Positions 1-64,000 of a stretch of 64,000 bases of DNA are shown one piece after another (within the stretch, counting starts at the first letter, position 1; every line of letters begins with the position of its first letter). The DNA is from Daedaleopsis sinensis (taxonomy: Eukaryota; Basidiomycota; Agaricomycetes; Polyporales; Polyporaceae), in assembly GCA_033807695.1 (NCBI GenBank), contig CM066310.1, positions 186,001 through 250,000 of the forward strand, in the 5' to 3' direction. A program made the position numbers and the translations under genes. Below the pieces are notes generated by a model. The model saw nothing but the letters and a program-made list of their open reading frames with translations. It searched no databases and was not told the DNA's origin.

Positions 1-667
1 AGAGTCGAACACACTGTCGCCTGGCTGTCAGTGAGCTGTCAAAGGAGGCGCTGGGCCCTCGCGGGCTGCTGCTGGCGAGATCCATGACAGAGATTGGGCG
101 GTGGAATGTGGGATAGTGGCGAGTCAAAGACTCCAAGCTTTGATAGTGTGTACGGCGAAACAGTCGAGAGAGAACTAGAACACAAGTGGTGTGGTCTGCT
201 GCTGATCGGTATCGGTGGACTTCAGTCGTGGAAGGACGCTGTGACTTCACTTACAGTTGCAGAAAGACATATCACGATGTATCTATTCTTGAGGCTTGCT
301 CTTCCCCAAACGCGGACCAAATGGTACTTGATGAGCAAGAGATCCGGGGCTAAGACGTGACTGGGAGGAGGAAGAGGCTAGCAGAGAGATTGAAGACGCG
401 CGGAACGCCGAAGCACCATATGCGGGCTGTATCGAGCAACGCGGAGCAAGAGGTAACCGAGAAACAGCGCCCAGGCACTAGCCGGGTTGAGATCAGTTAC
501 TGAATCAGTAGCCAATGACGTTGAGACTCAATTAGACCCTCAACGCGTCGAGGATATACTTAATACATCAGCTCTTCCTCCACAGCGTCCACCTCGCCTT
601 CTGCTTCCCCGCCGTCTCTCCCCTGGTCTGGTGCGCGCACTCTCGCCGTCTTCAACGTCTTCGAGCC
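1..667. other. Upstream region of first DUF6534 gene, no gene recognised
   Basis: No convincing coding exon or RNA gene was seen. The last 120 bases hold an AT-rich stretch (gatatacttaatacat, about 551-566) that could serve as a core promoter for the gene starting at 668. The short reading frames here have no recognisable protein features. Confidence 0.4.
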
Positions 668-3515
668 ATGGCCGCACCCCTGCCCGTCATTCCCCACATC
701 GCCCTCGACGACACCCTCGGCGCCGCCTTCCTCGGCCACACTGTCACTACTTTGTACGTATACGCACTCTGAAATCTCGCGTTGGCTCGCTCACGCGGCT
801 TGATGTCGTCCACAGTCTGTACGGAATCACCACCCTCCAGGCGTTCTGGTACTACCGCGACCAGTACAAGGACCCGCTTATTCTCCGCGCTGCAGTGAGT
901 GCCGTTCGCGACACTTCGCGCCCGCCCAACCTCACGCGTTGCGTACTACAGGTTGCTGTGTTGTGGTGAGTGTCGCGTCATTTGATTTGTTCCATGCGTG
1001 GTCCGGTTAGGGCGCGTCTCGACCAGACGTCGGCGAGACAGAGACGTGCTCCAACCGCCTGGTGAGTTTCAAACTGGAGTGTTGCGTTTGTTTTGCTGTG
1101 CGCGTAGCTTCCCGGCCAGCCGGTCAGGGTGCGTCTCGACGAGACGGAGACGTACTCTGTTCGTCTGGCGAGTTTCGTACTGAGAATGGTGGGGTCACGA
1201 TCGCAATCGTACCTGATGTTCCCTGATTGGTGTTCCCATCTTCGCATGACGTGCGGCATACACGCGCTTGCTACCATCGCACTTCTAGTGGATCGCACTT
1301 CTAGTGGATCGCGACAGCCCTCTGCTTGCGGAAGTCTACAGGTGCATCACCGCAGCCACCGGGGACGCGGCGGACCAACGCCGAGAACCCGGCACGGGAG
1401 AAGAGCAGTATCTGTCTCTGTCTGCATGCTCCTACCTTTGGGACCGACGCAGAGACATTCCTCAACGACACTACTGCAAATCCAAGACTGCCACTCTGAC
1501 GCCCGCTTCTCGTAGGATTCTAGACAGTGTCCACGCCGGCCTGATCACCGGCGCCTTGTACTGGTACTGCATCACCAACTTCACCAACCTCCCAGCGATC
1601 CAGCGGCCAATATGGCCCATTCCGGTGCGTCTTCCCGACCGTCGCATCTCCGCTTGTCCCTCACAATCACCCCTCTAGCTCATGATCATCATCTCGGTCA
1701 GTCGCGCCTCCATCTGACGCGCGCGTGCGGTCTGACGCCTTCGTCTCACATAGACTATGAGTAACTCTGTCGTCCGTGGGTAAGCTAGCTATTCGCTCGC
1801 GCGCAACGATACCCCGAAGTCACGGCCTGACACGTTTCGCGCTGACAGAATCTACGCGTATCGTCTCTACAAATGTACGTCCGCGTTCCGCATTCTCGCG
1901 TGAGCTGTCGCTGAACACTGTCCGTCAGTGGGTCGCCACCGCCTCATCCTCCCCGGAATCATCGTGCGTCTCCGTCTCTCTCATGGCCCCGATGAACACT
2001 ACTCACACATCACAATTATCGCCGTACAGGCCGTCCTCTCGGGGTACATATTCGGTGAGACCAGCTCATTTATACATTCCGTCTCAAACCGTCGAGCCGG
2101 CCCATGCTGACATCTTCGACAGTGGATGCGTTTTGTGAGTGATCAAATGCTTTCACTAGGCCGTGCCTCCTAATGTATGTTGAAATCTGCTCCATCGACT
2201 GTCCGTTCCGTCCATCATGTCCTTGCTGTCCTTGCGGCTCATCGCAAATCTGCCCATCGGCCTCTCGCTGTCTCGTTCTGATACGGCACTCATCACTCCA
2301 CCTGGGTTCAATCATCGCGTGCTCTAGTCTTCGGCATCAAACTGTATGTCTTCGACTGCCACTCTCGCGACCCACACTCCCTATCTCCACCGTCGCCTGT
2401 GCAAAGTACCCGTTGCTTGGGACCGGTGCCTACGACCTCTCGTCCACAGCTCCTTTCCTATAACGGTGTATGCAGCGAGCCATTGACAAGACTTTCTCAC
2501 ATATCTCCTACAGGTACCATTCCGACTCGTACACGCACATCGAGAAATTCTCGGTGCGTTTCTCCTCTCTCTGTGCATCTTCATCTGTGCGACTTCGCGC
2601 GTTGTGGTCTGACACTCGTCTCACATCCCCATCTCACAGTGGGGCCTTTACGCGGGCCTGTCTGTCGAGGCCGTCGTCGACCTGGTCGTCGCGATCGCGC
2701 AGTGCGTCGTCCTCCGCCGCTACGAGACCGGAATCAGAAGGTCTGTCTCTTTCCTCTGCCCCGTCTTTCCGCGTTGGCCTGACCGCGGTCCCCTCCACAG
2801 AACGGACTCGGCGATCAGAATGCTCATGGCGTATAGTATCAACACGGGGATGCTGACGAGGTACGTGCCCGCTCTTGCCCATCCATCTGATCCTGGCGGC
2901 CAACTCTCACTCGTCTCACTCGTCGCAGTGTATGTGCTATCGGCGCGCTCGTCTCGGTGCGTGCCCGTGTCTCTCCTGTTCGAGCGCTGACCGTCGCTGA
3001 TCGCTCTCGCGCAGTACGCGGTGGTCCCCGAGAAGTTCATCTACTTCGCGTTCTTCTTCGCACTGAGCAAACGTGCGTTCCAGCTCTCTCACGCGCTCTG
3101 TTCCTCTGCTGACACGGACGACGGCAGTGTACGTGAACTCCCTGCTCGCGACGCTGAACGCCCGCGGCTCGCTCCTCGGGAACAAGAGCCGGCGTGACCG
3201 GCGCGAGCACGGCCAGGAGAAGGGCCAAGAGAAGGTCACGTTCCGCACGCCGTCGGTCACTGTCGAGCGCACGAACAACCAGACGACACACCCCACACAG
3301 ACCGCAGGGATCGAGGTGCGTCTCCTCTGTCTGCTTTCCCTCTTTGCATGCGTTCGAGGCTCACGGCGACCCGCCGCCGGGCGCAGTTCACGAGCGTCTT
3401 CAACTCCGGGGACATGCTCTCGTCCGAGGGCGCGACGGACACGACGATGTCGCAGAAGAATAACGGACTCGTCATGTACGACGCCGAGGCCGCGTCGTTC
3501 CCGACCCGCTCGTGA
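668..3515 (+). CDS. DUF6534-domain multi-pass membrane protein, multi-exon
   Basis: Fungal integral membrane protein of the DUF6534 family; the family's molecular function is unknown. The ATG at 668 opens MAAPLPVIPH, followed by exons encoding YGITTLQAFWYYRDQYKDP, a five-residue mini-exon (953-966), ILDSVHAGLITGALYWYC (from 1516), GRHRLILPGI, HSDSYTHIEKFS, GLSVEAVVDLVVAIAQCVV, then the family signature TDSAIRMLMAYSINTGMLTS and FIYFAFFFALSK, and the closing LYVNSLLATLNARGSL plus a hydrophilic tail ending at TGA 3513-3515. At least nine short introns separate these blocks. Several blocks are hydrophobic and fit about seven membrane passes. The intron at 967-1515 is unusually long (549 nt) and holds internal repeats. 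A paralogue lies in opposite orientation at 7851-9956. Family assignment is firm; some middle exon borders (1620-2640) are approximate. Confidence 0.85.
1002..1186. repeat. Diverged direct repeat inside DUF6534 intron
   Basis: Two copies of a roughly 70-base segment, about 1002-1072 and 1118-1186, both beginning ccggt-agggcgcgtctcgac-like and ending in a (g)gagtttc stretch. They lie entirely in the 549-nt intron and account for part of its expansion over the 73-nt equivalent intron of the paralogue. Confidence 0.6.
1279..1310. repeat. Perfect 16-bp tandem duplication
   Basis: The 16-mer gcacttctagtggatc occurs twice in direct succession (1279-1294 and 1295-1310) in the same expanded intron. 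Confidence 0.95.
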
Positions 3516-4806
3516 GCCCAGCCAGCGCTGATGATATCCGCCGCGCCGCATTGCCTGCCACACTCCGCACTTGACCGCGACGCTCTGTACCCCATCCAGG
3601 CCCTCGCCCCCTCCTTGGAGCCAATTATCGACGTGCAGGCAGTCCCCCGGGCTCCAAATGGGCCCTCACGCACACCGATGTCCAGCGGTGAAAGCGCGTC
3701 CGCCTATTTCCGACTCGGCCGTTCTCCGTGTCTCGGTGTCGCTTCTTCTCCACAGGCTGCGTCACTGCAGTGCAGTGCCGGACAAGTGGTATCGTTCGAG
3801 CGGCACTAGCGCGCGTTTGGGGTCGTGTACTGATAATCTGCCATGGTGCGTGTGTACTTGTACGTGTGTACGAAAAGTAGAGTCTGTACGAGTAACTTGC
3901 ATGTTAATAGAAGCAGAAGAGCATATGTGAGCGTTAGTAGGAAGCAGTGAATATGATTCGGCATTCCGACTTTTGTCTCTGTCACGGTACGTGTGCTCGG
4001 AGCTTCGCGGACACTATTCAGCACTACTACTTAACCTTTTGCACAGCTTGCATTCACGCCACTGACATTTTCCCGTGCGTCTTCCCTCCTGTCATAAACA
4101 AGACATCGTGAGCTGACTCTAAGTATACCATTGATGACGGCATGGGTTCGTGCCGTTATCTGGACAACAAATTATACTAATTGGGTGGGCATCGGTGCTC
4201 AGCCATCAGTGCTGCAGCTTGCTCGCGTACACATTGACAATGCGAATAAGTATAGAATTGGGATTGGAAGATCAAACCCCTCAACGGTGACGAGTGGATT
4301 GGTGACTAGTCGACCATACTCGATGGACCGACCAACGCTCCGTTGAACGTTCCCGGAACACACATCGGGCGTCCAAACAGCATTAGTAGCCCCTAGGGAG
4401 ACTCGGATGTGGCACGCGAAGGTCAGGTCAAGTCCTTCAGGGTACGTTTTCCACACATAGGCACAGATCTGACTAGGATTATGGGGGATGCGAGAGCGGT
4501 TGCCTGCGGTTGCCCTATCATTCGCCATATGCTGGCATCCGATGCAACCCTCAGTGGCAAGTTACGGCCGGCGGCTGTTACCGGTCTATATCCGACAAAC
4601 CGGGTATTATACATCCTCGAACAGCTTACTTATTCTTATTCCCTCGATCTCCCGGGACCTAGCGGTGCCGGGAAGCTTTATATACCATCTTTCTGCCCAA
4701 GGTCGTCCAACCCGACACTCCCACTCGCACCCCCTTTCGACTACAGCATGTCTCCGAAGATTTGGCTCAGTGCGTAGAGATTCGACGTAGATCGTTTAGC
4801 GACGCT
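3516..4806. other. Intergenic region between DUF6534 gene and SDR gene
   Basis: No coding exon recognised. The distal part holds the SDR promoter, including the TATA-like element noted separately. The rest shows neither repeats nor RNA-gene features by eye. Confidence 0.5.
4679..4684 (+). promoter_or_regulatory. TATA-like box of the SDR gene
   Basis: TATATA in the context agctttatatacc, about 123 bases before the SDR start codon. It is followed by a pyrimidine-rich stretch, as in many fungal core promoters. The assignment is by position and motif only. Confidence 0.5.
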
Positions 4807-5785
4807 ATGCTGACAACGGGCCCGATTCTAACAGTCACAGGTGCATCGACTGGCTTCGGCCGTCAGATCGCCGAGATCATCCTAGAGAAAGGCGACATCG
4901 CAGTCGCGACCGCCCGCCGTCCTGAAACGCTCTCAGACCTGTCTTCCAAGTACCCGGCCGACCGCCTCCTCGTGCTCAAGCTCGACGTCACCGTTCCTCA
5001 AGACATCCTCGACACCTTCGCCGCGATCAAGGAGAAGTTCGGTCGGCTCGACGTCATCTTCAACAACGCGGGGACCACCCTGGGCGGCGCGGTCGAGCTT
5101 GTCAGCGAGGCGGATGCCCGTGCATTGTTCGACCTCAACTTCTGGGGCAACGCAAACGTCACGCGGGAGGGTATCAAGTTCATGAGAGATGTGAACCCGA
5201 GCGGGGTTGGCGGCCGGATTCTGCAGAACTCGTCGATCTCTGGCATCAAGGGCATGGCCCTCGTGGGGTATTACTGTGCAAGTAAGTTTGGTACGTCCCA
5301 GATATTTCCGGTGCCTACCGACCGTGTGGCTCACGTCTGCGTCACTCAGCGTTGGACGGGCTTAGTGAGTCGTTGGCGGCGGAGATTGACCCCTCTTGGA
5401 ACATCAAGGTGAGCGTGACCACATGCCACCTAGACGGTCATCTATAGCTGACGTCACGGTCTCGAAGATCACCATCCTCTCTACCGGTCCATTCAATACA
5501 CCGATATTCGCCAAGATCAACTGGCCGCCATCTCACCCCGCGTACGACGCGCCGACCGCTCCAACAGCGGCTCTCAAGAGCTTTTACGACAGCTATGTCC
5601 CACTGGGTGACCCCAGGAAAGGCATGGAGGTCGTCTACAAGGTCGCCTACCTGGAGGATCCTCCGTTGCACTTCCCGCTCACCACGATTACGTTGGACGG
5701 CTACAAGGAGAAAGGGACGCAGCTCCTCGAGGCGGCGGAGAAGTACGCATCGTGGTCTGACGACGTGGACAAGACCGTTCAGTGA
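4807..5785 (+). CDS. Short-chain dehydrogenase/reductase (SDR), classical type
   Basis: NAD(P)-dependent oxidoreductase of the classical SDR family, 286 residues. Exons 4807-5290, 5350-5408 and 5468-5785 (two 59-nt introns) sum to a multiple of three. The nucleotide-binding TGASTGFG motif lies near residues 11-18, the NNAG motif follows strand 4, and the catalytic set is present: a serine in NSSISG and the YxxxK pair in YYCASK. A C-terminal STGPFNTPIF segment follows, typical of the family's substrate loop. The ATG at 4807 was chosen because it precedes the Rossmann fold by the usual few residues; an in-frame upstream ATG-less extension exists but adds no homology. The substrate cannot be read from the sequence. 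It sits between two convergent DUF6534 genes, with no sign of shared function. Confidence 0.9.
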
Positions 5786-7850
5786 TGCCGCTCCGATTTG
5801 TATGTCACCGCGGGAATAGAACAGTCGATTGTTACGCCCCAGACTCGTAGAAAGTCTCTATGTGATCTCATAATGATAAACCCGGAGTTTCTCAAACCTC
5901 TGCTGCGTTTCGTCGTGGCCACAGATTATCATAGCTTACACGCCTGCTCCGAAACTAGTTCGAGCTCTCTTTCGAGCCCTGCTCGCCTCGCCGAATGTTC
6001 CCCTTCTCCTATGTGACAACTTCGACGTCAGCTCAAAGCATAGCACTGCTCACCTTCTTGCTGCGTAGACGCCGACGAGGACGTTGAGGCCGCGCGCACG
6101 CTATTGGCGAAAGATCCGGTGCCTTTATCGCATTGGACGGTGACTGCACAACCCACGAGCTCATCGCGATCCAGCCGAGGACTGTGCGGAAGTCTTTGCG
6201 ACTCTGCGAGCAAGTAGGACGATGAGAGAGGGGAGGGGGATCCTGAGGATAAATGATCATCCTGTAGCGGATACGCGTACTGCTTTCCTGGCAGACTCGC
6301 ACATCCAGACTACGCCTAGTCCGCCTCCCGCGACGTGCGCGCGGCCACCGCGCTAGTAGAAGTTGCAGCCGTGATTCACTGTGGAAGGATCCGATGCGAG
6401 CGAAGTTTTCGAGCGTGTTCACGATCACCTGCCACAGACCGTCCGCCCAGCTCGCATGTGTTCAAGGCGATCTTCAGTGTCGTCCCGGATGGATGGAAGA
6501 GCTCGGGGGACGTCGAAACCGACCGCGCCCGCGGGCGCGACCTAGCACACCAGTGTGGAGTCGGCGAACGTAATGGCTGCCGTGGACCCTCCCGCAGCTG
6601 CGGCCGCCACCACAGATAGACATACTGCTACGGTCACCCGTCAGAGCTCGCGGAAGAGTGCCCGCATCGCTAACGCTCGTGGTCAGACGGCGGCGGGATC
6701 TGGGCGTGGCATCGGGGCTGGAAGCAGAGGGGAGGGAAGTAGTACTAGATTGAGTCGACCTCGCCGCGGGCGCGGCCGCAAGTGATCATTTTGTACTTAG
6801 ACTAGAGTTTGTCGCATTGCTCTCTTGCTTCCAGGACCCAATCCCAATGTATATTTCAGATGTGTCTCTCTTGACTGCCCATGTCACTTAGCTTATAGTG
6901 GCCGCTGGGTTTCTGAGGGCTCGGTTGTGCGGTGAGTTGATCATCTCTGTCGTACTGAAGCAGCTTACAGGGCGGCATATCCGACATCCTAGCAGTGGCA
7001 GCACGGCGAACCATGACCGACTTGACTCGTGTAGGTGAAGCTTGCGGCGTCAGGCCCGCGCGTCGGTGTGCAAGTCTATGGATACATATGATTGTGTGTA
7101 TATACGGGGGCTGGCGACTCCAGGGGGAGCCGTGCGGGTGTTCGCGCGTCGCCATCGACGCGCACCATGCGGCGCATGCGGCCGTCACCGCCCGCTGGTT
7201 CCGCCGTTGGGTCAGGCCTAGATTGATGAAGCCCGAGGTGTTGGGCAGCACAGTCACTCGTCTGCACTACACGCGACCAGACCGGGAGCCCGTCTCACCA
7301 GGGAGAGCGCTGGCCTGGAGGAGCGTAACGTGCCCTGTTGCCACGGTGCGCGTAGGTGTGTGATAGGCCCGGGGCCCGGGGTGCGGTCGTCGAGCCTGAT
7401 ACTTGGAGCCCAGCCGTGTGTTCGAAGTCGCTGGATGCACGGTCTGTGAAGCCGGAGTAGGGAGTCTCCTGTTTCGGGACACTGGAAGTCGGGCCGAGTG
7501 TCGCGTCGAGCGTCTCACTGTGACTCCGCGCATCGGAGGCGGGAATTGTGGGCACTGGGCATTGGGACGGGAGGAGTACACGTACTCGCGGGAGGGCCCA
7601 GACCGGAGCTGTTGGGAAGTCGGGAGGGGATGATGAGGGCGGGGACAAGCGCGGGGGCGGGGCCGAGGGCTGTACAAGGACGTGCGTGTTACACATGATG
7701 GATGGAAGCGGTAGAAAAAGTAGGACGAGATGCAGGGGGTGTGTTTGAGCGGAGCAGGTTGCTGGCGGTCGACGATGATTTGAGTGTACGCGCGTACTCA
7801 GCTGCACTAGCACATCAGCACAGCGCACGAGTCGTGCGCCCAACCCGCGC
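5786..7850. other. Intergenic region, mostly without recognisable genes
   Basis: Two kilobases between the SDR stop and the end of the minus-strand DUF6534 gene. One small basic reading frame (6573-6785, listed separately) is the only candidate. Nothing else with domain character, repeats or RNA structure was identified. Confidence 0.4.
6573..6785 (+). CDS. Small basic hypothetical protein (doubtful)
   Basis: A 70-residue frame from ATG 6573 to TGA, rich in Ala, Arg, Gly and Ser, with an RKSARIA segment and an RPRRGRGRK tail reminiscent of AT-hook-like basic termini. No family recognised. It may be the last exon of a decayed gene, or chance coding in GC-rich DNA. There is no supporting neighbour or promoter signal. 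Confidence 0.2.
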   Translation: MAAVDPPAAAAATTDRHTATVTRQSSRKSARIANARGQTAAGSGRGIGAGSRGEGSSTRLSRPRRGRGRK

Positions 7851-9956
7851 TCACACCCCGTATCCGAACTCGCTTTCGTCGCTGTTGATCTTCGTCTTCG
7901 ACGTCTCCACGACGCTGTCCGTCGACACTGCGCCCGCAGAGATGACAGTCGTGAACTCGATCCCCGCGCCCTCGCGGTCGTTATGCTGCCGCGCGTCCAC
8001 CGTCCCCGTCTGCGTGCGGAACGACAGCTTCGGCTCGTTCCGGCACCGCCGCTGGCCCTTCCCGATGAGCGACCCGCGCGCATTGAAAGTCGCGAGGAGC
8101 GAGTTCACATACACTGTGCGCAGGGGCGGGGTGAGCGGGTGGGTGATCATGGGGATGGGTGGGATGAGACGTACGCTTGCTAATCGCGAAATAGAACGCG
8201 AAGTAGATGAATTTGTTAGGGGCGATTGCATACTACACATACGCGATACCAGTGAGTGAAACCAAGCGACGGGGAGTGACAGTGATCTACGTACTGTGAT
8301 GAGGGCGCCGAGCGCACACATGCTGCGCGAAATATTAGCGGTCAAATGAGGTGCTGCAGTATCAGCAGACACACACCTCGTCAGAAGCCCGGTGTTCACA
8401 GCATATGCCATTAGCACCCGGATAACCGAGTCGGTCCTGCACGTCCGGGGCAAATATAAGCAGGACGGAAGGAGCAGTGTGGCAGACCAACATACGACCG
8501 TATGCCAGTCTCGTAGCGACGGAGGAGAACGCATTGCGCAATTGTGATGATGAAGTCGACGGCCACCTCAACGGAGAGGCCGACGTACAAACCCCACTGT
8601 ACGGGCGCGATGTGTCAGGAAGCGGGCGGCGAAGGGGCCTTGCATGTGCTGAGACGAGACGCACTGAGAACTTCCTGATATTCGTGTACGAGTCGACACC
8701 GTACCTGTGAGAAACGGAAGAGGAGGGTGAGACACCAAGGAGAGCGCGTGAGGGAGAAGAAGCGTACAGCTCGACCGCGAAATCTGCGAAGGAAACACGA
8801 GCCTCCAGATCAAGATCGATCGGAGGTTAGGAGGCAAGCACTCACAAGTAGCGTCCGCTGTGAGCAAATCAATCAGGTCAACTTTGCAGGTTTGGATCGC
8901 ATTTCGGTAAGCGTACCAAATATATATATAGACAAAGCGGCCTGAACGAGGTGATGAGCGGCAGGGCGTTGGAAATGGCATGCGTGGTACACGTACGATG
9001 ATCGACGGAAGGATCCAGCCGTGCTGGCTTACTGAAAACGACACTTAGTACACAGCACGCCAATCAGGTGGATAGCCAGCCGGTCCACGCGGATGAAGGG
9101 GAATGAGAGTACGCGATGCTGCAAGTATTGTGATGCAGGAGAAGCAACCTCGTACGCGTGAGGACCGCGAGGCATGCAGCCTTGACCTGTCGGCTACGAG
9201 ATCAGGGTATGATGTTGGACTTACACCTATATAACCGGTAGCCAAAGAAGCTGCTCAAGTCTTCAGAAGGGAAAAGCGGAGGCGAGCTTAGTAGAGAGAA
9301 ATCTTACCCGCGTACAATCGAATTACTCATATTCTACACGTACAGCCGCGTCAAAGATCAGAGACCGATCATAAAACCGCGCAGCACTCACAGACACAAT
9401 GATCATCATCTGGATGTGGTGATCGCGGATGAGAATCCGGTTGCACAGAGAGACGGAATCAACGGAGACGCACTGGGATGGGCCATATCGGGCGTTGGAC
9501 GGCGGCGAGGTTCGCGAAGTTGGTGATGCAGTACCAGTATACGGCGCCGGTGATGAGTGCGACATGCACCGAGTCGAGGATCCTAGAGACGGACGTTCAC
9601 GGGAGGGTGAGAGGGGCGCGGAAGTGTTGGGCTTTCTCGAATGACTAGTGCTCACCAGAGAAAGAAGACCTGCGCATGGGGGGCGTGTGCGTGAGATCGC
9701 GGCGGGGGTCAGTGCGTAGGAGGGCGGGGGTGCTCACGGAGATCTTGAAGACGAGCGGATCTCGGTACTTGTCGCGGTAGTAGAGAAACGCCTGGAGGGT
9801 AGTGATGCCGTAGAGGCTGCGTGCGGACTGCACATGAGAGGTGTGCGCGCGGGAAAAGGGAGAGACGTACAGGGCGGTGACGAAATGCCCGAGAAAGGCG
9901 GCGCCGAGGGTGTCGTCGAGGGTGATGTGGCGGCTGGTGGAGATCTGGGCCGACAT
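7851..9956 (-). CDS. DUF6534-domain multi-pass membrane protein, paralogue
   Basis: Second DUF6534 gene, reading leftwards. The start at 9954-9956 gives MSAQISTSRHITLDDTLGAA, parallel to the other copy's N-terminus. Conserved exons follow: YGITTLQAFLYYRDKYRDP, ILDSVHVALITGAVYWYC (starting at 9582), DSYTNIRKFS, TDSVIRVLMAYAVNTGLLT, NKFIYFAFYFAIS, and YVNSLLATFNARGSL. The hydrophilic tail ends in DESEFGYGV at 7851. The exon layout matches the first copy, including the phase of the SK/LYVN junction. The intron after the mini-exon is 73 nt (9583-9655) against 549 nt in the other copy. No frameshift or stop was seen inside the conserved exons, so it is probably functional. Function of the family is unknown. 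Confidence 0.82.
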
Positions 9957-11420
9957 GGGAGGAATGGTGGGCGGACCAGCCTACCGGGAAGGAGGGGCGG
10001 GGGAGAGGGAGGGAGAGAGGGAGGAAGAGGAGGAAGAGGAGGAGGGGAGCATGGGGAGACCGAAAGGACTCCTCGAGAACGTGGAGGACGACTGGCGGCG
10101 TATATGAACTATGGATGGGCAGTCGGGACTCGGGACTCGGAGCCTGGAGGCAGTTGGTGCTCCGCCTGGCAGTCCCCGACACCTGCCCGAATCGCAGATC
10201 CCGTCCCGAGGTTTTGATGGTGGCGGGGGCGCCGGGCTCGGCGTGCCTTGCAATCTGTAGGCCACAAGTAGCGCGAACTCTAATAAGTATATGTCTGGTG
10301 GCGTAGATCTCTCTTCGGGACGCTTGAGCTTGTACCGTGACATTTGTCGTGGAGGACGTGCTGCGAGTACCTAGAGCATTAGAGGAGGTGCGCAAAGCAA
10401 GGGCGGCGAGGCGAGAGTCGCTCTCGGCACATAGGTTTCAGCAGTGGCCTCCAACAAACGTTCAGCTTCCGCAGTTCCCGGAGCTATTCCGCACCCGGCA
10501 TCGCTCGAGACTTGTCCTCCTCTCATCGGCGATCTCGCGTACTCGAGTCTGACAGTGCGTTCAACTCTTGGCAGCGGCCGTACGTAGAGGTACGTAGCCG
10601 TACGTGCTCCTTCGTCATCCCGTCTTCTCTTGCAGACAGTGACTCTCCTGTCTTCGCTCTCTCCGCTCTTCTACCACCACACCACAGGACGATACAAGCG
10701 ATCGTGCGCGGGTGTCCAGTTAGCAGCAATGATAGTACGGCAGTATCCCCGCAGGTGGCGACGAAATTTCAATCGTCAGCGAAGGTTGTGTCGGGACTTG
10801 GTCGGGACGCGTCACATTGGCCGTGGTCGTAAGACGACGTTGCCGGCGCCACTCCCACATAGTGGGAATGGAGCAGAGAAGTCCCAGAGATCGAGACGGA
10901 AGCTGGGCCAGTCGACATGGAGCCAGTCGTTGAAGCAATTCGGATCGGGCATTGGACCTTGGACTTGGACTTGGGCGATGGGCCGTGGGCGATGGGCGAT
11001 AGGAGCTACGGAGACGCGGTCGACGGTCGTGCGACTGGCATGAGGGGTGAGCAGAGTGAATGGCGAGAAGGCCGGCGACGAGCAAGACGGTTCATGCACA
11101 TGGGTCGGCGGGGTTGGCCGGAGCAGCTGTGATCTGGGCGATGAATGGGCTGTCACTCACACTTCGATGGCACTGCGTAGATGGATATCCGGATAGGTCC
11201 ACGCCGTGGCTGTGGCGGACAGGCTGTAGCCACGCGAGCGAGCATCGTGGTGAAGTTGGTCACAGTTGCGAAGACACGTCTGCAATTCAGGGTAGATTAT
11301 AGATGTGATGTTGCGTGATCAGTGAAATGTGCGAGTGCGAGAGGAATGATACAGATATAGGATGCTGGGAATCAAATGGGATAAAGTTGCCCGGTGCTGG
11401 CATTGTGCAATTGAGGGAAG
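9957..11420. other. Region upstream of DUF6534 paralogue and downstream of disrupted homeodomain-like gene
   Basis: About 1.5 kb without a convincing gene. It includes the likely promoter of the minus-strand DUF6534 gene, a purine-rich stretch (gag/gga repeats, 9988-10050) and a diverged copy of a sequence found again at 15398-15461. Minus-strand frames near 10812-11156 are proline- and serine-rich but match nothing I recognise. Confidence 0.4.
11133..11203. repeat. Left copy of a diverged direct repeat flanking the hAT-disrupted gene
   Basis: Matches 15398-15461: both run ctgggcgatg..., an interval with small indels, then gtagatggatatccggat. The pair brackets the disrupted homeodomain-like gene and hints at an old tandem duplication of its 5-prime region. 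Confidence 0.6.
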
Positions 11421-11916
11421 CTACGACGAGTGGCCAACGGTCGCTGTCCCCCGGAGTCCTTCGTAGTTCACGGGTACGAGGCCGAGGTGTGCATACGCGC
11501 CCGAGGTGATCCCTGCATGGAGAGCAAGCACTCCGCCGCGCTCGCTCTCCCCTCGAATCCATCGAGAGAGATCTCTGAACGTTTTTGCCCGAGGCACCCC
11601 GGGACTGGGCGGCTTGCGCAGAGCATCGTGCAGCATTGCTGCGAGGCCTGACACGGACGGTAGCTCTAACAATTTGCCGGGTGGGCAGGAGGCTCCTGGA
11701 GCTCGAGGCGGGGGAGGCGGGGCTGGCGGATCCGGATCCGCAAAGGCGGCGGCGCGGCTCGTATTAGCGCCAACCACAGCATCGACAGCAGCTGCGGTAG
11801 AGTCGTATCTTTCTAGCTGCATATCTCTGTCCCTCTCCGGCGAGACGCATCGTCTCAAGCCTGTGCACGTGATTCGAGCGTTAGTAAGCTGTTACAACCA
11901 CCACAGAGAGCATTAC
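11421..11916 (-). pseudogene. 3-prime half of disrupted degenerate-homeodomain-like gene
   Basis: Separated from its 5-prime half (14643-15045) by the hAT element. A 56-nt intron (11861-11916; gtaatg at the donor, ttactaac branch-like site, gcacag at the acceptor) joins in phase to the upstream exon's final codon. The exon then encodes an acidic and proline-rich linker (PDPPAPPPPPRAPG) and the conserved C-terminal block also found in the genes at 32318-33176 and 33694-35019: LAAMLHDALRKP, RAKTFRDLSRWI, then ITSGAYAHLGL. Function unknown. The block is probably helical. Because transcription from the 5-prime half must read through 2.9 kb of transposon, this half is probably not translated in frame. 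Confidence 0.6.
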
Positions 11917-11924
11917 CTAGAGAC
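11917..11924. repeat. 8-bp target-site duplication, left copy (ctagagac)
   Basis: Identical to 14780-14787 on the other side of the transposon. Eight bases is the expected length for hAT elements. Confidence 0.95.
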
Positions 11925-11941
11925 TAGTGTTGTTGGCAAAT
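11925..11941. repeat. hAT left terminal inverted repeat
   Basis: Seventeen bases, the perfect inverted complement of 14763-14779. Confidence 0.95.
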
Positions 11942-12073
11942 GGTCAGCAACTCATTTGCCGGCAAATGGCGAATTACGGCGCCATTTTGGGGCTGGCAAG
12001 TGGCTGGCGAATGTGGCGAATTATGGCAAAACGTAGGAACATTGTAATTCGTGATTTCTGCGTGAAATACGAC

Positions 12074-14572
12074 TCATTCTACCCCCATGGACCTCAAAAG
12101 GTCCTCTACGCTCCACGACCGAGACTCCACACTGCCACGAGCAAGCCCGCTGTGCTCTGTAGCCTCCTCGTCCACTGCAGGACGCGCTAAACCACTTCTC
12201 ACACGCTCCAACTCTCCGACTGCATACACCTCCTCCACCCGTACTGTCTCATCCAATCCATCTCCCTCTCCTGGCTCGGATGCGACCCCTGAAAGCGTGG
12301 AAAAGGCCTGGTCAAGCTCCTCTAGGGATACATCATCAGGGCCCTCGGCCTCTGAGTCTGCGATGAAGGACCACTGGTCCTCGAGCTCGGTGAGTTTGTC
12401 CACATCTACTCCCCCTCCTGGACGTGTGTGCATATGGGCATGGCGGCGGTGGGATGGTTTGCCTCCTGAGAGCTCGGATGCGTAGAAGTTCCGGAGGATG
12501 CCCAGTGTCTCCATGTGAGAGACCGTGAGCCGGCAGCGTCTGGGTGTGTGAACGCCGCCGAGGTCGGAGAAGAGTCGCTCGATCTCGGCGGCGTGTGGGA
12601 CGATGCTGAAAATGCGAAGGGCGAGAGTCTTGATGGGGTAGTCCTTGGCGGACACAACCAGACCGGCCCACCATGCTCGAGCATCGGCGATGCCACCGGT
12701 AAACGGTGCCTCGTGTGTCGCATACGCACGTATGTCCTTCAGGCACTTCTCTGCTGAGTCGAGGCCCCAATCTAACTGCTTGGTCAGACGTGAGGCGATC
12801 TTCAAGGCAGCGGAGAGTTGACGTGAATGGGAGGCAGATGAGATGGCGAGGGTACGAGCGAGGGGATGAAGGAAGAGAGCGAACCAGTGAAGGTCCGTGT
12901 TGATCTGATGGAAGCCGGTGCGGATGGTCGTTTGGGCATGCAGAGTAACAGATGAGTCGTCCAAGGGCTTTGTGGGGAATGTAGCTATCTTTCGCTCTGC
13001 CCAGATCAGCTCGATCATGCAATCGGCCAATGTTGCATCACGGCTCTCGAGATTGCCAATGGCGTCGACAAGGGGCTTGCACAGCCGGATGAATTGGTCG
13101 TTTAGGTACCAGTGCTTAGCATCGTTGATGGTAAGCACCACGTCGGCAGGAACAGATGAGAGATGCGACTGCTCTTCATCTAGGCGGGAGCAGAGCTCTC
13201 GGAGAGCATGGCTACATGTGAAAGTAGTGAGTACCTAGAGAGTCGACTCAGAATAATCAAGTGATACATACCGGTGGTCATACACGCTCATAGCCTCAGG
13301 CTGTAGAATCAATGAGTACCACCGGGTTGCTGTGTGCGTCTTGAGAGCCCGAGTCACATTGAGTCGTTGCTTGATGATGTTCAGCTGCCCGCTCCAGTAG
13401 TGTGACGACTTAAAGAACGAGACAATCTTGGTATTCGCTGAGACAAGACGCTTGAGGACGGGAAAAGCAACAACGCGCCCGATGTTGGTATTGAGGGCAT
13501 GCAGGAAGCAGAATGTTGTCTATAATAGACAAATACTAGTCAGCCTTGTACATAGCAGCAATTAGACCAAGTATTATACATACGAGAACCCAGGGATATT
13601 TAACTGCAAATTTACGACGGACTGCGCGCATTGTGGTAGGGTCATCAGTCACCAGACACACCAGTTGCTCCGCCGTGACACCCTTCTTTTGCAGGGACGA
13701 CTCAATGACTGAAACAATGTTATCTGCAGTCGCTCGCTGCCCGGTGAGATCCGTCAAACCGAGGATGACCGGGCGGACACCAAGCTCAGCGAGAAGGCTG
13801 CCATAGACTGAGCGCCGCAAGACATCCTCCCACCCATCGATCATAAGAGTAAGAAGCCGCATTTTCTTCAGACGCTCCTGCTCCATAATGGTCACACGTG
13901 CTTCCTCTTGTGGGAGGTAGCTTTCTGTGAGAACGTATCGAGTGGGGACTAGATATGTTGGACGGAGTTTATGGGCCCATTCGACAAGATACGGGTTTTC
14001 AGAAGCACGGAAAGCTATCCCGGCATGGATAAGAAACCTAGAAATGCACTCAGGATGTTGTAATGTTAAGATGAATGAAGAATGACGGCGTACCGGAGCC
14101 ATATAAGGTCTACTTCTTCCTTCTCCTTATCCGTCATTACGCGATCCATAAACGCCGCGATGTTCGCTTGCCCCGACTTCTTCTGCTTCTTCGGATCACC
14201 ATTCAAGTCGACATCAATCGCATTCCGCGCTGATGATCCTGTTTGACCAGGGGCCTGAGACGAGTCGGAAGAGGCGGCGGTTTCCAGAGCAGCCACAGAA
14301 ATGGCGGTAGGAGTAGCACTGCCAGAAGCCAGGCGGATCAGGGCCGCCTTGCGTACATCGGTCGGGGCATTTGGACACAGATCAAACTTGGAAAGGTGTT
14401 GAATGCAACGCTTGTCGCGGTGCTCGACGAGTGGACTACCGGGAGGACAGTAGTGACATTGCATCTTGTAGCGCTTCGTAGATTGACCGCGTTCGGAAGC
14501 TATAGTGAAGTGCACCTCCACGAAGGGGTCTAGTTGGCGACCACCAGGCTTCTTGTTGGCAACCTTAGACAT
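12074..14572 (-). CDS. hAT-family transposase
   Basis: Cut-and-paste transposase, 772 residues after splicing of exons 14572-14094, 14037-13584, 13519-13272 and 13211-12074; introns are 56, 64 and 60 nt and the sum is divisible by three. The N-terminal region has a BED-like zinc finger (CHYCPPGSP ... H at about residue 50-65). The second exon contains the DUF659-like catalytic-core start (LTLMIDGWEDVLRRSVYGSL). The last exon has the hAT C-terminal dimerisation block (WWAGL, then LRIFSIVPHAAEIERLFSDL). The ATG at 14572 (MSKVANKKPGG) was preferred because upstream in-frame extension starts at a non-ATG codon. A nuclear protein acting on the element's own terminal repeats. No premature stop seen. 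Confidence 0.9.
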
Positions 14573-14642
14573 AGTAGCAGAAGGGAGAATGAAGTGCGAG
14601 ATCACAAAGCCTTGTAATAGAAAATTATACTGTATTCAACGT

Positions 14643-15045
14643 TCACTGTACAGTCACTAAGCGCTCATATACTCGCCACCTATCGCCACCCCTCCTCCTC
14701 CCCGACCCTTTTGCCACGCCAATTGCCAGGGTCCGGCGCTTGCCAGTGGCAATTCGGCGCGTATTTGCCAACAACACTACTAGAGACGCACCAAGTTCAG
14801 ACTGATGTACTATGACCGGGATAGCAATCGGTTCCGGTGCCAGCTCCATACGCTGTCCGAGTCCGGAGCACTCTCGGATCGCCCGAGAGGCTTTCCATAC
14901 CCATGCAGAACGGGCTGCGAGGATGCGTCTCCGCTTGAAGGAGACTCGCAGCGTTCCGGTGTTTGTCGGAGACATCCCGCTTCTCTGGGAGAGCCGCCAC
15001 TTCTGGGAAGTGCGAGGATAGGACACAATACTGTATGTCAGGTCT
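14643..15045 (-). pseudogene. 5-prime half of disrupted degenerate-homeodomain-like gene
   Basis: The exon shows the same spacing as the intact relatives at 32-35 kb: a glycine, eight residues, then LRVSFKRRR, matching G..8..LRVYFKTKR in the plus-strand copy. This resembles helix 3 of a homeodomain with the usual W, N and R positions altered. The host exon ends at the target site (14788), and the frame runs on into the transposon to a stop at 14643, so any product would carry about 46 transposon-encoded residues instead of its C-terminal block. The true start codon and more 5-prime exons (probably between 15046 and 15400) could not be fixed. Confidence 0.5.
14763..14779. repeat. hAT right terminal inverted repeat
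   Basis: Perfect complement of 11925-11941, immediately followed by the second copy of the 8-bp target duplication at 14780-14787. Confidence 0.95.
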
Positions 15046-15397
15046 AGTAGGAGGAGCTAATTAGTAGGCGCCGCCGTCACTTATACACTGAGGTTGAGAC
15101 GTACTATGCGACACATGAAGATCAGTCGTAAGACAACACTCAGAGGTCTTCTGAGCAGCGGTTCGAAATAGTAGCGAGGCCCTCCTGTGCGTGTGAGGAG
15201 TTCTGCATGGAGCTAGTCGTCGGAGAGACTTCCGCATCCGCGACTGAAACGTAGGAGACGGAAGTCGAGAGCCATCATCCTTCTGTCGTGGCAGGAGTAG
15301 CGACATCGACGAGAATGTGGGGAGTGAGATCTTGAGAGTCCAGTTTTTCCATGGATTGGCGGTCCCTATATGCTCTACTGTCAGCGGCAATTGTGGT

Positions 15398-15461
15398 CTG
15401 GGCGATGCTTGGACTGTCAGGTAAGCTTCGATGTGTAGATGGATATCCGGATAAACCCACG
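15398..15461. repeat. Right copy of the diverged direct repeat
   Basis: Counterpart of 11133-11203 with shared ctgggcgatg and gtagatggatatccggat cores. Confidence 0.6.
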
Positions 15462-15989
15462 TTCATCTCGCGTGGGACAGTTTGGTAGCAAAAGCCACGG
15501 TGGGACGCCGACTCAGTAGCCGAGTGAGTGTGTGTTGATTTTTGTAGTTGGGATTCCAATGAACGGTATGAATGCATGATTCATGATGCATATCGATTCT
15601 CGAAGGACGGAGGCGATGCTAGGCGATGGTGGTGGAAAAGACAGTGTAGGAAGCGCTCAAACTATTACGTTACCGGCCGGGTCTAGCCGGGTACACCCGA
15701 TGATATGATTGGTCGCGACGGGCGTAAGTACTGCTTTCAAACTTTCTGAAGGTCACCTTATCCCTCTTGCTCTTCAAGCATGAGCATAGGTCAAGCCTTG
15801 TCCCAATTACCTTGACTACAAGAAACATGATAGACTTCTAGCATGTCTCAGCGAGAATAATGCCCGACGCGAGATGGGAGGCTCCCGTGGCTCGCCGCAA
15901 AGAAACAATCAAATCGATGCTGAGGCGGGGACGGGCCCGATCTGCGGGCCTGAGCTCGCATTGTAGTACAGTGAGAAGGCTCCACGGTC
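15462..15989. other. Spacer between homeodomain-like relic and HET relic
   Basis: No gene, RNA or clear repeat identified in this half-kilobase. Confidence 0.4.
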
Positions 15990-16430
15990 TGCGCCATCGT
16001 CAGGCAGATGATGCACGCATCCGTCGGATTGCAGTGCGGGTTCGGAGTGAACGAGAGTGTGAACGCGAGCGTGCTGATTCAGTTTGGGCCATCCCCAGTT
16101 CCACAGGCTCCGGGGGACGGTGAACGAACATCTTCAACTCCCGTTTACCACCCCAGCCCAACCCGTCGATGCAGTCGGGATGCGCACGAGTGAGCCCAGT
16201 TATATTTCGAGAAGGAGCATGAACTTGAAGCCGAGCGAGCGAGCCAGGAGCGAGCGCTCCAAGCGAAACTTGGTGAGACATGTAGGGCGTCTTCCATGTC
16301 ACGGGGAGGGGGGACTCTCAGGGAGCATGCCGTACGGGATCTGCGAAGACTGTATACGGAGAAGGTATCGGCTCGGGTTACGGAACGGTGCTGCTAATGA
16401 TGTAGCGTGCTGCGTGGTTCTCGGGTGAGC
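15990..16430 (-). pseudogene. Decayed fragment of a HET-domain gene's middle region
   Basis: Reading leftwards, the sequence translates to an APFRNPSRYLL...QIPYGMLP block that matches APFRIPRRYLL...QIPYIMLP of the intact HET protein (about 27160-27270). A second patch resembling the region near 26830 follows. In-frame stops and shifts interrupt the rest, and no HET domain or start is present. DNA similarity to the intact gene is visible without translation around 16327-16396. It is a remnant of a second member of the HET subfamily. Confidence 0.7.
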
Positions 16431-18125
16431 GCGACGTGGAAGCTTGGTGATCATCTAGGGTCCAGCCTCGTCGGAACCACCCATTGGGAAGACGTTATCG
16501 GCGAGGAGGAGGAGGAGGAGCTGGGTAGTTTGAGACACGCATAGCAGGCATCTAGTACTGGCGAGTATTAGGCTGATATTTAATTGATAGCGTCCATTAG
16601 GTCGGAAGTTCCTCGTCTTGCCAACAATGTAGCCAGAGTGGTTGTTCTCCGAGAACCAAAGGTATGAGCGGGATTAGCAGGCGATACTGTCATATTGATA
16701 TATCCTTTGGCTCTTACTAGAACTAATACGAGATCCATTCTAAACTGTACTCAGAGTTGAGCACTCTGAATGCATCCAGAGGCCGCTCTCTGGATACATT
16801 TAGAGGGCACTACCTAATTAGCTCTTTTGCGCGCCCTGCCAATCTAGGCTCGTGGCGCTCTGCCGCCATCACGACTGAATAGGGAGTATGGTTGTACTAT
16901 TCATAGTTGCATATCCCGACACTTGATTGTACGGGCACCGGGCGGAGCGTTCACATCATCCGATTATGGCACTATGATCTGAGTGCTGTAGGTGTTGCTG
17001 TAAATCTATACAATGTCCTCTGTTGTCGAAAGGTGAGCTCGAACATGGGCCTAAAACAGTGGAGGGAAAGGGACATGCCGTATTTAGCTGCATCCGGTCC
17101 TATCGGGATAGTAGCTGATCCAACGTCTCAGCCAATGGGAGCCCGTATAACGGTGCACCTGAAAAGTATAACATAATGAGAAACATATCCTACGGCCCAT
17201 GAACTCAAAGGGTTGTCCAGGAGTCTGTTGAATAGATGTTGTACAAGCATACAACTGACTGAGATTGTTAGTTGACCAATATTTGACCGTTCAATAGTCA
17301 TGCACACATTCGAGGCTAAGACTCACTCGAGTTTCATGTAGATACCGCTGGGCACTTAGTAGTACCGTCTAGCGGTGCTCTGTTTCTGTTAGGCACAAGT
17401 AGACCGGTCAGTTTTTGTGACAATATGAAGTGTCTAAACAGCTTGAGTAGATGACATTGACTCGAAAATTAAACACCCGTACCTTGATCATGATATGTTT
17501 TGTTACAGTTCTGTATGTTTGTGCACTGAGCGCTAATTCATCTCCGGACTCGAGTGTATGTTTTATTACGCAGGCTCTCCGGCTCTCACACTGCAACCTT
17601 ACAAACTGGACTAGCAGTAGATAAATGTTCTGTACTTGTATATACTCTGCCAACTTGAACCCTGTAACTATCCATGAAAGTTGCTGAGACACAGATTCAG
17701 TGCGTGCCAGTGGGTTCAGGTTGGCACTCTACTAACTGCTGCAGTCGTCTCGCGGCCGACTGCCGCAGGTTCACCGGGACTGTGTAGCTGAACACTACTT
17801 ACTTACTTGCGTAGGTTGCGCATACCTATCACCAGCTACCGTGCCCCCGGGAAGTGCTGCAACCACGAGGAACTCACACGGCCACGCATACTGGAGTGCA
17901 CCACCGCGCGTGGCATTGATATGCAGAGTACTCAGGCTAGTAAGTACTTTCCGGTGCAGGTATAAGGCATTTGTTTGTGCGCGCGAGCGGTCGCGCGCAC
18001 CGGCGTAGTGATGGTACATGCGTATTGCTTGTGCCTAATCTGGATGCTCCACAAAATGGCGGGGTACAAGCTATGACTAGTACCATACCCTCCGGATTGG
18101 GCCAGAATGCAGAATGTCGGGTTTA
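16431..18125. other. Gene-free, relatively AT-rich interval
   Basis: No coding exon, RNA gene or terminal-repeat structure recognised apart from the MITE that follows. Base composition is visibly more AT-rich than its surroundings. Confidence 0.4.
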
Positions 18126-18361
18126 CAGCTGTTTTCATAACATTAGACCCTTTTCATCCGAAATACACGCATGGTCGGTTAGCGGAGTTGGGCTCCACGA
18201 TTAGCGGCATCTCACGGCATACGCGGCGGACTTCGCTAGAAAGGGTCCGGCAGAACAAGCCGAGAACTCCGTCTGATGTCTAGGGAGCTTCTATTAGCTC
18301 CGCATCAATCGACTATGTGCGTATTTCGGATGAAAAGGGTCTAACGTTATGAAAACAGCTG
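18126..18361. mobile_element. MITE with 46-bp inverted repeats and TA flanks
   Basis: A 236-bp non-coding element. The left end runs cagctgttttcataac from 18126, and the right end is its near-perfect complement finishing at 18361. The inverted repeats span about 46 bases with a few differences (for example cattag versus cgttag). A TA dinucleotide stands directly outside each end (18124-18125 and 18362-18363), the target duplication expected for Tc1/mariner-type elements. No transposase inside, hence a miniature non-autonomous element. No second copy was found in the window. Confidence 0.85.
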
Positions 18362-19246
18362 TAATCACGGCCTATTTAGGAATGAGGCGGGATGCACCGA
18401 TCGTGCGGGAGACTTGACGCTATAGCATCTCAGTAGAGATGTAGGATGTATCAGCAGGTCCTCTGGTGAGAGCATATGATGGATCTCACTTTTGTTCTAC
18501 CTAGAGGTGTTGATATATCCGTCTGCCAGGGTCTGGTGGGATTAGTGCTGAGTGACGAGCTCTTGAGTGACCGGAACACACTGCGCCTTTTTCTAGATGT
18601 ACATATACGACTGAATGAGCCATGTTGCAACACTCGCTGATGAGAAAGGACCTTCGCCAAGACATCACGAATGTAACACTCACATGTTCATAACATTCAC
18701 TTATAGGACAACGTGGTTAATAGACGAGCCAATGCGCCGATGTGGTAGACATGATAGGACTCAAAGTCTACCAAAGCTCAGAGTCCGAGTGTTCAGCAGC
18801 AGCCCAGGTGGCCCAATCATGGTCGTAATCCGGATACCATCCGGCACCTGTCGAATGCTGTCCTTGATCTCTCCTGAGAATACGGCGAACGAGTCCCTTA
18901 CGGAAGCTCTTCAGCCATCCAGTCTTCTTCTTTCTGGGAGCATCGTGACGTTATGGTGTTGCGGGATGTGCAGAAAGGGGAACAGGACCCTCCGGGGCCG
19001 CAACTTCAGAGCGGCGAGACATACGGGAAAGATGTGGCAGCACCGACTCCGGTTCTTCTCGCGAATGAGATAGAGGTAAAGGAGCTACCAAGGGAAGTCT
19101 TGAGTTGGTTGCCAGTGACAGCGGGCGACATGCGTCTGTCATGACACCGATGGGAAGTTCCGCCCGCCGCACCGAGCCCAAGCGTGTTGACTCAGCGAAT
19201 TTGTTTTCGTATTCACCATCGCGTCTCAAATGCTACTGCTCGTGCG
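18362..19246. other. Original 3-prime flank of the HET gene, no gene recognised
   Basis: Before the LTR element arrived this sequence directly followed the HET gene's last codons. The minus-strand continuation gives a stop within three codons of the insertion point. Some frames between 18760 and 18960 look exon-like, but no family was recognised. Confidence 0.45.
19242..19246. repeat. 5-bp target-site duplication, left copy (gtgcg)
   Basis: Identical to 25533-25537 on the far side of the LTR element; five bases is normal for Ty3 integrases. Confidence 0.9.
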
Positions 19247-19614
19247 TGTAAGCTGGCCGTTGGGCCAGCGGACACTGGAGTCTAACACACGAGGGCACGC
19301 AGCGGAATAACGAGCAAAAGCTGCGTAGCGCGAGAGGAAACTAAGTAGGGATACAAGCGAGTGAGAACCACAATACGTACCTGCGTAGCGCGAGAGGAAA
19401 CTGAAGCGCAACGCAGGGGAGGAGGGGTTTATGTACGTAAATAGTCCAAATACTGAGAAAGCGAGCATGAGTCCGTTCGTCCAATCCTGTCCGTCCGCCA
19501 CAGCGGTCCAATCCCGTCCGTCCGCCCGTCCGTCACCTGTCTGTCAACTCTCCGTCACCCGTCTGTCCGGTGTGCGTCCGTGGTCCGAGGAGTGAGCCGT
19601 GTGATGGCATTACA
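19247..19614 (-). repeat. 3-prime LTR of the chromovirus
   Basis: 368 bases with short inverted ends tgtaa/ttaca; differs from the other LTR by seven transitions. Confidence 0.96.
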
Positions 19615-19626
19615 CTCCTCCCCACT
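19615..19626 (-). promoter_or_regulatory. Polypurine tract (plus-strand primer)
   Basis: On the element's sense strand the 12 bases before the 3-prime LTR read agtggggaggag, an all-but-one purine run in the standard place for second-strand priming. Confidence 0.75.
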
Positions 19627-19646
19627 CTGAAGAAGAGCGAGGGGTG

Positions 19647-22600
19647 TCAAGCTGGAAGTCGGAGGTCGACGTTGTTGAGCTTGAGGTAGTCGTCGAGTGC
19701 GACGAGGTCCTTGACCTCGCGCCCAGGGAGCCACGAGTCCGAGCCTGCACCGTACCCGAACCAGCGAACCAGGAAGCGATATCCGCGTTCGGCGCGCTTG
19801 TGGTCGAGGATCCGTTCAACGAGAAACTCTTCGCCGTCGGCAGTCATGACTGGGCCTGGCTCGGGGTGTGAGCGTGCGGGGAAAAGGGCGTCGTCGTTGG
19901 GGATGTAAGGTTTGAGTAGCGAAGCGTGGAACGTGGGGTGAATGTTCATGGAGGCGGGGAGTTCGAGGGTGTAAGAGGAGGTTTCGGGATGAGCGCGAGA
20001 GACGACGTAGGGCCCATCGAAGCGGACCATGAACTTGGCGACACGATGGTCTCCGCGTTGCATGTAGTCGCGACGGCGGTGGAAGGTGGACAAGAGGACG
20101 CGGTCCCCGACGGAGTATGGTACTTCAGGCCCGCGATGGGCGTTGGTTGCGAGGACTTGGTTCGTCTTCGCGAGTAGGAGGTTATCTTGGGCCTCCAGCA
20201 CGTCGGTCTCGATCTGAGCGATGAGTCGAGCAGCGCGGGCGCCGTCGTCGTCTGTAGAAGCGAGAAGATCAGCGGTGTGTGTGGACGAAATTGGAGGAAG
20301 AACACGGGGAGCGCAACTGAGGCGTAGTTGGAAGGGGCTGAATCCGGTGGAAGCGTTGATGGTGTTCATCAGTTGAAATCGGACAAGTGGAAGTGCGCGG
20401 ACCCAACCGGTCTGGTTGCGTGAGACGTGGTACCGGAGCATCTGGATCATAGTACGGTTAGTACGTTCACTAGCGCCGTCGGTCTCAGGATGATAGGAAG
20501 TGGACATGCGGAGGTCGACTCCGGAGAGCTTATGGAGTGCCTTCCAAAATTTGCTGACGAATAGCTTGTCGCGGTCGCTGACGATTTGCAGTGGTAAGCC
20601 ATTTTCGCAGTACCAGTGTTGGAAGAAGAGAGCTGCGAAGTCTTCTGCGGAGATGTCAGTTCGTGTCGGAATCAAACGAACGTCACCTCCGAGTCGGTCG
20701 GTGATAGTAGCTATGCAATTGTTGCCTCCGTCGTCCGGGAGTGCGCCGACGAAGTCGATGCAGATGGAATCGAAACGGTGGTCTGGGACGGGTAGCGGAT
20801 GAAGAGGTCCAGTTGGGCGTTTCGTGGACGGCTTGTTGCGTTGACAAGCGTCGCAGGATGGGATGTACAGTGTCTCGAGGTCCTTCCACATGTTAGGCCA
20901 ATAATAAGACGAGCGGAGCGAACCGTATGACTTCTCAGAGCCGAAGTGGCCCAGAGCGTCGTGAGCAAGTCTGTAGAGGCCTTCTCGTAGGTCGAAAACG
21001 CGAGGGATGCAGAGTCGGTCTCCAGCGAAGAGGAGGCCGTCGCGGACTTGGATGCCAGCCACAAATGAGCCGTCCAAGTCACCTGCGAGGAGCGGTAGAA
21101 GGGGGTTGTTAGCGGTAGTGAGGGAGGATATAAGTCGAAGGCACCACTTGTCCTCGCCGTAGCCAGAACGAATACGTTCCAGCCACGCCGGGTCCGAGGC
21201 AATGTGTAGTGAGCCAGAGTGTATAGCGGCAACCCGTGTACGAGCGGTGTCTGGCAGGCGAGAGCGCATGGCTGTGGACGCATCGCGGAGGAGTCGCAGA
21301 GCTCCGATCGCGAGGATCGGAGTAAGGAGCGAGTCTGGTGGCGAGTCTGCGGGAGGTTTCCGGCGGGAAAGGGCGTCGGCGACGCTGTTCTCCTCCCCTC
21401 GGATGTACGTGATGGTGTAATCGTACTGTCCCAGAAACTCCTGCCACCTCGCTTGGCGACGTGACAGGTGTTTCTGTGTGTTAAAATTCTCGAGGGTGCG
21501 ATGATCCGTGAAAATCGTGAAGGGCACACCGAGAAGGTCGACGCGCCATTTCTTGAGCGCGCGCACGATTGCGAGCAATTCCTTCTCGTGTACCGGGTAG
21601 TTCAGTTCGGCGCCCGAGAGCTGGGCGGACTCGAACGCGACTGGTCGTGCGGTCTCGAGGGTTTCGCCGTAGGAGAGAACGGCGCCTGTACAATAATCGC
21701 TCGCATCAGTAGACATGAAGATGCGATTATTCCCAAGGTTAGAGTGGTCGATGGAAGTGAGACACTCATGGCTCGTTACGAGACATTTGACAGCTTCGAA
21801 GGCGAACGTGTGCTCGGCCGTCCATTCGAAGTTCTTCTCGGCTTCTTTCGTAGTGAGCGGGTTGAGTATCGAAGTGTGGTGTGCGAGTTTCGGCAGGAAA
21901 TTCGCGATGTATCGAACCAGGCCGAGGAACGCACGGACGTCGTGTGCGCAAGTGGGAAGTGGCCAGTCGAGGACGCGTGCGATTTTCGAGCCGTCCAGGC
22001 GAATCCCGTCGAGGGATATGTTGTGCCCGAGGAAATTGAGGTCTGTGCAGAAGAGTGTGGTCTTCTTCAGCGAGCAGTACAATGAATGGGACTGGAGCGC
22101 AGTGAGGATGGTGTGCACGTTGCGGACGTGCTCCTCGACGCTCGACGACCATATAATGATGTCGTCGAGGTATACATGGCAAATGGACCCGATGAACGGT
22201 CGCAGAGCGTTGTACATGCGACGTTGATGTGTGCTGGGAGCATTGCGACACCCTTGAGGCATCACTGTCCATTCGTAAAGGCCGAAGGGGGTAGTGACGG
22301 CGGTGTACTTGACGTGATCCGGGTGTACTTTCGTCTGGAAGAACGAATTAGTCATGTCTAGTTTCCCCCACACCTTACCGCGTGCGCAATCCGAGAGGAT
22401 CTCTTGGATGCTAGGTAGGGGGTACGCGTCGGGTATGGTGTTCGCGTTCAGGGTACGGTAGTCATTAACCCATCTAGGAAGGGCAGATGGGTCAGCTTTA
22501 GGTACCAAGAAGGAAGGAGACGCGTAAGGGGAGGAAGAGGGACGCAGCCGACCGGCCGCGAGATGTTGATCGAGCAGCGTCTTCCAGGCCTCGCGATATT

Positions 22601-24473
22601 TCTTGGGACATTCGTATGTGCGCCGGACGATGGAGAGGTGCGCGTCCTTGAGATGAATCTCATGGAACACGTCGTCCGGGAGTCTGTTGGTGGGCGGAAT
22701 GTCTGCGGGAAACAAATCAGCGAACTTCTTCTTCATGTGAGCGTCAAGCGTGGAAAGTCGCTCAGTGAAAGCCATTCGCTGGACTTGTGCGCGAACGGCG
22801 TTGATTACTAGCGGTGCTGGTAGTTGATCATCGTCGTGAAGCGAAGCTGATTTGGGAATGCATTCAAAGAGTTGTCGGTTGACGTCGTTGATACGCGACC
22901 GGTGCAGACGTCTGTGCATGTCGTCGTATTCGCGTTCTAGGCGTCGTCTGTCCGCTGGAGATAGGGAGGGAGTCGGGGGTCGAGGTTGACGGGCAAACAG
23001 GTCTCGACCTGAGTCACAGTCCCACAGGGCGTGGTGGTGTACATCGACAAGAAGTTTGTTGGCATCGAGGAAGGTAGTGCCGAGGATTACAGGATATGCT
23101 AGCTTGGGTACAATGATCGCGGTACATGAACGAGAGGTGTATGAACCGTCCTTCACCGTGACCTGAAAGCGACAGAACTGCAAGGCCTCCCCTTCGACTC
23201 CAGCGAAGGCGTCTGTGTATTGGAAGGGCTTGCGTAGTGTGTGGTGTCGTAGTTTGTGATCGTTGGCGACGTCTTCTCTAACGAGAACTGAAGGAGAACC
23301 GGTGTCGATCAGCATCTCAACAACATCATGAGACGTGGGGGCAGGAGATGAGATGGACGCAAGCCAGAGCGGCTGAGGCGATGAGACAACGCACTCGTCG
23401 TCGGAGCTCTCCCCGCCTGAGATCCAGATGGCGTCGTCCGAGTCGGTACCAAGAGCGTTCACGGAGTTCGCGAGCACAGCACCAACGGGAACCGGAGACG
23501 GGGGGGAGGGAGAACGGGAACCGGAAGCGACGACTGCGGAGACCGCCTTGCGAGTTGAGGCAGACGGTTTGCTGGCAGTTGTCGTTGTCGTTGTCGTAGT
23601 CGTAGATTTGACAGCGGCGTCGGCGTCGGCTTGTGTGAGAGAGCGGTATGTAGACGCGTTGGGGAAACCGTTCGGGCAGGAGTCACGCATGTGTCCGACG
23701 TTGAACCTGCGACATTTCAGGCATCCCTTGTTTGCCATGAGAAGGGAGCGTTCGTCGTCGGTCAAGGGAGGTAGTCGACCAGTGGGGCGGGACGACGGTG
23801 TGGACGCAGACGTGTTCGGGTGGGATGTGTTGGAGAAGGGAGGGCGGTTGCCTTTGGCGTCGGTGCGGACCTTCGGGTCCCGGAGTGAGAGGGTCGCACG
23901 CATCTCGCGAACTGTCGATGTGTATTCCCGGTCGGCAGAGATGAGAGCGGCCTTCCAGTCTCGGTACTTAGGGAGGCCCGAGATCAAGTCCGATTGGCAC
24001 AGAAGACGGAGACGGCGAGTCAAGCGGGGTACAAGGTTTGCGCGGAGAGAAGTGTCGTACATCAGCAGGGGGGATCGTCCAAGGAGGAGGTTCTTGAGCT
24101 CAAACGAGCGCGAGAAGTCTTCGAACGATTGATCCTCGGTCATGATGAGACGGAGGATGTCCGCATGGAGGTCGGAGTCCCAGCCGATGGGTAGCCATTG
24201 AGCATACATCTCAGTGACGAAATCTTCCCAGTCCTTGGTCTGGAGCGTGACGACGTTCGTGCGCCACCAAGCCTTGAGAATGGGGTCCTGGAACCCGCAG
24301 GCGATGAGCTTGGCGCGTTTACCGGCATCGTCGTCGATATTCTTGTGTAAGAAGTACCCCTCAGCCATGTCGACCCAGTTCTGGAGAAGTTCTGCGTCGA
24401 GCGTGCCGTTCTTAATGGTCGGGCACTTGGTGGGGTCCTTCTGTTCCAGGGTGGCGGTGCCTGCGTCTGGCAT
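19647..24473 (-). CDS. Gag-Pol polyprotein of Ty3/chromovirus
   Basis: A single 1608-residue frame. In order: a Gag domain starting MPDAGTATLEQ; a CCHC-type knuckle (CLKCRRFNVGHMRDSC, about 23690-23730); an aspartic protease (LIDTGSPS, near 23300); reverse transcriptase with the YLDD active site (about 22160-22180); RNase H beginning STDASDYCTG (about 21690-21715); an integrase with an HHCC zinc finger (about 20840-20960) and DDE residues in CIDFVG, VSDRDKLF and HPETDGASERTNR; and a C-terminal chromodomain (VERILDHKR...YRFLVRWFGY) that tethers integration complexes to modified histones. The frame is open further upstream, but only through a non-ATG codon, so the ATG at 24473 was chosen. Gag and Pol share one frame, so no frameshift is needed. 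Confidence 0.95.
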   Translation of the reverse strand: MPDAGTATLEQKDPTKCPTIKNGTLDAELLQNWVDMAEGYFLHKNIDDDAGKRAKLIACGFQDPILKAWWRTNVVTLQTKDWEDFVTEMYAQWLPIGWDSDLHADILRLIMTEDQSFEDFSRSFELKNLLLGRSPLLMYDTSLRANLVPRLTRRLRLLCQSDLISGLPKYRDWKAALISADREYTSTVREMRATLSLRDPKVRTDAKGNRPPFSNTSHPNTSASTPSSRPTGRLPPLTDDERSLLMANKGCLKCRRFNVGHMRDSCPNGFPNASTYRSLTQADADAAVKSTTTTTTTTTASKPSASTRKAVSAVVASGSRSPSPPSPVPVGAVLANSVNALGTDSDDAIWISGGESSDDECVVSSPQPLWLASISSPAPTSHDVVEMLIDTGSPSVLVREDVANDHKLRHHTLRKPFQYTDAFAGVEGEALQFCRFQVTVKDGSYTSRSCTAIIVPKLAYPVILGTTFLDANKLLVDVHHHALWDCDSGRDLFARQPRPPTPSLSPADRRRLEREYDDMHRRLHRSRINDVNRQLFECIPKSASLHDDDQLPAPLVINAVRAQVQRMAFTERLSTLDAHMKKKFADLFPADIPPTNRLPDDVFHEIHLKDAHLSIVRRTYECPKKYREAWKTLLDQHLAAGRLRPSSSPYASPSFLVPKADPSALPRWVNDYRTLNANTIPDAYPLPSIQEILSDCARGKVWGKLDMTNSFFQTKVHPDHVKYTAVTTPFGLYEWTVMPQGCRNAPSTHQRRMYNALRPFIGSICHVYLDDIIIWSSSVEEHVRNVHTILTALQSHSLYCSLKKTTLFCTDLNFLGHNISLDGIRLDGSKIARVLDWPLPTCAHDVRAFLGLVRYIANFLPKLAHHTSILNPLTTKEAEKNFEWTAEHTFAFEAVKCLVTSHECLTSIDHSNLGNNRIFMSTDASDYCTGAVLSYGETLETARPVAFESAQLSGAELNYPVHEKELLAIVRALKKWRVDLLGVPFTIFTDHRTLENFNTQKHLSRRQARWQEFLGQYDYTITYIRGEENSVADALSRRKPPADSPPDSLLTPILAIGALRLLRDASTAMRSRLPDTARTRVAAIHSGSLHIASDPAWLERIRSGYGEDKWCLRLISSLTTANNPLLPLLAGDLDGSFVAGIQVRDGLLFAGDRLCIPRVFDLREGLYRLAHDALGHFGSEKSYGSLRSSYYWPNMWKDLETLYIPSCDACQRNKPSTKRPTGPLHPLPVPDHRFDSICIDFVGALPDDGGNNCIATITDRLGGDVRLIPTRTDISAEDFAALFFQHWYCENGLPLQIVSDRDKLFVSKFWKALHKLSGVDLRMSTSYHPETDGASERTNRTMIQMLRYHVSRNQTGWVRALPLVRFQLMNTINASTGFSPFQLRLSCAPRVLPPISSTHTADLLASTDDDGARAARLIAQIETDVLEAQDNLLLAKTNQVLATNAHRGPEVPYSVGDRVLLSTFHRRRDYMQRGDHRVAKFMVRFDGPYVVSRAHPETSSYTLELPASMNIHPTFHASLLKPYIPNDDALFPARSHPEPGPVMTADGEEFLVERILDHKRAERGYRFLVRWFGYGAGSDSWLPGREVKDLVALDDYLKLNNVDLRLPA

Positions 24474-25139
24474 GATGTGACTGGAGGAGCGTGACAGGAA
24501 GTGGGTGGAGGAAGTGAGACGGGAAGTAGATAAGAGTATGCGAGAAGGAACGGAAGGAAGGGAGAGGGAGAAATCGGAGTCGGAATCGGAAGAAGAAGGT
24601 GAGTATATGCGGTTTTGTGGGGATGGGGGCAGAGAAATATCGGACACTGAGAAGGATCGGGGAAGAGGGAAGGCAGGAGGATAAAGAGCGGGAGGGGGCG
24701 ATGAGCCGGGTGTGTACTCAGCTTGGTTCGAAGTACCGAGTGGACCTTTGGGTGCGGGGCCTAGTAGTGTTCCCCGGCGAAGATGTTGTCGTTGAGCGCG
24801 TCCGCGAGGTCGGCGGACGTGGGGGACGACAGATCCGTGATGTCGGAGCCGCTTGGGGTTAAGTCGTACAGAGGTGGTGCACTGGTCGAGATGGGTACAG
24901 GAACTAGTTGCTGAGCGCAGCGGGAAGGGTTTCTGCGGGGCTGAAACAGGGCGGGCAGGAAATGCGGGGGTGCGGGAGCGGGTACTGGATGGGGAGAAGA
25001 CTGGAGGGTGGGAATGGATGAGCGTTCTGTGCGAGACGCCTATATCCGCTGGATGCGTGTTCTGGAATTCCAGAAGGCGTGTTTGGCGTCAGTCAAGACG
25101 TCGAGAAGGGTGGAGTTGGTGGTTCTCGTCTGTGTGTGG

Positions 25140-25152
25140 CGCCTTTGAGGCG
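25140..25152 (-). promoter_or_regulatory. Small hairpin in the primer-binding region of the LTR element
   Basis: Just inside the 5-prime LTR the sequence cgcct-ttg-aggcg can form a five-base-pair stem, next to a run of nine A/T. It lies where a primer-binding site is expected. I could not match it to a tRNA end, so self-priming of the Tf1 kind remains possible. Confidence 0.3.
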
Positions 25153-25164
25153 TTAAAAAAAAAG

Positions 25165-25532
25165 TGTAAGCTGGCCGTCGGGCCAGCGGACACTGGAGTC
25201 TAACACACGAGGGCACGCAGCGGAATAACGAGCAAAAGCTGCGTAGCGTGAGAGGAAACTAAGTAGGGATACAAGCGAGTGAGAACCACAATACGTACCT
25301 GCGTAGCGCGAGAGGAAACTGAAGCGCAACGCAGGGGAGAAGGGGTTTATGTACGTAAATAGTCCAAATACTGAGAAAGCGAGCATGAGTCCGTTCGTCC
25401 AATCCTGTCCGTCCGCCACAGCGGTCCAATCCCGTCCGTCCGCCCGTCCGTCACCTGTCTGTCAACTCTCCGTCATCCGTCTGTCCGGTGCACGTCCGTG
25501 GTCCGAGGAGTGAGTCGTGTGATGGCATTACA
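25165..25532 (-). repeat. 5-prime LTR of the chromovirus
   Basis: 368 bases, partner of 19247-19614. Its last bases on the plus strand lie directly against the HET gene's coding sequence and currently supply that gene's final codons and stop. Confidence 0.96.
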
Positions 25533-28500
25533 GTGCGCCAGGCCTTCAGGCTGATCGACAACATCTTGCTGGGCGCGAACAATGATCCTCGGACTCGGTG
25601 GTAGGGGTCTCAAGGTCTTGAAATGAGAGCTTGCCAAGGGTGTGCGCGGTAGCGATGCGGGAGGGAGAGGCTGGGGTACTATAGGAGGAAGCGGACGGCT
25701 CCGATATATATGACTCCTGGTGACATCAGGTGCGGTCTGCATGAGGGGAATGTTTTCAGTACTGCTCGTGCACCAGGCCTTCTGATCGACAACATCTTGC
25801 TGGGCGCGAACAATGATCCTTGGACTCGGTGGTAGGGGTCTCAAGGACAAAGGAGAGCTTGCCAAGGGAATGGGTGGTAGCGATGCGGGAGGGAGAGGCT
25901 GGGGTACTATAGGAGGAAGCGGACGGCTCCGATACATATGACTCCTGGTGACATCACTGGGTGCGGTCTGCATGAGGGGAATGTTTTCAGTACTGCTGCG
26001 CCAGGCCTTCTGATCGACAACATCTTGCTGGGCGCGAACAATGATCCTTGGACTCGGTGGTAGGGGTCTCGAGGCCAAAGGAGAGCTTGCCAATGGCATG
26101 TGCGGTAGCGATGCGGGAGGGAGAGGCTGGGGTACTATAGGAGGAAGCGGACGGCTCCGATACATATGACTCCTGGTGACGTCAGGTGCGGTCTGCATCA
26201 GGGGGGGAATGTTTTCAGAATTAGGTGCAAGACTGCGAGTTTCATCGTCTGAATCGGAATCGTCAGATCCTAAGGAATGCGCCTCGGCATCACCAGTCGT
26301 GTGCGGATACGGCGAAGGAGGCCTAGTATTTCCTGCCGGCTCGGGCTCGCTCGGATGCGCATCCGCGGCACTCAAACAATTATCTGCCTCGGAATAGATA
26401 GATACCCACTCAGTGTCCAGTTCCACTCTGGGCCATGAGTCTTTGGACAGATTCTCCCGGAAGTCATACATTCTCCGGCTTCGACTTGCACTCGAAGCAG
26501 ACTCAGAGGCAAATCGTACGCGTGACGAGCTCGAGCTGAGCGACGGGCGGCGGGCCCAGTACTCGGTCCCCACTGGTTCCAGGATACTGATAGTGGTGGA
26601 GACTGCAGAGGATGTGATACTAGTCGCCAGGGACGTATTTGACTTGTGCCTCATCATTGTCCTAGACACAGGTGTCGGTAGGTACTGCGAACCTCGCGCA
26701 TCGAGCGGTCCAGGTGAGGCGAAGGGGTCCGAGTATGTGAAAGGGAAGGGCTCCACGAACTCCTCCATCGTTAGGCTGACGACGTACGTCTCTGAGGGGC
26801 TATCCGGGCAGGGGGAGAAGGTGAGAGTGAACGTGAGCGTGCAGGCCGAGGTATCCATGGCTCGACGAAACTCGAACGTCTTCTGTCGCTTCCCATCAGG
26901 CCAACAATCAATATGGTCGGAAGTGCATGAGTGGCTGGGTAGAGGACGGTCATTGTAATAGCTCCACCAGTCGTTATTGGCTGGGACATCAGGAGACTGT
27001 GAAAGATTGAAGAACGCCCAGTGCTCTCCACCGTGCGCATGCGTTATTTGCCCCTTGGGCTGTTTCACCGCCGCGGTGCACCGCCCGAGATGTAATTCGA
27101 GTACTGTGATAGAACCGTGCTTCTGTTCTAGACACAGAGCGAGCCTCGCTGGCGTGTCCCGATTCCATGAAGAGGGGAAGGGCTTAGGAAGCATGATGTA
27201 TGGGATCTGTGCAGCTCGTAGACGAAGGAGGTACCGTCGTGGGATGCGAAATGGCGCGGGCGTGGTGAAGTTCATAGGAATGTCGAGTTTGTGCAGAGTG
27301 CGTCGAGGGGCGGGAAGAATGTAGAGGTCGGTCCACTGTAGATGATAGGGCTGCTGGTTCCGAAGGCTTGAGAGCGGTAGCAGGCGCACGGTGTACTGCC
27401 TGCGTGGACCAGCCTCGTTTTCAACCACGGAGGTGTAGTAGAGATGACGTCCTGGGTCCACGCCTGCTGCGCACGGTGTAAGCAAAAGACCAAGTGGACC
27501 TTGCCGTTGGCATGATACGAATATTACTGCGATCCGGAACCCATCACGTTCTATAACGGGGAGGTGCGCCCGGACCCCATATGACTTCATGGTGAACTCG
27601 GGGATCCTCGCGGTATTCTGCTTGGTCGAGAACGGGGTTATTTGCTACAGACAGCGACTTTCAGCACGTCGTGAGCAAGATGTCAACAGCAAAATAGACT
27701 TACTTTGCTGGGTCGTTGCGGTAAAGCGTCTAGTCGCACTAGGGTGTCGGTGTCATACTCGTATAGCGACGAGTACTGGAAGGCTGATGGAGAGCGAGCG
27801 AGCAGGTAGGCGCAAGGATTGTCGCCAATTACAGTCCTGTCGTAGGGCGAAAAGTCCGCATGGTCGAAGTGAGGTCCTTTGATGAGCCCTCCCCAAGCGA
27901 ACAGTGAAGTGTCAACAGACTTCTTCATAATCTCCTCTTGCAAGCGCTGAAACGCATTCCGTCCTTCTCCGTATAGCGCCGGCATATTGATCTCGAAGAT
28001 TCCCATGAGACAGTACGCCTCGTCCTCCTCTCGCGTAGTCTTGCGCTCTGCCGCCCACGACATACGCTGGGCAATGCTGTAGTTCCGAACATTCTCGGGG
28101 GAGCGTAGCACAGAAATGGGGATCTTCGTGATCGTCTCCAGTCTAGCGGATAATTCCGCTTTCGTGCCGATGACGGTCCAGTCCTGCGAGAGAAAGAGGA
28201 CTTCGTCGGGCGCAATAAGCTCCTGCAAAGTCCAGCCGCGTCGAAACCATCGACTAGAGCGGAGCTGGCGAAATGATACGACAGAGTTGTCGGTCGATGG
28301 AATGTCTTCAAGGTAGGCATAGCAAATCTCGGCCAGCGAGTAGTAGGTGAACATGGAGTTAATGGCCTCAGAGAGCTCGGAGCTGCTCGTCTTGTCTATG
28401 CAGCAGGTATCGTTCCAGATCCATTCGAGTCCCTGGCTCTCCGCGAAGGCGCACGACTGCCTCACTTTCGGTGTCGATCGATCGCGTGGGTTTGAATGGT

Positions 28501-28723
28501 TGGCGGCACATTGAGCAGCGAGAGCTTGAGTTTCCTGGAAAGTTTGTTCTTTGCCATTCCAGACATGCGACAAGATTGCGAATCCCGCTTCTGCGGCCTG
28601 TATTGGAGAGGCAAAATGATGGAGCTCGGCGCGGCCGGTGCTGAGGAGCCACATAGACTCTAGTAGAACCTGTTCATTGATACATATTCGTTCGGACGTG
28701 TCGTTCGGAAGACGAGATGACAT
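25473..28723 (-). CDS. HET-domain protein (heterokaryon-incompatibility type) with LTR-altered C-terminus
   Basis: Two exons (28723-27704 and 27596-25473; 107-nt intron, gtaagt donor) give 1047 residues. Residues about 45-190 form the HET domain: AILSHVW, NDTCCIDKTSS (family usually WIDTCCIDK), GWTLQELIAP, then EDEAYCLMGIFEINMPALYGEG. HET domains act in fungal self/non-self recognition and cell death. After the intron comes a conserved region beginning FTMKSYGVR. A disordered acidic stretch is followed by three copies of a proline-rich repeat of about 76 residues. The last 20 or so codons come from the inserted LTR: without it the frame would meet a stop three codons after the target site. 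The ATG at 28723 (MSSRLPND) fits polypore relatives; the ATG at 28654 is an alternative. Confidence 0.85.
25540..26215 (-). repeat. Three tandem ~230-bp coding repeats in the HET gene
   Basis: Copies start at the same landmark at 25557, 25788 and 26016 (spacing 231 and 228). Each encodes a Pro-rich unit containing RSRPLPPIVPQPLPPASLP and RPLPPSPRIIVRAQQDVVDQ. Identity between copies is very high, which suggests recent expansion. The copy nearest the LTR has a small insertion (an extra cctg-like tetranucleotide) that shifts the frame just before the end of the gene. Confidence 0.92.
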
Positions 28724-30415
28724 ACCTAATCTGAGAGGCAGACTGGTTCCCAACAAGAATTTTGAACCTATGAAGCGGTGGTGGTGAAGGCGGCGATGAG
28801 AGAGAGTAGACCGTGGGCAACTGCCTTAAAGAACCCAAGTAACCGTGCGCTTAACGTGATCAGAGGTTTTCGATGTTCCTTGTCCGCAGCGCATCGAGCT
28901 CTTCCACGTCATCTGAGATGTCTTGCAAACGACTCTCCGGACATCATCAGCGCCTGACGTTTCAAGTGAGTTGTGGTACTATAGTAAGTCTACACAGTGA
29001 CTTGTGACTTGAAGCAGAGAATTAATGCGCGATTGCCTGTTGATATAATGTGATTATTAGGGACAACCTCGGTGATCGACAACTGATCCTGTCACTGCGA
29101 GTCAAGCATCAAGGAAGGAAGAATCAAGGGAGTTAACAAAAGGTGTGAGGAGAGTCGAAGCGTCCGCCGAGTCGCGCATACGATGATCACGTAATTGCCA
29201 CGTGTTCGGCGCAGCTCTTGAAAATTATTGAAGCTGTCGGAAACCCACCTCTTAGCCTTGTCGAGATCACATCCCAAGGGCGCCTGTACGAGCAGCAAGC
29301 AGGTCATCAGTAATTTCCCGAATTTGAAACGGTCTGACCCAGACCTTTCAGATACGTTCAGATCGATTTCAGATGCCATCAGACTGATCAGAGCGCCCTT
29401 TTTCAGACATCGTTTTGGACACCGTCAGACATTTGGGCCGTCTTGCTATTTCTCCTCACTCACTCATCCTACAGGTACCAAACTTTACAGGAACAAGAGG
29501 ACCAGCAACGCGAACATACATGCAAATTTTTGTGGCCTCAATGACCATAGAGGCTGCGGTAAAATTCAAGCATTGTCGGAAGTCAGTGCCGCCGACTGCT
29601 CTGAGCCTACCATGCATGCACGGTCTGTGAGTCATCCTATTCCTTCACAGATGTACTCTCTGACATCTTTTACAGCATAAACCACCATTGTTTTCTACAG
29701 TACGTGTTCAATTCGAGCAGGGCAGGCCCTGGCAGGCCTCCGCACTCGGATGTCTTACAAGCGCCGAGCGGGTCAGACGCTCAGACTCGTCAGAGAACCT
29801 GGGAATTACCGATGGTATGTCTTGACTCTTGACTAGAACACGACGATCGCTGACTATTCTAGTGAACTGTCCATTTGGAGAGCGCGTGCAGTCTCTTCAA
29901 GCTAATCTGCGGCCCGGGCGAGCGTTCATATGCTCTCGCTAGGTGAATCGGAACTTGGGTATTCTGCTCCGGTCATTGATAGTATCAATCTTGTCAAAAT
30001 CTAAGGGCACATTGCCTGACTGTGACAGACACCACACGGCGGAGCCTGAAGCATCGACTATGCTGCTCTAGTACCCATCTGAGAATGTGTCGTACTCTGG
30101 CACTACCGCAATGCTTGTTGCGGTGGTGGGGTGCGATTGATGCTGCCATACTGATTTACACACGCAACCACTTGGCGTGAGTATCATTCGATTCGAGTCA
30201 GGAATGACCTGGAATGACTCACAAAGCGAACATGCACTGATCGCAGTTGCTAGTGTACAGCTATTACAAGCTGTGCATGTACGTTCGAAGACAAATTAGC
30301 AACCCACTCTTATCTTTAAGTCGCGCAGGCTTAAACGGTGAACCTGCGCTGTATGACTGACTCTCAGAGATCATTTTTAGGCAAACCACTGTGACTTGAG
30401 ATCCAGACGTCAGTC
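28724..30415. other. Intergenic region between HET and F-box genes
   Basis: About 1.7 kb with no recognisable exon, RNA or mobile element. It must contain the diverging promoters of the HET gene (minus) and the F-box gene (plus). No clear TATA motif stands out. Confidence 0.45.
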
Positions 30416-31438
30416 ATGTCGGCGGCAAGACATCTTCCTACAGTCCTGACATTCCCCGTCGAGATATGGATGTTAGTCTTGGAACATGTGGACGACTCGC
30501 GCACCCTCGCAAATCTCACCCTCTTCCACCGTGCCTTGCGACCCATCGTTGAGGACTTGCTATATCGTCGCATCACCCTTATCCGCGAACATCCCATTAT
30601 CCTTCTCTTTAGGACCCTTCGAGCTCATCCACACCTCGGCCTTCACATTCGTGCATTCCACATTCACCTCGCTCGCGACAGAGATGTAGATCCTTCCCTC
30701 ATCAACGACAGCAGGATCATCCTCTCCAGCCTCCACACTATCCTCCGTGGTCTCCCGAACCTAGTCGATTTCACTCTCTCTGTGGAGGCCCTCTGGGTCC
30801 CGGTTCCGCCATGGGATCTGTCCCCATCCATCGCCATCCTTGCTCTCCGCTTCCCTCGCCTTCGCACATTTGTATGTCGTCATCCGGGATATATCCCGTC
30901 CGGGGCGTCGCTGCTCGGCACGGCCGTAGCGGGATTCGTGGGGGCTCATAGTGCAACACTCAAAGTGCTAGAGATGCCCTTAGTTAACGTCTCGCGCGAG
31001 GCGATGGAACATTTGTGTCCTCCAGTTCTCGTTCCCCATTATCCTGCGGCAACGATGTCTGATGTCGACGCCGGGCCTGCGGCGCGGCTACTCGCACTCC
31101 GCGTACTCTCCTGCCACTGGCTCTTCTTCGACCAACTGCTTCAAGATCAAGTACAGCGGCACATCTTGGACCGCCTCACGCACCTTCGTATCACGAACGT
31201 CACCTCCCGTGAGTTCAGCCGTGTCGCTCGGCTTGCGAGCACGAGCCTCGTCAGCCTACGGATAGGCGGACCGCTGCGCGCGCTCGACGCGCAGGCATGG
31301 TTCAACGACTTTCTCAATGATCTTCCTGGCGAGATTGCAGGGTCTGCTCGCTTTCCGCACCTGCAGTTCATACAGGTCGACGCTCCGAGTCCTAGTGCTG
31401 CCGCCTATCGCGAGGTATGGCTGCGATTTCCTGCTTGA
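30416..31438 (+). CDS. F-box-like protein with leucine-rich C-terminal region
   Basis: A 340-residue frame from the ATG at 30416. Residues about 10-50 (LTFPVEIWMLVLEHVDD...LANLTLFHRALRPIV) match the F-box pattern used to bind Skp1 in ubiquitin ligases. The rest has leucine-rich repeat-like segments (LRVLSCHWLFFDQLL, LTHLRITNV, LVSLRIGG), as in many agaricomycete F-box proteins thought to recognise substrates. A gtatgg donor-like site at 31412 and a ccag acceptor near 31486 would extend the gene into the open frame that ends at 31933, so the annotated stop may not be the real end. Confidence 0.75.
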   Translation: MSAARHLPTVLTFPVEIWMLVLEHVDDSRTLANLTLFHRALRPIVEDLLYRRITLIREHPIILLFRTLRAHPHLGLHIRAFHIHLARDRDVDPSLINDSRIILSSLHTILRGLPNLVDFTLSVEALWVPVPPWDLSPSIAILALRFPRLRTFVCRHPGYIPSGASLLGTAVAGFVGAHSATLKVLEMPLVNVSREAMEHLCPPVLVPHYPAATMSDVDAGPAARLLALRVLSCHWLFFDQLLQDQVQRHILDRLTHLRITNVTSREFSRVARLASTSLVSLRIGGPLRALDAQAWFNDFLNDLPGEIAGSARFPHLQFIQVDAPSPSAAAYREVWLRFPA

Positions 31439-31486
31439 TTGCGCTCCTCACGACGGTCGAGACTGATCTGGCCGTCTTTCGTCCAG

Positions 31487-31933
31487 TACACACAAGGTAT
31501 ATCAAGGTTACATTCACAGCTCGCACCTTCTACACCGCAGTCTTCCGCACGAACTCCCCTGATGCATGATACACAAGACTGTGATCAATGGAACGACGAC
31601 TCGGACCTGGACGACGCGCACCGCGGTCTCACGCTAGCCCTCACATTCCATATTCCCGCATCCGACTTCCGAGCTGACTCAAAGCCGTTCATCGCACAGA
31701 TGCTCAGGAGGTATCACAATCGATCGAGCAGCTACCAGTGGAAAGTCGCGCGCATCGAGTGGGCACACGTGTGTGGCTTGACGTCTACCTGCTTCCGCTC
31801 GCGCGTCGTGCGTGTGGGTGCGGACGAGGATGTCGTAGTACATGAGCAGGTTGAGGTCATGGAGGAGGGTGCGAGGCTTGGTGAGGATAGGTGGATGCAC
31901 AGGCCAGTCCCGAGGAAGCGGTCGACGCTTTGA
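31487..31933 (+). CDS. Possible last exon of the F-box gene, frame unresolved
   Basis: Directly after a plausible acceptor the frame VHTRYIKVTFTAR runs to a stop at about 31568. Another frame, carrying an acidic start (DSDLDDAHRG) and LTLALTFHIPASDFRAD, is open to 31933. Both look protein-like, which suggests either a further intron or a frameshift mutation between 31540 and 31600. Confidence 0.35.
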   Translation, partial: YTQGISRLHSQLAPSTPQSSARTPLMHDTQDCDQWNDDSDLDDAHRGLTLALTFHIPASDFRADSKPFIAQMLRRYHNRSSSYQWKVARIEWAHVCGLTSTCFRSRVVRVGADEDVVVHEQVEVMEEGARLGEDRWMHRPVPRKRSTL

Positions 31934-32317
31934 GTAAACGTTGCGCGTGCTTATTCGAAATTGGGATAGTGCGAGGGTATGCATGTACGGGCTAGGAGGC
32001 TCGGTCTACACTGTGCGGGTGAGTATGATGATGTTACGCGATGTCAAGACCATGGTAGACAAATCGAAGATTGGAGTCAAGATGTATGATAGATAGTATG
32101 GTTCGCCTAAACAGGACAGAGCGGATCGCACGGAGTCCACTGGCAAGGTAGATATGCACAATTAACCTTGGAAATGAAAATATACATGATACATGACTGC
32201 AGCATTGTCAGCATGTTTAATAACACACGGAAGGCCAACTGGCAACACGCGCACTTACAACGGTGAATGTGACAGCGGAGACTTCAATACGAGACTTTGT
32301 GCATGTCCTACGCCCAG
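31934..32317. other. Short intergenic region (convergent 3-prime ends)
   Basis: Between the F-box gene (plus) and the homeodomain-like gene (minus). Nothing beyond 3-prime flanking sequence was identified. Confidence 0.5.
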
Positions 32318-33176
32318 TCAGTGTCCCTGCGTCGACGCCCCGTTCGTCATGCGCGACGGCGGCATATTCGAGGCAGGAGGTAAGTTGAACTGAGCATATG
32401 CTCCTGACGATATGTTCTGCAGGAATGTTATATGCACGTCGTTTCGCTCTTTGAGCCATCTCGCCATCTCAGCGAACGTCTTTGGTCGCTCACGTTCATT
32501 GAGAGTGAGCGGTTGAGAGAGGGCGGTGCGAATTTCCAAAGCAAGCGGTATTGCGAACGCTGGAGGAGGGACACCTGGTTGACGTGCGAGGCATGATGGA
32601 TGGTTAGCGTTCGTTCAAACCACATAGACCAGTGAACGTGAATTATCGAGTGAGATATAGAGATGATGGAACGTACTTCTGGTGTTTGTAGGTACCCGTA
32701 CTCTTCGTTTCCTCCTCTGTGGGCCGGCGCCCGCGGAGGTCTTGCCCAATTCCTCGCCATAGGTACTCGCCACACTAGGCCTCGGTCGGATCCTACCACG
32801 CACTGTATCCTCCCTCAAACGTCTGGCACAGAAGTAGTGGCGTATCTTCTCAAGCGAGAGCTCCTCGCACCCTTGGATGGACGAGGTTTGCGTTCGCAGA
32901 TCTTCGAGCTCTGAGATGGTTGGGCGAGTTGAAACGGTTTGATAGAATCCTACTCATCTAGTCAGTCCTCTAGCTCTGACAAACCTAGCAGTCGAGATAT
33001 AGCAATGCAATCTTACGATGGAAGATATCAATTGCCTCTGTTGGTAACTTGGTTAGGAAGCCCTCGGTACTAATAGTGGTTTGAAGCTCGTCCCGCCGCC
33101 GGGTAGTAGTAGACCGTGCGCGCCGTGTCGCAGGGAGGTGGGGAGACTCGGAGCTAAGCTTAGGAGTTGGAAGCAT
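32318..33176 (-). CDS. Degenerate-homeodomain-like protein, short form
   Basis: Exons 33176-33017, 32949-32677 and 32574-32318 (introns 67 and 102 nt) encode 229 residues and sum to a multiple of three. Recognisable blocks: FYQTVSTRP; a GCEE turn; KIRHYFCARRLRE, which sits where homeodomain helix 3 (WFxNxR) would be but has YFxAxR; a basic patch (PQRRKRRVRV); and a C-terminal block PLALEIRTALSQPL, RPKTFAEMARWLKE, ISSGAYAQFNLPP. The same blocks recur in the divergently transcribed neighbour and in the hAT-disrupted gene at 11.4-15 kb. A nuclear, DNA-binding role is inferred from the basic helix 3-like segment only; the C-terminal block has no function known to me. Start ATG 33174-33176 chosen as the first in-frame ATG (MLPTPKLSS). 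Confidence 0.65.
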
Positions 33177-33339
33177 CCTGAGGAAAAATGCAGAGAGTAT
33201 CGGGGAGGAGTTCAAGCTGATAACGGAGGCGAGGATGCAAGTTGTACTCAGGTCGTTGAAGGAACAATAACACACCGCGGTGCACGGCGACGGTGGCACT
33301 CACTCGCCACCGTGACCATCTCGTTCCCACGAGTCATCG

Positions 33340-33374
33340 AGGTGTGACCTAAGTCACACTCCTGTGTCACACCT
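33340..33374. promoter_or_regulatory. Clustered palindromic sites in a bidirectional promoter
   Basis: Within 35 bases lie gtgtgac-ctaa-gtcacac and then gtgtcacacct, three half-sites of one gtgtga(c) word. They sit between two head-to-head genes whose starts are 518 bp apart. Such spacing suits a dimeric regulator binding site. Regulation is inferred. Confidence 0.45.
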
Positions 33375-33693
33375 TGACAATTTTGCGGACCGTATAGGTC
33401 TAACCCTTCTTATCCTGCCATGTCTGCTCTAGATATATCTTGTACTGCTTTGACTCACTCATAGGCGTTCACTGACCGCTACGGCCCATGGACACCGACC
33501 AACCAGCGAAACTTGAATCTATCGAAGCTTGAGCTTAATTGACAGCTCAGCTTCCTCATTCGAGATGTGGCAGTCACACGCGCTACCGCAGCATACTCAG
33601 CTGCGGGAGCCTCGAACCCAGATCCCTCACATTTTCAAAGGGTCGCACATTGTCCCGGGTGGGTACTAGTACCTAACCAGCACGCACCGCAAC

Positions 33694-35019
33694 ATGGCCC
33701 GGAAATCTCTGCAAACACGATCCCCGTTACGAGTATCTACACGACATCGACGTCCCGCCGCCTCTCGTGCACGAGACTCTCAGTCCGATACAACGCAGAA
33801 GGAAAGTAGAATATTTCGTCTTCCAAAGGACGTCTATATGATGCTGAATGGTAAGTTCCAAGGCATGATTCAGAGTCATCCTTTGGGTAGGTACTCATCC
33901 ATGTCTCCACCAAACCGGCGTGATGGTGACTCCACAAGACTTCTACCACACCGTAACGTCGCTCCCCGACACTGCCCAGCGGAACGCGCTCTTGAGGGAG
34001 ATCCAGGTACATCCAGGATGCGAGGAATACACTCCCCATCAGCTCCGTGTCTACTTCAAGACGAAGCGGAAAGAAGAAGGCCGCGCCGCCCGCGCCGCAT
34101 CCGAAGCGGAGAAATCTACAACGACGCTGCCTGTTAAGCAGAGGTTTGAGCGAGTCCCCACCAGTCATCAGCATAATGGTATGTGTTGCAATGTTTCAGG
34201 CTACGCACACGTTTTGATACCCTTCTATTCATATTCAGGGCGGGGAAAAACTCTCGGTCATCCTGGCACGAGGCGTCGTGTCTCCGAGACCCCCGTGTGT
34301 ACTTCCGAAAAGCCAGCTGCGCTCATCTCAGGAGGACTCGATGAATATTCGAGCACTACCGATGTCTGTCTCACCAACCCCGAGCGACCCGTACCGCGTT
34401 CTACGTCCACCGGCTCAGACTCCTTCGAGGGTGGCTGTCCACATCTGGCTGAACTACCATCTACAGATTCCGGTATCAGCCACGATCTTCCAGTTTCAGG
34501 GGAAGAAGTACGCGAGTCCGCGTCAGTCGTCTCCTACGCATCTCTCAACACCGATGAGATCGTCTCGACCCATCTGGCAGGCTCCGATGGCGCTCCTGTT
34601 CCTCCAGACTTAGTCCCAGAGCATGTCGAGCTCGCGTCGATGCTCCAGAACGTGCTTCGCGAACCGTCGACACACGCTTCCGAGAGGCCGAAAACGTTCA
34701 AAGAGCTCTCTCAATGGATCGAAGAGGAGAGACGGCGCGCACTCCTGCCACCGCTATCGGTACTACCGAAGATATGGTGCTCGTCTAGCGGGCCATGATG
34801 ATCCCGCGGATCTCATACGGTCTCGTGGCCGCAGCAACGTCAACGCACTGGGGTCACCCGTCAAATTTTCAAAGCTCATCGACCAGTGCCCCCAACGCCA
34901 GCGCTCGTGATCGGACTGCGTCGGGCGTAGGGCACGGCACGAGTCAGTGGAAGCAAGGAGTGAAGTACTGGTACATTGCGGCGGTCTACCTCGCCGTGGC
35001 CGCAAGTGTTGTTTTGTAG
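33694..35019 (+). CDS. Degenerate-homeodomain-like protein, long form with possible C-terminal membrane helix
   Basis: Exon 1 (33694-33850) opens MARKSLQTRSP; exon 2 begins at 33939 with DFYHTVTSLPDTAQ. The homeodomain-like stretch follows: a GCEE turn, then YTPHQLRVYFKTKRKEE (helix 3 with Y for W and T for N). A probable 60-nt intron (34179-34238) leads to a Ser-rich linker and the conserved C-terminal block VELASMLQNVLREP and RPKTFKELSQWIEEER. The frame ends at 34798, but a second frame downstream (ISYGLVAA resembling the ISSGAYA of the paralogues, then a hydrophobic YWYIAAVYLAVAASVVL before a stop at 35017) looks like the true end. A very short intron or a frameshift near 34765-34790 would join them. 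It is head-to-head with its paralogue. Confidence 0.6.
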
Positions 35020-36071
35020 ACGAGGGTTTATGACGTTGCTCTCTTCATCCTAGGACCTATTGCCATATATCTCAGATTGTATCACATAGCTTATGCTCGG
35101 AGGCTTATACGTGTGTCCCCAGTGATGGCATGTCCTGTGTTAGTATTATATGTATCTCTACGAACGTTGGACTTGACAGAGTAGTATACTGTTTGTGAAT
35201 TCGTCAGGTGCGGTTTCTAGCAACCTGTCACTGCCATCGTCAGTAGATCGACCAAAAGACATCATAATACTCATTCGACAATAGGGCGACGGTCAGTTCC
35301 GGGTGTCGGCCGCCTACTTATTGAGGAGCGTTCAGTGTCCAAGGCAGGGCGCGTGGCCGACTCGGAGACGGAGTCAAGATCTTCCCGTGCATGATGGGTC
35401 CTCTGTCCTGCTTTCCAATTCGATACAGCCGCTCAGTGTACACGCAGGATGCGACACTGGGCCACACTCCGCTAAGCATCTTGATGCCCCCAGTATCCGG
35501 CGATCTTCAAGCTAGTATCACCGTGACACTCGAAGAAAGAGCATCTCGCTCCCACATGGATCTGAGAGCTGGCTGCCCACAGTGCTCGGCACGGCCAAGG
35601 GCAACTGGAAGATGACGCTGAAAGAAGCTCACCGTGTTGTCTTCTGATGGCGGTCGGCCGAAAGACTGCGTTCTTCGAGCCATGGCATTTGTCTCGCTCG
35701 AATGGTCTAGGCCGGCCGGCGCTGCCTCTAGCATTGCATTCGATCCCCATTCTCCGCGAGACGTTGCACTCATTGGTCGACGGTCGCGGAGTGGCACCAT
35801 GCACGCAGACGCGCGGCGAGTCAGGTTCAAGCAAAGTGTTAATCCCGAGTCACGTCTTCGGGATGCTAACCCGTCCCTCCAGTAGCATCTAGTAGCACTC
35901 TGCCAGATGATCGTCAATAACCACCGCTTTACTCGCGAAAGTCTGGACCATGACGTACCTAACAGACTCGTCCAGGGATCTAGGCGTTGTACCTATATAA
36001 GCTGCCTACCTTTCGCCATCTGATCATCGAACCAGACATCTCATCCCATCCTACACCACCAGTCCAGCAAC
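35020..36071. other. Intergenic region upstream of the O-methyltransferase
   Basis: No coding exon recognised. The last 80 bases hold the methyltransferase core promoter. Confidence 0.5.
35994..36000 (+). promoter_or_regulatory. TATA box of the O-methyltransferase gene
   Basis: TATATAA in acctatataagc, 72 bases before the ATG at 36072, a standard spacing with room for a short leader. Confidence 0.6.
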
Positions 36072-36861
36072 ATGTCCTCTCCATTACCTGTCGACGCTCC
36101 CGCACACATCCTCGAGCTGCTCTCCCGGCTCCACAAGCTCTCCCTCGCACAAGAGGCCAAACTCAGAGGCCGCTCATCCTCCGACTCGGACCCATCCCAC
36201 TTTGTCTCCTCCGACTTCTCCCCGACCGAAGGATTGCAGGGGTTCGACGACCTCATGTCCGACAAGTTCATCGCGCTCGACGAGGACAAGAGCCAATTCG
36301 TCTATCAGCTCATCCGTGCCACGGGCGCAACCAACGTCGTCGAGGCCGGCACCAGCTTCGGCGTCAGCACTATCTACCTTGCGCTCGGGGTCGGGCAGAA
36401 CAAGGCCGCCTCTGGGAAGGCGGGCACCGTCATCGCGACCGAGAAGGAGGAACTCAAGGCCGCTCGGGCCAGAGAACACTGGAAGCTATGCGGGGAGAGC
36501 GTAGAGAGGGAGATCGACCTGCGCGTCGGCGATCTGCTGGAGACGTTGAAAGAAGGTGTTCCAGAGGTCGACCTAGTGCTGTTGGACAGTGAGTACTCAC
36601 GGTCGAGAAGTGGCCGAGTGTGTGTTGGCTAACGAACGTTGCACCTGTCCAGTTTGGGCGCCGTTGGCCCTCCCGACCCTCAAGGTCCTGCTGCCGAGGT
36701 TGCGTCCTGGTGCTGTGATTCTGACGGACAATACGGTCACGGGTGCGGAGGGCTACAAGAGCTTTCTCGCGTATTTGCGGGCACCGGAGAGCGGTTTCCA
36801 GAACATGGTGCTGCCCTACACGGGTGGGTTTGAAATGAGTGTCTACTACCCACAGGAGTAG
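36072..36861 (+). CDS. Class I SAM-dependent O-methyltransferase-like protein
   Basis: 241 residues from exons 36072-36588 and 36653-36861 (64-nt intron with a ctaac branch motif). Methyl-transfer enzyme using S-adenosylmethionine. The glycine-rich SAM motif I VVEAGTSFGVSTIYLA lies near residues 94-109, an acidic residue ends the next strand (VIATEKE), and VDLVLLDIW and AVILTDNTV supply the aspartate and DN pair that bind a metal in cation-dependent O-methyltransferases. The size fits the small O-methyltransferase group. The substrate is unknown. It is followed within 100 bases by pseudogene relics on the other strand. Confidence 0.85.
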
Positions 36862-36960
36862 GCGGACTAAATCCTTCCGATTGGAACGTCGGATACTTTT
36901 CCTATGATAGTACCAATCAGCCCATATGTCTGGAGAGACTTGACTCGCAATCGATGCTGA

Positions 36961-37195
36961 GAACTTGCATACCTGGTCTTCGGTGTACCCAAGCTCCTGG
37001 AGCACTCCGGCGAGCGCGCCCTACTTCATGCCCTTCTTGCCCGCGAGCGCCGCGACCTGTCCCAGGTGACCTATACGCGCGATCAGCACGGGCAGCGGGT
37101 CCGGAGCAGTGGGACACGTACCGCTCACGAAGATCCTCGCCTTCTCGCCGAGACTTGCAGGGGGGAGGTGCTTCGTGACGAACTCCGCGTTCACA
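36961..37195 (-). pseudogene. C-terminal relic of an NADH-cytochrome b5 reductase (MCR1-like)
   Basis: Reading leftwards: NAEFVTKHLPPASLGEKARIFVSG, interrupted by a short intron-like or inserted stretch, then QVAALAGKKGMK, an in-frame stop, and GALAGVLQELGYTEDQVCKF. These match in order the end of fungal cytochrome b5 reductases (CGPPGQV..., ending GYTEDQVxKF). The PPG turn is broken by indels, the natural stop after KF is missing, and no FAD/NAD domain upstream was found. A decayed 3-prime fragment. Confidence 0.6.
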
Positions 37196-37541
37196 TTACT
37201 CGATTCCACGAGGTTCCTCGGCAGGCGTCAAACAAGAACTAGACGTCCTCCCGAATCCCAACGACGTGAGATACACGACCGGTGGAGGGCCTACTACTTA
37301 CGCTAGGTGGCGACGCACCCATCATCATCTCGGGACGCCCTAGGTGCGCCCGGCGAGCACAGCGTGCGACGAGCATCGAGCCCGAGGCTCATGCATTGTG
37401 CAATCGGAGTCCATGTAATTCCAACGCAATGCTGTAACACCGTATACCGTGATGACCACCCTCAGAACGCAAGTCCATCCACCCGAGGGCGGAGAGCAAT
37501 ACCCCATCCCGCACCCGTCTCGGTGTCTCGCTCCTCAGGTC

Positions 37542-38395
37542 TCAGCACTGTTTCCACATCTTGACGCAGTCGACCACCGAGCGGGCGGTCCTCGACGTTC
37601 TGGGGCCACGACACCAGCGATGGTCCACCATGGCACGCATCGCGCGAAGGAGGAGGAACTCACTGAAGCCGCTCATGCTGACGTCGTGCGTCCAGATGTT
37701 GACTGTGTCAAACGTGTCGAAGTTGTCCTCCGTGACCAGGCACAGGTCCCCAACCCGCAGGGTCGTCCGGTACGAGAAGTAGCAGCGCAAGAGACCGCCC
37801 GCGAGGCCAACGAGCACGAGCGCGTACACCATCCTGTGCGAGAGCGCCATGCACGGGTCCTTCACGCCTAGACGAGACTTCTCGATCGCCCCCGTGAGTA
37901 TCGACAAGCGCTTCGACTTCTTGAGGCGGGAGACGGTGAACCGGGGCGAGAGGAGAGGGCCGTCGAGCGCGCGGCCGAGCTGTGGTGCAGCGGCCGTGAG
38001 GGTGTAAACGAGCTACGTGCATGGATGCGCGGGGTTGGAGGGAGCCGATGCTGCTGCATATCCGTCGTCCACTAGCGGAGGGTGGACTAGACACGACAGG
38101 CAGCGCCCTTGCGTGTCGTGTAGACGGAGACGCGGCCGTCGAGGCGCCTGTAGACGCGTGGTCGGGGAGCCCGCTGGAGCTCACGACGTTCGCGTGCTTC
38201 GGAGTAGAGGGCAGGGAGGCGTCGGGGGTCATGAACGTTTCGCGTGGGACGTTATGAGGGCCTAGCGGGGTGAGTCCGTCCCGGGATGAAGAACGTGACG
38301 CCGCGGGGCACGTCAGCCGAGCTACAGACCTGAAGCGGACGGGCGAGACGAAGACGGCGAGGAGGAGGAGGAGGATGGTCGAGCAATGGCTTTAA
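37542..38395 (-). pseudogene. GH16 pseudogene lacking the catalytic exons
   Basis: Strong resemblance, mirror-oriented, to the intact GH16 gene at 52313. It shows a Ser/Pro N-terminus, SSADVPRGV..FFIPGRT, PDASLPSTPK, the membrane helix with MVYALVLVGLAGGLLRCYFS, and CLVTEDNFDTFDTVN ending MSGF. The sequence then jumps straight to the gene's last exon (WPQNVEDRP... KMWKQC and stop at 37542). About 1 kb carrying the EIDIMEARG active site is absent, and several frameshifts disturb the N-terminal part. Confidence 0.85.
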
Positions 38396-41300
38396 CCTCG
38401 CCCTCAGATACCTGTAGATGCGCCTCGAGCAGACGGTCGGCCAGGAGCGCAACTAGAAGTCGAAGTCACCAAACACCACCACGCTGGGCAAAGTCGATGA
38501 TCCACAGCACGCGTTCGAGCTACGTTTTATGCAGTTTCTGCCGTGGCCCGGTGTGCAGCGACCGCGGAAATCTAGGGAACGTACCAGTGGGTAAGCGGTG
38601 CCTTGTACAGTGCGGTCCGTGCACGTAGACTCCGTTAGCGAGAGCATACCTTGGACCGTTTGATGCAGTCAATAGGACTACTCTTCCCGACGTTCCGGCG
38701 ACACTGCCGGGTGATACTACTCTGTGTGGCACGCTTGTACGCTTTCGAGCGCAGGAGTGTAGGAGGGCAGTGGAACAAGTACTCGGGGCATTCCAGGCCT
38801 ATGAGCCGGGCCCCGGCGGACTTGAAGGGAAGAATAGGCGTGCAGTGACGGAGATAATGTACCTACAATTGGGTAATTTCTCGAGGGATGAAAATCCAGA
38901 AGTGTGGTAACGGTGAACATAGGGAGGTGCACTTATAAGAGCGCACATACTAGGAGGATTCTGCTAAGGATCGGTCGGAGGAGATGCGTATAGAGGAGGA
39001 CTCACGGACCTTATTCAAGACAATAGCCAATGTTCTATCCAAGCTCACCCCTGCGGACCTCCTCCACGAGCCTGCTCCTGCACCCCTCCGTATCGCATGC
39101 ACCGAGGACGAGAACAATTCCAATGTCGCCCTCGGATACCTGTCGTAAGCTGGCTATGGTTTATCGGACATGTAGACTTGAGACTTGAGACCAGAGTGGG
39201 AGCATCTGAGCAATAGGAGAGAGACTCTGAGAGAGTCACTACTCCGAACCTGGACGAGGTCAAGATCGTGGTGGTAGAGTGCAAGCAAGTCGTGCCGGTT
39301 GACGCTCAGGAGAACTTTTTCCTCCGCTCACATCAAGCCCACCTACACTGTGCAGAGTCTGTCTTTCTCAAGTCTAGTCAAAATCTAACCTGCTTATGCA
39401 CATCGAGCCCAGTGTCATCATGAGATAGGTGGATGATCTCAACCAATGTTGAAGTGAACATGTCGTGTTACTACGGGGATCGCATCGCAATGTTCCCCAC
39501 ATCGTGCGACGTGGACGCGCTCTCCGGATCGTCCGAAACGAGGTGAGCGTGTGTGAGGACCCAGTATACGATGGAGTCGTTGTTTATTTACGTTGTTCTG
39601 TTGCAGGCACCCGCGCCCAGTGACCATCACTGCGACGACTCAGTACCACCTCGCACGCATCATACGGAGTGAATCGAACAACGTCTGTCTTCCGCTTGGA
39701 CCAGGGGCTGGTTTACGAGCCTACGTGGGCCCGGGGACTCCTGCAAGCATATCAGGCGCGGTGTGGGTCTTCGGTCTAGGTGAGTCACAGCTACCCGCAA
39801 CTGGCAAGTTGAGCCAACGCGGTCTCCCGCGTTCTCGCAAACATTGCTGCATCTTTGACCTCCGGCATATGCATGCGCGCAGGTCTAGTGGGAAGGGCAT
39901 GACGTGGGCATCATCAAGATTGGGAGACAAACGGCAGTCCGCGCATACCTATATCCCGGTCCAAGAGGTCCCGAGAGCGACCTGTTGCTCCATGATCACC
40001 GCTTGCTACCGGAAAGGAGGATGACCGTTGTCTACTTCGCTGCGCTGATCAGGGCATCTTCGTCAGCTCCCACCAGCGGGCAAGGCAAGAATGATATTCT
40101 CAACAATTCGACCAGTCACCCGCGCCCGAGCATAGCTGATACATTGCGTTGTAGAAAATGACACCCGGGACTGTCAGATACACACGTCCGCGCTCAGTGG
40201 CAGTCCTCTGCGTTTCAACTTGTTCGCACTCGTTCGCCCGAGCTCTCTTCAGCTCATGTCGCCATGGAATGCTGTCCAAGTTCCACTCGGCCTCAGTATC
40301 GCCAAGATAGCCTGCCCTATCCCTGCTCATCCTCCACTCCGGACTCTGCGCCTTCCTCCATGATTCCTCCGTGGTCTCGCTTTGCGCTCTGGGTCGCTTC
40401 GATCCACAGCTCGACCCGGTCGTTCTCCGGCCACTGCGACCCCCTTGATCGCAGCTCCTAGTAGATATCGCACGTTCCAATGCTCGTACGATCTCTTCGC
40501 CAAGTACCCCGTGTTCGTCGGCTCATCCTCGCAGTCGAGCAGTTCGCCTTCCTGAGCATATGTTCTCTGATGTCGTGGCCGTGGCCCTCCTTGTCCTCCC
40601 CTGGGTTGTTCTCGAACAAGGCTTTCACGACTTGCCCCGTATGGTGCGTATGGCTGTGCCGGATCCACAACAGTGCGTTGTAGAGGATGACAAGGCTCGT
40701 CCGCAGTGTAGGTCGGTCATCCAGCAGAGATCTGTCGTAAGTATGACAGGAAGATTCGCGGCCCCTGGCAGCTCGATCACGGTGACATGGGTGAGCGATT
40801 TAGTGACTTACAGCGCCAGCGAGCAATCACGACTGACCATTCTGTGCGCAGTTAGACCCCTTTTCCATTTATCATCGTCTAGCGGGCACACAACCCCCAA
40901 CGGCGAGCTTCCCTTTCCACTTGACCCTCGTCTCCCCATTTTTCGTCTCCCTCGTGGGGTAGATCATCAGGCTGCCGTCGCTAATATATCCGTGGAAATA
41001 GCGGGCTCTGTGGTACGCCTGTTCATGGGCTAGACAACATCATTCACTCAGCATATCCGTCCTCACGCACTGGCACGCGCCGTACCCTGCAACACACGTA
41101 CCCTCGACGCAGTCCTTCACAAGCCTGACGAGCTGCTTCCCGCGCCCGAACCTGTCCAGCGAGACGCGCACCTCCTCCACCGCGATCCCGTAGTGCACGG
41201 TGCACCCGCCATGCATCCTCTCCGCTCGTCCGAGTCCGGCGCAGCACTGCCACGGTTCGTTCCTCCCGAGATGTCCTCGTGCGCAATTGCAACGAGCGTC

Positions 41301-42481
41301 GGGACGTGCACGACCCCGCCGCGTTCAGCTTGCCCAGGACACGCCCTCCTGCCTTCCTGCCTCTCCTGCCCTCCTGCCCTCCTGCCCTCCTGCTCGCCTC
41401 CGTTCAGGACCCAGGAGGATGCGCCCCGCCCCTCTCAAGTCTCAAGAACAGAACATCCTTTCCCAATCGAATCGAGGGCGATCTTCCCGCGCACCGCGCC
41501 GCGCCCGCCATGTCCTGATCTGCCAGTGCGTCCCCGACCCCGTCCCCGTCGCTGCCGTTGCCGTTGCCGGGCCAGCACACGAGGAACGCGCGGACGTGCT
41601 GGAGGGTCGCGCCGACGTGTGTGTCGACTCGTGGCCGCTGCCCGCCTCCGCCCCCGTACGTGTACACGCAGTGCGGTGGCCCCTTGACGCGCTCGCCCTG
41701 GTCTGGGTCGCGGGTCCCGTCCTCCCTCTTCTCCCGGCGCGCTCGGGGCCCTCAGGCTGCATCGTTCAACGCTCAACGTCTCAACGTCTCAACGGTCCAC
41801 CTCGACGACTGCAGGGCACGTCTGACAACCCTGCGTCCTCGACTTGGGCTTCGGCTTCGGCCGCGGAGTCCTGGGGCTCGCGATCGCCTTCCGCCGCGTC
41901 CAGTGGTTCCCCATCGTCTTCCACATCCCCGGTTGTGGGTCCTGGGTCCTGGGTCCTGGGTCCTGCGGGCTCTTGTGCGCTGTGCGCGATGCAGCGCAAC
42001 GTCCACCGGGCGCGCGCGGATCTCCGAGTCGCACTTCAAGTTCGCGCGTATATCTGTATCTATATATTCGAACACCCCAGCAAGTCCACGCTAGTCAGCT
42101 CACCGTCGACGTCAACGTCCAAAACTCAAATCCAGAACGCGAGCCGCACTCGCACGATAGACCTGCTGACATATGCGGTAAGCCGCCATTTTGAAATCAG
42201 TACCTCCGTGCCTCGGAGAACGGTCGTCGCTAATATAGAGTCCATAATACAGCATCACGCAGCCGGATGCCCGGTATAGCAGAGCGTGGCCACATATCGC
42301 AGGACACGGACACGGACCCGGACACACCAGGCTAGGATCTGTAATGCCGGTACTGGTCCGATGTCGGGCATTCCGCATTTCGCAAGGCGAGCACGCATAA
42401 ATGATAAATACGGCTACTGGACGACAGACTTCAGAAGACAGCACACACCGGGCCCCTCTCCCTCTCCTCAGATCGACCACC
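38396..42481. other. 4-kb region with decayed exon-like fragments, no intact gene recognised
   Basis: Exon-like frames appear at about 38985-39130 (plus; LSKLTPADLLHEPAPAPLR), 39250-39380 (plus; LDEVKIVVVECKQVVP), 39430-39545 (plus; MSCYYGDRIAMFPTSCDV) and 41080-41220 (minus; YGIAVEEVRVSLDRFG), but stops and missing joins prevent a gene model, and no family was recognised. From about 41.3 kb the sequence turns GC-rich with short tandem duplications (for example gggtcct repeated at 41938-41967). An AT-rich stretch at 42396-42412 may be the core promoter of the NmrA-like gene. Confidence 0.4.
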
Positions 42482-43760
42482 ATGGCCTCCTCAGCCTCCG
42501 ACAAACCGCTCGTTCTCATCATCGGCGCAACCGGCACGACCGGCAGCAGCATCCTCAACGCCCTCCTCGCAGCAGGGACCTTCGTGAGTGCCAGGGTGTC
42601 GCTAAACTTCCCCTTCCCTAGGCCTCCAGCTCGTCAGTACGAGTACGGCCGAACGCTAACCACGCTCCCCACCCACACCACATTTCCCCCCGGCACCGAC
42701 AGCGCGTGAGCGCGCTGATCCGCCCGCGCTCCCTCGCAAAGCCCGCGGTGGAGAGCCTGCGCGCGCGGGCCGTCGAGATCCGCGCGGGGGACCTCGCGGA
42801 CGGCGTAGAGCGGCTCACGGAGCTGCTAGCCGGGGTCGACGTGTTCGTCAGCGCGGTGTCCGCCATGGCCATCGCGGCGCAGGAGGACCTCGTGCGCGCG
42901 GCCAGGGACGCGGGCGTGCGCAGGTTCGTCCCGTGTGACTTCGGCACGCCGGGGGCGAAGGGTGTCCGCGAGCTCCACGATTCGGTACGTCTCTTACGGC
43001 CTACTCGGACTCCTCTTCGTGCGGGCCAGATGCTGACGCCAGTCGTGTCGTGCCACGGTACGGTATGACAGAAACTCGCGATCCGGGAGTGCATCAAAGC
43101 GCACGGGGTGCCCTACACGTTCATCGACGTCGGCTGGTGGATGCAGCTCTACCTGCCGCTCCCCCTGCGCAGCAGGACTCCGGAACCGATGAAGGCGTTC
43201 ACGTACGTGCTGGTCGGGAGCGGGGAGGCGCGGACGCTCGTGACGGACCGGGAGCACATCGGCGCGTTCGTCGCGCGCATCGTCGCGGACCCGCGCACCC
43301 TGAACAGCGCGGTGCTCGTCTGGGAGGACGAGGTCGCGCAGAGCGACGCGCACGCGATCGGCGAGGACCTCTCGGGGGACGGGGACGCGCTGAAGTCTCG
43401 GCGGGTATATGTAAGTGATCATGCGCGTACACGGCGCGGATCGCCGACTGACTATGTAGGGGGTACGTACGTACGCACGTATAGGTGACCCCGGAGTATC
43501 TGCTGGCAGCCGCGGCGGCCGGGCAGGAGAAAGTGAAGGCGGACCCGTCGAGCCCCGCGCTGCACGCGGTCGTCTCGATGAACGAGTACTTCTACAGCAT
43601 GTTCGCGCTGCAGGAGAACACGCTGGAGAACGCGAGGCGGCTTGGGTACCTCGACGTGCGGGCGCTGTATCCAGACATCGCTCCGCTGTCCTTCAGGGAG
43701 TACGCGAAGAGCTTCTACAGCGTCGAGGACCCTGGCGCTGTGATCTACGGCACGTCGTAG
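42482..43760 (+). CDS. NmrA-like / isoflavone-reductase-like NAD(P)-binding oxidoreductase
   Basis: 332 residues from four exons (42482-42583, 42703-42984, 43072-43410, 43485-43760; introns 119, 87, 74 nt). An atypical SDR: the N-terminal Rossmann motif IIGATGTTGSSIL (GxxGxxG) lies at residues 12-24. GVDVFVSAVSAMAI follows where these proteins close the cofactor pocket, then RFVPCDFGTP, and PYTFIDVGWW in the position of the family's substrate side. The NmrA family includes both redox-sensing regulators without catalysis and true reductases of aromatic compounds; sequence alone does not decide. The start at 42482 (MASSASDKP) is the first ATG before the fold. An AT-rich stretch about 75 bases upstream could serve as TATA element. 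Confidence 0.88.
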
Positions 43761-44349
43761 TCACCGCCGCTATAATCATTCTTCTTGGTGGGCACTCGAG
43801 CCTCGTCGCTCGAGCTTGTAGCAGTGACCCGTCCTACAAATCATACAGAATATGCCCTCGAGTCGGAGGACACTCAGACACGAACGATACATGCCGCAGC
43901 ACTGATGTTTGCCGCGCAGCTCAAATACGCGCGCGTCAATAATATGTGCCGTCGGGCTCGCCTTTCTCTGGTCAAGGCTCTCATGATCACCTCCTCCGTC
44001 CGCGCCCCACATCCACATCGGAGAGTACACTCATCGATCCCCGGCCTTGAAGCTCACCCAGTTCGATCTCAGCTCAGTTACGTGGAACACACTATCTCTA
44101 TGCATTCACTTCGGCGTCACGGTATCTCGCGATAATCCGAGTCGCCGACAAACGCACGGCACCCGACCTCCAGCTTCCGCTCGAGCTTCCCATTCTTCCA
44201 TCGACCATCTCGCAAGTGTCCAACAATCCAATCCTAGCGGCCTCGACGGCGGCGGCACGGTGTACCCCAGCGTCCAGCGTCCAACCTACCCACTTGTCCG
44301 TCCGTCTACGTCTAACCTCGTACCAGTACCGCGCATACATGCAGCTGTT
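43761..44349. other. 3-prime flank of the NmrA-like gene
   Basis: No gene recognised. The left palindrome arm begins near the end of this stretch; whether it reaches further left cannot be tested because its partner would lie outside the window. Confidence 0.45.
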
Positions 44350-46951
44350 TCCTGCGCATGCTGCGTGCACCGCGCTACCTTAGCCAACCGAATTCTTCCT
44401 GCGCTGATCATGAGCTGTGCCCGCGGAGTCGCGCGGAGTCGGAGTCGCGCACCTCGGTCGGCGCACGGACTCGCACTCGCACTCGGAGCAGGCTGCAGGG
44501 ACTCGGCGCAGGGAAGGCGGAGACCTCCTGCGCACGCGCACGCGCGAGACGATGTATCCTCGAGCGAGCATGGCGTGCATGGATGCAGATGCCCGGCAGC
44601 CGTGCTCCCCGACATGCCCGTGCCCGAGAGTTTTCACCAAGTACCGCCAGGCCGGTGGCGGGGGTGCGGCTTCGAGACGCGGGCCGCTCCAAGTCCTGGC
44701 ATGCGGCATGTAGCATGTAGCATGTCCCAGACCGCGGCGTCTGGCCAGGATCTGTCGACGGGCTTCGATGTCCATCGACATCAATTGTGAGGATGCTTGT
44801 TGCAGCGCGAGTCGTGCGTCGTGCGCGTCGACGTCGACGTCCATGGAAATGTCCGTGTCACCACGCTGCGGAGGCGGAGGCAATCGAATTCCGGATACGG
44901 GCACGCGGACACCTTGCGAGCGAGATGCGGACGACGACGTCACAACGGCGCTGGTAAGTATGTGGCGTCGTGGAGCTGTGATTTCTCTGTACGTCGAACG
45001 TCGGACGTTGAGTATTGCGTCGCGAGCCAAAAGGGGACGGAGCGCGCACCATGACCCGTTCTCGGCGCGCCTTGCGCCGTGCAGACATCGGCGAAAATCG
45101 ATGCAGGATGTCTTCCTTCATTGAGAGGGTCTTCCGGCGCGCGCTGCTCCGACTCTCGGGACGTCGTATTTCCTAGACATCCCAGCGGCAGGGCCTCGTG
45201 TTGACGGGTCTTCCAGGCGACTCGCAATCGATGTCCCAATGGGGGTTGACGTCGACGTTGCATCAATGAATGCGCCGCGATGCGCAGTGGAGCTCTGGAG
45301 ACGCGAGCTGAGTTACCGAGGGCCGCCGTCCGAGTCTGTGGAGAGCGCGCGCCACTGGCAGTACTCGATGAACGGGAACCTAACATAACCGCTTCCGCCT
45401 CCGCCTCGCCTCGCGCCGATCGCATCCGAGTCTCCTCCACGGTAAGCATGATGCATATGCTACTGCGCTAAACGCAACACACGCACCTCGAGGATCAGGC
45501 TGGTGGCGCGATACAGCTACCACTACCGCTCTATCGCAGCAAGTCGGAACCTGGCGCAGTGCACTCGAACGCCACATCCACGTCCGCACGTCGAGTGCGC
45601 GTCGCGCAAGGTCCCGAATACGGGCGTGCGGCATTCTAGGGGAGCTGGGAGCTGATCGTGAGTTTGACGGGGGCCCCGCCCGAAGCCGGTGCGGACTACG
45701 TACTTCAAGTTCGACTTCATCAATCGGCATCCTAGTGGAGATTCGGTGGCCGCCCGGGCCGCCCGGGCATCGCGATCATCCCGACGTATATGCGCTTGTG
45801 GGCTGCGCGGGCTCTGCATCGGTGGCGGAGGTGCGCCACGCAACGGCTGCCAGTGGGCGGGATACGGCGCATGCATGCATTTAAATTTGGTTATGACGAG
45901 AGAATTCGCAGAGCCATATGCATATGGAGCCGTCGACATCAATTCTGCCTGTCGACACCTGCGATAGCAGCTGGAAGGGAAGGGAAGGACGAGGCACGCA
46001 GCCTGGTCGCCGGTCGCCGGTCGACGGTCCCTGGCAGCTTGTTCGGATTCGTCTGTCGTCTAGATCTATGCATGCGTGCCATCAGCCTCGAGCAATCCCT
46101 ACGCCCCGTCCGAGTCGGGTGCTTACCGGGGAGAGTTCTGGAATAGATCACGCCATGTACATACGTCCCGCGCGCAACGCGCGACGCGTGTCGTGCACGT
46201 TCGAACGTCCGCGTTGCCGTGCGTTCGTGCGGGACCCACGAATCCTCCGAGGCCCCGAGGGGCGTTCAGTATACGCAGGCACGCGCGCTTGGCCCCTCCC
46301 AGTCGGGGGACCAGTACTAGTCTGGGTGCGATCTGCGATCTGCGATGTCGGAGGAGAGCCTGGTGTGGTTCCGGTGGTTGTGGCGGCATAGGCTCTGGCG
46401 TAGGCTGTCACGACGATCTTATCTTGAGCTTGACCGGCTGTCCGACTCGGAGTGCGAATATCCCTCCCTTCCATCCGCGCTGCCATGGCCATGGCCATTG
46501 CGTCCGGTAGGGTCAATGCCCGACTCAGGATGATGGCAGTTGACGCGTTGACGTTGAATGCAGACTGCCAGATACCCAGATACCCAGAGTACAGCGTTCG
46601 TCGGCGGCCCGCCCAGCTCGTATCATATCGCAGCGCCTGAGCGGCGCCGGTCTTTGTAGCTGCGGCCTAACCCCGTACACCGTACGTATACACTTCTATG
46701 GGCCGGCCGAGGTTGTTATCGCTATCGCCCTCGCCCTCGCCACAGTACCGCATTCGAAGAAGACCGTCCGTCCGTTAACGTTTAAAATTTGACCTTGACC
46801 TTGAACGCGAACGTGCGGAGTGTTCCAAGAAGTGTCCGTGTCCCGCGCGCGGGGGTTTGCCAGTGACGCGGTCAGAATACGTATACGTAGACGGACGTGC
46901 GGTTGCGCTCTCGGGAGCGCTTTGTGGTTGCCAGTGCTGGGGAGCGTCGTG

Positions 46952-47091
46952 TCACGTAGGCAGCAGCATCGCGCGAGTCGCCGCGGGAAGGACTCCACGG
47001 AGTCGTAGCCTGATCGAGATTCGTCACGTAGGCAGTAGCATCGCGCGAGTCGTCGCGGGAAGCGACGGAGTCGTAGCCTGATCGAGATTCG
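46952..47091. repeat. Tandem pair of ~70-bp units in the left arm
   Basis: Units 46952-47023 and 47024-47091 both begin tcacgtaggcag and end cctgatcgagattcg. Their complement resembles the ctcgatcaggct...cgcggcgactcgcg segment in both copies of the right arm's 1-kb tandem duplication. Confidence 0.9.
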
Positions 47092-48543
47092 GATGGTTGT
47101 GTACGCTGGCCTGAGGCCGCTCGGTCGGTACAGCCCGTACGGCCGTATCTCCAGACTCGGCTGGAGGATATTATCAGTTAGGAGGCGAACTTGCGATTGA
47201 AGATTACCAGGCACTTATCATAAACGATCTGCAGATTCCTGCCGACCGAGCAGAGACTTCCTTGACCTGTGCAGGGTATGCAGTCCGCTTGCGAGCAGTG
47301 GGTGATGTGGTGGATGCCTCGCGATCGGGGTGAGTTGACAGCTACACTTAACGCCAGCCTGGGGAACCTCGCAGGCGTCGCATCAGACCTGCGACCACGA
47401 GACGAGACAATCACTGCAAGTGCTGACTTACCGAGTCCTTGGAGACTTCTAAGGTGCGTCCGATATCCGACATATGCCGCAACAGCCGGGACGGAGCTGT
47501 ACGCGTACGGAGTGTGAAGTGACTTAAGTCGACTCGGAGTGTGTTCGAATTATTCTGTCGAAGAACGTTAACACCCAACTACGGCCTAAGACGAGTGGAA
47601 GCGTACGGTCGATCGGGCGGGAGGGCTACGTCCTGCCTGTAGGCTGTCAGCGGTAGGGGGTGCACGTGGGCCGGGGATGTACACGCATGACGTCTGCGCC
47701 TTCGGAAGTTCCTCAGCAGATTCCCCAAGGCTGCACGCGCACGCCAGTCAGTCAGGGTGCCGAGGTAGTACATAGAATTCCAGTCTCCCCCAGGGGGCCC
47801 GCAAGAGACGACAGCGGCCGCCGATCGCGTGAGGCTTGAAGATGTAATTTGAATTTGAAAATTTGAAGCGTGCGGTGGCTAGGCTCCGGATCCGGATCCG
47901 GAAGGTTGTCGACAAGGATGAGACGACTCGATATACACTCGCTCGGCCGCGGGATCAGATCCACACACTGGCCATGGAGGAGTGGAGCGCTGCTGCTGTT
48001 GCGGCCGTTGCGGGGCCGGGCTACGCGAGTGGCTGCTAATGCATAATGCATAACGCGAGTGGGCCGTGCGCGGCCTGTGCCCTGCATCCGGAGCCTGTTT
48101 GGCGTGTGCTTCCGAGTCTTCCCGCCCGACGTCGACGTCGTGTTCCCGACCGAGCGCGTGCGCACGAGCATGCCAGAGCCAGCTGAGCCTGAGTACCCCA
48201 GAGTGCCCCAGAGTGCCAGAACGTGTGTGCGCCCGTGCCTGAAGCTGAAGCAGAAGACGAAGACGTGAAGTTTCGAAAGCGTGCAGTCGAAGGGACCTCG
48301 TTACTCGGCTCGTTGCGTGTGAGCTCGACGGGCCACATGGGTATGGGCATGGGTACGGGTAGGCACGGGCATGGGCATGGGTACGGGTAGCAGTGCTGTG
48401 TGCAGAGAACTGGGAGCGGGCGGCCGCTCTGGAGACTGGCTGAGCCTCAGCTCGTGATACAGGCAGGCCACCGGGACCGCCACCAGAACGTTCAACAAAA
48501 CAAACGGTGCGCACTACCTGCACCCGCGGGTCAGTCAGAGCGA

Positions 48544-48544
48544 G

Positions 48545-48579
<35 letters not shown>
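48544..48579. repeat. Hexanucleotide repeat (gacgca)n
   Basis: Six near-perfect units in the left palindrome arm. Confidence 0.9.
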
Positions 48580-48580
<1 letters not shown>

Positions 48581-49860
48581 CTGGCCACCGTTGTCGATGT
48601 CGAGACGTCGACAATCGATGGCTCCGGTCCCCTGGCCTCGGTGTTGACGCGACTTCGGGGTCTGATATGCCAGTGGATATCGATGTAAGCGGATGATGAC
48701 GATGACGCCCAGTCGGTATCTTCTCATGCATACATGCGCGGGAGAAGAATGCCACATAGCAGGTAGTGTGGCCTATAGCCTATGGGCCATCGGACGACGC
48801 ACCTGCTAGTGCTCAGGGGGGCTGGAAAGGGCACGGGTAGATGCCGAGCGTCCGGGTCCCGACGGTGCGATGTCGGTCGGAACAGACGATTGCAACATCA
48901 TCTCTGGTAGCAGGCGGGCTCGACTGAGCGGTCCTTCAAGTTGGTAGTCGTAGTGAGTATTAGTGGTACATCGACGGCGGGTCGCTCACCTGCTCAGATA
49001 TCAGAGCGTGAAGATCAGTAGTACAACAGCAAGCATAAGCATAAACATAGAAGGGACTTGAAGAACAAACCCAGCCTCGACCGTTCGGCTCGTCCGTCCG
49101 CACTGCCATGCTAGTGACGATTCCACTCACCTGGCTGCAGGCCTTCTACCTATTCAGCACATCACACGCGCATCGCGCGATAGCCGCAATTCCACGCGCG
49201 AATCGCACATACGCAGGAACACCCCGCCAGAGCAGGTCCGCTTCCTCCCATGATCCCGCCGCGCTAGCGCTTCTTGTGAACGTTGGAAAGTTGAGCGCGC
49301 GCGCGCGCGACAAGGCGGCCGGCGAGCTTCGTGGGCAGTGGGTACTGAGTACTGAGCCTCTCTAGTGTTCTATTGATCAGCGAGTCCCGTTCGAGATAGC
49401 GTGGATTGTGCCCTTTCTGGGGAGAAAGCTGTTGTGGTACCGTGCCAGCCATGGACGCCGTTCGAATTCGACGCCCTGACGGTGGGCCTTCGAGTCATCC
49501 TGCGTGTCGAGTCATCCTGCCTGAGTAGTCAGGGGACCGGCTGTGCAAGGAAGCTGAACGAACCTACTCTCCTCGCATGGCAAGGGGTATACTTACTTCA
49601 AGTCTCAGTCAAAGTCGTTGTCAGTGGGCGTCCGGACTCTGGATGAAGTTGCGCGCTAAAGGACGTGGCGGCGAGCGCTATGATGCCACGTGTGCGCCAC
49701 AATGACTCCGCTCACGGCAGTTTTCGTGGTTTGTCCTGTGCGCATCTTGTTCCGGACAGTGACACTGTGAATGTATGCTGCCTCTGTCTGCCATTCCGTC
49801 CGAACGGTGCGTGCAAGACGTCGACCCGGTCATCATCTACGGAGATGGGAAGCCTCGCAA

Positions 49861-52312
49861 GTCGCCAGATGAGAAGCTGACAGGTTCGCAGGGCAGCTAC
49901 GTGTCACGGCTGCCGTTGCGGCGGAGCGGAGAAACTCTCCATCTACGAGATTCCGGTTAAGAGGTTAGCTGGACAGTAGAGCAAGTCGAGCACTTACGCG
50001 CGGTAGCTAGATAGTCGAGCGAGTCGACGGACGAGTCGTACGTAGCCGAGCAAGTAGTTCTGTAATAGGTAGCATAGACGCCCACCAATCAATCCCGGAT
50101 TCCCTTACCTTCGTACCGCCATCAGCAAGTCGAACAGCGAGCTCCTCCCGCGGTCTCCTCTCCCTTTGCGACCTGCGGCTGTCTGAGTCTGTCTATAGAC
50201 ATACCCCCGAGCCTGTCTGCGACCCCTCGAACCGTCTACATCCTCCCGAAAGCCCCTGCGAGTCGCAATCACGTCGGTAAGCGCTCGTCGACGTGACAGC
50301 GCGAGCCTCTCTTCTCCCTCCCCCTTTGAGTCGAATCCCCCGCAACCACCGTAGAGACATTTGGCCGTGCAAACTGCGCGTGTAGACACGCTCACCGGAC
50401 GCGTCGAGACCACCAGACGAAGGAGAAGGCACCCCCTCCTCCTCGGATAGGCGCCCCTCGAGCGCGACACGTCGAACCTCGCGAGCCGGTGTCCAGCCTT
50501 GCGGAGCTCCAGTGGACGCGTGTAGAGCACCGATGCAAACATTGAACAGGTTGTGGATCAGTACGCCGTTACCTTTCATTCTTATTCTTACGATAGAGCA
50601 ACTTCCTACATCCCATCCTCCTCGTTTACCCCAATCCCTTCACAACAGCACATACTAGCCCCATCGCACCTTTAGACCAGTGGTTCTATCGTTACGTACA
50701 TTTCATATCTATTGGTTAGATACCGCGACCGTTACACTACGTAACGCAAAGAACTCGGGTCAGGCCGACAACGTTAACGTTCTCGATAACATGCGCGCTC
50801 GGAAGCCTCTTGTCACGCAATACCTGACGCAAGACCTGTAGCGAACAGCGACCCGACGTCCCGCGCGCTGAGAACGGATTTGAACATGTAAGCACGAACC
50901 AACTAGCTCTGTGCGACTCGACGCAGCTGATTTCCCGAAGTCTTCGTCTTCCTCGCGGAGATAGGAGGCTGGCTGCTGCTGCTGGACACCCTCAGTACTT
51001 CTCGCAGGATGCCGCCGGCATGACGGCACCCGTTCCTGCTCATGCGTCTGCAAGTACCTTCTCCCCGGCCCTCGTACGTCCGCGGCGCTGTCACAGCCCG
51101 TCTCGTCGAAGTGGCGATCGCTTCTATGCTCCTACCAGAAGCACCTATTACGCCCCACACACCATCCATTGTGTATTATGCATGCATTACGCCCCACACG
51201 GTATGTCTCCGATCGCTATACGGGGAATCACAGTTAGGCTCACTGCAAACGTGCTCCGCCTGGGCCATACACGACGCGGCTCGCACGGCGGCCGTTCAGC
51301 GGGCTCGGAAAGTGCAGCGACGCACACGCCTCGGGCAGGCCGCGTCTCGAGTGGGCAGCCCCGTTGCTCGCTGGAGAGACGTCGGGACGCGCGGCGCTGC
51401 CCGTTGTCTCTGAATGGGCGGATGTTCCCTTGCGCTCGAGCAGCGTGCATGACAAAGGGGCGGGCCGCAGAGAAGACGGGGGCGAGGGCAGGTGAGAGTG
51501 CTAGTTTGACGGCGTTTGCGGGACGGTTCTCACCGATGGCCCGTGAATTTCCCCCAGCTGAACGCGTACGTTGCCCGGGATCTGAGGGCTGGAACGAGCT
51601 CGCTAGATCTGCAGCAGGTGCGACTCGCCGTGAACCGCCAGGAGGGCTGTCCGTCAAGTACTCTCGCTCGGAGCACAGCTCCGGGTCGCTGATAGATCGC
51701 ACGGACGAGAGGTTCGCACAGTTACGAAAGCATGCTTGAGCTGTTTGAACAGCGCGCATCCTGCTGAGGCCCTGTTCGCGGCACTCGTATCTCTCAGCGC
51801 TCCTATGAACTTAAGGGTCCAAGATAGGGCACGTGGAATACCAAGCATCATCTCGTCGTCGCGCGCGCAGCCCGAGGCATGGAAAGTAAGCTTAGGCCTC
51901 AGTAGGCCTCATGGTGGACTCGAACACTTCCAACTATCATTAACCGCCAATAATAGGCCCGATAACGCGTACGTCAAGATATGTGGTCTATCCGGCTGAC
52001 GACCGCACATCGACAGGCGACCGCAAGAAGCGCACAGGCGCCGTTCTGGGCAAAGGCGGTGCGTCGGGGACCCTGGCCGCAGTCAGTCAGTGGCACGTCC
52101 GACAAGTCACTCCCTGCAGTCACTCATGTTCCTGACAGTATTCTTTGCGGGAAATCCTGCTGCTTTCTCAGGGTGCGCCACCCACTCCCGGCCTTCGCGC
52201 TTGAAGCACTCTCTGTCGATGCGAACTTGTTAAAGCCCTCGCTCGCCCGCAGCCAACGCAGCGCATCCCCAGCCCCGACCTCTGCTCGCACCACCAGGCC
52301 TCTGTCAGCACC
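49861..52312. other. Left part of the palindrome spacer, upstream of GH16
   Basis: No convincing gene. A short inverted pair (cgttacgta at 50692 and tacgtaacg at 50740) can form a weak hairpin. I saw no clear mirrored partner in 54.1-56.8 kb, but a diverged one could be missed by eye. The last few hundred bases must contain the GH16 promoter; no obvious TATA box. Confidence 0.4.
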
Positions 52313-54104
52313 ATGGCCGACCTCAAGCCCTCGACCTCGGCTTCGTCCACGAGCCCCTCGCCCTCCTCGTCCCGCCCATCTACCTCGGGGAGCAGCTCGG
52401 CGGACGCACCTCGCGGCGTGTTCTTCATCCCGGACCGGACGCGCCCCGCTACCCCCGATGACATCCCACGCGACCCGTTCAGGACCCCCGACGCCTCCCT
52501 CCCCTCTACGCCAAAGCCCGCGAGCGTCGTGAGCTTCAGCGGGCACGCCGACCACGGCGCGTTCAGACGCCTCGACAGCCGCGTCTCCGTCCAGTCCGCC
52601 CTCCGCCAGTCGACGGCGGATATGCAGGACGGCGCCCCGCCCTTGCACAAACGCAACTCGTTCATGCCCCCGCGGGCGCTGCACCACAGCACGACCGCGC
52701 ACTCGACCGCCCTCCCGCGCATGCCCACCCTCTCCCGCCTCAAGAAGCCGATGCGCTCGACGAAGCTCGCGGGCGCGATCGACAAACCGTGGCTGGACGT
52801 GAAGGAGCCGCGCATGGCGCTCGCGTACTGGATGGTGTACGTGGTCGCGTTCGCCGGCCTCGCGGGCGGGCTCCTACGCTGCTACTTCTCGTACAAGACG
52901 ACGTTCCGGGTCACGAACCTGTGCCTCGTCATGGAGGACAACTTCGATACGTTCGACACCGTCAACACCTGGACGCACGACGTCAGCATGAGCGGCTTCG
53001 GGTGAGTTTCTTGCTATTCGCGCGATTGTGTGCCGCTGACGGCCGCGACAGCAACCAGGAGTTCGAGATGACGACCGCGTCCGCGAACAACTCGTTCGTG
53101 CGCGACGGCCACCTGTACCTCGTCCCGACGCTGACCTCGGACGTGATCGGGTACGACGCCGTGATCGGGGCGCACCCGACGATCTTCAACCTCACTGGCT
53201 GCACGGACGCGAACGCGACGAACTGCGGCGCGGCGTCGAACGCGTCCGCCAAGGCCGTCATCCCCCCGGTCATGAGCGCGCGCATCCACACACGCGGGCA
53301 CTACGCGCTGCGCTACGGCCGCGTCGAGATCCGCGCGAAGATCCCGCACGGCGACTGGCTGTGGCCCGCGCTGTGGATGCTGCCCGTCGAGGACAAGTAC
53401 GGGCCGTGGCCGCGGTCGGGCGAGATCGACATCATGGAGGCGCGCGGGAACGGTATCGAGTACGGCGCGCAGTGAGTGCCCTTCCTGCTTCCTTTCGCAT
53501 GCACGCGTGCTGACGGCCGCTGTGCGCAGGGGCGTGGACTACGTGCGGAGCGCGCTGAACTGGGGCCCGTTCCCGTGGCTGAACGGGGTGGGCACGACGT
53601 TCGGGTGGTGGACGAACCGGCGGCAGACGTACGCAGACAAGTTCCACACGTTCGCGCTCGAGTGGGACGCGGACTTCCTGCGCGTGTTCGTCGACTCGCG
53701 GCTGTCGTACACGCTCTTCGTGCGCTTCAACGAGCCGTTCTTCCAGCGCGGGCACTTCCCCGCCGTCGTCGCGAACGGGAGCGACTTCGTGACGCTCGAG
53801 GACCCGTGGGCGGGCGCGGCGGCGCACAACGTCGCGCCGTTCGACCAGGAGTTCTACCTCATCATGAACGTCGCCGTGGGGGGCACGAGCGGGTGGTTCC
53901 CGGACCGCGTCGGGGACAAGCCGTGGCTCGACGGCTCGCTCAGTGAGTGCTCGCACTATGTTTGTGTTCTGGTGCTAACAGTTGTTGGCAGCTGCGATGA
54001 CGGACTTTGCGAACGCGCAGAAACAGTGGGCGCCGTCGTGGCCGCAGAACATCGAGGACCGCGCGCTCGTCATCGACTCGGTCAAAATGTGGAAGCAGTG
54101 CTGA
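52313..54104 (+). CDS. Glycoside hydrolase family 16 protein, type II membrane anchored
   Basis: 544 residues from four exons (52313-53001, 53052-53471, 53530-53942, 53992-54104; introns 50, 58, 49 nt). A Ser/Pro-rich cytosolic N-terminus is followed by one membrane helix at about residues 168-188 (MALAYWMVYVVAFAGLAGG) and a lumenal or extracellular GH16 domain. The catalytic motif EIDIMEARGN gives E354 as nucleophile, D356, and E359 as acid/base. GH16 enzymes cut or transfer beta-1,3/1,4-glucans. The N-terminal anchor layout is shared with fungal proteins linked to cell-wall beta-glucan assembly, so a wall role is inferred. NLTG and NATN-type sites fit secretion-pathway glycosylation. Codon choice is strongly GC-ended, unlike the surrounding palindrome spacer. 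A catalytic-core-deleted relative lies at 37542-38395. Confidence 0.93.
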
Positions 54105-56829
54105 GCAGTGCGACGCGGAGGTCACTGAGCTCGGGGCGGACGGGTCTTGTGTTCTGGTAATGGTCATCATGGTATACCTCGCGTCGGCATCGCACGGAGT
54201 ATTGAATAATGCAATCGAGGGCGGGTACTATTACTCTATGGTAACAGTATAGACATGTCTGTGGCTCTCTGCAGTGCGTCCATGGTGGGTTCTTGCTACG
54301 CGTGGCTTACATCAGTTATGATTTATCGGCTCTTGCTATTGGCTTATATTAATTAATATGCGTCGCAGACCGACGGCCTGGACTCTGATCGCAGATCCTG
54401 TCCGTCCCCACTGCACATCTTGTTATTCACACAACTGAGGTGTCTCGTCCCCGAAGTCATCCAAAGATGAAGCTCGCGCAGAACGGCGCAAGGCTGCATG
54501 TTCGTCCGAGACGTCGACGAACGTCGCATCTTCCTGCTACTGGACCCCCTTAGAGCGCCGCAATACAGTCACTACTTCAAGCTTGGCGCAGACGTCGACA
54601 CTACTTGCAACGCGTCATCAATGAAGCCACGAGTATGACCGTGTGTACGACGCGCACGCAGAGCGGATCGGCGGGTCCGCGGGGCCAGCCTCGCGCACAC
54701 GACGCGACAAGCTCAAGGCAGGCCTGCAGGATGCGGACTCGGAGATGCACACTCAGACTGCACAGCTACGTATACAGTACAGGTACAGCCGCACGTTAAC
54801 GAACGCGCGCACTCCGCTCCGAGCTCCTGGGCTGGCACAGCACCCGCCGTCGCACCCAGACACCGGCCCCGAGACCCGCGCGGGTCTCGAAGCACTGCTA
54901 GTCCCGCTAGTAGTGCGGCTGCCGCATACGGATGCGCGACCCCCTGCGCCCGCACTCCCCGCGCGGCGCCAGCTTGAACGTGGAGGCGAAGGCTGACAAC
55001 TGACAACTGACAGCTGAGTGGTAAGTGCTGAACGTTGAACGTTGAACGTTGGACTGCTGCCTGCCTCTCCGAGGCGGTAATCGATCATGGGCCTGCGCAC
55101 CCGCCTACACCCACACAGCGCAGGGGCCAGCGTCAGCTGAGAACTCTGATCCTCAGGCCTGGGGTGCGGTACACTGACTCGGGCCTGGATTTCGTCCCAG
55201 GGCTAGCGGACTCCGTGGGGTGCGGTCGAGCGGTCCACGCCGCGTTATTGTCGACGCCCGACACGGACCCGCTCTTTCGGAGGCCGGGATCAGCTTGTCC
55301 CACTACCAGTACCCGGTATGCACTCATGAAGTGAAGGTGTCGTCCAATGTAACGTTCAAGGTCGTTGCGCAGGCTCGCCCTGCACCTGTGGGCGTACATG
55401 CGCTGAGTGCTGATCGATATCGTCGATCTCCTCATCCTCAGTGGGCACCGCAGTGGGTCCCGGTGCCTGAGCCCGACTGGAGCGTGATGGGAATAGCGTT
55501 GAGCATGTACATTGTCAGATGCCGTCTCCCCGACCCGAGCAGATGTGCATAGCCTGGCGATGGAGTGTCACAAATGCACAAGTAGATAGCACACGCAACT
55601 TACCCCTCTTTTCAGTCCGACGTTCGGCCTGTCACTGAATTTTCGCAGCTGACAGTCGCCGCCGGATGCACGCCTAGGCACGGACAATATCGATGCATCT
55701 CGAGCTCGCGGCCTGCGGTCGAGCGTGCGGGTTCGAGACCGTGCCAGTTGTCGTGGTGTGTTTGATACCCGGGACGAGACATCCACGATCGCGATCACGC
55801 CAGAGGCGACGCTCGAGCACGTATCACGCCGGGGCCCGTGCTCCTATGACTGTCAGTGTGCACACACTGCAGGGCATGTGTGAGAGACGACGCACGACGT
55901 ACGCGTGCAATGTCGTGGAGAGCTGGACCGGCCCACCGGGAACGCGCCTTACTTGCGCGTGCAGTTCCATTTGCGGCGCACGTGCTCGTCGAAGTGTCAA
56001 GTGACGTGCTGTGGGTCTCTGGAGGAGCGGACCGTCCGTGCGCGGAGAAAGGGACGGAATCCTCGTGCGACGCGACAGCACCTGCTCGAGCCGTATTGCA
56101 GAGCACCGTCGTTCGAGGGTCATTGCAACCCCGGGGTTTGCGCGGGTAACGGCCAGGGAGTCACTCCGAGCTGGGTCCTATGTGCTGCATCCGCGAATCC
56201 GTCCCCGGCACAGGCGCTTAAGCGTCAGTCAGGCGGAAACATGTACCTGCGCGAACAATCAGGTTGAACCCGGACGACGGAGAATGCCAGCTAGCCGACG
56301 GCCTCAAAGGGTAGACGTCCACAGATCCCGGTTAAGATCCAGTCGAAGCACCCCCAGCGAGTTCAACAGTTGACATTGAATTAGACGGGGTACACGGACC
56401 ATCCACGGCGGGCTAGAAGAACACCGGATGGAATCGAACGCAAACTCAGCTTGAAGTACTCAAATTCCCTGATCATCTATTAGCACATCAGCGTAGTGGC
56501 ATCGGGACTTCCTGATCTGGTACTGACCGTAGGCTGCGGACCGACTGAGCTTGCACAGTACCCAAGGCTGGAACACTCGCCAGGCGTTGCGATAGCTCGT
56601 CGGCCCAGAGGAGGGGGAGGAGAAGGAGGAGGAAGAGAAGTGAAAGTAAAGTGTCCGAGGTAGCGATGGACTGGATGGCCAAGTACAGACATCATTCCAG
56701 TGGGCCACGGCGTGATACATGGCTTCATGACGTACGAACGTCATGTCCTGGATGAGTTGAGTGCACATGCATGGAAAAGATACGGGATCTCAGCCTCTCG
56801 ACAGTGTCGACACCTGGTCGACACACATA
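54105..56829. other. Right part of the palindrome spacer, downstream of GH16
   Basis: No gene recognised. It contains short tandem duplications such as gacaact repeats (54995-55013) and aacgttg repeated near 55029-55051. A B-box-like ggttcgag at 55730 is not part of a tRNA fold. Confidence 0.4.
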
Positions 56830-58156
56830 GCCATGCGCACTTGATGCGCACAGAACAAAAGTTGGCAAACCACGAAAACTGCCGTGAGGAGTCATTGTGG
56901 CGTGGCGCACACGTGGCAAGCTAGCGCTCATAGCGTGACGCGTCACGACACCGCCGCCACGTACTTTCAAGTTGGCGCGCATCCACCAGTGCCAGAGCGC
57001 GAACGACTTTGAAAAGATGATAGCTCTGACTCTGAGCTTGGCTGTAGCTATCACGGTGCGGAGGAGACATCATCTTTGATGCGTTCTACTGGCGGCTGGT
57101 GAGTATCAACTGCACAGCCGATCGAACTTCCGGTGCCTGCTCATGTTCTCCAGCACGCAGAACTTGAACGACGACTCGGGTCACTCGGCGGAGGACCGTC
57201 GCGGCGTCGAACGTCGAACAGCCCTATCCTCAGCTCGGAAAGCGCACATTCTCGGCTACGTCGGAACGGGTATCGCTGATCGATGGTCGATGGTCACTGA
57301 AGGCCTTGTATGGTGTGCTCAGTGCCCACTGCCCACTGCCCATTGCCAACGAAGCTCGCCGGTCGCCTTGTCGCGCGGGCGTTCAAAAAACGTTCATGAG
57401 AAGTAGCTCGGCACACCGGTACCTCGCACGGCGGGTACATAGGAGGAAGTGCTCTTGCTCGGGCTGGGGAGCCCCTGCGGTTGCGCGTCTCGCGCGTGCA
57501 GTCGCAGCGACGCACGTGTAAGGTGATGAATTCGGATGAGGACCTGCAGTCCGGTGAGTGGTATATTCACTATGGCGATGCGGACAGTCGATTCCAGTTG
57601 GTGCTGAGGTTGTTCTTCCTCCGGTGTTTATGCTTATGTTGTATGAGATCAGGTCTTCCAGCTTTGAGCTCTGACTCTGAGCAGGTGAGCGACCCGGCGA
57701 CATACCGTTCTGTAGCGGCGGCGACACTGATATTAACTACGACCAGGGACCGCTAAGTCGCGCCCGCCTGCTAGATGTTGCCATCGTCTGCGCCTTCCGA
57801 CATCGCGCCGTCGGGATCCGTACGTTCGGATCCCGTTGTACTCTTCCTAGCGGGCCCCCTGAGCAGGTGCGTCAGGCTACACGAGAGGCCACCCACCCTC
57901 GCCGCCCTCTCTCCGTTCTCAGTTCTCAGCTCCCAGTTCTCAGCACACGGTACACGGCACTCGTACCCATAGCCATGCCCCTGTGGCCACGCACCGCGCA
58001 TCGATCACTGCGACTTCACGATTCCAGGCACGCACCCGCTCGCCCTGGATCTCGTTGACATCGCCGGACACGGGACGCAGGCGGTTTCTTTACTCGTGCA
58101 GCCTTGAACTCAAACACACGCCAAACAGGCTCCGACGCACCGTCCGCCCGTCCACC

Positions 58157-58189
58157 CGACCCCGACCCCGACCCCGGCCCCGACCCCGC
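58157..58189. repeat. Hexanucleotide repeat (cgaccc)n
   Basis: About five units, one with a substitution, in the right arm. Confidence 0.85.
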
Positions 58190-58475
58190 AACGATCAATG
58201 TTCAACGTTCAGCAGCAGCAACAGTAGCAACACTTCTGCCCGGTCCGCTTCGTCCGCGTCTGATCTCGAGTGGGTATACATCCGAGTCGTATCATTGCCG
58301 AGTCACCGCAAGCATCCGCGATGTAATCTCAATTCGAAAGCCGAAGCTAAAGCTCCCCTGCTCGTGCTCGTGCTCGTAATCAGCTGGCAGGCACCCCAGG
58401 TACCGGAGGCCGTCTACCTCGGCACCCTAGGCCTAGCTGGCGTGAGGAACGCGCAGACGTCACGAATGCTCCTTA

Positions 58476-58498
58476 CGCACGCACGCACGCACGCACGT
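58476..58498. repeat. Tetranucleotide repeat (acgc)n
   Basis: Five to six perfect units in the right arm. Confidence 0.9.
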
Positions 58499-59511
58499 CT
58501 GCGCGCCCGGCACGCCCGCTTCAGTATCCCGCTCTGCCGCACGCGAACCGTCACTAGTACTCGCCACGGGATGCTCGGTATGTGCATCGGTCACGGTCAC
58601 GGCGATGTGCCTCTGTGTTCGCGCGGGGCAGAAGTGCAGAAGTGCAGAAGTGCAGAAGGGCAGAAGGGCAGAAGGCAGAAGGTGCGTCCTATCCTGCCAT
58701 GCCATGGCCAGGGGCCGTCCAATCCGAACCTGGCACGGTGTCTTCAAGTTCCGTCTCCCAGCGACGTCGCGGTCTCTGAACTTCTCTGCTCTGAAGGTCC
58801 GCCGTGCTCCTTCTCGACTCGTAAATAGTCACTACGCATACCATTTCGGTGTCCGTCATCGGGAATCCGACTCGGACAGAACGATTCCGAGTCGAACACG
58901 CTGCAAGTTGCTCGGCTCTACCCGGGATGCTGATGCATGTGGCGTTGCAGCACACGTCCTCCTCCCCTGTAGCTGATGATCAGAAGTCTCCACTCCAAGC
59001 ACTCGGCGAGTCACTAGTCGGTATTTGCTGCCCGATACCGCAGCCTGAGGAATTGGATGGTTCGACGCCTGCAACCCCTGGCGTCGAGTGTGCCAGTGAC
59101 AGCCACGACTCAAGGTACCCGAGGCATCCCCCACATCCACATCACACCACCCACTAATAGGCTCGCAAGTAGCACGAACCGTAACAGTACTGGGCCTGCC
59201 TGAGTCGCGGGAGTCCGAGTCTCTATCAGGGCTGCCCAATTGACCTCCCGGCCGAAAGTCGTCGAGATGCCACCGGTGAGTGCCGAGGCTGATGACTCGG
59301 ATGATGCTGCGCTAAGACTACTTACCTGCTCTTCCTTGCGTCCCCCTCCTCCCCTCTTCCACTGCACTGTCTGCCGCGCATATGAGATGTTGGGAGATAG
59401 AAGATGCTCTCGACTCTCACTGAATTAGGTGCATTGCTGAGCGTTGGGCGTCGACAGCAACTTTGGGGCTTCAAGCTTCAAGCTCGACCTGACCGCGTTT
59501 GGATGACCACC

Positions 59512-61670
59512 GTGACTGCCACCCAAGCGGCATCTCGCGGCACTGGCATCTCGACGACTTCTCGTCAGTCGACTGCGCATGCATCTCGCAACGGCCCTCA
59601 GGCTCAAGAATCCAATCGCAAGAATCGAGCAGCCCAATTCGTATTCGTATTCGGTGGGCAGGGACGTGGACGTGGTCGGTGCCCGTACCAGTCGCGGTCC
59701 GATCTGCGTTCAAGTTCTCAGGCCGATCCCGAGTCTGCAGATGCGGGCCACACCGAGCGACCAGCCTGCCAGCATACGCATACACAACATCAACATTGAA
59801 CACAGCTAGTACTACCACAGACTACAGTATCACATGGCATGGATCGCGACTCGGATGGTCCCGACTCTCGATCAGGCTCGCGCATTCCTTCCCGCGGCGA
59901 CTCGCGGGACGCTACTGCGTCCGACACGGCCGCGAAGCACTCCCAAGAGAGCAACGGGCCCATGGCCACTGGCATGTCTTCGTCTTCGTCTTCGTCTTCG
60001 TCTTCGTCAGGCTGATCTCCTCGAACTACCGCGCAGCACATCTGCCGGCATCCTTGAGCTTTTGCTTCTTCCTCTTCCCCTGCCACAGTTGCGCACTCGG
60101 ACTCGGGCGGCGATAGCGAAAGCGACAGCACCGCGGACAGAACCGTTAGCCCGCGGCACGCCCAGCTCCTGAGGCCTGAGGCCTGAGTCCGAGTCATTGT
60201 ATGCTGCTGCTGCTGCTCGTCCCGAACTTGCGTTTGCAGACACACACCGAACGACCGGAGGCTTTCAACTGGCAGCGTCCACAACGACAACGACAACGAC
60301 AACGTCGCCACCGCTATTCATACATATACATATCTCGATCAAGGTCCGACGTTCCGAATTCCATCCCGCGGCGACAGCCTCCGGATCCGTCACACGACGC
60401 TCGACGCTCGCCATCCCCGAGGCAGATAGCCAAGCACTAAGCACTAAGCACTCCGAGTCCTAGGGAGCGACCGCGACCGCACCGGCGCGTCCTCACTGGC
60501 ATCCTGAATCCTGAATCCTGATCGCGCCGATCCCGATCCGTGACTGCCACCCAAGCCAAGCGGCGTCTCAACGACGTTAACGTTTCGTCAGTCGACTGCG
60601 CATGCATCTGCATCTCGCAGCGGCCCTCAGCCCTCAGGCTCAAGAATTCAATCGCAAGAACTGAGTACTGAGCAGCCCAATTCGTATTCGTATTCGGTAT
60701 TCGGTGGGCAGGGATGTGGTCGTGGTCGGGGCCCGTGCCAGTACCAGTAGCGGTCGCGGTCCGATCTGCGTTCAAGTTCAAGTTCCTCCTGATCTATATC
60801 TACTTTGCTGCTTCAAGTTCTCAGGCTGATCCCGAGTCTGCAGATGCGGGCCACACCGAGCGACCAGCCTGCCAGCATACGCATACGCATACACAACATC
60901 AACATTGAACACAGCTAGTACTACCACAGACTACAGACTGCAGTATCACATGGCATGGATCGCGACGTCGACTCGGATGGTCCCGACTCCGACTCTCGAT
61001 CAGGCTCGCACATTCCTTCCCGCGGCGACTCGCGGCCGCGAAGCAGCACCGGGCCCATGGCCACTGGCATGTCTTCGTCGTCGTCTTCGTCTTCGTCTTC
61101 GCCTTCGTCTTCGTCTTCGTCAGGCTGATCTCCTCGAACCTCCGCGCGCACATCTGCCGGCATCCGTGCATCCTTGCATCTACCGGCAGCGCGTCGGACG
61201 TTCAACGTTCAGGGACTCGGACGTTCAGGGACTCGGACGTTCCTTCTTCCTCTTCCCCTGCCACAGCTGCGCACTCGGACTCGGGCGACGATAGCGAAAG
61301 CGAAAGTGATAGCACCGCGGACAGAACCGTCAGCCCGCGGCACGGCACGCCCAGCTCCTGGCTCCTGGCTCCTGGCTCCTGGCTCCTGGGTACTGAATCC
61401 GAGTCATTGTATGCTGCTGCTGCTGCCCGTCCCGAACGCTCACTCTGAGTTTGCGTTTGCAGACACATACGGAGGCTTTCCACCGGCAGCGTCCACAACG
61501 TCGCCACCGCTATTCATATGGAGTCGATCAAGGTACGACGTTCCTTCCCGCGGCGACTCGGTGCCTCCGAGTCCGTCACACGACGCTCGACGCTCGCCAA
61601 CCCCTGGCAACGATAGCTAAACAAGCACTCCCAAGTGAGCAACCGCACGTCCTCATCCTGATCGCGCCGA
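59512..61670. repeat. Tandem duplication of a ~1.02-kb unit in the right arm
   Basis: Copy 1 about 59512-60536, copy 2 about 60537-61670; the landmark gtcagtcgactgcgcatgca recurs at 59568 and 60590. Long near-identical runs are shared, for example around cgagtctgcagatgcgggcc and the gaacacagctagtactacca segment. The copies differ mainly by small in-place duplications and deletions rather than substitutions. Confidence 0.92.
59976..60008. repeat. Hexanucleotide repeat (cttcgt)n
   Basis: About five units; an expanded version with interruptions occurs at the matching place of the second tandem copy (61070-61121). Confidence 0.9.
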
Positions 61671-63571
61671 ACGGCATCCTTGCCTTGCATCCAGCGCGTT
61701 CGACCGTTCAAGGTGCTTCGAGTTGAGCTTCCCTGCAGCTGGGCAGCGGCGGCGACTCGGATAGCGAGAACACCTCGGACAGCGCGCGCGACCTCAAAAG
61801 ACCGACGTCTACGTCCGCCGACACCGTGGTCCGCGGCGCGATACGAGCTGCGCGAGCCGCCGATTTGACAGTCTTCGTGCATCGTGCAACGTGCAACGTG
61901 CAACGTTCACGTTCAGCTGCTATAATCAAGATTTATAATCCTCCGGCACTCCGAGTCGCCCTGCCGGACGCACCGCGACCGTGACCAGGCGCGCGTGACC
62001 TCGTATTGAAGGTGCCGGTGAAGGAGGCGACTCGCGCACTCCGGACAAGATATCGATGCTGCATATGGCAAGATCGTCCAGAAAGCCTAAGGCTATATAT
62101 ATAGCTACGTATACGCCCAGCACATCCTCATCCTCATCTCAGATCGCACCCACAGAAGCGCGTGGGTGCGTATACTGAACGCCGCTCGGGCCCACTGGCA
62201 GCCGCACACCGAATCCCGATATCTGTATTTCCCGCGCAGACGTGCACCGGCACGCATCGCGTCGCGCGCAGGACGATGCATGCGCACGTACGGCGGCAGG
62301 CACGCGCACGTACGCTGTTCCAGAGCTCTCCCCTCCGACCCTGGTAAGCACCCGATCGGACGGGGCGCGAGGAATGCTCCGAGAGGCCGACGGCACGTAC
62401 GCATGCACAGACGAAGAAGCGTAAGCTGCCAGCTGGGCCATGCGGCGGTACCTCGTCCTTCCCTTCAGCTGGTGTCGACCGGCAGAATCGCTATCGGTGG
62501 ACCTCTCGTCATAATCAAACCTAAATGCACCCGCCCTGGCCGTACTCGTCCCGCCCACCCCGGCCGTTGCGTGGCGTGCCTCTGCCACCGATGCGTCCCC
62601 CGCGCAGTACAGTATACGTATACGTATCACTCCAAGATGGCCGGACACTGCAGTGTGACCGCGCGCGCCCAATCTCCACTGGGGCTTGATGAATTCGACG
62701 TGCCAGTGCCCGCACCGGCTTCGGCTTCGGGCCCGCGTCAAACTCGAGATCAACCCCCGTAGAACGCCGTAGTACGCCCGTATTCGGGACCTTGCGCGAC
62801 GCGCACTCGACGTGCGGACGTAATATGTACCCTCCTCAGCTGCCATGGATCATTGCAGTAATAGTGGCTAGGGAGGGGGCGCGTGCCACCAGACCAATCA
62901 TCCGTGCGTGTGTTTCATTTGCAAGGCGCAGGATGCAGGAGCATCTCACCCTGGCAGGGAGGAGATGCGATCGCGAGACGATTACGTTAGGCTCGCCGAG
63001 TACTGGCCACGTTCTCTCCACACTCGGTAACTCTCGCGTCTCCACTGCGCATAGAGGCGCATTCATCGATTCGACCTACATCAGGACATCGATACGTATA
63101 CGGTATACGTGCCTAGCCCGACACACGTCAACACGAGACTCTGCAGCTGGCGGGCCGCGACAGCTTGAGGAAGCACCACCGTGACAGCCCGGGGAGCGGC
63201 GGGGGACAGTGCGCCGGATCCAAGACCCTCTCGCGATCAACCAAGGAAGACGGAGGGAGTCGAGTCGGGGTCGAGGTCCGCGCTCCACCCCCTTTGGGAC
63301 GGTCGCGCCGCGCCGCGATCCCTGATGCGTAGCAGTGACATCACAGCTCATCGCAGCGTGACGGCGCGCAGCGCCACATGCCCGCGTCGTCGTCGTCCTC
63401 AGCCCGCAAGGTTCCGGCGACCGCGTACCCATGCCCATGCCCATATCCATATCCATATCCGGAACTCGATTGCCTTCGCAGCAGTGTTGACATTCGCATG
63501 GACAGCTCAGACGCTAGCGCTCGGGCCCTGTTCCGCGTCGTAGCCCCCGGCCGCGGGCCAGCGCTGCAGTC

Positions 63572-63593
63572 AACGTTAACGTTAACGTTAACA
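63572..63593. repeat. Hexanucleotide repeat (gttaac)n
   Basis: Over three units near the outer end of the right arm. The left-arm partner region has no comparable run, so it arose after the arms separated. Confidence 0.9.
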
Positions 63594-64000
63594 AGCATGC
63601 ATACACGCGCGGAAGCCTGCGCGCCGTCACCGATCCTGACAGACTCGGACGCCGCGCACTGCGACCAGCGGCGGCGCGTCTACGCGCCGCACCAATCCAC
63701 CCGCCAGCCGCCAGCCGCCAGCCGCCACCCGCACCGTGACTGGCTCTCGGGCACGTCGGGGAGGACGCCCGCCGGGCATATGCATGCCGCCGAGTTCATG
63801 CATCATGCATAATGCATTACGCATCCCCTGCAGTAGATGCCGCGCAGGGAGGCGTTTGCGTTTCCTGCGCCGACCGACGTCCGTGAGTTCGCGCGCATCG
63901 GCGATCGCCATTCGCGACGCACAAGTCAGGAAGATTACGGGTTAAGTACTCGTAATGTTCCCTCGCTGTCGGACTCGCAGCAGTGCGCATGCACGCGTGC

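Follow-up and report, generated by a model that had tools for sequence, protein, structure and literature searches.

The window is the whole 64-kb stretch of Daedaleopsis sinensis DNA analysed here (contig bases 186001-250000), and positions are counted from its first base. The telomere end lies at contig base 1: about 27 copies of ACCCTA open the contig and represent the telomere, and the window sits 186-250 kb inward. The window contains a Ty3/gypsy-type open frame with a chromodomain (19647-24647), accompanied by LTRs that are 98% identical (19246-19614 and 25164-25532), and two long non-coding arms in opposite orientation, arm L (44583-49733, plus strand) and arm R (56866-63785, minus strand), which lie on either side of a spacer. 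Directly left of arm L are NmrA-like gene fragments (42622-43757, plus strand), with PF05368 matches on two ORFs (E 7e-13 and 1e-4) and a coding signal.

The spacer carries the gene GH16b (52751-54104, plus strand), with four coding segments that align without stops to residues 1-398 of a GH16 protein of Daedaleopsis nitida; the gene is intact, as in the earlier note. GH16b has its best protein relative in D. nitida, at 83% identity across 49% of the query, and the relatives named after it are from Trametes, Earliella, Lentinus and Ganoderma. Two relatives of GH16b lie in the same region, the broken copy GH16a (37509-38392, minus strand), from which the catalytic middle is missing, and GH16c (82.05-83.45 kb, minus strand); GH16a and GH16b, and likewise GH16b and GH16c, have opposite orientations. 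We considered whether the arms were part of a GH16 family unit and rejected this, as 49.70-52.76 kb and 56.93-54.10 kb have just the arm-end block in common. Among the 36 spacer ORFs of at least 90 aa, a Pfam scan identified GH16 alone, and no transposase or integrase.

The inverted colinear homology of the arms is confirmed. Comparison of arm L with arm R gave 13 HSPs (963 bits) on the minus strand and none on the plus strand, and no HSP appeared in 46 control comparisons, for which 23 pieces of 7.2 kb were taken from the same region and used on both strands. By our count, 29 of the 39 ungapped block pairs fell on a single colinear inverted path, six more lay where arm R is internally repeated, and four lay off the path; the earlier note had spoken of at least ten blocks that recur in reverse order and orientation. 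Two blocks that the earlier note singled out, at 45.58 versus 62.8 kb and at 49.7 versus 56.87 kb, were seen in the self-comparison of the window as 45580-45902/62821-62503 and 49673-49733/56929-56866; the inverted matches also include 48810-49357/57865-57317. The longest block under gap-tolerant scoring was 44893-46286/63430-62158 (60.5% identity including gaps).

The arms had been described as 70-80% alike. This holds for aligned columns, where identity was 74.4% (2172 columns in the four HSPs of at least 120 columns, interrupted by 115 gaps), but it falls to 60-70% once gaps are counted. With arms that have diverged by 26%, a collapsed or chimeric assembly of the locus is unlikely. Homology was weak in the arm middle (47.16-48.30 kb), where the global score was 17 versus -20.5 to -77 in controls (five draws, some repeating one place); we used scores for this comparison and did not take its percentages, which are inflated by lenient gaps, as identities. 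Homology fades near 44.58 and 63.79 kb, with no sharp edge seen and no end position fixed. The earlier note put arm R at over 7 kb and sought its outer end to the right of the window, but detectable homology stops near 63.79 kb, so that arm R does not visibly reach past the window. A search for a longer duplication across 38.3-44.6 kb returned only an already known 38-bp block. The ratio of observed to expected CpG was 1.19 in each arm, which gives no sign of methylation decay.

The arms appear to be non-coding; the earlier note had seen no conserved frame in them. None of 91 windows in arm L and none of 119 in arm R had a coding signal above 12, versus 55% of 31 windows in GH16b and 63% of 27 in GH16c, a contrast that is flattered because the training set of 1611 codons included both of these genes. 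Among the 80 arm ORFs of at least 90 aa, Pfam matches came to only four, each single and weak (E 0.0045 to 0.044). These results bear on the reading of the arms as a protein-coding gene in two decayed copies. Long ORFs are present, as arise by chance in G+C-rich DNA, and some donor-like motifs are conserved, but the longest outward-strand ORF of each arm (57863-58825, plus strand, and 47882-48772, minus strand) had no relative at E 0.001 among approximately 8000 scored candidates each, and just 27 of the 115 gaps were multiples of three. Together with the absence of coding signal and of more than weak Pfam matches, this makes a decayed gene very unlikely. The spacing of mismatches was uninformative, since the coding control of GH16b and GH16c likewise had no period of three.

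Genome searches (51.6 Mb in 24 contigs) found no arm copies beyond the pair; the other matches were to a MITE-like insertion and to simple repeats. The queries were arm L 44893-46286, arm L 48810-49860 and the whole of arm R, leaving out arm L 46.29-48.81 kb, and the search scored first-look candidates only, so that weaker copies could be missed. No match was detected in phage records. The earlier note had named independent small repeats scattered genome-wide as the outcome that would count against a paired duplication, and this outcome was not seen. It had also proposed that the arms might be terminal repeats of a large unknown element. A transposable element of very large size, bounded by long terminal inverted repeats and carrying GH16 as its cargo, would account for a gene flanked by inverted arms; however, the searches found no further copies among the first-look candidates, GH16 was the only Pfam match and no transposase was present among the 36 spacer ORFs, no sharp ends were seen, and the arms are too diverged. 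We regard such an element as extremely improbable. Nothing tested supports a structural locus, a further option raised in the earlier note. Repeat-flanked fungal centromeres have near-identical arms around a gene-free core; this candidate was rejected, as the arms are 74% identical and the spacer holds an intact GH16 gene.

Arm R is the longer arm, at least in part because of an internal tandem duplication and the MITE-like insertion. The tandem duplication comprises a first copy at 59488-60445 and a second at 60517-61629. The insertion, a dispersed repeat at approximately 59253-59600 with 17-bp perfect inverted ends (59256-59272/59544-59560), occurs at about 22 other genomic places by our count and has no match in arm L. 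Arm L contains a 72-bp tandem unit in two copies (46951-47091).

The arms are not the only inverted pair in this stretch. A second inverted pair adjoins the window on the right (65418-77403/111088-99240), with copies of approximately 12 kb whose identity, gaps included, was 62-65% in the outer parts and 82% in the inner part. Part of it has a third copy in direct orientation (93739-97548). This second pair carries a GT2 glycosyltransferase gene (PF13632), and the GT2-bearing block is present in three copies. Its outer parts are non-coding by the same measure, as 64-71.3 kb had 0 of 122 windows above 12 and 105.4-111 kb had 0 of 95. Further inverted pairs are present to the left, some of which resemble transposable elements. 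A single 60-kb control stretch from another chromosome contained no inverted and no direct pairs. In our reading, this stretch contains several inverted segmental duplications, old and local, and the arm pair is one of them and not an element; the nearby inverted duplications make it less singular than could be told when the earlier note was made.

Taken together, it is likely that the arms arose long ago, when intergenic DNA was duplicated locally and in inverted orientation in a subtelomeric stretch rich in gene families. An ancient inverted segmental duplication was among the options offered in the earlier note, and inverted colinear homology apparently confined to this pair bears it out. 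A stretch of at least 5 kb would have been copied in reverse onto the other side of the GH16 gene, and both arms would then have decayed, through substitutions and above all through small indels, while arm R would additionally have acquired its tandem duplication and MITE-like insertion. The act of copying may most plausibly have been backward template switching in break repair, or an inversion by staggered breaks, in which the 7-kb spacer would have been inverted and the filled-in ends would have become the arms. Both routes are described for inverted duplications in the passages of PMC7584159 cited here.

If the arms were the ends of a staggered-break inversion of the spacer, the GH16b block would be inverted relative to its ancestor. 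An inverted pair with a spacer between its members is the pattern that the cited passages of PMC7584159 describe, but at 5-7 kb the arms are long to be filled-in overhangs; the single-stranded DNA mentioned in those passages goes up to 3 kb, and long unwinding is put in question there. We consider this version unlikely.

The duplication reading has to accommodate a few blocks that are conserved far better than the rest. A 48-bp block at 45580-45627 (plus strand) is identical at 48 of 48 positions to its partner at 62774-62821 (minus strand), and two other strongly conserved ungapped blocks matched at 23 of 23 and 21 of 21 positions. At a uniform identity of 74.4%, about 0.0015 blocks of 48/48 would be expected over 2172 columns, so that part of the arms is constrained or gene-converted. 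The 30-bp core of the 48-bp block was found at only these two places within 3 mismatches, and was not found in viral contigs. At the inner end of arm L, a conserved block (49684-49733, plus strand; partner 56918-56866) contains CACGTG and TGACTC.

These blocks could indicate that the arms were kept for a role in regulation, as putative paralogous control regions, or as putative non-coding transcription units whose RNA is spliced. They would be read outward from the promoter-like conserved blocks at the inner ends, and such a role is compatible with an origin by duplication. At aligned places in the two arms, three splice-donor motifs are conserved, each on the minus strand of arm L (49130, 48989 and 46126) and on the plus strand of arm R (57554, 57685 and 62344). 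The donor motif was aligned in three of four cases, a level reached by 1 of 150 permuted patterns, and GGTRAG in three of three, reached by none of 119. However, the donor motif was noticed in the sequence first and tested afterwards, a looser donor pattern was unexceptional (6 of 10 versus a permuted 95th percentile of 5), and one GGTRAG is conserved on the opposite strand too. When RNA was folded around the conserved blocks, none of the six structures was more stable than shuffled sequence (z 0.04 to 2.00), and an Rfam scan of the window at the gathering score gave no matches. The conserved donors hint weakly at outward transcription, and on these sequence patterns we think it rather doubtful that the arms are kept for such a role. 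The arms can be explained as a decayed duplication with no function needed, though a few blocks are conserved beyond the uniform rate.

The arms are also packed with isolated tandem duplications, chiefly of 6-7 bp, with period 6 approximately 20-fold above what a Markov model predicts. At that period, exact tandem duplications numbered 47.2 per 10 kb in arm L and 55.8 in arm R, versus 2.3 and 2.6 expected under a second-order Markov model, and those of period 7 numbered 12.7 and 29.3 versus 0.7 and 0.8. At period 4 the counts were 67.1 versus 33.2 expected in arm L and 30.7 versus 35.8 expected in arm R. The spacer had 8.6 (period 6) and 2.9 (period 7) per 10 kb, and 19 random 3-kb samples had 7.2 and 1.6. 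When neighbouring runs were counted as one, there were 35 clusters in arm L and 55 in arm R, and the best period was 6 or 7 in 26 of 35, 42 of 55 and, in the spacer, 8 of 21. Twelve of the 35 arm L clusters were near three copies and one was near six; in arm R, 13 of 55 were near three and eight were higher. Clusters with more than two copies fit slippage, and the many near two copies would fit either slippage or break fill-in.

The tract extends beyond the arms, with similar densities at 84-91 kb and at -51 to -48 kb and lesser rises elsewhere. A general subtelomere effect was considered and is not supported, as three 4-kb samples at 200 kb of other chromosomes were poor in such duplications (0-1 for each of periods 6, 7 and 8).

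The inverted pair allows these events to be placed relative to the split of the arms. There were 98 arm runs of period 6-8, 14 of which could be checked against the other arm and 84 of which could not. Twelve of the 14 were private to one arm, and the two scored as shared were one neighbouring pair with different units, so that the microduplications seem younger than the duplication of the arms. Between the tandem copies of arm R, 6 of 27 gaps (3-40 nt) were exact 5-7 bp tandem duplications versus 1.5 expected, and all six lay in one copy, the second; a looser count gave 12 versus 5.1 expected. These counts depend on alignment settings, under which the two copies differ by 36 substitutions and 47 gaps or by 54 and 35. 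Exact duplications were few in the pairwise gaps between the arms (1 of 50 and 2 of 20), which counts against a simple reading; older duplications have probably decayed.

It is possible, and we propose it tentatively, that a distinct mutational process in the tract of the arms keeps producing tandem duplications of about 6-7 bp, as a local and length-specific signature. A source could be overhangs of 6-7 nt at staggered breaks that are filled in and rejoined, or slippage loops that escape repair. The inverted pair would then serve as a natural record, in which arm-private duplications count the events after the arms split. Our searches of the open-licence literature turned up no such 6-7-bp duplication signature reported from fungi.

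Several known systems resemble parts of this locus. Under the usual definition, human segmental duplications have an identity of 90% or more. The arms, two copies of at least 1 kb in opposite orientation that are not a high-copy dispersed repeat among the first-look candidates, miss this level at 74.4% of aligned columns and are at most an ancient, decayed example. Microsatellite and cryptically simple DNA arises by slippage. Like it, the arms have short repeats on a local scale, and in several of these the unit occurs three or more times; unlike such DNA, most clusters here have about two copies and unrelated units, and periods 6-7 prevail over 4-5.

The inverted Attacin pair of Drosophila subobscura, in the cited passages of PMC7584159, is alike in being inverted and nearby, with flanking non-coding DNA, in a rearranged region; it is unlike the arms, which are non-coding and approximately 74% identical and have the gene copies outside them. 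The duplications left by staggered-break inversions in the same passages are alike in their inverted duplicated ends around a spacer, but the 5-7 kb arms here exceed the overhangs discussed. De novo duplications by topoisomerase II, in yeast top2 mutants and human ID17, are of 2-4 nt and sometimes 5 in the passages of PMC11477040 cited here. They are alike in being short tandem duplications without a long prior array, whereas the excess here peaks at period 6 and then 7; at the 2-4 nt given in those passages, the mechanism misfits the arms by length.

The duplication is of a known kind, and the length-specific excess of microduplications is its unexpected part. Taken alone, the inverted pair is a further old subtelomeric rearrangement. 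Its greater value is as a record of how fungal intergenic DNA decays, through indels and substitutions, in two copies that look unselected, with a strong surplus of 6-7-bp tandem duplications that seem to have formed independently in the two arms. If it is true that the length bias reflects a process and not chance history, it would be a directly testable signature in fungal genomes.

Further inverted pairs were found near the arms, the two halves of the inverted non-coding duplication around the GH16b spacer. Directly outside the window lies a larger second pair (65418-77403/111088-99240 in window coordinates, in which values below 0 or above 64000 fall in the flanks), whose identity steps from 62-65% to 82% near 71.3 kb. 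This pair contains a GT2 gene, and a related direct third copy is located at 93.7-97.5 kb. At the left of the window and in the left flank we identified additional pairs (694-3182/9930-8059; -23.7 to -1.9 kb/2.0-8.7 kb), with identities of 64-85%; some of these left-side pairs are probably transposable elements.

The excess of 6-7-bp tandem duplications seen in the arms was also present at 84000-91000, a stretch without coding signal, and at -51000 to -48000. BLAST detected no homology of either stretch to the arms. The MITE-like family with a member inside arm R (59253-59600) occurs at ~22 further places in the genome, the better matches at 73-77% identity.

GH16a, the broken relative of GH16b at 37509-38392 (minus strand), has lost ~1 kb with the catalytic middle, and its two leftover ends are separated by ~20 bp. 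An O-methyltransferase-like ORF is located at 36024-36629 (PF01596, E 5.5e-7). The chromodomain-containing Ty3/gypsy-type element at 19246-25532 has a 1666-aa open frame and, judged by its sequence, is a young insertion, because its LTRs are 98.1% identical.

In the right flank, G+C falls at ~44-47% at 112-116 and 134-144 kb, with CpG observed/expected ratios of 0.52-0.58 versus ~1.0-1.2 elsewhere; from this composition, both stretches look like products of methylation or RIP-like decay.
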